From the NCBI GenBank assembly GCA_011525695.1, contig WYBX01000052.1:1-36986 (forward strand): a stretch of DNA of 36,986 nucleotides, read 5' to 3'. How positions within the stretch are numbered: position 1 is the first letter of the stretch; each line of letters opens with the position of its first letter. This stretch comes from Verrucomicrobiia bacterium (lineage in GTDB: Bacteria > Verrucomicrobiota > Verrucomicrobiia > Opitutales > Opitutaceae). Below the pieces are notes generated by a model, which saw only the letters and a program-made list of their open reading frames with translations, did no database searches and had not been told where the DNA came from. Below are positions 1-36,986 of the stretch, piece by piece. The translations under genes and the position numbers were made by a program.

Positions 1-866
1 GTGAGATCGTCAATCGCGTTCATCGGGTCCAGCAAACGGGCCACCCTCGCAGACTCCCAGCACGTTTTCCGCGGCTGCGCGCACCAGCGCGCCTCATTTT
101 CGGAGCACAGTCTCCGAAAATGGCCGCCCCACCATTGCGTGAAAGCGTGGCCGTAACTCATCTTTTCACTTCGCCCCATCCGCTGCCGGCGCAGAAACAC
201 CGTCTGCACCCGCGCGTAGTCCTCCGCCGCCTTCGAAGTGAAACCGAGCGCGGGGTTGCCACTCGTGAAGCCGAGTCCCGGCCGCACGTGACGCTGGAAG
301 AAGCGTGGCTGCACCGTGACGTCGATCGCACGAAGCGCGACTTCACGGGTGCGCGGCACCACCGTGCCGAGCTCGCCCGGCCACAGCCAGCGAACGCCGA
401 GCGCGCGTTCGAGCCACTCGTACACGCCGAAGAGCGTCCCGGCCGAGGTGTCGCGATCTAGCGGATCGCCGGCTTCGTCGCGTCCCACAATGAACAGCGC
501 GTTGTCGGCGCTTCGTAACGTGAACGTCTCGCGCGGCAGTTTCTTTCCGTCGAGACCGGCACTGCGCGCCGCCTGCGTGTTGCCGACGTAAATCCTCGTA
601 GCAGTCGCCACACCGTCGAGCGCGTCTTCGTTGTGCACCGGCACCGTTGCGCCGCTCGCTTTCGCGAAATGCTCGCTGAGCTCCTGCGCAGCGTAGCGCT
701 CTACGGCGTTCGGCTGCGCGGGAAGCACAATGATCGAGACCGGACGGCTATTACGAACAAGCGCAGCGCCGGATTCAGCGCCGAGAGTGGAGAGTGCCAC
801 GCAGCCGAGCGCCACGCTGCTGAGGCAGCGGAGAAAAGTCGCTGAACGTGAAAGCGACTGACCCAT
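1..866 (-). pseudogene. DUF4838 protein, 5' part, disrupted near the window edge
   Basis: Reading the minus strand from the ATG at 866 gives an open frame to the window edge. It has a signal peptide (hydrophobic stretch ending near LSTLGAES), then a region closely resembling the DUF4838 protein at 20740-22713: both share VRWLxPGELGxVVPxT and a YGHAFxxWW-type motif. DUF4838 proteins are exported, carbohydrate-associated proteins of unknown activity; their N-terminus resembles the non-catalytic N-terminal domains of GH20/GH67 enzymes. Similarity stops after about 248 codons, exactly where the inverted repeat at 95-122 begins. The remaining ~40 codons (Arg/Cys/Trp-rich) do not match the expected continuation. 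I infer a truncated or interrupted gene. Since the window ends 120 bases later, a frameshift or small insertion with the gene resuming outside cannot be excluded. Confidence 0.7.
77..122. repeat. Double hairpin (REP-like palindromic element)
   Basis: There are two adjacent perfect inverted repeats. One has a 6-bp GC-only stem at 77-82/87-92 with a 4-nt loop. The other has an 11-bp stem at 95-105/112-122 with a 6-nt loop (arm CATTTTCGGAG). They lie exactly where the DUF4838 reading frame stops matching its paralogue. The paired layout resembles bacterial REP/BIME elements, but no second copy is visible in the window, so the family assignment is inference. Confidence 0.6.
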
Positions 867-1015
867 GCGGTTTGAGGTCAAGCCGCTCAACCTTTCAGTA
901 CTTAACTCCACGAACGAAGAGGTTTCAACTACGAGAGAACAGCGGATTCCGCTGGGAGTGATTGTTCCCGTCCGGAACAAAACGGGCTTTGCGGTTTGGA
1001 GCTGCATCGTTACGG
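867..1015. other. Short intergenic gap
   Basis: This 149-bp gap lies between the TBDT fragment and the DUF4838 start, both on the minus strand. It would hold the leader of the DUF4838 gene. I see no convincing -35/-10 pair, and the AAAAGTATCA element of the plus-strand units is absent on either strand. Confidence 0.4.
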
Positions 1016-1171
1016 CTAATTCCGCGGCATCTGCCGCTCCTCGTAGCTGCTGTTGTACCAGAGCTGGCCCGTCTCTTTGTCGACCAGCGAGGTCCAGACC
1101 GGCATGCGCTCGTTCAGATAGTCGAGCAGGTCCTGTGCAATCGCAGCCTGAATGGTTTCATTCTCGGTTAA
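1016..1171 (-). pseudogene. Fragment of a second TonB-dependent receptor
   Basis: This is a 51-codon piece in a different frame from the upstream receptor, ending in a stop at 1016-1018. It contains LNERMPVWTSLVDKETGQLW followed by YNSSYEE. That matches an internal barrel segment of the receptor at 15925 (IAERLPIWKSIVDPRTGELW then YNTRYEG). In a complete receptor this segment lies well before the C-terminus, yet here it directly follows the near-C-terminal sequence of another receptor. I read it as a deletion or recombination scar between two receptor genes. Confidence 0.7.
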
Positions 1172-4100
1172 GCGCCGACCGGTTGCAGGCGCGCATGGGA
1201 CTCCTGGAGATTGCGGACGTTGAGCTGGAAGCGGGCCCGCACCTTGTCGCCGAATAAACGCGTCTGGTAACTCGCGAAGGCGTCGAAATACGCGTGCGCC
1301 TTGTCCCAAACCGGCCGATTCGGATCGAGTTCCTCGGCGGCTTCGAGACTGCCGTTGATCGGCACGCCGTAGTAGCCGATGGCTCCCCTGCTTTCCCAGC
1401 GCATCCCGCCGCCGACGGCGAAATTGCGCAGGATCCGATGCTGGCTGATGCCGGCAAGCCGGTAACTGGTCGCGAGATTGAAATGCCATTCGCGGATTTG
1501 CGGACGCGCGGTGCCCCGGGTCGCACCGTCGATGCGCAGCGGCGTCGTGATATTGGCGGCGATGTAGCTTCGGGCCGTTTGCGCGCCCGCCGAGGGGAAT
1601 TCTCCGACATAACCGGTGTCGAGCCACTTGGCGCCCGTGCGCGGATCGATGATTGTCTCCCATTGTGGAAACCGCTGCGTGAGCCAGCTGAAATTGCTGG
1701 GCGATTGGGCACCGTCGATGGATTCGGCCCGCGTGACGTTGGCGCGGAGCGTCCAATAATCCGACGGGTTGAAGTTAAGTTCATATTCCTCGCCGCGCGC
1801 CTCGATGTTGGTCGTATCGGCGACCGTCACGCCGCTATACGCGTCCATATCCGCGGCGGTGAGGCCCATTATCTTGTAGACCTGGGCCTCACGGTCAGCG
1901 TCGGAGATCGAAGGATTGAGCTGGGTGATCCAGTTGCGCGCCTGGCGTTGGAGCGTGAACGCCTGGACGGTGCGGATATCAGCGAAATCGACCTGGAGCG
2001 TGCGATTGGCGATGTTGGTCCCCTGGCCGGCGCGGGAGTTCATCTGCCGCGTGGTGTAGTGGTTGGCGCGCAGCATGAACTTGCGACCGAGGCTGACAGT
2101 GAAGCCGTAATCCTTTCCGACGGATCCCGGATTGGGCAGCACGGCTTGGAGAATATTGATCGCGGGCGCGGCGGGCTTGAAGCTGTCGGAGCGATTATAG
2201 AAGAGACCCAGACCCTGAAGTACGGACGCGAGCCGGCCGGTCCAGCCGGGACGCTTGCGCGCGTTTTCGATGAAGCGCCAGTCGCGAAACGGCCGGAGCA
2301 CCGCACCGGTCGTTGATGTATCCCCTTCCCGGATATCCCAATCGCCCCGCCAGCCGTCCATTCTCGCGTAGTCGAAGTCGTAGCCGTTGGGCTGGAGGAA
2401 GACGCGGTTCTGGCGCTTGTCGCCAGACTGATCGGAGCGGCGCCCCAAGGTGGTGACCAGCCGGTTCCCAAAGAACGTGCTCTGCAGGACGACACCCTTG
2501 GTCTGGAGCAGGTTGAGGTTGGAGTTGGCGTTTTCGCCTGCGCTCGCCTCGGGGATGCCCGATTCGCCGAAGGTGGCGGGGTCCGTTACCCACCGGTTGG
2601 CCTGCGGATCGAACCAGGTGAAATCGTAGTTGCCGGCCTCGGCGCGCGAGGGCGCGTAATCGACATTCTGGCCGTTGGCGTCACCGACGTAATAGTGAAA
2701 GTACGGGCGCGTCGCCTGCTGTGAAACGGGGAAACCGTTCGCCGCTCCCTGGGCACCCTTCGGCTGGCCAGCCGGCGCGTAGACGGGGTGGTCCGAGATC
2801 ATCACATCACGAAAACGGTACACGTGATTCTTGCTCTTGCGTTCCTCATAGTAGCCGAGGAACTGCTGCCGGCCCAGCAGCCGCAGCCATTTCGATTTCT
2901 CCTTCGTCAGGTCGAGCACGTAGGCGAGTTGGGCGCGATAGCTATCGCGTTCGTAGGGCGTCTGCGACCAGACAGGCTCCGCGACGCCAAGGTAGGGTTT
3001 CAAATAAAACGGATTCGTCCGGCCATCGAGCAGCCGGCTGTTGGCATCGACATAAAGCACGCCGCTCGTGCCGACGGGATTGACGGAGCCGACGGTGGTG
3101 CGGCGGAGCCGGTCCGCATCCTCCCGCTGCCAGGCAAATTGAAAAGCGGCGGTGTTGCGCCCGGTGTCGAACAGATATTGTTCGAATTCCACGGTCGAGG
3201 TGGCGACCTCCTCCCGCTGATAATTCGGACCGGAAAGATTGATGTGCGCGTAATCGTAGATCGATCGATCGGAGACGCCGCGGATGATCGAAAAAAGCGG
3301 GCGGCCTTCGCGAACGGGTTCGGGCACGCTTTCGAGCAGCCGATTGATTCCGCCGGTATTGCTGGGACCGTTGGTGGCAGTGGCGAGGGGCAGCCGGCTG
3401 ATTTCCCAGAGCTGAATCCCGCCGTTGTCGACAAACAGGATGGGGCCGGCCCGATTCATGTTGGCCAGGCCGGCGGGATTGTTGGTGCCCGTGAAAGTCC
3501 TGGCGACTCCGTTAACCGTGGCCGTCTGGGTGATGGGATCCCACGTGGGACTTCCGGTTTCGCGCCAGTAGGAGACGCCATCGCGGGGCGTCATCGCGGT
3601 CGCGCGGGTTCCGTCGGCGAGGTAGGATTGAAAGGAGGCACGCAGCGTGGTCTTCTTAAACGGCTGAGCGCGGATCATGGCGTTGAGCCGGCGGGTGTTA
3701 TAGTTGGAAGGCTTCTGGGGAGCTTCGTCGTGCTGGTAGACGGCGCTCACGCGCGCGGCGAGCTTCCCCGGGATGAGGGGGCGACTGACGTCAAAGGACG
3801 TGCGCCACCCGCCGTTGTTATCGAAGCGCAGCTGCGTGGTGGTGTTCGCACGGTTGAGGTTGGCGGACGCCGCGACCATGTTCACGGTGCCGGAGCCTTC
3901 GCCCAGCCCGAAGATGCTGGAATTCGGACCGCGGCTGATCTCCACCGCATCGATGTCGATGGGATCGATCGGCACGCGGCCGCTGGTGGCGAACCCGCCG
4001 GGTCCGGCGGCATCACGCGCGTAGTTGAATTCCTGCGAAATTCGAAGTCGCGTCCATTCAGACACGGCACCCGGATCGCACTTGCGCTGAGTAACGACGA

Positions 4101-4230
4101 GAGCCGTTCTCTCCATGGGAGCGCGCCCATCCCTCGAACTGTTTCGCGTCGAGTTTGGCGGGCGGCGTGAGCTCCTCGGGTTTCGCTGCGTCTTCGGCCA
4201 GTCATTACGGCCGGGATCTTGCGCCGGCAT
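1168..4230 (-). pseudogene. TonB-dependent receptor, both ends truncated
   Basis: Outer-membrane TonB-dependent receptor of the verrucomicrobial SPFEV type. The second half of the plug is recognisable (SGRVPIDPIDIDAVEISRGP, then NSSIFGLGEGSGTVN), followed by a long barrel similar to the receptor at 15925. Missing are the signal peptide, the SPFEV motif and the first half of the plug. The first ~55 codons of this open frame (4230 to about 4065) look non-coding, while another frame over 4195-4062 has coding-like codon choice (EELTPPAKLDAKQFEGWA), probably debris of a different gene. At the 3' end the frame stops at RNLQESHARLQPVGA, about 25 residues before the expected C-terminal strand, and runs into the fragment at 1016-1171. 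It overlaps the permease end by 26 bp. It probably gives no working receptor. Confidence 0.8.
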
Positions 4231-5647
4231 CGGGCACGGACGGTTCCTTTGCCTCGAATTCTAGCACCCCCATTGGCCGGGTCAACCCACGGGTCCGGAC
4301 TACGAGATAGATGCAGCCGGCTGTGAGCCAGGCGCCACCCGCCATCTTCGCCACGGGCGACAAACTAATCCAGATCGCCAGGCAGAATAGGAACCCCAGA
4401 CTTGGCACGATGAGGTCCGCAAACATGCGGCGCTCCTGCCCCGCTGCGCGGCGAAACCAGCATTCACGCAGCGCTGCCAGATTGACACCCATGAATGCGA
4501 GAAAAGCGCCGAAGTTCAGCAGTTCCGCTGCGTACTGATAGGGCAACAGGAGCGCGCCGCACAGCGTCAACACGCCACTGGCGATTAGGTTGAACGTGGG
4601 GGTGGCAGTACCTGGACTCAGATAACCGAAGCCACGGCGCGGCAGCATGCGATCGCGGCCCATCCGAAATAGGAGACGCGCAAGGGCCGCCTGACCAGCC
4701 ATCCCGCTCCCCACGCATGCCAGGATGAGCACAATGCCCATCGCTTGGAACAACGCATCGCCGCCGACGCGCTGCGTCACGTCCATGAACGCCGTTTCGA
4801 TGTTCGGAAAACTATCGTAGTCCGGCCAGGCGAGTTGCCCCAGATACACTTCGACGACACTGAATACTCCGGTCAGGATGCAGACGAGGACGGTGGCAAT
4901 CGGCACGCTGCGTCGCGGATCCTTTACTTCCTCCGCCAGCGTGGTGACGCCATCGAAGCCGATATACGTCAGCGCGGCGAGGGACGTTGCCGACGCGATC
5001 GCCGTCCACTTGAATGTCTCCGGATCGTAAAACGGCCGCGTCGACCACAACGCGTCGGCACCGCTCCTGTTCACGACGAAGCGGATGGCAAGTGCGACGA
5101 ACGCGGCGATGACGACGCACATGACGGTGAGCAGCGCGGCGTTCATCCGCGCGGTGGCTCGAATCCCACGTAGATTGAGCAACGTCACCATACCCGAAGT
5201 AAGCACGACCCACGCGGCGTAGGGAATGGCCGGAAGCAGCCGCTCTAACGTCAGCGAGCAAAACACGACGTTGAGCAACGGGATGACCAGATAATCGAGA
5301 AACATGGCCCAGCCGGTCAGGAATCCAAGCCGCGGACCGAGCCCCCGCCCGACATAGATGTATGCAGATCCAGCCGAGGGATGCAGGGCGGCCATGCGGC
5401 CATAGCTGAATGCGGTAAAACTCATCGCGACCATCGCGATGAGAATGGTGGTCGCGACGTGCCCGTGTGAAATCTGCGCCGCCAGCCCGAAGATTCCGAC
5501 CGGCGCGATCGGCTGGATCAGAATGAGTCCGTAAATGACAAGGTCCCGGATCGTAAGCACCCGGCGCAGTTGCGGCGCGCCGCCGCCCGGCGACAGCGGG
5601 GTCGGAGAAGCAAAGCCCGCTGCATCAGGCGGCGCGGTCGGATTCAT
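4205..5647 (-). CDS. APC-superfamily amino acid/polyamine permease
   Basis: 480 residues, about 12 hydrophobic segments, no signal peptide. After a Pro/Ala/Gly-rich cytoplasmic start, the first membrane segment (DLVIYGLILIQPIAPVGIFG) and the second (FSYGRMAALHPSAGSAYIYV) are typical of the amino acid-polyamine-organocation family: the GxxxI/P-rich helix 1 and the 'P-x-AGSxYxY' helix 2. YIGFDGVTTLAEEVKDPRR is the conserved helix 6-loop motif. It would sit in the inner membrane and import an amino acid or amine by cation symport or exchange; the substrate cannot be read from sequence. It is the only intact gene of the left flank. Its start codon abuts a remnant AraC gene on the other strand. 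It ends inside the ORF of the TBDT pseudogene, so the two may once have been co-transcribed. The ribosome-binding site is weak. Confidence 0.9.
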   Translation of the reverse strand: MNPTAPPDAAGFASPTPLSPGGGAPQLRRVLTIRDLVIYGLILIQPIAPVGIFGLAAQISHGHVATTILIAMVAMSFTAFSYGRMAALHPSAGSAYIYVGRGLGPRLGFLTGWAMFLDYLVIPLLNVVFCSLTLERLLPAIPYAAWVVLTSGMVTLLNLRGIRATARMNAALLTVMCVVIAAFVALAIRFVVNRSGADALWSTRPFYDPETFKWTAIASATSLAALTYIGFDGVTTLAEEVKDPRRSVPIATVLVCILTGVFSVVEVYLGQLAWPDYDSFPNIETAFMDVTQRVGGDALFQAMGIVLILACVGSGMAGQAALARLLFRMGRDRMLPRRGFGYLSPGTATPTFNLIASGVLTLCGALLLPYQYAAELLNFGAFLAFMGVNLAALRECWFRRAAGQERRMFADLIVPSLGFLFCLAIWISLSPVAKMAGGAWLTAGCIYLVVRTRGLTRPMGVLEFEAKEPSVPDAGARSRP

Positions 5648-5767
5648 GGCTCAAACTTGAACGATCCGGCCAACTTGTCCAACTTCAACCGGCAGTTCCT
5701 AAGACTGAAAGGTCTAAGCCCGCGACAATTCCGCGATCGGATACATTCAAGCATGGGTCAGGCTTGA
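5648..5767 (+). pseudogene. AraC-family regulator, last ~40 codons only
   Basis: The plus frame ending with TGA at 5765-5767 reads LNDPANLSNFNRQFLRLKGL then SPRQFRDRI. This is the signature end of the second helix-turn-helix of AraC/XylS regulators (GF-x-D-x-SNFNRxF...G-x-SPxxFR). The rest of the DNA-binding domain and the whole sensor domain are absent; upstream, the sequence is the permease gene in the opposite direction, whose ATG lies at 5645-5647. The regulator therefore survives only as a tail. It lies about 310 bp before the first shared promoter element, so it may be the ruined regulator of the neighbouring TBDT unit (inference). Confidence 0.7.
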
Positions 5768-6076
5768 AATGGTCGGCAAGCGCTGCTGTGACCGCGGCTC
5801 GAGCCGGGCCGGGCGCTGCTCGATGTCGGCAGGTGTTGGGGATTCGAGGCGACACCCGCTGTGCGCAATCGAGCCCCAGGCTATCCACGCCGGTGGCGGA
5901 GCTGAAGGATCGCGGCCGGAAAAAGTATCGGAATCAGGTGAGTGTCGCTCGTGGTCATGCGCGCGGTGTTCTGCTCGTTGGAAGGATTCCAGAATGACAT
6001 TTGATGCGGACCGCTTCGCCTCATTCCATTCAATCTCAATACGCGAGACCGCGTGCGGTCAGGGTTTCTGTGGCAG
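5768..6076. other. Intergenic region with a half-matching promoter element
   Basis: No convincing gene is seen. AAAAGTATC recurs at 5921-5929, followed by AATCAG one base out of register with the full element at 6077, but without the downstream GTAG. A near-palindrome GACCGC-GT-GCGGTC lies at 6047-6060, just upstream of the full element. Either could be an accessory regulator site; neither is proven. Confidence 0.35.
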
Positions 6077-6134
6077 AAAAGTATCAATAATCAGAGGAAA
6101 CCGTGTAGCTGCTCCCGCAGCATTGGCATAGATT
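6077..6134 (+). promoter_or_regulatory. Shared promoter element, copy A
   Basis: A 32-nt element at 6077-6108 starts with AAAAGTATCA and ends with GTGTAG. Twenty bases later a -10-like TAGATT lies at 6129-6134. The arrangement is repeated with identical spacing at 9348 and 15778; 20 of 32 columns are identical in all three. No TTGACA-like -35 is present at the normal spacing, which suggests activator-dependent initiation. It precedes the TBDT start by about 160 bp. Confidence 0.75.
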
Positions 6135-6296
6135 GCCCACGATCCGACCAGCGTGTCTTGTACACTACAATGCTTCCCGCCACCGATGCACCTTTCGCGA
6201 ACAGCCGCCGTTGGCGAATGGCCGCACGGGTGCCCGCCGCGGGCGGCGGAACGGTGCGTTCGTCCTCTGCTCAACCACCACCAACCCACACCACTG

Positions 6297-9191
6297 ATGC
6301 ATCCACAGAAAATCGTCTCCCGCGCCATCGTATCCTATAGTTCATTACGGTCGCTGGCGGCCCGATTTTCGCTTGGCCTTTGCCTCGCCGGAACGCTTGG
6401 CGCCCAAGTCGCGCCGGCTCCAAGTCCTGCGAAGCCCCAAGAGCAGCCCATCGAGCTGAGCCCCTTCGTAGTCGATGAGTCCAACGATGTCGGCTATCTG
6501 GCCAACAACACCCTTGCCGGCAGCCGGTTGAACACCCGGTTGAAGGACACGCCGGCATCGATCTCCGTTTTCACTCCGGAATTCCTCGAGGATCTCAGTG
6601 CCTTCCGTCTCGAGGAGGCGATGCAATACGCGGTTAACACGGAATTCTGGGACGATGACGACCGCTCAGCTCTCACCGGCAACGGCGTCTTCAGCAGCTA
6701 TCAGGATTACCGCGTGCGCGGCCTCAATACCAGTCGGGCACGCAACTACTTTCCGACTTCGGAGATTCCGACCGAGTCGGGCCTGATTGGGCGAATCGAG
6801 GACTCGCGCGGCCCGAATGCGGTGGTGTTCGGCATTGGCTCGCCCGGAGGTATCATCAATGTCAGTACGAAACAGGCGTTGTTCGGGCGGGACTTCCGGC
6901 GGGTTTCACTGACCGTCGGAAGCTTCGACGAATACCGCACCGCGCTGGATTGGAACCAGCCCTTGATCAAGGGTAAGCTGGCGGCCAGGTTGAACCTGAT
7001 TTACAACGATTCCCAATCGTTCCGGCATTGGGAGTTCGAGGAGCACGTCCGGGCGCATATCGCACTGGGCTACCGCATCACGGACCGGACCACGTTGCGA
7101 CTGGAATTCGAGCGCGGACGGGTGAACTCGAATCGTGCCGTCAGCTTCAATCTACTCGACATGGGCGCAGTGGCGTTTGTCGAAGCGGGGCGCCCGACGT
7201 TCACCAGCCGGAACGCGGGGATGCAATTGGACTTCATCGAAGCAAGCCCGAATCGTCCCTTCGTAATCTATTACGCCAACAACGGTACCGTCTACAACGA
7301 GGGTCGCAATAACTTCAGCTCGATGATAACCGCGGGCGGTGAGAATGCGATTCAGGATCGCAGTTTGGTCGACTTCTCCGTCAACCATGGTGGTCCGGCG
7401 CAAAACCGGGAGTCGTATTTCAGCGTGCTAACGGCTTTTTTCGAGCACCAGTTGACTGACAATACCTTCATGGAGATCGGCTTCGATCACCGGGAGCACA
7501 AGTTTGACTTCCGCGACCCACGCGGTGCGCGCCGAGAGTTCTTCGGCGACGCAAACGCGCTCCGGGCTGACGGCACGCCCAATCCATTCGCCGGACGGCT
7601 CTACCTGCAGGCCCAGTGGCTCCGCGGTTATCGCTTCAACGACGGCAACACCGGTCGCGCCATAATTTCGCACGACCTCGACTTTGGAAAGTGGGGCGAG
7701 TTCCGGCTCGGCGGCTACGGTGAATACGACAAGAGCTTTCTCAACATTGGCAGCTTCGAAGAAATGTGGGTGGACGCCGCGACCGGCCTGCCGCCCTTCC
7801 ACCCCAATCCGAACGACGCGCGGAACGACGTCCACCGCCGTACCTATGTCACCGAGGGCGACTGGGCGAGCTATAGTGTTAGCGGTCCTATCGGCGATGG
7901 GGGGCTGCTGGAGAATGTCCATGATCCCATCACCGGTCAGACGCTGAATTCAGTCTGGATGCAAAGCGGCGGTCCCCGCGAGGTTTACACCACGCTCAAG
8001 TCCGCCATGGTCGTAGTGCAAGGTCGCTGGTTCAACGATCGGCTGATTGCGGCCGGTGGGTTGCGGCGCGATGAATTCGCCGAGAAGACGGTCGGACGCT
8101 CTCGAGATCCGGTAACGCAGATCTGGCAGCTCGAGCGGGATCCGGCGCTCGCCGAGGCAGACGCGGGTCAGAACAGCGCCATCGGACGGACGAAGACGTT
8201 CGGTCTCGTCTACCATGTGACGCCGAAGATCTCGCTCTATTACAACTTGGCGGACAATGTTTCCGTGCCCTCCGCCGGCGCCCTCATGCTGCATCTGTCC
8301 GGCGATCCCGCCTTGGGGGCGGTGCCGGTGCCGAAGCCGGTTGGTAAAGGCGTCGATTACGGCATCGGGTTTAGTCTCCTGGATGATCGCCTCTATGTTC
8401 GTGGGACGTGGTACACCACTGAGGGCAAGGATCAGAGCGTCACGTCTCCCTCGAGGGTCAGGGGTGCCAACGAACGGATCATGGACACGCTGTTCGAGGC
8501 CGGGCTCATCACCCAGGCGGTCCGCGACGCGCGCACGAATGTCGGCGCCGACGGACTTTTCGGCCACAAGACGACGGGCGTGGAACTGCAGGTCACCGGG
8601 AACGTGACGCCTAACTGGCGGATTACCGCCGGTTATTCGTACTCCGATCCGGTCGAGAATTACCGCTTCTCGGAATGGATCGCCTGGGAGGAAATTAACC
8701 GGCAATTCCTGGCGAGCCTCGGGCCAGGCGTCATGAACCTCGTGACCGAAGCGGGACGCACCATCGGCGCGGAGCTCGAAGACGAGATTCGAGACGCCAT
8801 GGAGGAAAACACCGCCGCCGTGGGAGTCGGAAAATTTGGAAGCCGCCACCACAAGGTCAGCCTGTTCACGCGGTACAATTTTACGTCCGAGAAGCTGAAG
8901 GGCTTGTATGTCGGAGGCGGCTATCGGCATCAGTCGAAGATGTTCGTCGGGACCGACCTCGACGGGAACAGCCTCTACGGACGCTCATACTGGAGCATGG
9001 ACGCAATGGCCGGCTACACGCTTCGGAACCTCGGTTTCTTTCCCGATATCAAGCTCCAGTTGAACGTCCGGAACGTCTTCGACGACCGCGAACCGCTCGT
9101 CCTGCGGTACATGACTGACAACCGCAGCGTGCTGCGTGAACGAATCATGGCGCCGCGGACCTGGCGGCTGAGTGCCAGCTTCGAGTTCTGA
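6297..9191 (+). CDS. TonB-dependent receptor (unit A)
   Basis: Outer-membrane receptor for TonB-driven uptake of a bulky substrate, 964 residues from the ATG at 6297. I prefer this start because a signal peptide follows (LRSLAARFSLGLCLAGTLGA); the frame is open further upstream, to 6153, but that part lacks protein-like character and lies in the leader. The mature N-terminus carries SPFVV (residues 55-59), the counterpart of the SPFEV motif of this receptor class. The plug follows: NTLAGSRLNTRLKDTPASIS, then DYRVRGLN and SRGPNAVVFGIGSPGGIIN. The barrel runs to the C-terminal strand (TWRLSASFEF), with the usual LQLNVRNVFDD before it. It is complete, unlike the three other receptors here. It is the only gene between promoter copies A and B. 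No SusD-like partner is adjacent, as is common in this phylum. The ligand is unknown. Confidence 0.92.
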   Translation: MHPQKIVSRAIVSYSSLRSLAARFSLGLCLAGTLGAQVAPAPSPAKPQEQPIELSPFVVDESNDVGYLANNTLAGSRLNTRLKDTPASISVFTPEFLEDLSAFRLEEAMQYAVNTEFWDDDDRSALTGNGVFSSYQDYRVRGLNTSRARNYFPTSEIPTESGLIGRIEDSRGPNAVVFGIGSPGGIINVSTKQALFGRDFRRVSLTVGSFDEYRTALDWNQPLIKGKLAARLNLIYNDSQSFRHWEFEEHVRAHIALGYRITDRTTLRLEFERGRVNSNRAVSFNLLDMGAVAFVEAGRPTFTSRNAGMQLDFIEASPNRPFVIYYANNGTVYNEGRNNFSSMITAGGENAIQDRSLVDFSVNHGGPAQNRESYFSVLTAFFEHQLTDNTFMEIGFDHREHKFDFRDPRGARREFFGDANALRADGTPNPFAGRLYLQAQWLRGYRFNDGNTGRAIISHDLDFGKWGEFRLGGYGEYDKSFLNIGSFEEMWVDAATGLPPFHPNPNDARNDVHRRTYVTEGDWASYSVSGPIGDGGLLENVHDPITGQTLNSVWMQSGGPREVYTTLKSAMVVVQGRWFNDRLIAAGGLRRDEFAEKTVGRSRDPVTQIWQLERDPALAEADAGQNSAIGRTKTFGLVYHVTPKISLYYNLADNVSVPSAGALMLHLSGDPALGAVPVPKPVGKGVDYGIGFSLLDDRLYVRGTWYTTEGKDQSVTSPSRVRGANERIMDTLFEAGLITQAVRDARTNVGADGLFGHKTTGVELQVTGNVTPNWRITAGYSYSDPVENYRFSEWIAWEEINRQFLASLGPGVMNLVTEAGRTIGAELEDEIRDAMEENTAAVGVGKFGSRHHKVSLFTRYNFTSEKLKGLYVGGGYRHQSKMFVGTDLDGNSLYGRSYWSMDAMAGYTLRNLGFFPDIKLQLNVRNVFDDREPLVLRYMTDNRSVLRERIMAPRTWRLSASFEF

Positions 9192-9347
9192 CTGACGGAG
9201 GCGTGCCTCTGGCAGTGGGATCGAGGGTTACTTCCGGAATCGTTTCCATACGGAGCTACTTCCCGCGGCTTCCTTTAAGTCCCCTGTGTGGGCATGTGAA
9301 CGCGGCGAACTCGGCCGGCGTCACTACCGATTCGCTCCGGTGGTCGG

Positions 9348-9405
9348 AAAAGTATCAATCTTCAACCGGAAGCGGGTAGCCGTAGCCGTGCGCCGCAGTT
9401 ATCCT
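9348..9405 (+). promoter_or_regulatory. Shared promoter element, copy B
   Basis: The 32-nt element lies at 9348-9379 (AAAAGTATCA ... GGGTAG) and a -10-like TATCCT follows after 20 nt at 9400-9405. A start point near 9412 would leave almost no leader before the ATG at 9416. The true start of the next gene may therefore lie further downstream, or that ATG may be read leaderless. Confidence 0.72.
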
Positions 9406-9415
9406 TCCGCGACCC

Positions 9416-12400
9416 ATGTCCAACCGCTATACTCCGCCTCTGTCGAAGGGGAACCGGGTTTGGAACCGATTTGTATCTCGCGACGATTTGGATTTCGGTC
9501 CCGCTTTGGAAATTCATTCCTTCGTGCGCTCCCTGGATTCCCTTTCCTCGTATATTTCCACCCCGGGGCGTCACCGTGGCCACTGCCTCCGGCATTCCGG
9601 ACGATGGCGCAGGGGCGTCGCCGCTGGTATTCTGGCCGCAACGCTTGGAGCAGCCATGGCCGCCGAACGGCCGCCATACCTCGCGCCCGAGGCAGCGCTG
9701 GGCGCGTTCGAGCTGGAGTCGGGCTTGCGGATCGACTTGGTCGCGGCGGAGCCGCTCGTCGTCGATCCCGTGGCCTTCGCGTTCGATGCCGCCGGCCGGC
9801 TTTATATCGCGGAGGGTCGCGGTTACCCCGAGCCGATCGAGTCCCCCACGGCCGGAACCGAGGGACGAGTGGTTCTGCTCGAAGACACGGACGGCGATGG
9901 GCGCTTTGATCGCCGAAAGGAATTTGCCACCGGCTTGGGCTTTCCGAACGGCATCGCCCTGTGGGACGGCGGCGTGTTCGTCACGGATGCGCCCCGCATT
10001 TTGTATTTGAAAGATACGGACGGTGACGGCGTCGCGGATGAGCACACTGTCGTGCTGACCGGATTCGATCTGAGTAAAACGACCCAGTTGCGGGTAAGTC
10101 ATCCGACGCTTGGCTGGGATGGCAGGTTCTATGTCGCGGGTGGCCGTGCCGGCGGCGCGGTGTCCTCCCCGCTGCATCCCGGGCGCCCGCCGACGTCGTA
10201 CTCGTCCTCCGACGGCCGCTTCGATCCGCGGAGTTTCGTCTACGAGGCGGTCGGCGGTCAGGGGCAGTTTGGGTTCACATTCGACGCGTACGGCCGGCGG
10301 TTCACCTCCTCGAACCGCGATCCGCTCCGGCACGTGGTGCTGGAGCCGTGGCATCTCGCGCGCAATCCACACCTCGCGGTGTCCGGGGTCATGCAGGAGG
10401 TGGCGAAGAGCGGGGCCGACGCGAAGGTGTCCCGGATCAGCCAGGCGACCATCACCAGCGACTTCAACCCGAAATACATGAGCAAGCCGCACGCCGGGAC
10501 GTTCACGTCGGCGTGTTCGCCGCTGATCTTCGGTGGAACTGGTCTGTCGGCGGGTCACATGGGCGACGTCTTCATCTGCGAACCTGCGCAAAATCTGGTG
10601 CAGCGGCAGGTGATCCGACCGCACGGCGCGTCGTTCCGCTCGGAGCTGCGGTACGAAGGGCGCGAGTTTCTGGCCTCCCGCGACAGCTGGTTCCGGCCGG
10701 TGTTCGCCGCCGGGGGACCCGATGGCGCGCTCTACATCGCCGATATGCACCGGCGCGAAATCGACCATCCCCAGTATGTGCCGGAAGAAATGCGCGACGT
10801 GCTCGACTTCGGCGGTGGCAAGGGGACGACCGGTCGGATTTATCGCATCGCCCGGGATGGACCGCGGGCGCCGGCGCGAACAGCGGCCGAAACGACGGCC
10901 GGAACCGTGCGCGAACTGGAGTCGCCGGATGCCTGGTGGCGCGAGCGGGCGCGCCGCGTGCTCTGGGAGCGACGCGATCCGGCGGCTGTTCCGCTCCTGG
11001 AAAGCTGCGCGGCGGAGGCAACGCTGCCAGAGTCGCGCGCTGCGGCGCTTTGGGTCTTGCACGGGCTGGAAAAATTATCGACGGAGTTGCTCGTCGCGGC
11101 ATTGCGCGATCCGCACGCCCGCGTGCGGGAACAGGCGGTGCTGATCGCACAAGCATCCGCTTGCGGGCCGGCCCTGCTGCAGCCGCTGCTGAGGCTGGCT
11201 CGCGACCGGGATGCGCGGGTGCGTTTTGTTACGGCACTTCTGCTGGGGGATTGCGACGACTCGCAGGCGGTGAATGCGCTGGCCTCAATCGCGGTCCGTG
11301 ACGGCGAGGATTCGTGGACCCGCGCCGCGGTGTTTAGCGGCATCGGAACCCGGATGGCGGAATTTTCGCCCGCGGTGGCGAAGAGCGACGGGGCTGACAG
11401 CGAAGCCCTTGGGGCGGTCATGGAGGAACTTGGACGCGTGCTGGGCGCAGGCGGAACCGCCGACGGTCGCCGGCAGTTCTTGACCGACCTGCTGGCGGAG
11501 CACGGGGGATTCGAGTGGCGGCTGCCGGCGGTGCTTGGGCTGGCTGAAGGACTCCATGGAAAATTGCGGACGGGAAATGGCGGTGCAAATCCGCTGGCGG
11601 CGCTCCTCGATTCGGCCCCCCCTGCCGCCCGGCAGTCACTGGAGACATTCTTCACCCGCGCAGAGCGAGCCGCGGCCCATGAGACGGCGGCGCCGCGCGT
11701 GCGGACGACGGCGGTGGCGCTGCTGGGCCACACAAACTTTCGGCGGATGGAGCCTCTGCTGGACGGGTTGCTCGATGCCCGGCAGGAGGTGCCGCTCCAA
11801 CTTCAGGCGGTGCGGGCAGTCGAGCGGATGGGCGATCCACGCGGGGCCGAGGTGCTGCTGCAGCCAAACCACTGGTCCCGCTACACACCGCAGGTAAAGG
11901 AGGCGGTGCTCGGCGCGCTGTTCTCGCAGGCCTCGATGATTGAAGTCCTGTTCCGCGCGATTCGGGGCGGAACGATCGCACCGACTGAAATATCGTCGCT
12001 GCGCCGTGGGCAGCTGCTGAAGCACTCGAATCCGGGCGTCCGCAAGGCCGCGGAGTCCATCTTCGCCCATCTGGAATCCGGCGATCGCATGAAGGTGTAC
12101 CGGGAACATCGTGACGTGCTCGCTGCTCCGGCTGATGCGGGCCGCGGCGCCGGCGTGTTCGTCCGCACTTGTTCGGCGTGTCACACCTTCGAGGCGGTGG
12201 GCGGCAAAGTCGGTCCGGATCTCACGGGCATGCGTCACCAGCCGGCGGATGCGCTCCTGCTCCACATCCTGGTGCCGAACTACGAGGTGGCGCCCGACTA
12301 CCAGATGGCGACGCTCACGACCACCGATGGCCGGGCGCTTTCCGGCAGCGTGGCGGCCGAAACCGACACGAGCGTCACCCTGCGCACGCCGGCGGGAACG

Positions 12401-12541
12401 GAGGAAACGGTGCTGCGTTCGGCGATTCGCTCGCTGAGCTCGACCGGCGCCTCGCTCATGCCAGACGGACTCGAGCAGACGATGACCCGGCAAGAGCTGG
12501 CGGATCTCATCGCCTACCTGAAACAGGATGCAGTGCGATGA
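9416..12541 (+). CDS. Exported dehydrogenase-like propeller with HEAT repeats and c-type heme domain
   Basis: Planctomycete/verrucomicrobial three-part protein, up to 1041 residues. First comes a 'membrane-bound dehydrogenase' propeller (about 85-480) with two Asp-rich Ca-binding-like loops (DTDGDGRFDRR, DTDGDGVADE). An Arg/Ala-rich HEAT-like helical region follows (about 490-860). Last is a cytochrome c-like domain with C919-S-A-C-H923 and the family tail (VGPDLTGMRHQPADALL). It most likely oxidises a sugar or alcohol in the periplasm or at the outer membrane and passes electrons to the heme; the substrate is unknown. The start is uncertain. ATG 9416 puts the signal peptide (WRRGVAAGILAATLGAAMAA) about 70 residues in, which is unusual; GTG 9524 is an alternative. 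It is first in unit B, followed after 130 bp by the ceramidase-like gene. Confidence 0.88.
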   Translation: MSNRYTPPLSKGNRVWNRFVSRDDLDFGPALEIHSFVRSLDSLSSYISTPGRHRGHCLRHSGRWRRGVAAGILAATLGAAMAAERPPYLAPEAALGAFELESGLRIDLVAAEPLVVDPVAFAFDAAGRLYIAEGRGYPEPIESPTAGTEGRVVLLEDTDGDGRFDRRKEFATGLGFPNGIALWDGGVFVTDAPRILYLKDTDGDGVADEHTVVLTGFDLSKTTQLRVSHPTLGWDGRFYVAGGRAGGAVSSPLHPGRPPTSYSSSDGRFDPRSFVYEAVGGQGQFGFTFDAYGRRFTSSNRDPLRHVVLEPWHLARNPHLAVSGVMQEVAKSGADAKVSRISQATITSDFNPKYMSKPHAGTFTSACSPLIFGGTGLSAGHMGDVFICEPAQNLVQRQVIRPHGASFRSELRYEGREFLASRDSWFRPVFAAGGPDGALYIADMHRREIDHPQYVPEEMRDVLDFGGGKGTTGRIYRIARDGPRAPARTAAETTAGTVRELESPDAWWRERARRVLWERRDPAAVPLLESCAAEATLPESRAAALWVLHGLEKLSTELLVAALRDPHARVREQAVLIAQASACGPALLQPLLRLARDRDARVRFVTALLLGDCDDSQAVNALASIAVRDGEDSWTRAAVFSGIGTRMAEFSPAVAKSDGADSEALGAVMEELGRVLGAGGTADGRRQFLTDLLAEHGGFEWRLPAVLGLAEGLHGKLRTGNGGANPLAALLDSAPPAARQSLETFFTRAERAAAHETAAPRVRTTAVALLGHTNFRRMEPLLDGLLDARQEVPLQLQAVRAVERMGDPRGAEVLLQPNHWSRYTPQVKEAVLGALFSQASMIEVLFRAIRGGTIAPTEISSLRRGQLLKHSNPGVRKAAESIFAHLESGDRMKVYREHRDVLAAPADAGRGAGVFVRTCSACHTFEAVGGKVGPDLTGMRHQPADALLLHILVPNYEVAPDYQMATLTTTDGRALSGSVAAETDTSVTLRTPAGTEETVLRSAIRSLSSTGASLMPDGLEQTMTRQELADLIAYLKQDAVR

Positions 12542-12671
12542 CAACGCGCCCAATGCTCGCTGGCCGTTGCGAAGCCAAGGAATTCTCTCCAACCCTGGTC
12601 CACGCGGACGAACGCCAATCCAAGCAGCGAAGACTTGCGCTGATGTGCGGCTCCCGAACTGGTTCGACAAA

Positions 12672-14234
12672 ATGCACACCGGAAAACAACGCTTCCAATC
12701 CGTGAGCCACGCCTACCGCCGATTCCACGCATTCCAATCTGTCGAACCGGTGAAGTCCGTGACGCGAAGCCATTGGAAGCACGCCTTCGGCTGGGTGGCG
12801 GCGGCTCTGATGCTGCTCGCGAGCAGTGGCGGCTCTTTCGCGGCGGAGGCGCGAGTGCTCCGCGCCGGTGCAGCCACCAGCAACATCACCCCGGCGTTGG
12901 GCGTGTCGCTCGACGGCGTTATTTCGCAGAACGGCCCGGCGCTGCACGTGCGCGATGAATTGCACGCCCGCTGCCTCGTGCTGGACGACGGCACGGAACG
13001 GATCGCTCTGGTGGTTTGCGACAGCACCATGATGGCCGGCTTCGTGATCGAGGAGGCGAAGAAAATCATTCAGGAGCAATCCGGACTCCCGCCGGATCGC
13101 GTGCTTGTCTCGGCCACCCACGCCCACAGCATGCCGCGGGCGATCCGCATCACCGAGGAGCCGGAGGATCTGGAATACCTGCGATTCCTTGCGCGGCGGA
13201 TTGCCGACGGAGTGCAGCGGGCGGTCAACAACCTGGCGCCGGCGAAAATCGGCTGGGGTCGCGGGGCGAAACCGGAGTTCGTTCACAACCGCCGCTGGTT
13301 CGTCGAGCCCTCCGAACTCGGCGCGAACCCATTCGGTGAGGCCGGAGAAGTGGTGAAAATGAATCCCGGCAGAAAGGCCAGGCTGCTGCGACCTGCCGGG
13401 CCGGTCGATCCCGAGGTGTTCGTCCTTTCTGTCCAGCATGCGGACGGACGACCGCTCGCTTTGCTGGCGAATTATGGGTTGCACTACGTTGGCGGCATTC
13501 CCCGCGGCGTCGTCAGCGCCGACTATTTTGGCGTGTTCGCGGATCGCATTCAGCAACTCCTGAAGGCGGACCGGCAGGAACCGGCGTTCGTCGGTATTAT
13601 GGCGAATGGCACCAGCGGCGATGTCAATGCAATCGACCTCACGGCCCCCGCGCAGTCCCACCCGCCCTATGAGGAGATGACGCTGATCGCACATGCGGTC
13701 GCCGACGAGGTGTTCCGGGTATATGACCGAATCGAGCACCGATCCGACCTGACGCTTGCGATGCGCGAGATAACGCTGCCACTTCGCGTGCGCAAACCCG
13801 ATGCGGCCCGTCTCGCTTGGGCAAAACCGCTGCATGCCAGCGGGCAGGCCAAGTTTGCCGCCGGGCGGCCGTTGACCCAACCCGAGGTCTACGCGCGCGA
13901 GGCGATGTACCTGAAGGACTATCCGCACGTGACTCCCGTGAAGATTCAGGCGATCCGCATCGGCGACCTCGCGATTGGGGCGGCACCGAGCGAGATTTTC
14001 GCGGAGACGGGCCTGGCGATCAAGGCGGCGAGTCCGTTCAAGGCGACGTTCGTCATCACCCTGGCCAATGGCTTTTACGGGTATCTGCCCACACCGCAGC
14101 AGCACAAGTGGGGCGGCTATGAAACTTGGGACGCGCGGTCGAGCTGCCTGGAGATCGAAGCCGAGCCGAAAATTCGAGCCACGATGCTCGAACTGTTGGA
14201 TCAACTCGCAGCCAAACATCGGATGTCACAATGA
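12672..14234 (+). CDS. Neutral/alkaline ceramidase-like hydrolase
   Basis: Exported protein of up to 520 residues, similar to the N-terminal domain of neutral/alkaline non-lysosomal ceramidases. Visible motifs are GAATSNITPALG at the start of the domain, LVSATHAHSMP (the histidine zinc-site region), LLANYGLHYVGG, and NGTSGDVNAID, corresponding to the catalytic-serine loop (GTSGD). Bacterial members of this family are abundant in Verrucomicrobiota and Planctomycetota; most are uncharacterised, and true ceramidase activity is not implied. The frame is open back to 12528. I chose ATG 12672, but GTG 12750 or 12759 would place the signal peptide (FGWVAAALMLLASSGGSFAA) nearer the N-terminus. The C-terminal immunoglobulin-like domain of classic ceramidases appears absent. 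Its stop overlaps the following sulfatase start (ATGA), indicating coupled translation and a shared pathway. Confidence 0.87.
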   Translation: MHTGKQRFQSVSHAYRRFHAFQSVEPVKSVTRSHWKHAFGWVAAALMLLASSGGSFAAEARVLRAGAATSNITPALGVSLDGVISQNGPALHVRDELHARCLVLDDGTERIALVVCDSTMMAGFVIEEAKKIIQEQSGLPPDRVLVSATHAHSMPRAIRITEEPEDLEYLRFLARRIADGVQRAVNNLAPAKIGWGRGAKPEFVHNRRWFVEPSELGANPFGEAGEVVKMNPGRKARLLRPAGPVDPEVFVLSVQHADGRPLALLANYGLHYVGGIPRGVVSADYFGVFADRIQQLLKADRQEPAFVGIMANGTSGDVNAIDLTAPAQSHPPYEEMTLIAHAVADEVFRVYDRIEHRSDLTLAMREITLPLRVRKPDAARLAWAKPLHASGQAKFAAGRPLTQPEVYAREAMYLKDYPHVTPVKIQAIRIGDLAIGAAPSEIFAETGLAIKAASPFKATFVITLANGFYGYLPTPQQHKWGGYETWDARSSCLEIEAEPKIRATMLELLDQLAAKHRMSQ

Positions 14235-15640
14235 AACACGTTCTCTTCCTGCTTCTGATTACTGCCGTTCCGGCGCTCCTGCCGGCGGCTACCAATGATT
14301 CACTGCGGCCGAACGTCGTGGTTGTGTTGATGGATGATCACCGTTGGGACGATCTCGGCTGCACGGGCCATCCCTTCGTCAAAACGCCGCACATCGACCG
14401 GATTGCCCGGGAAGGGGCGCGATTTGCCAGCGCCTTCGTGACGACACCGCTCTGTTCGCCGAGTCGGGCTGGATTTCTCACGGGTCAATACGCGCAACGC
14501 ACCGGAATCACAGACAACATCGCACGAAACCAGCGCAGCCATGAACTCAGGACGTTTCCTCGAATGCTCCACGGCGCCGGTTACGCGACTGGCTTTGTCG
14601 GGAAGTGGCACATGGGCACCGACGATTCGCCGCGACCGGGATTCGATTATTGGGTAAGCGTTCAGGGCCAGGGCGACTACTTCGATCCCCGGCTCAACAT
14701 CAATGGCCAGACAACCGCGGCCCATGGTTACGTGACCGATATTTTCACGGATCACGCGATCGCGTTTCTGAAACAAAATCACGGGAAGCCGTTCTGCCTG
14801 TGGCTTGCGCACAAGGCAGTTCATCCGGATGCCCGGCAGAATGCAGACGGGTCGGTCGATCAGAACTCGGTCGCGAAGAATTTTTTCCCTGCGGAAAGGC
14901 ATAAGCGATTATATGCCGGACTTACCCCGCCGCGGCGCCCCAACTTTGGCGCGCCAAAGAACAAGCCAGCCCTCGAGCGCGCCGTTGGGAACCTGCCGCC
15001 TCTGAGCCGTGAAACCGGCACCGACGACGAAACCATCCTCAACCGGTTGCGAATGCTGGCGGCCGTCGATGAAGGTCTCGGGCGCCTGCTGCGTCAGCTC
15101 GAGGAGTCAGGGCAGCTCGACCGAACGTTTTTCGTCTTCACCAGCGACGAGGGTTACTTCTACGGGGAGCATGGACTGAGCGTGGAGCGACGGCTGGCAT
15201 ACGAGGAGTCGATTCGGATCCCGCTGCTGATTCGCTACCCCGCGCTGATAAAGGCGGGAACGGTCGTCGATGCGATGGTCCTGAATCTCGACCTGGCGCC
15301 GACGATCCTGGAACTCGCCGGGGTGCGCGTGCCGGCAGACGTGCATGGCAGATCGCTCCTGCCGCTGCTTTCCGGTCGCGAGTCCGCGCTGCACGACAAC
15401 TTCCTGATCGAATATTTCAGCGATACCGTGTTTCCGCGGGTGCATCGGATGGGCTACAAAGCGGTGCGATCCGACCGCTGGAAGTATATCCACTATCTGG
15501 AGATTCAGGACGCGGATGAGCTCTACGATCTTCAACGCGATCCCTATGAGTTGCACAATCTCGTCCGCGAGCCGCGCGCGGCGGTGGGCCTCGATCGTAT
15601 GCGTGCGGAGTTGGCCAAGCTGCAGGCATCGATTCGATGA
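14231..15640 (+). CDS. Sulfatase (S1 family, formylglycine-dependent)
   Basis: 469 residues, type I sulfatase that removes sulfate esters outside the cytoplasm. It has a signal peptide (VLFLLLITAVPALLPAA), metal-binding DD at residues 35-36 (VVLMDDHRWDD), and C75-S-P-S-R79, the core signature in which Cys becomes formylglycine; a maturase must be encoded elsewhere. GFVGKWHMG supplies the conserved Lys/His pair. The second metal motif reads TSDEGYFYGEHG, with Glu where DN or DH is commoner; worth noting but seen in related sequences. ATG 14231 is preferred over the longer frame because it overlaps the preceding stop (ATGA) and is followed at once by the signal peptide. It is last in unit B. 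Ceramidase-like plus sulfatase suggests a sulfated amide- or lipid-linked substrate (inference). Confidence 0.92.
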   Translation: MKHVLFLLLITAVPALLPAATNDSLRPNVVVVLMDDHRWDDLGCTGHPFVKTPHIDRIAREGARFASAFVTTPLCSPSRAGFLTGQYAQRTGITDNIARNQRSHELRTFPRMLHGAGYATGFVGKWHMGTDDSPRPGFDYWVSVQGQGDYFDPRLNINGQTTAAHGYVTDIFTDHAIAFLKQNHGKPFCLWLAHKAVHPDARQNADGSVDQNSVAKNFFPAERHKRLYAGLTPPRRPNFGAPKNKPALERAVGNLPPLSRETGTDDETILNRLRMLAAVDEGLGRLLRQLEESGQLDRTFFVFTSDEGYFYGEHGLSVERRLAYEESIRIPLLIRYPALIKAGTVVDAMVLNLDLAPTILELAGVRVPADVHGRSLLPLLSGRESALHDNFLIEYFSDTVFPRVHRMGYKAVRSDRWKYIHYLEIQDADELYDLQRDPYELHNLVREPRAAVGLDRMRAELAKLQASIR

Positions 15641-15717
15641 GGCGATCAGGGACAGTCACCCGACCTGAAGACCGCGGAAGTGGACCCGCTTCGCCTGCCC
15701 GGAATCCGGAGCCGTGC

Positions 15718-15731
15718 CCGTAGGCCTACGG
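15718..15731. promoter_or_regulatory. Perfect 14-bp palindrome
   Basis: CCGTAGGCCTACGG is its own reverse complement. It lies 46 bp upstream of promoter copy C and 77 bp after the sulfatase stop. It could be an operator for a dimeric regulator. Copies A and B lack it, so it would act only on unit C; chance is possible. Confidence 0.3.
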
Positions 15732-15777
15732 ACATGATCCTGCACGCGGATGGCCTCCTGCGCGGACGAATCGTCGA

Positions 15778-15835
15778 AAAAGTATCAGTATACAACCGAA
15801 ACGATGTAGATCAGTGCTGCGCGTTCCAATACAGT
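15778..15835 (+). promoter_or_regulatory. Shared promoter element, copy C
   Basis: The 32-nt element lies at 15778-15809 (AAAAGTATCA ... GATGTAG) and a -10-like TACAGT follows after 20 nt at 15830-15835. The leader to the ATG at 15925 is about 83 nt. The spacing is identical to copies A and B. It drives the TBDT, propeller-like and DUF4838 genes of unit C. Confidence 0.75.
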
Positions 15836-15924
15836 CCGACCGTCGTCAGTTTCCTCCATGAGTCGCAGCTGGTGCGAAATCTGCGATTCCGCGACCCTTT
15901 CCAATAATTCACCCCCGCCCCATC

Positions 15925-18900
15925 ATGATGCCGAATAACCTTCTCAGTCGGCGGTCCTCAGCGAGCATGCATGCCTGTTGGATGCTTCTGCTGGCGACGC
16001 CCCAGTTTGCCCAGACCGTGCCTTCCCGCGCGCCCGACTCTGCGACGTTGGCGAGATACGACCGCGACCGAAACGGTGTCCTCGATTCCGGGGAGTTGGC
16101 GAGGATGGAGGCCGACCAAAGTCGGGCGGCAACGGCGGCGAGCAATCGTTCTGCTGAAGCGCAAAAGACCTCGGGCGAGACTCTGTTGATGTCGCCGTTC
16201 GAGGTGACCGAGCAAAACCGCGGATACTATGGTTCCAACGCGATGTCCGGCACCCGGCTGAATACCGCCATCGAAGACATCGCTGCGAGCGTGACGGTGG
16301 TGACCAAGGAGCAAATGGCCGACTTCGCCGCCCTCGATATCAACGATATCTTTCTCTACGAGGCCGGGACCGAGGGAAGCGGAACCTACACCGATGTCAG
16401 CGCGAACGGTGACGGCGTGCCCATCGACAACACCCAGCTCAATCCGAACAACGCCAACCGCATCCGTGGCCTCAGTTCGGCGAATTTGTCTTTCGGCAAT
16501 TTTCAGGTCACGGGAAAAGTGCCCGTGGATCCGCTCAGTCTGGAGGCGGTCGAAATCAATCGGGGTCCCAACTCCAGTGTGTTCGGCCTCGGCAATGCCG
16601 GCGGCACGGTGAATCTCCAACCTGCGACCGCGAATCTTAAACGCAATCGCTCGCAACTCGCCGTCCGGTTCGACAGCTTCGACGGCAACCGCACGAGCCT
16701 CGATCTGAACCGCGTGCTCAGGAATGGCGTTCTGGCGGTGCGCGGGCAGGCCGTGTATCAGCACGATGGTTTCAACCTCAAGCCGTCAGGCACGGACACG
16801 GTGCGCTTGAATGGCATGGTGAAGATCCAGCCGTTCAAATATACCACGATCAGCGCATCCCACTCGTCTTACCGAATGCACGGAAACCGGCCGAACACCA
16901 CCACGCCGCTCGATGGTATCAGCCTGTGGGAAGCGTCGGGGCGGCCGACTTTCGATCCGCCGACCGCCACCATCCACATCAACGGCACGTCGCTTCCGAA
17001 CCGGACCGTCAGCACCTTGCCCGACTATTTCGCCGGTTCGAACTCGCTTCGAGAACTCTCCAGTTTCGCGATCGATCGGAACGGGCAAATCTCGGCCTAC
17101 ATGCCGATGCAGGCCACCAGCAGCACGACCGACCCTGTGGCGAGCAGGCAGCAGGTTTACTTCGTCATCACCTCGCCCGAATCCCTGAGGACGACCCAGC
17201 CGCTGTGGGCGAGCAACCCGGTGATCCGTGACAAGGCCATTTACGATTGGTCCTCGATCAATTTGGCCGCGCCCAACCGCCTGGATCACAAGACGAATAT
17301 TTCGTATGCGACGCTGGACCAAATCTTTTTTCAGACTCCCCGCCATATGTTGGCCGCGCAAGCCGGTTTCTACCGGGAAGACGGCAATCAATATAACTAC
17401 AACGTAATCGGCAGGGCCGGGTCCTCGGGGCGTATCGCCTACCTGTCCATGGACGTGAACGAGCGGCTAATCAACGGCCAGCCCAATCCGAACTTCATGC
17501 GACCATTTTTGGGGGTCAACGCTCCACAGGCCGACCGGCAGATTCAGCGCTGGCAGACGGGCCGGGCGCAGATTGCCTACCGGCTCGACCTGCGCGAGGA
17601 AAAGACCGCGTGGCGCTGGCTTGGGATGTTTCAAACCACGGGATACTACGAATATTCCGACCGCGTGTCGCGTCAGATCGCCTATCGCGACGTCATCGTG
17701 GACGACCATTCCTGGACGTTGTCGAATATCGCCCGCGGTTCCACCAACCCGGCCCAGGGAGGAGTAGGCAATTCCAATATCTACCGCCATTTTCTCCGTT
17801 ATTATGTCGGCGACAATGGCCCGCGGGTTGATTACGCGCCCGGGTCCTTTGCCTATGGCGTGTATCCGTATACATGGGGCAACGGACTCACCGGAGCGTT
17901 CCGGAACGAAATGGTTGAGCTCGGCCAGAGCTTTGGAGTCGACGGTACCGCAGCCAACGCCAATACGCATCAGATTCTCAAGACTTCCGGTGTCGTGCTG
18001 CAAAACTATCTCTGGCGCGACCGCATAATCACGACCGTCGGCACGCGCCGCGACGAAAACTACAACAAGTACGGCATCACCCCGACTTGGAACGAGGATG
18101 GGACACTCAACATGAGTTCCTTCAATGCCTGGTCGCCGGCCGACTGGAATGTCAACAAGGGCACGACGAATACCGCCGGGATTGTGGTGAAACTGCGTCC
18201 GTGGATGAGCTGGCTGGCCCTCCACGCGAATGTGTCCAGCAGCTTCGTGCCGGCGGCGGCGAAGATGAGCGTCTACGAGCAACCGCTGCCGGACCCGACG
18301 GGCAAGGGCGAGGACTACGGGTTCACGCTGAATCTCTTCCAGTCAAAACTCCTCGTGCGCGTGAACCGTTATGACACTCTACAGAATAATGCGCGGGCAG
18401 GGCTGACCGCGGCAGCGCGGGTGCGAGCCATGGATTTCGATTTTGCCAGCGTGTCGACCAACAGGGGGAACTGGCTAAACTATCAAGTGGAGCAGTGGCT
18501 GACCGAAGCCGCGGAGGCGAGAGGTCAGACCCTCACCCCGCAGCAGCTCATTCAGCAGCAGGCTGAGGTCATGAAAATCGATCCAAAATACCTCGAGCAT
18601 TCCTTTCCCAATAATGTCATCGACGAGACGGGAAACAAACGGGCGCGAGGCACCGAAATCGAACTCAATTACATTCCCACGCCGTACTGGACGTTGAAGC
18701 TGAATCTGGCGCAGCAGGAGTCGATCTCCACAAATCTCTCGCCCAACGTGAAAGCATGGATTGCGGAACGTCTGCCGATCTGGAAATCGATCGTCGATCC
18801 CCGGACGGGCGAACTTTGGTATAACACCCGCTACGAGGGAGCGTCGGTATCCGCCGGCGAATTTCTTGCCGCCACCGTGCTCACCCCGATGGGGGTCGAC

Positions 18901-19325
18901 ACGGCGCTCGAAGGGAAGAGCAACCCGCAGATCCGCGAGTATAACGTGAAAGGCCTCACGAGCTTTCGGCTCGCGGGGATCACGGACCATAAATTCTCAA
19001 ACGCTTTACGGTCGGCGGTGCACTGCGATGGGAAAGCGCCGGCGCCATCGGCTACTATGGCGTCCAGCAACCGCCGGCCATCGTCACGGATCTGGATCCG
19101 AGCAAGCCGATCTACAGCCGCCCCAATCTCTACGCTGACGCGTTCGTGTCCTACCGCACGCGCCTATTCCGCGACAAGATTGCCGCCACGTTTCAGTTGA
19201 ATGGCCGCAATCTGCAGGAGAGTGGCCGGCTGCAGGCGACTAACGCCTACCCCGATGGGACACCGTGGACCTTCCGCATCGTCGATCCACGCCAGTTTAT
19301 CCTGACAGCAACGTTCGAACTTTAA
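15925..19325 (+). pseudogene. TonB-dependent receptor with EF-hand, one-base frameshift (unit C)
   Basis: Receptor of the same class as that at 1168-4230. After the signal peptide there is a canonical EF-hand calcium loop at residues 46-57 (DRDRNGVLDSGE), then SPFEV (90-94), then the plug (GYYGSNAMSGTRLNTAIEDI ... VEINRGPNSSVFGLGNAGGT) and a long barrel. The frame in use ends at 19200 with a nonsense tail. From about 19003 another frame continues as the expected C-terminus: RFTVGGALRWESAGAIGYYG ... FRIVDPRQFILTATFEL, stop 19323-19325. The break lies at 18995-18999, where HKFSN should read HKFLKR; one C seems lost from TTCCTC. Either a real recent mutation or a sequencing/assembly error; the rest of the gene shows no decay. 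The downstream gene starts 13 bp after the restored stop, consistent with an operon. Confidence 0.85.
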
Positions 19326-19338
19326 CCGCTTATTCAAC

Positions 19339-20658
19339 GTGCACGCAGATGACCGCACCGAGCCAATTTCTCTCACGCTGAATCGACGCGGATTTCTCAA
19401 AGGCAGCCTATCGTCGGTCGTCGCCTGCGCGGCGGCCGGCTTCCGCGGGAATCGCAGCGGGATGGCCGCCGCCGCTACTGTCACGGATTCGGAACTGAAG
19501 CCGCTGTCCGAAATGTCGGCACCGGGGTATCTCCAGTCGTATATCGATCCGGTATTCGGTTCCAAAATCACGCGGATAACCGGCGAGGCCGGCGATCCGA
19601 TCCAAGGCATCGATCGCATTCGTTGGCCGGAGATCGCACGACACGGATACTCGAAGCGACCGGCATGGAACGCGGATGGATCGCTCCTGCTTCTGGAACG
19701 TTGCGGGGGACTGGTTCTCGACGGCAATACCTACCGCCCCCTGTTCATTCCTGAGCGACCGGGAGACTGCCGCTGGCATCCAACCAAGCCGGATCGGATG
19801 GTCTTTGCCAGCGATCGTACCATCGGCACGTTCGATGTGCGCACGGGTGCGAAGGAGGTCATTGGCCGGTTCCCGGAGTACTCGCGGCTGCTCATCGGCC
19901 CAGGCGAGGGGAATCTGTCAGCGGATGGAAACCGCGTTGCCGTCGCCGGCATCCGCGACGGCCGGCTGGTTGGATTCGTCTACGACTTGCAGCGGCAGAT
20001 GCAATACTCCGACATCGATTTTTGCCGCGTTGGGCTGACCGTGAAATCTGACGGAGTTCCTGCATACATGGACTGGATTTCCATCTCGGCCGGAGGCGAG
20101 TTCGTCGTCATCAACGGGAGAATGGACGCTCCGGTGGACAACGGTCGGGAAGGCCTGGACCGGACGCTCGTGTTGAATCTGAAGGGGCAGCCGGTGACGG
20201 AGATGTGGACGGAGTATGGCCGACCCAGTCACTATGACATGACCGTGGACGAGGCCGGGGATGAAGTAGCGGTGGGTGTTTCCAAGAGCCGGCCCGACCA
20301 AGGTCGCGTTATCAAACGGCGGCTGCGAGACGGGCAGGTTACGGTCCTGACGCCCGGTGGGTACGCCAGCCATATATCCACCCGGAATACGCAGCGACCC
20401 GGATGGGCCTACGTCACGTATCAGGCTCGCGGAGAGCGCGGTCCCTATCGGGATGAAATCGTTGCGGTGAGGTTGGACGGCAGCATGAGGGTCGAGCGAC
20501 TGGCGCACTTGCATACCAGAAAAACCGATTACGTGACGGAAGCCCATGGCGTACCGTCCCCCGACGGTCGCAAGGCGTTATGGGCGACCAATTGGGGCTC
20601 ACCGACCAGCCGTCCGATTAGCGCCTGCGTCCTGGAGGTCCAAGGACATGATCGATAA
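19339..20658 (+). CDS. Tat-exported beta-propeller-like protein, function unknown
   Basis: 439 residues from a GTG at 19339. A twin-arginine signal is clear (LNRRGFLKGSLSSVVACAAA), so the protein is probably exported folded. The mature part opens with YLQSYIDPVFGSKITRITGE, a motif I associate with WD40/PD40-type propeller proteins related to oligogalacturonate lyase-like propellers. Repeated W-x-x-D-G / S-x-D-G blades follow (RPAWNADGSLLLLE, CRWHPTKPDRMVFAS, NLSADGNRVAVAG, HGVPSPDGRKALWA). It ends with a W-G-S-P strand. No catalytic residues can be assigned with confidence. GTG is preferred since no ATG lies upstream of the Tat motif. It is the second gene of unit C, 13 bp after the receptor's restored stop and 81 bp before the DUF4838 gene. 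Confidence 0.8.
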   Translation: MHADDRTEPISLTLNRRGFLKGSLSSVVACAAAGFRGNRSGMAAAATVTDSELKPLSEMSAPGYLQSYIDPVFGSKITRITGEAGDPIQGIDRIRWPEIARHGYSKRPAWNADGSLLLLERCGGLVLDGNTYRPLFIPERPGDCRWHPTKPDRMVFASDRTIGTFDVRTGAKEVIGRFPEYSRLLIGPGEGNLSADGNRVAVAGIRDGRLVGFVYDLQRQMQYSDIDFCRVGLTVKSDGVPAYMDWISISAGGEFVVINGRMDAPVDNGREGLDRTLVLNLKGQPVTEMWTEYGRPSHYDMTVDEAGDEVAVGVSKSRPDQGRVIKRRLRDGQVTVLTPGGYASHISTRNTQRPGWAYVTYQARGERGPYRDEIVAVRLDGSMRVERLAHLHTRKTDYVTEAHGVPSPDGRKALWATNWGSPTSRPISACVLEVQGHDR

Positions 20659-20739
20659 ATTCCTCCCGGTGAGAATACACTTGTGCGAGGCGGCCACGGC
20701 TCCATTAGCGCTTTCGATGCTCACGTCGACGTTTGATCT

Positions 20740-22713
20740 ATGAGGAGTCCCTGCATCATTGCTGCGCTCCTGGTGTTGGCGTCGTGGGGCGCTCCCATCC
20801 GCGCCGCCATCGTGGTCGAGAACCACACGGCGCGAGCAGTAATCGTGGTCCCCGCGGCCGAAGCAGCCGGCGACGCACAGGCTCGAATGGCGGCCCAATC
20901 GGTCGCCGACGCGGCAGCGGAGCTGCGCACCTACATCGCAAAATCCACGGGCGCCACCCTGCCCATTGTGCCAGAAAATCTCCTGCAGGAAGAGCCCGCC
21001 ACTGCCGCGACTCTTTTCGTCGGCCCGTGCCAGGCCACATCGAAGTCGATCAACACGGACGGCCTGCAGCCGGAGGGATTCATGATCAAGGTAGCCGGCG
21101 CGCGCGTCTATATCGTCGGCAATGATCGTACGAAAGAAGGGCTCGCCGTGCAGGGCACCGCCTACGGTTGCTTTGCCTTTCTCGAGAAATTCCTCGGCGT
21201 GCGCTGGCTCATGCCCGGCGAACTGGGAGAAGTCGTGCCGACGCGGGCAACGCTCGTTCTCGACGACGCTGAACTCCGCGAGGAGCCGCTGCTCTGGCAG
21301 CGCAAGCTGCGCGACACGGCATTGCCCGGGCAGAAGGACCGGGTCGCAAAAATTGTCCAGGAATGGGGCGTCTCGATTCCCCAATGGGAAAAGATGTTCG
21401 CGGCGAACATCACATCGCCATGGTTTCGCCGCCAACGGCTGGGCAGCCGGGTGAAAGTCGTCTATGGCCACGCCTACGGCGGCTGGTGGGATCGTTACCA
21501 CGAGAAATATCCGGAGATTTTTGCCCTGCAGCCCGACGGTACGCGCAACACCGGCGGCTATCGCGAAAAGCTCTGTGTTTCGAACCCAACGCTCTGGACA
21601 CTCGTGGCGCAGGAGAAAATCCGCGAGCTGAAAGCCAATCCATTTCTTTCGGCGGCCTCGATTTCGCCGAACGACGGCGGCGGCAGTGAGCATTGCTCGT
21701 GCGCGCAATGCCGGGCGTGGGACGCAAAGACCGTCGTCAAGACGGTCGACGACGATCCCGATGCCATCCGCGACACGCCGCAGCCAAGCCTCACCGACCG
21801 GCACTTTCGGTTCTACAATGAAGTCGCGAAACTCGTCGCGAAGGAGGTGCCGGATCGTTTCCTCGGGTGTTACGCGTATTCGATCTACCGCGTGCCGCCG
21901 GTTGAACTCGATGAGCTCGAGAAGAATCTCATCGTCGGGTTTGTCGGTTTCAATTCCTACTTGAGCGATCGTGTGCGCACGCAGGATCGGCAATATTGGA
22001 CCGAGTGGAGCCGTCGTTCCCAGCAACTCTTCGTCCGGCCAAATCTTTTCTGTTTCGGCATGGGGCTGCCGGTGAATTACGTGCGCAAGCTGGCGTCCGA
22101 TCTGCGCTTCATGGCCGCCAATGGCATGCGCGCCGCGGACTACGATGGGCTCAGCGGCAATTGGGGCACGGAAGGCTTGAATTATTACGCCGCTGCCCGG
22201 CTGCTCTGGAACCCCGATGCGGATCCCGCCGCGATCATCGACGACTACTGCGCGGCGGCCTACGGTCAGGGGGCGCCGGCGATGAAGCAATATTACGCGC
22301 GCCTGGAAAAATTCACCGACCAGATTGCCGCGGAAGACAAATACCAGGGTGACACCACCCTCAACGTGAGGGTAAACGGAAGCACACTCGCCGGCTACTA
22401 TTCCGATTCGTTGCTCGATGAGCTGCGTGCCATGACCGACAACGCGCGAGCCGCAATCGGAAGTTCGGATCCGCGGGCGAGCGCGCGCGTGGACCTCGTG
22501 CGTGCCGGACTCGATTACGTGCCGCACGTGCGAAACCTCATTCTCGCCGCCGCTGCGGTGCGTGAAGGCCGGAGCACCGAAGCAACGTTCAAGACGATTC
22601 TCGCGAACGAGAATGCGTATTTCGCCACGATGGCGCTGAGCTGGTCGGTTTCCGTGGGCCACAACTATCACTATATCCGCGGCACGTTGCGCCTAAAACC
22701 CGTCACGCAATGA
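20740..22713 (+). CDS. DUF4838 protein (carbohydrate-associated, exported)
   Basis: 657 residues with a signal peptide (IIAALLVLASWGAPIRA). The N-terminal ~170 residues resemble the alpha/beta N-terminal domain next to catalytic domains in GH20 and GH67 enzymes (ASYVADAAAEL-type helix, YGCFAFLEKFLGVRWLMPGE). The DUF4838 core follows, with VVYGHAYGGWWDRYHEKYPE, a Cys cluster HCSCAQCRAW that may bind a metal, and SGNWGTEGLNYYAAARLLWN. No experimental function is known to me; a glycoside hydrolase role is inferred from fold and context. It is the last gene of unit C and complete, unlike its paralogue at the left edge, which also sits next to a TBDT (pseudogene). TBDT plus DUF4838 thus occurs twice here. 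It converges with the sulfatase at 22872. Confidence 0.85.
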   Translation: MRSPCIIAALLVLASWGAPIRAAIVVENHTARAVIVVPAAEAAGDAQARMAAQSVADAAAELRTYIAKSTGATLPIVPENLLQEEPATAATLFVGPCQATSKSINTDGLQPEGFMIKVAGARVYIVGNDRTKEGLAVQGTAYGCFAFLEKFLGVRWLMPGELGEVVPTRATLVLDDAELREEPLLWQRKLRDTALPGQKDRVAKIVQEWGVSIPQWEKMFAANITSPWFRRQRLGSRVKVVYGHAYGGWWDRYHEKYPEIFALQPDGTRNTGGYREKLCVSNPTLWTLVAQEKIRELKANPFLSAASISPNDGGGSEHCSCAQCRAWDAKTVVKTVDDDPDAIRDTPQPSLTDRHFRFYNEVAKLVAKEVPDRFLGCYAYSIYRVPPVELDELEKNLIVGFVGFNSYLSDRVRTQDRQYWTEWSRRSQQLFVRPNLFCFGMGLPVNYVRKLASDLRFMAANGMRAADYDGLSGNWGTEGLNYYAAARLLWNPDADPAAIIDDYCAAAYGQGAPAMKQYYARLEKFTDQIAAEDKYQGDTTLNVRVNGSTLAGYYSDSLLDELRAMTDNARAAIGSSDPRASARVDLVRAGLDYVPHVRNLILAAAAVREGRSTEATFKTILANENAYFATMALSWSVSVGHNYHYIRGTLRLKPVTQ

Positions 22714-22866
22714 GTCTTGCCGATCGGCTGCGGAGCGGAACCGCTCGGTATACGCCGTGCCCCTTCCTCCGGATCGCAATCGTGACCGGATCTCCTGCCG
22801 GCAGCTTTCGAAGCTCCGCGACGGTCGTCAGCACAGGAATGATTCCGCGGCCCGCAATTCGAAGAT
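22703..22866 (-). pseudogene. Possible PDZ-domain tail (gene remnant)
   Basis: Between the convergent DUF4838 and sulfatase genes the minus strand has a protein-like frame ending at TGA 22703-22705: AYLRIAGRGIIPVLTTVAEL, then RKLPAGDPVTIAIRRKG. This fits the second half of a PDZ domain (ILRIxG...DL...LPAGxPVTVxIRRxG). No start or upstream part is present; the frame runs into the sulfatase end. Likely a leftover of a deleted gene; the assignment rests on pattern only. Confidence 0.35.
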
Positions 22867-22871
22867 ACGCC

Positions 22872-24416
<1,545 letters not shown>

Positions 24417-24840
24417 GGTTCAATCTGGGATGAAGTGAGCGACGAGTGCTTTGAACACGCGGGTCGCAACGAGGCGATTACAATTCGAACGTCGGGGTCA
24501 CGACGAATGGTCGCAGTTCACGGTGGCTCGGAGCGGAGGGTAAGGAAGCTTCTGCAGGGACGCTGGTCGGCTCAGCGGGTTGTTGGATCGGCGAGGTGGG
24601 ATCGTGAACAAACGGGACCTTAAGCCGGAAGGAACATTCCAAAATGATCGTTACGCGAGGAAGTGTTGTTCCGTCGTTCGCGCAACGACACCCGACGGCT
24701 GGCGGCATTCGTGGCCGGCCGAAAACACGAAAATTCCGGCCATTCCTGTAACGGAAACACCGGGGGACAGCGACGTCCGATTATCCTTCCTGGTGGCTCA
24801 CCGTCTTGCACGCTCCCGTTCGGCAACGCACCCGGCATCT
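24417..24840. other. Gene-poor stretch with possible gene debris
   Basis: This would hold the promoter region of the minus-strand sulfatase; no clear promoter is recognised. On the minus strand a frame ending at 24478 closes with LRPFVVTPTFEL, which resembles an outer-membrane barrel C-terminus, but the preceding residues (Pro/Ser-rich) do not support a receptor. I make no gene call here. Confidence 0.3.
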
Positions 24841-24984
24841 CCGGCCAGCCGCGGCGTTATTCACGCGCGCGGTCCCATCCAGCAGTTCGGCGTGAGCGCG
24901 AACCGCCTCGTCGCTGAGAACGGCTACACGGAACTCAACGCCTTCGCGCGCTATGAAACGCGGATTGCGGATCGCAAGGTGTGA
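24841..24984 (+). pseudogene. Possible TonB-dependent receptor tail fragment
   Basis: The plus frame ending at 24982-24984 reads NGYTELNAFARYETRIADRK V. This resembles the penultimate barrel strands of TonB receptors (compare YFDAFASYQTRLFGDKV in the receptor at 1168-4230), with strong G/C third positions. It stops where the DUF1552 remnant begins, so the two are joined pieces of different genes. Short; assignment tentative. Confidence 0.35.
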
Positions 24985-25793
24985 TGCTCCCCAGCGATTT
25001 CAAACCCTCCGAAGTGTTCCGCCGGCTGTTCATCAACGGCACGGCCGACGAGGTGGCGGAACAAACGCGCCGGCTCGGTGAAGGCCGCAGTATCATGGAT
25101 CTCATGGGCGACGAGGCACGTCGTCTTCAGCGTCAGGTCGGCAAACGCGATGGCGAGCGACTCGACGAATATTTCACCACGGTTCGCGAAGTAGAGCAGC
25201 GCCTGCACAAATCACAGGAATGGGCCAAGAAACCAAAGCCCAATGTAAACGCCAAGGTACCGGTCGACATACCTGGAACGTCGGATTTCGCGGGTCAGAC
25301 CCGACTGATGTTCGATCTGATGCAGCTCGCGCTGGAGAACGACTCGACCCGTGTAATCACGTTCCGCATACAAGGCCAGCAGAGCGTGCCTCTTGTCGCC
25401 GGAGTCAATCAGGGCTGGCACAATCTTTCCCACCACGGGAAAGACCCGGAGAAGCTCGATCAACTGCGCAAGATCGAACTCGAGCAAATGCGTCTCTTCG
25501 CCGGATTTGTCGCGAAGCTCAAAGCCACCAAAGAAGGCGGCGGCACGCTGCTCGACCACACGTCAGTCCTATACGGATCGAACATGGGTAACGCCTCCAG
25601 CCACGAAACCACCAACCTCCCAGTCATCGTTGCAGGCGGTGGTTTCAAGCACGGCCAGTACCTCGCCTACGACATTGAGAACAACGCCCCGTTGCCGAAT
25701 CTCTTCGTGGCGCTCGCGCGCAAACAAGGCCTCGACGTGCAGAAATTCGCCTCCAGCAAAGCGACGACCCTGCCGGGCTTCGACGGCGTCTAA
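24984..25793 (+). pseudogene. DUF1552 protein, N-terminally truncated
   Basis: About 270 codons match the C-terminal two thirds of DUF1552 proteins. Visible blocks are PSEVFRRLF, GRSIMDLMGDEARRLQRQVG, RLDEYFTTVREVEQRL, QGWHNLSHHGKDPEKLDQL and LYGSNMGNASSHETTNLPVI. Full-length members are roughly 430-450 residues with a Tat signal, and are typically encoded beside a multi-domain DUF1587/1592-type cytochrome protein in Planctomycetota and Verrucomicrobiota. Here the Tat signal and first ~160 residues are missing, and no cytochrome partner is present. The frame begins at the junction with a TBDT-like tail. The surviving part is undamaged, so the deletion may be recent. Function of the family is unknown; an exported product is unlikely from this remnant. 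Confidence 0.75.
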
Positions 25794-25955
25794 CGAGCCG
25801 CGGCGCTTCAACCGAGGCGCCGCGATCAGGACCAGCACCGCATCACGGGAACGGGATCACGCTTGGTGTCTGCAGGCGGTTCTGAGCATCTTGCATCTAT
25901 ATAAGGGCGCGGGCCTGCGCATGCCTTACTTAGGCGCCGGCTCTGATTAACGTCG

Positions 25956-25962
25956 CCTATTC
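25956..25962. repeat. Target-site duplication, left copy (CCTATTC)
   Basis: CCTATTC directly precedes the left end of the IS and is repeated right after its right end (28737-28743). A 7-bp duplication is within the range reported for IS21-family elements. The pair fixes the exact insertion boundaries and shows simple insertion without later flanking deletion. Confidence 0.9.
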
Positions 25963-26018
25963 TGTCGGGGGACGGGGTAAAACCAGCCAGTCAGGGACGG
26001 GGCAAAACCAGCCACTTT
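25963..26018 (+). repeat. IS21 left terminal repeat
   Basis: It starts TGTCGGGGGACGGGGTAAAA and contains two tandem transposase-site-like units about 28 bp apart. It pairs with 28681-28736 with a few mismatches, including one A fewer in the first A-run of the right copy. IS21 ends usually carry such multiple repeats, to which the transposase binds. Confidence 0.88.
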
Positions 26019-26106
26019 TCGCGGGCAGGACGTCGGTATTGGTTAGGAGTCGGTGTGCAAGAGCAAATCGGCGCGGCGTGATGCTCGCGATTTGGTAGAG
26101 ACGGGA

Positions 26107-26199
26107 GCAAACGAGTTATTCATCAAGCTCCCGCAGCCCACAGGCCTTGCGCCGAAGGCTCGCTGTGGGCGCAGGGAGCTTTGTGAATAACTCGTTTGC
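26107..26199. repeat. 93-nt near-perfect hairpin inside the IS
   Basis: The outer arms GCAAACGAGTTATTCA / TGAATAACTCGTTTGC (16 bp) are followed inwards by AAGCTCCC/GGGAGCTT, GCCCACAG/CTGTGGGC and GCCTT/AAGGC around a 6-nt loop, separated only by 2-3-nt internal loops. It lies 53-145 nt beyond the istB stop, between that gene and the left IS end. It could stop transcription in either direction, though no U-tract follows. Alternatively it may be a small palindromic element nested in the IS or a structural site for transposition. Confidence 0.8.
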
Positions 26200-26251
26200 G
26201 GAGGCGGCGGCTCCGGGGGCTGGGGAGCGGGGCAAGGGGCCGGGGATGGAT

Positions 26252-27037
26252 TCATGACTTTGCGGCTGCGGCAGCGCGGTCGATGTTCGCAAAGGTGAGG
26301 CCGAGAGCGTCGGCACCGGCCCAGCGGCGGCTTTTGCCGACGAAGGGGATGATGTCGCAGTGGTGCAGGAGCCGGTCGAGGATGGCGGTGGCGACGGGGA
26401 TATCCTGGAGCAGCTTGCCCCAGTCTTCGAGCGGGCGGTTCGAGGTCAGCAGGATGGACTTCTTTTCATAGCGGCGCATCACGATCTCCAAAAGGTATTC
26501 GGCGGACGAGGGCGGCAGGCGCTTGCCCGCCCAGTCCTCGATGATGAGCAGATCGCATTTGAGGTACTCACGCAAAAGGCCCGGCTGTTCGCCGCTGGAC
26601 TCCGCCGTCATCAGCTCGTGGACCAAATCGAAGATCGACTTCCGCAGGACGCGGTAGCCGTGTTTGATCGCCTCGTAGCCGATGGATTGGGCCAGGTGGC
26701 TCTTGCCGAGTCCGGGCTGGCCAATGAACAGCGCGCAGCGGGCCTCGCGGATGAACTGGCAGGTCGCCAGGTCATAGATCTTTTTCTTCGGGATCTTCGG
26801 GTTAAACGCCCAATCAAAATCCTCGAGCGTCTTCGGGGTTTCGAAACCGGCGGCGCGGCTGCGCTTGGCGATCTGCCGTTGCTGGCGGATGTTCACTTCG
26901 TCCTGGCAGAGCAAGGACAGGAACTCGACGTGGGAAAGCCGGCTGGAGGCGGCTTCCTGCAGTCGGACTTCGAGCGTCGAGGCCAGACCGGACAGACGCA
27001 GTTGCTTGAGCGTGGGGAGGAGTTGGGCGTGGTTCAT
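26252..27037 (-). CDS. istB: IS21 helper ATPase IstB
   Basis: 261 residues. It is an AAA+ ATPase of the DnaC/IstB group that assembles on target DNA and activates the IstA transposase. Motifs seen are Walker A GQPGLGKSHLA (about 106-116), Walker B LLIIEDWAG, sensor region ILLTSNRPLEDWGKLLQD, and the final arginine-rich LLHHC-x-IIPFxGKSRR block. The N-terminal helical region (LLPTLKQLRLSGLASTLEVR) is typical and mediates contact with IstA. Length is normal for IstB (about 250-265). Its ATG at 27035-27037 overlaps the istA stop (ATGA), so translation is coupled. A longer open frame extends upstream to 27976 but is the shadow of istA; the overlap and family length favour 27037. Confidence 0.95.
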   Translation of the reverse strand: MNHAQLLPTLKQLRLSGLASTLEVRLQEAASSRLSHVEFLSLLCQDEVNIRQQRQIAKRSRAAGFETPKTLEDFDWAFNPKIPKKKIYDLATCQFIREARCALFIGQPGLGKSHLAQSIGYEAIKHGYRVLRKSIFDLVHELMTAESSGEQPGLLREYLKCDLLIIEDWAGKRLPPSSAEYLLEIVMRRYEKKSILLTSNRPLEDWGKLLQDIPVATAILDRLLHHCDIIPFVGKSRRWAGADALGLTFANIDRAAAAAKS

Positions 27038-28629
27038 GAAGGAAAGGGAATGCGATAGGCCGACATCTCGCGGATGAGCGGATGGGCCTCGAGGAAGTCG
27101 ACCTGCACCACGTTCGCCGGCTCGGCCAACGCGCGCCTGAGATCGCCGAGCGTCCAGCCCGCCCGCTGCAGGGCCTTGCCCGCCGCGCGGTCGAGGTCGG
27201 GGTGTAACACTTTGCGCCCAAGCGAGAGCAGCCCTTGCATGACGCGGATGGACTCGATGGGCCGATGCTGCTGCACCGCCGCGGCCCATGCGCCCGCGCT
27301 GGATCCGATTTGCTGGCAGCGATTGAGCAGGTAGCCCGTGCCATGATCGGCCAGCCGGCGTTTCAACGGATGGATATGCGCGTCGGCCGTGCTGGTCTTG
27401 CCGGGCTCGGCCCGCGGATGCACGACAATCGGCTCCATCTTCAGCGAGTAAATGCGCACCAACTTCGACTCCCCGCGCACCCACACTTCCTGGCGGGTGT
27501 ACTCCGGTGGCACCGAGTAGTACGCCTTCTCGTATTCGACGTGGCCGTCGAGGTGCACGCAGCGCTTGCCCTCGGTGAAGCTGGCAAACAGGTCCAGCGG
27601 CAGCGGCTTGAGTGCCGGTTTCTCCACCTCGAGAAAGTGTGCGCTCACGTGCCGGCGCGTTGTGCCGTGGACGCGCTTGTCGGCGACATTGTTCTCCCAG
27701 TCGGCGAGAAAGAGGTTCAGGGCCGCCAGGCTCCTGAAGATCCGCCCTTTGAGCGCCGTCTTCACATAGTCGATCCCGCGCTCCACTCTTCCCTTGTGCC
27801 GCGGTGTCATCGGCCTGGTCGGCAAAATCACCGTGCCGTAGTGCCGGGCGAACGAGGCCAGCTTCGGGTTGAGCTCGGGATCGTACCAGTCCGGATGCAG
27901 GACAGCCGCCTTCAGGTTGTCCGGCGCCGTCGTCACCGGGACCCCGCCAAAGTGGCGGTAGGCGTTTTCTAGGCAACGCAGGAACGTCTCGGTCTTCTGG
28001 TCGAACGTCGCTTCGCTATAGCTCTTGCGCGAGCAGCACAGGACTGCCCGGAAGACATGCGAGCGGCGCCGCCGGCCGTTCTCGTCGATAATCCACGGCC
28101 CGGCGCCGAAGTCGATCTGCACCTGCTCGCCAGCGGCAAACTCCATGCGCCGGAATGGAACGGGAGCCTCCTCCGCGAGCCGTCGCACATACCGCTTCAC
28201 CGAAGCATAACCGCCGGCAAACTGATGTTCCCGCACCAAATCCTCGTGGATGCGCCTGGCCGTGAGCCCCTGTTCCAGCCCGGCCTGGATTTGCTCCTTC
28301 CACGCCACACACAGACTCACGTTGGTCCGGATGGCCTCTGCGGCCGTCGTCACCGCGGCCTCTTCCCCGGTGGACGGGGTGGCTGGTTTTGAATCGACCG
28401 CCGGCTCATTCCCGGGGGACGGGGTGGCTGGTTTTGAATCGGCAACGCTCCCCATCGCCTCACCGGTCCCGGTGGATGGGGTGGCTGGTTTTGGCGCCGC
28501 CTCCTCCCGGATATACGCGTTGACCGCCCCGCGGTCGTGGCCGAGCTCGCGAGCAATCCGCCGGGCGGACCAGCCTCCTTTCCACAGACTTATGATTGTA
28601 TCGCGCTGATGCACTTTGAGTCGATTCAT
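27034..28629 (-). CDS. istA: IS21 transposase IstA
   Basis: 531 residues, DDE transposase of the IS21 family. It has an N-terminal helix-turn-helix (IISLWKGGWSARRIARELGH, then DRGAVNAYI), a second DNA-binding region (RRIHEDLVREHQFAGGYASV), and a retroviral-integrase-type core with VQIDFGAGPW (first Asp), TAPDNLKAAV (second Asp) and RHKGRVERGIDYVK (Glu). The C-terminal beta domain (HVEYEKAYYSVPPEYTRQEV) is intact. Unusual for the family is an insert of about 45 residues after the first HTH, carrying three copies of a KPATPS peptide; the DNA there repeats modules of the IS ends. The gene lies just inside the right end and precedes istB with an ATGA overlap. Confidence 0.94.
   Translation of the reverse strand: MNRLKVHQRDTIISLWKGGWSARRIARELGHDRGAVNAYIREEAAPKPATPSTGTGEAMGSVADSKPATPSPGNEPAVDSKPATPSTGEEAAVTTAAEAIRTNVSLCVAWKEQIQAGLEQGLTARRIHEDLVREHQFAGGYASVKRYVRRLAEEAPVPFRRMEFAAGEQVQIDFGAGPWIIDENGRRRRSHVFRAVLCCSRKSYSEATFDQKTETFLRCLENAYRHFGGVPVTTAPDNLKAAVLHPDWYDPELNPKLASFARHYGTVILPTRPMTPRHKGRVERGIDYVKTALKGRIFRSLAALNLFLADWENNVADKRVHGTTRRHVSAHFLEVEKPALKPLPLDLFASFTEGKRCVHLDGHVEYEKAYYSVPPEYTRQEVWVRGESKLVRIYSLKMEPIVVHPRAEPGKTSTADAHIHPLKRRLADHGTGYLLNRCQQIGSSAGAWAAAVQQHRPIESIRVMQGLLSLGRKVLHPDLDRAAGKALQRAGWTLGDLRRALAEPANVVQVDFLEAHPLIREMSAYRIPFPS
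28366..28498. repeat. Three in-frame 31-bp repeats within istA
   Basis: The copies start at 28366, 28411 and 28468 (spacings 45 and 57 bp, both multiples of three). Each contains GGACGGGGTGGCTGGTTTTG or a one-base variant. On the minus strand they encode KPATPS inside the istA linker. The halves GGACGGGGT and GTGGCTGGTTTTG also occur in the IS ends, but there the second half is inverted relative to the first. Confidence 0.85.
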
Positions 28630-28680
28630 TCGCGTCCGTTGTGCGGCTTCCGCCGCTCAATCCGCGATTCAATCCCGCTC

Positions 28681-28736
28681 AAAGTGGCTGGTTTTGACCC
28701 CGTCCCTGACTGGCTGGTTTACCCCGTCCCCTGACA
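28681..28736 (-). repeat. IS21 right terminal repeat
   Basis: The inverted counterpart of the left end, ending CCCCTGACA, with the same two internal units (GTGGCTGGTTTTGACCCCGT, then CTGGTTTACCCCGTCCC). It borders the right target duplication. Confidence 0.88.
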
Positions 28737-28743
28737 CCTATTC
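28737..28743. repeat. Target-site duplication, right copy (CCTATTC)
   Basis: Identical to 25956-25962, directly after the IS right end. Removing the IS and one copy restores a continuous intergenic region between the DUF1552 remnant and the next TBDT. Confidence 0.9.
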
Positions 28744-28801
28744 ATTTTCCGAGTATCTCCTGTCACGTTTCGTCTGTTCCTGCGGGATGTTAGCGCCCCG
28801 C

Positions 28802-31749
28802 ATGAACCTCACCCATCGTTTCGTCGCTACGCTACTATTCTCGTCGGCGTGGACCTTCGCCCAACCCTCTCCCGTCAGCCAGCCCTCCGCCGACAAGCTG
28901 CCTGAGAAAACTGCCGATGGCGCTCTCGTTCTGTCGCCATTTGAGGTTTCCGCCTCCAACGACGTCGGCTATATCGCGACGAACTCGCTGGCTGGCTCGC
29001 GTCTCAACGCAGCACTGAAAGACACGCCGGGCATCATCGATGTGTTTACGAAGGAGTTCCTCGCCGACCTTGGGGCAACAGATCTCCAGACCGCGATGGC
29101 CTACGCCAACAACAGTCAGGAAGACACGGGCGATGCCGTTCGCTCCATCAATGGCAATGAGCAGATGAACGCCGGCGCAGCGTTCCAATATCGCACTCGC
29201 GGCATGCCTGGCAGCCGCGCGCGCAACTACTTTGACACTCGCCTTCCGATCGATTTGTACGTGGTCGATCGGCTCGACGAATCGCGCGGCCCCAACTCGG
29301 TCCTATTCGGCATCGGGCCTGCCGGCGGCATCGTGAACAGCACCACCAAACGCGCCGTGCTCGGCAGTGCCGCAACCGAGACGAATCTGCAGCTCGGCAC
29401 GTATGGTCACTTCTATAGCGCTCTGGATGTTAACCAGCCGATCTTCCGAAAAAAACTGGGCGTCCGCCTAAACGCCGTTCACAGCGAGCAGGGCCATTGG
29501 CGCGATTATCTGGCCACCCGCAAACAAGGTGTGCAAGGGGCAGTGACGTATCGGCCATTCAATAACACGGAAATTCGCGGTGAATACGAGAAGGGCCATC
29601 TCCATGGCACGCTCACGCGCAACTATCCCCCGCGCGACAGCATCACTCGCTGGTGGAACGCTGGGAGCCCGACCAATCCCAGCGTCGCCGCCGGAGCACT
29701 GACTGCCGCAGAGATCGCCGCCGGCCTCTCCCGGCTCACCACCGCGAGCCGTCCCATTTACGTGGCCAACCAGGATTTCGTCGTCGACGGCCGGAACAGC
29801 CTCGCAACGACCGGCATTTCGAACGGCAGCGTTCTGCTCGATGAGACGCGCATACCGTTCACGTCGAACCCGTCCGTCCTGGCGGCCGCACGACCAATCA
29901 CTACGAGCTTTACTCCGCGATTCTCGAGCAGCGGCTCCTGAAAAATCTCTTCGCTGAACTCGCATTCTATCATGAAAGCGGAAACTGGCTCAACTATGAC
30001 AGTGGCGTCGGTGACAACAACTTCGTCCAGGGAGATCCCAACACCTACCTCCGCAATCCCACGTCGATCCAATCTTTCAGCGGCTTTCGACCGAGCACCG
30101 ACAATTCGGGCAACACAATCAATCCAAATGCGGGCCGCAGCTACATCGACGCAACTTGGCGTCGCCGCAGTTCCCGCTACGAGCACAACGCGCTGCGCGC
30201 TTCGCTCGCCTACGAACTCAATCTCGCCCGTCTCGGCGCACACCGGTTTGCCCTCATGACGCAGCGTCAGAAAACCGACAGCGGTGGCCGCGTGGAACGG
30301 GAAGTGTGGCTTGGCGCCCCGTTCGCGGCGGATCCCTCAGGCGATGCCAACGCGGTCTGGCGCCGCAACTACATCACACTCGGCGAATCGAATTCCATCC
30401 ATGCGCCAGACCCGCACTCACCCGCGACCATCTCCGTGAACTTTCCGGGTCGAGCCGCCCCGCTGGAAAGCGGATGGATTCCCGGAGCAGTCTTCAATGA
30501 GACCGAGCAAACCCTCGATAGCGCGCTCCTCGCGGTACAAAGCCACTGGTTCAATCGTCGCGTCGTCACGACGGCCGGATATCGCATCGATGAAGTCACT
30601 CAATATAGGACGAACAGCAGCGCCGATCGATCGGGTATTTGGACGGGATCCAACGGCGTCCTTGTTCTCGATCCCAGCACCAAAACGCGGTTCGACTTTT
30701 CGGGTCGCACGAAGACGGTTGGCATCGTCGGCCACCCCACAAAGTGGCTCTCGGTTTTCATCAATGGCGCCGAGAATCTTGGGTTGCCCGCCGCCGGACA
30801 ACGCCTCGGGCCCGAAGGTGATGTTCCTCCACCACCACGTGCCAAAGGCCTCGACGGCGGCATCACGCTCGAAGCGTTTGGAGGCAGGCTCGTCACGCGT
30901 CTCAGCTATTATGAGACGACGGCCGACAACCAGGTCAACGCGATGGGCGTCAACAACGCCTTCACTCCGCGTTATAACACCGTGATCGGCATCCTCGACG
31001 ACCCGAATGGCGACCGGAATACAGACGATCGGATATATACCTCCACGCAAATGGCAAAGTATTCCGAGCTACGCCCGCAGGCCATCGCGGTTGGCGACAC
31101 GCTCGACAGTGAATCGTCCGGCTACGAAGCGCGCATCACCGCCAATCTGACAGCCGGTCTTCGCTTCATCGTGAACTACTCCTACACCGATCAGCAAAAG
31201 GTGAACGCCTATCCGCGTACCAAGCTGCTCTGGGATCAGGTGTACGCCTTCGTTGCTGATCTTCAGCAGGCGAATCCGAACGTGGACGTCGACGCTCTCG
31301 CCGGTTCCAGCGGTACGACACTCGGTGCACTTCTCGCCACGAATGTTACCGACCTGGCCGATCGCTCGTTCGATTTCTCGCAGGCACTCGGCAACCGGAA
31401 ACACAAGGCGAACATCTTCGGCAATTACACCTTGCAACGCACGCGCCTGAAAGGTCTGACGGTCGGGGGTGGCGCGCGTTATCAAAGCGCGATGAACGCC
31501 GGTGCGGACAATCAGAACGTGATGCACGAAGGCAGCGATCTTGTCGTTGTTGACGCGATGGTCCGCTATCCATTTCGAATCGCGTTGTTTGAGCGGAATA
31601 TCCGAGGGTCCCTACAACTCAATGTTCGGAACGTTCTGGATGATACAGATCCCTTGATCCTCCGGTACGCCGGGGACGGCGTAACAGCCAGCCGGGTAAA
31701 TTTCCAGGCTCCGCGCGAAATGATTTTTTCATGCACGGCGAGGTTCTGA
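28802..31749 (+). pseudogene. TonB-dependent receptor, one-base frameshift, IS just upstream
   Basis: Receptor most like the intact one at 6297. It has a signal peptide (HRFVATLLFSSAWTFA), SPFEV at residues 45-49, plug NDVGYIATNSLAGSRLNAAL ... ESRGPNSVLFGIGPAGGIVN, and a barrel ending in APREMIFSCTARF. ATG 28802 is chosen since the signal peptide follows; ATG 28787 is in frame too. The first frame runs to a stop at 29941 with a nonsense tail. From 29876 another frame carries on as real receptor sequence (GRTTNHYELYSAILEQRLL ...) through to 31749. Restoring one G in CCGTCC (about 29876) would give NPSGPGGRT and a continuous protein of about 980 residues. A real mutation or a sequencing error; the rest is undamaged. 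The IS21 insertion 59 bp upstream would independently affect expression. No copy of the shared promoter element is found upstream, with or without the IS. Confidence 0.85.
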
Positions 31750-32170
31750 GTTCACGCGAACAGAGGCTCACGTGTGACACGGGCGAACAATCCATTGTTA
31801 CGGCAAGCGATCCGATGAGCAGAGCCGGGCAGGTTTACGGCACAATCGAAAGGCTTCACTCCTCGCGTATCCGATGCTCAGTTCATGGTTCCGTCTGAAC
31901 TGAACGAGCCGCAATCGATGCTCCCGTCGGTCGAATTTTTCAGCGCTGCCAGCCGCTGGGGTTCCCGCATTGTACGCCGGTCAAGGTAGTGCCTGCGGCC
32001 TCCACCACGCGCAAACACGTCGCTTCCCTCTTCGTTGTCCCGCCAAGCGGGACGGCCTCGGCGTTCCGTTAGCGCTTTGACTTTCGGCGTGTGCGAGAAT
32101 CGCCCTCAGCCGGCAGAGGTCGATTAGGTGCACGTCGCATACACAACCGAACCGGTGAGGCGCATTCACA
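31750..32170. other. Intergenic region without a recognisable gene
   Basis: 421 bp between the TBDT and the RadC-like gene. It contains two small hairpins: CAGTTCA/TGAACTG at 31879-31902 with a 10-nt loop, and GTCCCGC/GCGGGAC at 32037-32053 with a 3-nt loop. Neither is followed by a T-run. A GGTGAGG at 32153-32159 may serve as ribosome-binding site for the next gene. Confidence 0.4.
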
Positions 32171-32626
32171 ATGCGCGTTTACGAAGCAAAGCTGGTTTAC
32201 GAAGCTACGTTGTTCGAAGTTGCCGATCTCGCCCTCAACAAACCCGAGTCCGTATACGACTACATGAAGGACGTCCTCGAAGTTCACCCGATGCAGGAAG
32301 CGTTTTACGTCATCCTCCTCAACCGCAAGACTCGCCCCCTCGGTCGCATTGCGGTCACAATCGGAACCGCTACCGCCGCCCTTGCCCACCCACGCGAAGT
32401 TTTCCGTCCTGCTATTGTGGGAGGCGCGACTGCAATCATCTGCGCCCACAACCACCCCAGCGGAGATCCTGCGCCGAGTGCGCCCGATATGCACGTGACT
32501 AGAATGCTTCGCGACGCATCGAAGGCCGTGGACATCGAACTGCTCGATCACGTCATCCTCGGTCGTCGCGAATGCGATCCTCCCGGCCCCGGTTATTTCA
32601 GCTTTAGATCTGCGGGCATGCTATAG
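32171..32626 (+). CDS. RadC-like JAB/MPN domain protein
   Basis: 151 residues, lacking the N-terminal helix-hairpin-helix part of chromosomal RadC; this short form is typical of islands, plasmids and prophages. The JAMM-type metal site is intact: an upstream Glu (MQEAFYVILLNRK) and ICAHNHPSGDPAPSAPD. LLDHVILGR is the conserved end of the fold. Predicted to be a zinc-dependent JAB-family protein of the cytoplasm; despite the name, a role in DNA repair is not established. It stands alone between an empty interval and a strong terminator, at the entry of a region packed with transposase fragments, so it fits an acquired accessory element. The start is supported by the RBS-like GGTGAGG about 12 bases upstream. 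Confidence 0.88.
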   Translation: MRVYEAKLVYEATLFEVADLALNKPESVYDYMKDVLEVHPMQEAFYVILLNRKTRPLGRIAVTIGTATAALAHPREVFRPAIVGGATAIICAHNHPSGDPAPSAPDMHVTRMLRDASKAVDIELLDHVILGRRECDPPGPGYFSFRSAGML

Positions 32627-32628
32627 CG

Positions 32629-32651
32629 AAAGGGGCTGCGGCCCCTTTTTT
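32629..32651 (+). terminator. Rho-independent terminator after the RadC-like gene
   Basis: GGGGC-TGCG-GCCCC stem-loop (32632-32645) preceded by AAA and followed by six T (32646-32651), 3 nt after the stop codon. It is the clearest intrinsic terminator in the window. Confidence 0.9.
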
Positions 32652-33069
32652 GCCGCCATCAACTTACCTGCACCATCCGCGCAGCATTGCTCGCCCAGCC
32701 CTATGCAGGCGCCCGTGGGTCGCTGCCGCATTGGCGCCTGCCACAAATTCCCACCTCAGTGACCCTGCGAGCTTCGCCGCACGCCCACTCTGGCTTCCCG
32801 ATTGTTTGCGCGCCACTTTCGTGCGAGCGTGGCGCGTTGCCGTCATCAACGCTCTAGCCCCCAAATCCGCGCGCATTGTTTATCACCTGATCACCACCCG
32901 TGAACCTTACGATCAATCAAAGGTTCTCGCCGCTACTGAAAGCTATGCGTCGATCAGGAGGCCTGACTGCGCAAAAGGCGCGCTCGCTGGGATATCAAAT
33001 CATTACTATACACTCCTCTATAAATGCATTTCCTTAAGAGAGGCCGAACAGGAATTTGGACTTCGATAG
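32650..33069 (+). pseudogene. IS110-type transposase tail (remnant)
   Basis: The frame contains VINALAPKSARIVYHLITTR followed by EPYDQS (about 32833-32915). This matches the C-terminal helix of IS110/IS116 transposases (K-x-x-V-x-ALA-x-K-x-A-x-I-x-Y-x-LL...x-Y-D). The catalytic DEDD part and most of the serine-containing domain are absent; the first ~55 codons look non-coding. No ends or duplications were found. Assignment is by motif only. Confidence 0.45.
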
Positions 33070-33078
33070 GTCGTGTTT

Positions 33079-33240
33079 TCAAACCTCGAAGTGAAGCCAA
33101 TCCAGCACCGTCGCGAGAGTAACGAAGCCGAGGAGAGTCTTGGCGAGCTTCTCGTAGCGGGTGCCGACGCGTCGCATACGCTTGATGCGCGCAAAGAAAT
33201 TCTCGACGACCTGACGGTGAGAATAAAGCGGCCCCGCAAA
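33079..33240 (-). pseudogene. IS5-type transposase, last ~50 codons
   Basis: The minus frame ending with TGA at 33079-33081 reads GPLYSHRQVVENFFARIKRM, then RRVGTRYEKLAKTLLGFV. This is the conserved catalytic-Glu region and C-terminus of IS5-family (IS427/ISL2-like) transposases, where the E of VEN/VER is the third DDE residue. The upstream part is gone: at 33240 the sequence changes to the alpha/beta hydrolase on the plus strand. It is therefore a 3' scrap of an IS left by recombination or deletion. Confidence 0.75.
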
Positions 33241-34165
33241 CTACGATCCGCAGAAGAGGTATCCTGCGATTGTTGTGGCGCACCCAAATGGCGGGGTAAA
33301 AGAGCAGGTCGCGGGATTGTATGCGCAGCGCTTGGCGGAAAAGGGCTACATCACGATAGCCGCGGACGCAGCGTATCAGGGCGGAAGCGGCGGCGAGCCG
33401 CGCAACGTGGATAAGCCCGCTTACCGGATCGAGGACATCCACGGCATGGCTGACTTCATCACCAGTTTTCCGGGCGTCGACGCGGTACGTTTGGCGCTTC
33501 TCGGCATCTGCGGTGGGGGCGGCTATTCCCTCGCCGCGGCACAGACGGACAAGCGATTCAAGTCCGTCGCGACTGTGAGCATGTTCAATTCCGGTCGGGT
33601 CCGTCGCAACGGCTACGTCGATTCGCAGCTCGAAACGATCCAGCAGCGCTTGCAGCAAGCATCGGCCGCCCGTGCCCAGGAGGTGAGCGGCAGAGGTGTC
33701 CCCGGTCGCGCGCATGAGATGACGGGGGGAAATGTTTTATATGCCGGCGACGCCAACCTGACCGATGAGCAGATCGCGAAGTTGCCGTTCGATCTCTACC
33801 GGCAGGGTTATCACTACTACTGGAAGACCCACGCGCACCCCGGCTCTACCTTCAAATACACGATGAGTAGCTTGCTGGACCTGATGCGTTGGGACGCCAC
33901 CAACCAGATCGAGCTCATCAATCAGCCGCTGTTGATGATAGCCGGCAGCAAGGCCGACAGCCTTTACATGACCGAGGAGGCGTTCACCAAGGCCACCGGC
34001 ACCAAGGACAAGGAGTTGTTCAAGATCGATGGCGCGACGCACATCGAGACCTATTGGGTTATTGAATCCGCCGAACGTGGTCGGAAGGGTCGCCTGCGGA
34101 ACGAAGGGATTGGCAGGTGGAACCAACGCGTTTGCGAGCAGCGCCGGCAGCCCACCACCAATTAG
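33239..34165 (+). pseudogene. Alpha/beta hydrolase (dienelactone hydrolase-like), cut at both ends
   Basis: Hydrolase sequence is clear from NYDPQKRYPAIVVAHPNGGV (33239) to DGATHIETYWV (34060). The nucleophile elbow is LLGICGGGGYS, with Cys in place of Ser as in dienelactone hydrolases; the catalytic His lies in GATHIETYW. About 40-60 N-terminal residues are missing (the sequence begins at the IS5 junction), and the last ~15-20 residues are replaced by unrelated codons (IESAERGRKGRLR...) up to a stop at 34163-34165. GTG 33275 would be the first possible start. The core is not decayed, so the cuts are recent. The natural gene probably encoded an exported or cytoplasmic esterase-type enzyme of unknown substrate. 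Confidence 0.75.
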
Positions 34166-34330
34166 CGCGTCGCGAAACGATGCCGCGAGGAACGGCCAAA
34201 GTTGCCGCTCGTCAGTGTAGAATGGTACCAGATAAACGAGATACGATAGAACGCGGGTGAGCGGCTGAATTCCCGGAATGTGCGGCCATGTCGCGTAGAT
34301 CGTTTCGACGACTACCGCAGCGAGACTCAG
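34061..34330 (-). pseudogene. Possible membrane-protein fragment
   Basis: The minus frame following the DUF4440 head has hydrophobic, protein-like segments (SLAAVVVETIYATWPHIPGI, VLSYLVYLVPFYTDERQLW, FRDALIGGGLPALLANALVP). It stops being protein-like at the hydrolase junction near 34060. It is probably an internal piece of an integral membrane protein, family not recognised, joined in frame to the DUF4440 piece by chance. Confidence 0.35.
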
Positions 34331-34596
34331 ATACCAGATCCGGCCGCTTTTGATCACGTCGAGTTCGCGTTCCTTTCCCCATTTGCCGCTCATGTGGACG
34401 AACATCGCTTTTTCGTCGAACAGTGCATCCAGCTTCACAACGTCCTTGTCCGCCATCCAAGCCCACTTGGCCTTCGAGAGATCAAGAACTGCCTGTTCTT
34501 CTTTCGTAGGTGCGGCTGCGGTTTCCTTGGGAGACTGCGCGAAACAGTGCAGGCTACCAGCAATCGCGAGGGACAACAAAAAGGATAGGGACTTCA
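34331..34596 (-). pseudogene. DUF4440/SnoaL-like exported protein, N-terminal half
   Basis: From ATG 34596 there is a signal peptide (LSFLLSLAIAGSLHCFAQS) and the first half of a nuclear-transport-factor-2-like fold: AVLDLSKAKWAWMADKDVVK, LDALFDEKAMFVHMSGKWG, ELDVIKSGRIWY. Small exported proteins of this family have unknown, possibly ligand-binding roles. After IWY the expected second half is replaced by a hydrophobic sequence, so about half the domain is lost although the frame stays open to 33737. Confidence 0.65.
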
Positions 34597-34635
34597 TAGT
34601 TTTGTTTTCAGAGATTAGGCGTGTCCGGCGTGAAC

Positions 34636-34755
34636 TCAGGAGCTGCTTGGCATTTTCACGTTGTAACAAAACAGCAAGTCATGGTCGCGGATATTGAGTT
34701 TCCCGTTCGCGATTACCGGATGAGCCCATGCGGGTTTGGTCGTGCGATCCGGTTG
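34636..34755 (-). pseudogene. PQQ-type beta-propeller tail
   Basis: The minus frame ending at TGA 34636-34638 reads [20 protein letters not shown], then [10 protein letters not shown]. This is the closing blade of PQQ-like/BamB-type propeller proteins (WAHPVxANGKLYIRDxDxLxCYDVK). Only about 38 codons remain before a stop in frame at 34754-34756. Upstream sequence belongs to the sensor kinase on the other strand. Confidence 0.6.
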
Positions 34756-35807
34756 GCGTCAGCGCCTGGAGCGTGACCTCGCGCCGAGTTTATCACAGCG
34801 GACAAGTTCTACTCTCTATATTGGAGCGGTTCATCGTAATCGGGACGGTTTCTATTTTAGCTGCTCTAGCTTTACGTTTTTTGTCACGTCGCGAACCGAA
34901 TGTTTTTGCCGCTGCGACCATTATCGGGGCCTCGTTCCTGGTGCTGAGCTACTTTGACGACAGAGTGCGCGGCTGGTTGAAGCTGCATGCTGAGAACAAA
35001 ACGGGTGCCGCAGTGGCGGAACTTCATCGCGCCGCGGATTCAGAAAGTGATCTGGAGCCACTAACGAAACGCTTCGAGCAGGCATTGAGGTCGTTCGCCG
35101 ACTGTTCGGGGGTCGAGATTCTGAAGTTCGACCGCCATCAGTATTCCGGCACATCGGTCGCAATTCCTTCAGCGACCTTGCACGAATCTGGTTTCTTCTC
35201 GGACGGGTGGGTCTCTACAGCGTCGTTTGGCCGGACGCCTGCACGGTCCGGGCGCACTCAACTCCATGAGATTCTTGTCCAAGGAAAGTTCGCGGTCCTG
35301 GTTTGCCCCCAATGGACAATGCGCGAGCCCAGTCTGATTGTTGCATTTGCAGAACGGGAATCCGAACTTCCTTTCACCGACCCTGAGATTCGATTGATGC
35401 GACAATTGGTGAATGTGGCAGACTCCCTTTATATTCGGGCGCGACTGGCGCTTCAAGCGCAGCAGGCCGAACACCTCGCCGCAATCGGGCGACTCGGGCT
35501 GACGATCTTGCACGAACTGAGAAATCCGATGTCGACGCTCAAATCATTTTCTCAGCTGCTGCCGGAGAAAATTGACGACAAGGTGTTTCTTGCTGAATTT
35601 GCCGAGATTATTCCGCAAGAGGCCGAACGGGTGGAGACGCTCGCCCAACAGCTTTTGGATCTGTCACGCCCGAGGAAGTACAACCTTCAACGAACCGACA
35701 GGAGCATCAATTGCCAGAAAGTCAGTCAGCCGCGCGCCCAAAGGCAATTCGCCCGGTTGGCAGGCCCTTCACGTGCAGCCCTTGACGTATGCGACACGTG
35801 TATGTAG
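34728..35807 (+). pseudogene. Sensor histidine kinase lacking its ATPase domain
   Basis: About 360 codons. Membrane segments at the start (FIVIGTVSILAALALRF, NVFAAATIIGASFLVLSYF) are followed by a GAF-like sensory region (about 105-240) and a HisKA dimerisation domain with the phosphoacceptor H in LTILHELRNPMSTLKSFSQL. The protein should continue into an HATPase domain (N, G1, F, G2 boxes), but after LSRPRKYNLQRTD (about 35703) the sequence loses homology and stops at 35807. The N-terminus also seems short: kinases of this type usually have more membrane helices, and the ATG at 34728 lies inside the PQQ remnant. Without the ATPase domain it cannot autophosphorylate. No response regulator is adjacent. 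Confidence 0.75.
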
Positions 35808-36085
35808 CCCGTGCCGAACCGGTACAACCGGCGCCTAATTACAAAGCAAAGCGGCGTTACCTTCGGGTGCGCCGATTCTTTTTCGCGCAAGAGGTCGCCA
35901 ACTCTATTTAGCATGATGCGAATTCGACTATCGGGGCTGGAAGCGGAAGCGAGAGCCCGTGAGTCGGGGTCACTCCTTCCACTGTGACATTTCAAGCGCT
36001 GTGCGACACGAACGAACCAATCGTTTGTAGTGCCCTCGCAAATATGGGCGAACTGGCACGACCTGCAGCGGTCTCTTTGCCCGTC
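35808..36085. other. Intergenic, nothing recognised
   Basis: 278 bp after the kinase remnant. No gene, RNA or terminator is recognised; a 24-codon frame at 35911-35985 has no distinguishing features. Confidence 0.4.
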
Positions 36086-36274
36086 ATGGCAACTACCACA
36101 AAACGGAATCGCGGCAGTGACCGCGGGCGAGTTTCAGCACAGGAGCACGAGGTTTCCTACGCCGGCCAAAAACTCGGCAGGGGCGGTGCGGCCAAGGTAC
36201 GGAAGGCAAAGAAAGGATTGGGCCGGAAGACGAGTCGCAAAGCAGTTATGCGGAAGGCGCGCGGCTCAAAATAG
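36086..36274 (+). CDS. Small basic protein, 62 residues, unknown function
   Basis: MATTTKRNRGSDRGRVSAQE followed by HEVSYAGQKLG, then a Lys/Arg/Gly/Ala-rich tail (KVRKAKKGLGRKTSRKAVMR). The first half resembles small DUF3606-like proteins (DRxRI...HEVxYxxxKxG); the second is histone-like in composition, so nucleic-acid binding is conceivable. The frame is open further upstream to 35984, but the protein-like part begins at ATG 36086. No clear ribosome-binding site is visible and it has no operon partner. Could be a real accessory gene; confidence is moderate. Confidence 0.5.
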   Translation: MATTTKRNRGSDRGRVSAQEHEVSYAGQKLGRGGAAKVRKAKKGLGRKTSRKAVMRKARGSK

Positions 36275-36294
36275 TTTCGGTTAGGGAGGAGCCA

Positions 36295-36640
36295 TCAGGG
36301 ACCGCTGCGCTTGTTATCTTGGGGAGGATCGAGCGCAGCGGTTTTGGTGCTGCACGTCTGCGGGTAATATTCGCGCCCCTCAGGTCCAAGGGCAACGATG
36401 CCCTCCGGCTCTGAAAATCCGCCATTTGGTGAGGCTCGCAAGCTGAGCCGTTCACCTTTGCGGTCGTTCTTCACGAACATCTCGCGGAGGAAGTCTAGCG
36501 TGCTGGTATCCGGTGTTTCAATAACTCGTTAAATGTTCCGGTGAGCCGACGTGCATACTCTTCATCGGAGAGAGGCGGCAGCTTTGACATAAAGTCGTCC
36601 GCGTCTTCAAACCGGGCATCGCGGCATCGTGAGTGCACGG
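36295..36640 (-). pseudogene. Unknown gene, apparently frameshifted
   Basis: Two protein-like minus-strand frames abut. The first, ending at a TAG about 36500, contains DARFEDADDFMSKLPPLSDE followed by EYARRLTGTFNELL. The second starts in the same area and ends at 36295, containing DTSTLDFLREMFVKNDRKGE and later FSEPEGIVALGPEGREYYPQ. They read as one protein interrupted by a one-base shift near 36510-36530. No family is recognised, no start codon is identified, and upstream sequence (36640-36860) shows nothing further. Alternatively they are two unrelated scraps. Confidence 0.35.
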
Positions 36641-36859
36641 GCCGGATAGTCGCGAGAACTTTCAAGCGTGTGAATCGGATGTGAACAACACTTTCTCCGC
36701 GCGGTTGGAGAATCGAAACGCGCGATGCACATCGTGCCTGTATCCGACAATCAACGTCGCAGCGCGCACTCCAGCAGGTTTCGCGTGATGCGCTGCACCC
36801 GATCGCCAGGCCAATGTTCCCGCGCCGCTATCCTTGCCGGCTGCTCAAGTTTGGTCGCC

Positions 36860-36986
36860 TGAGCTGGTCCCCGGAAACTGGACAACGCGGATCGTTAACC
36901 CAAAATCAGGAGAACGATCAGCATGTCAAAAAAGAGACGTCAGCACAGTGCAGAGTTGAAATCGCGCGTCGCGCTTGAGGCCCTGA
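36860..36986 (+). mobile_element. IS3-family element, left end, cut by the window edge
   Basis: TGAGCTGGTCCCCGGAAACT at 36860 resembles the terminal repeat of IS3-family elements (TGxxCTGxCCCC...), and about 63 bp later an OrfA-like reading frame begins. The rest lies outside the window. Confidence 0.65.
36923..36986 (+). CDS. IS3-family OrfA transposase, first 21 codons
   Basis: MSKKRRQHSAELKSRVALEA at the start matches the beginning of IS3-family OrfA helix-turn-helix proteins (M-x-K-R-R-x-HSAEFKA-x-VALEAL). A good ribosome-binding site (CAGGAGAA) lies 9-16 bases before the ATG. The gene runs off the window, so its integrity is unknown. Confidence 0.8.
   Translation, partial: MSKKRRQHSAELKSRVALEAL

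Follow-up and report, generated by a model that had tools for sequence, protein, structure and literature searches.

A 37-bp direct-repeat element adjoining one AraC-family clade: predicted activator sites at uptake and breakdown genes of a Verrucomicrobiia genome

Three promoter elements in the analysed stretch of DNA (the window, 36,986 nucleotides of a Verrucomicrobiia genome) are predicted sites of an AraC-type regulator, which on sequence grounds probably switches on the uptake and breakdown genes behind them. The initial annotation had placed three ungapped 32-nt elements at 6077–6108, 9348–9379 and 15778–15809 on the forward strand, and a direct sequence check confirmed their positions. 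The reported architecture was also present in all three: 20 of the 32 columns are identical, GTAG occupies columns 29–32, and a TAnnnT-like box follows after 20 nt. The 20-column pattern with up to three mismatches matched these places alone in the window, and 0 of 100 dinucleotide shuffles of the window contained any match. Extended to the whole 6.54-Mb genome, the search added two matches to the three window elements, both on contig C108, and none was obtained there with the reversed pattern as control.

Alignment of 17 copies from nine genomes yielded a 37-bp site, GTCAGAAAAGTATCAG-N5-GTGnnAAAnCGTGTAG. The conserved block begins 5 nt upstream of the start noted earlier, with G at −4 and C at −2 invariant (17/17). 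Columns −19 to −5 carry 0.01–0.34 bits across the 17 copies. The flanks farther upstream are dissimilar, so the copies are sites and not duplicated DNA. Near-identical short repeats and an IS21-like pair in the window could be expected if the copies were the termini of a mobile or repetitive element, but this reading can practically be dismissed: flank homology is absent, same-strand genes follow wherever the contig extends far enough, copies per genome are few, and the −10 spacing is fixed and the AraC linkage present.

The site consists of two imperfect 16-bp direct repeats, 21 bp apart. In a scan of lags 8–28, lag 21 was the best, with 283 of 20000 column shuffles equally good. The two half-sites about 21 bp apart, as in AraC-type class II promoters, thus give a signal of moderate strength. 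A symmetry test on the site alignment found no inverted symmetry in the copies, and an inverted-repeat architecture was rejected. T lies exactly 20 nt downstream of GTAG in 18/18 copies (the 17 aligned and one later copy), although this invariance overstates independence because many of the 18 are related. TA stands there in 11/18 copies overall and in 7/8 genus sites; copy C108b has TTAAAG in place of TA, and copy C140 has TAACCC. The fixed T fits a downstream half-site at the −35 position, the −10 itself being predicted. An AraC-family regulator would bind each element as a dimer on the two repeats and recruit RNA polymerase to the −10 box. With the T of this box at −12, the downstream half-site would span −48 to −33 and replace the −35 hexamer, as in class II activation.

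For scoring, we used model R1, whose training includes the window sites, and model R2, trained without any site of the source genome (G000). Within the window, R2 placed the three elements at ranks 1–3. Element 1 (6072–6108, forward strand, 37 bp; half-sites 6072–6087 and 6093–6108) scored 42.1 bits with R1, of which it is a training site, and E 3.5e-5 with R2. Its predicted −10 box, TAGATT (6129–6134, +), begins 20 nt past GTAG. Element 2 (9343–9379, +) gave 36.1 bits and E 0.011, with TATCCT at 9400–9405 (+) as the predicted box; for element 3 (15773–15809, +) the values were 34.6 bits and E 0.095, and the predicted box is TACAGT at 15830–15835 (+). A lone AAAAGTATC at 5921–5929 (+; R2 E 0.31), lying between element 1 and the AraC gene remnant upstream of it, has no downstream half and is possibly a decayed half-site.

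The element is tied to one AraC-family clade, of which ten full-length genes were found. It adjoins nine of the ten, in nine genomes. The search for relatives took an alignment of three AraCs as query; the element was present at the AraC gene in all eight loci of at least 53% identity (L078–L085), L078 being the G016 locus already in the query. In contrast, among 24 distant relatives (27–39%) and 29 same-family loci, a scan limited to the exact AAAAGTATC core gave 13 matches, 0 with GTAG in place. Lower-similarity AraCs in G020 and G013 had no accompanying element (G013 gave a single match, at E 0.5). Upstream of the next-closest AraC match (G426, E 4.6e-127), at a distance of 23 nt, there is a diverged look-alike, AAAGTATCG...ATAG-N20-TTTTCC, which was seen by eye, left uncounted and not detected by R1.

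The protein encoded on contig C108 is a 290-aa one-component AraC with a cupin/AraC_binding N-terminus (AraC_binding 34.5, cut-off 21.1; Cupin_2 30.9, cut-off 27.2). The two-HTH DNA-binding domain matches HTH_18 at 84.1 bits (cut-off 33.6), and that of the G016 protein at 80.8. The second-helix segment NLSNFNRQF is invariant in all ten clade members. Judged from this linkage, a member of the clade is likely the regulator of the element. The activator-type promoter that the initial annotation had proposed for several operons is supported by the adjacent AraC-family gene in nine genomes and by the direct-repeat geometry. Its other proposal, a special sigma factor, found no support. A promoter of an alternative (ECF-type) sigma factor, with GGAA/GAAA plus a downstream box, would fit the lack of a standard −35 and the GAA-like stretch in columns 21–24 of the source-genome copies. 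Such promoters have a short −35 and −10 only, whereas here a 37-bp conserved block with an invariant far half, over-long for a sigma promoter, lies upstream of the −10, which is TAnnnT-like. Together with the AraC gene linkage, this makes the sigma reading highly improbable.

In seven divergent loci, column 1 of the element lies 8–25 nt from the AraC start codon, so the regulator may also control its own gene there. The same proximity, and the overlap of the site with the predicted −35, would suit an AraC protein that represses at these sites. We consider repression unlikely, since unaided transcription would lack a −35 and the T at fixed distance (18/18) is as expected of polymerase contact.

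In a sample of 387 genomes of the phylum, the exact element occurred in three: G000 (five matches), G547 (three; also the genome of locus L084), and G386 (one). The single G386 match, inside an open frame and with neither G.C nor T at +20, was set aside as chance. The reversed control gave one match in each of four genomes, and a register-shifted pattern (N12 for N11), a further negative control, matched two of the 387, with none in G000. The clade AraC is present in only two genomes of this sample, the best two AraC genomes being G000 and G547. Genome-wide, with 150 of 673 candidates scored, the R2 matches in G000 came to four sites, each at E ≤ 0.016; 9348 and 15778 were not returned in this search, and one match at E 0.16 fell in another genome (G017). 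Looser patterns were less selective. The core AAAAGTATC-N19-GTAG with one mismatch, tried as sole marker, matched 37 of 57 genomes and was rejected as background, because its reversed control was equally frequent. AAAGTATC-N20-GTAG, one base out of register, gave 119 matches at two mismatches vs 235 in the control, and the known sites were absent among the matches listed. In the one-mismatch search of 11 genomes, the reversed control gave three matches, in two genomes.

The window itself holds a truncated AraC-family gene (5669–5767, +), 300 bp upstream of element 1. This stub comprises the last 32 codons and the stop, including the second recognition helix NLSNFNRQFLRLKG..., and gave an AraC match of 66% over 29 aa (E 4.9e-5). 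Divergent from it lies an APC amino-acid permease (4205–5647, −), 58–60% identical to permeases that two other genomes carry near their AraC-element loci. The source genome also carries two intact clade genes (C108 and C138), and the second recognition helix of both matches that of the stub. The best match of the stub is C138 (68% over 31 aa). No element was found beside C138; a weak one about 15 kb away has GTTG for GTAG (E 0.029), and the first unrelated weak match of that search stands at E 0.078. The single regulator proposed initially gives way to a clade of paralogs. We infer that the window operons lost their local regulator and may now be read in trans by C108 and/or C138.

The stub also bears on another reading, in which the local regulator is gone and the promoters of a decaying cluster are now silent or otherwise driven. 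Elements 2 and 3 could be such relics, since the neighbouring AraC gene is a stub and their R1 scores are the lowest among the six training sites of the source genome. Frame shifts in the TonB receptor genes at 15925 and 28616–31749 point the same way. However, G.C, AAAGTAT, A23, GTAG and T53 are intact in all three elements though the flanks are dissimilar, and two paralogs with a matching second recognition helix survive. We regard relics as rather improbable.

The gene classes assigned initially to the three clusters hold. Element 1 precedes a TonB-dependent receptor (6153–9191, +; probable start 6297, judged by a signal-like N-terminus). Behind element 2 follow a PVC-type CxxCH heme-binding protein (DUF7133, HEAT, cytochrome c; 9416–12541, +), a Ceramidase_alk-like protein (12528–14234, +) and a sulfatase (14126–15640, +). 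Element 3 precedes a TonB-dependent receptor (15925–19200, +), its frame shifts lying near the 3′ end, and further on a DUF4838 protein (20740–22713, +). Between these two, the gene described as a propeller is present (19339–20658, +), but its product has no Pfam or NCBIfam match. The heme-binding protein and the sulfatase are 54% and 60% identical to counterparts beside C138, and the Ceramidase_alk-like protein is 46% identical to one adjoining a permease in AraC-element locus L171.

The suggested enrichment of the element upstream of TonB receptor, sulfatase and DUF4838 genes was not seen. Outside the window, the first genes encode DegT aminotransferases (9/15) and GFO/IDH/MocA dehydrogenases (3/15). 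Because these make up 12/15, the regulon seems to serve the catabolism of sugars or amines and not to be defined by TonB receptors. In one operon among the element-linked loci, MTTB and permease genes occur together. Judged by the targets (DegT, GFO/IDH/MocA, xylose-isomerase-like, MTTB, permease, sulfatase, TonB receptors), the ligand may be a sugar with sulfate or amino groups, or else a methylated amine. Tentatively, the AraC/site pair may span the phylum and govern a catabolic pathway not described before (DegT, GFO/IDH/MocA, MTTB, permease, sulfatase, CxxCH heme protein). Two paralogs of the same DNA specificity would then have taken over the orphaned cluster in trans, giving a three-locus regulon into which TonB receptors, a heme dehydrogenase, a sulfatase and DUF4838 are wired.

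We know of no described control of sulfatase/TonB-receptor clusters like those of the window. A regulator with a precise, searchable 37-bp site would allow operons to be assigned to the regulon from sequence alone, and the pair points to a catabolic pathway, as yet without a name, that Verrucomicrobia and Kiritimatiellae would share. In the orphaned cluster the sites persist but the regulator is a stub, a setting in which regulatory capture between paralogs can be tested. The regulon had been called undescribed, and among the papers listed by a literature search none describes it or the element; such motif strings occur in 262 papers, of which the 20 listed appear unrelated by title.

Among known systems, Escherichia coli AraC at araI1-I2 (class II, araBAD) resembles the predicted arrangement in its proximal half-site over the −35, with I2 given at −35 to −51 (PMC11434276). 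The sequence motif differs, and the NCBIfam AraC model covers only the DNA-binding part of the C108 protein. No NCBIfam equivalog cut-off was reached (AraC 46.5 bits vs 208; best RhaR 44.1 vs 525; MelR 28.1 vs 253; RhaS, the best match by E-value, 56.3 vs 288), and the protein was therefore rejected as a named AraC, RhaS, RhaR or MelR. CdhR of Pseudomonas aeruginosa is an AraC-family protein divergent from its own operon, with 6-bp direct-repeat half-sites and a 15-bp spacer (PMC5806209). CdhR/GbdR (carnitine, glycine betaine) share the divergent layout and direct repeats, and MTTB with permease is a further likeness; the cited article terms CdhR a class I activator of the GATase-1 subfamily, whereas the clade protein has a cupin domain. 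The same geometry is seen in the motifs of the AraC-domain hybrid two-component (HTCS) regulons of Bacteroides thetaiotaomicron, described as predicted direct repeats with a mean of 21 bp; HTCS_Man has two 16-bp sites and a 5-bp spacer, as in the 37-bp site. HTCS control polysaccharide loci, and paralogs are proposed there to share sites (PMC3878776). Unlike HTCS, the C108 protein is one-component, with no hybrid kinase, and phylum and motif differ. In a sequence search of solved structures, matches of the C108 protein were confined to its DNA-binding part, and the best of them (12aw_A, E 4.2e-8) is a hybrid two-component protein.

The initial annotation had placed three gap-free alignable elements in the window, and the sequence readout bore this out, with columns 1–32 at 6077–6108, 9348–9379 and 15778–15809 (+). 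A 20-column pattern with up to three mismatches found only these three elements in the window, and none of 100 shuffled sequences gave a match. Across the whole 6.54-Mb source genome (G000), it returned two extra places on another contig, C108:28415 (C108a) and C108:36561 (C108b); the reversed control had no match. A looser search added C140:147–178(-) in G000 and G016:C531:9637 in a genome of the same genus; it is uninformative by itself, because its reversed control was equally frequent.

Immediately upstream of the G016 element is an AraC-family gene. Its best matches in G000 included C108:35675–36553 (59% identity) and C138:44676–45566 (56%); the C108 gene ends with its stop codon 4 nt ahead of the first column of C108b. 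The same query also hit a 29-residue piece in the window at 5669–5755 (E 4.9e-5), which reads NLSNFNRQFLRLKGLSPRQFRDRIHSSMGQA and then a stop. This stub corresponds to the last part of the clade AraC proteins, including the second recognition helix. Among the AraC proteins gathered here, it matched the C138 protein best (68% over 31 aa); rank 3 was a non-clade protein (L222), and ranks 4–12 were the nine other clade members. The remainder of its gene is absent, and a divergent permease starts at 5647.

A contig scan with an alignment of three AraCs yielded 32 relatives. All eight with at least 53% identity, one of which (L078) is the G016 locus itself, carried the element at the AraC gene. Their records name Verrucomicrobia, one 'uncultured bacterium', one Methylacidiphilum sp. 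and one Kiritimatiellae. Seven were divergent, the AraC start codon lying 8–25 nt from column 1, and one had the element downstream. The 24 relatives at 27–39% identity, together with 29 same-family loci (L111–L139), gave 13 exact AAAAGTATC matches, none with GTAG in place. A diverged look-alike was seen just upstream of a next-closest AraC (L208, ~2379), with ATAG for GTAG and T at +20. Site and regulator may be drifting together. By whole-genome search, nine of 11 genome handles had the element, and the two without it (G020 and G013) held only lower-scoring AraCs. One Kiritimatiellae genome, G585, whose coordinates equal those of G547, has four sites.

Among 387 sampled genomes of the phylum, the exact element occurred in three, namely G000 (five copies), G547 (three) and G386 (one); the reversed control matched once in each of four genomes. 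We rejected the G386 copy, which lies within an open frame and lacks both the upstream G.C and the T at +20. In this sample, the AraC search reached E <= 1e-140 in G000 and G547 only, and E <= 1e-70 in 19. AraC clade and site thus co-occur, but only two genomes of this kind, G000 and G547, are in the sample.

Alignment of 17 element copies (A2) showed invariant G at -4, C at -2, AAAGTAT at 2–8, A at 23, GTAG at 29–32 and, opening the -10-like box, T at 53. Site model R1 recovered the aligned copies and one more G000 site from outside its training set, C138:29536 (E 0.029), which has GTTG instead of GTAG and TAGGAT 20 nt later. Stray matches elsewhere begin not far off, at E 0.078, so the case for this site comes from its -10 spacing and its contig. 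When it is counted, T was found exactly 20 nt downstream in 18/18 sites. TA stood at this distance in 11 of the 18 (7/8 in the genus) and at other offsets (8–33) 0–5 times. Self-comparison of the profile over lags 8–28 gave 21 as the sole positive lag and no inverted symmetry; as 283 of 20000 column shuffles scored equally well, there is support, if modest, for the direct repeat.

Model R2 was built exclusively from sites outside G000, 11 in all. Scanning the window, it gave the three elements the top three ranks (E 3.5e-5, 0.011 and 0.095), ahead of a lone half-site at 5921 (E 0.31). Searched against all of G000, it returned the C140 site, C108a, element 1 (C37:6077) and C108b, nothing else, missing the window elements at 9348 and 15778. 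Seven other same-genus genomes gave a match in one (E 0.16).

The site, its spacing, the AraC linkage and the stub are direct observations. Published studies describe AraC-family proteins as binding direct repeats, the proximal half-site of AraC overlapping the -35 region (PMC11434276, PMC3878776, PMC5806209). They place AraC I2 at -35 to -51 (PMC11434276) and give repeats a mean of 21 bp apart, one with 16-bp sites and a 5-bp spacer (PMC3878776), or a 15-bp direct-repeat spacer (PMC5806209). A dimer is predicted to bind here at -69 to -54 and -48 to -33, and the bound regulator would activate transcription. The AraC gene would regulate itself in the divergent loci, and positive feedback may operate at C108, where the AraC gene follows C108a on the same strand at a distance of ~7 kb. 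The C108 and C138 paralogs would read the window's sites. The system is of a known kind, an AraC activator with a 21-bp direct repeat. Among the matches listed from open-licence PMC papers, none concerned the motif or the regulator by title and abstract start; as far as that literature shows, regulator, site and regulon are new.

The first gene after the 18 sites encodes a DegT aminotransferase in nine (C108a, G016, G580–G584, G586, G585d), a GFO/IDH/MocA protein in three (C108b, G585a, G585c) and a GH16-like protein in one (G585b). In the window it is a TonB receptor twice and a CxxCH heme protein once. At the C138 site we take it, from its sequence, to be quinoprotein-dehydrogenase-like; downstream of the C140 site, the contig ends. 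Xylose-isomerase-like proteins, an alpha/beta hydrolase, MTTB, APC permease and Ceramidase_alk-like proteins (that of L169 under the Pfam cut-off) also occur near sites. The window permease is 58–60% identical to its counterparts in L171 and L172, and the window's ceramidase-like protein shares 46% identity with one in L171; the heme protein and sulfatase of the window are 54% and 60% identical, respectively, to genes flanking the C138 AraC. Owing to these resemblances, the window cluster belongs with the other AraC-element loci. Sulfatases lie near AraC in L171 and L172 and, by similarity, in L170. The AraC-linked gene row of L172 (11689–13170) contains an MTTB-family (trimethylamine methyltransferase-like) gene and an APC permease, and a pyruvate-formate-lyase-like glycyl radical enzyme is found nearby in L170; together, these hint at amine chemistry.

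The TonB receptor after element 3 (15925–19200) drops out of frame towards its 3' end, and another frame has a C-terminus resembling that of TonB receptors, reflecting either decay or assembly error. The receptor adjoining the permease (1168–4230, -) is an open frame without a normal N-terminus. A third, broken receptor gene (28616–31749) is split into two reading frames, 28616–29941 and 30256–31749; directly upstream, 26252–28629 holds what we take, from the ORF sequences, to be an IS21-like istA/istB pair. The 31700–36986 stretch looks broken and decayed, with numerous short ORFs including a HisKA fragment and, presumably, a RadC-like piece.
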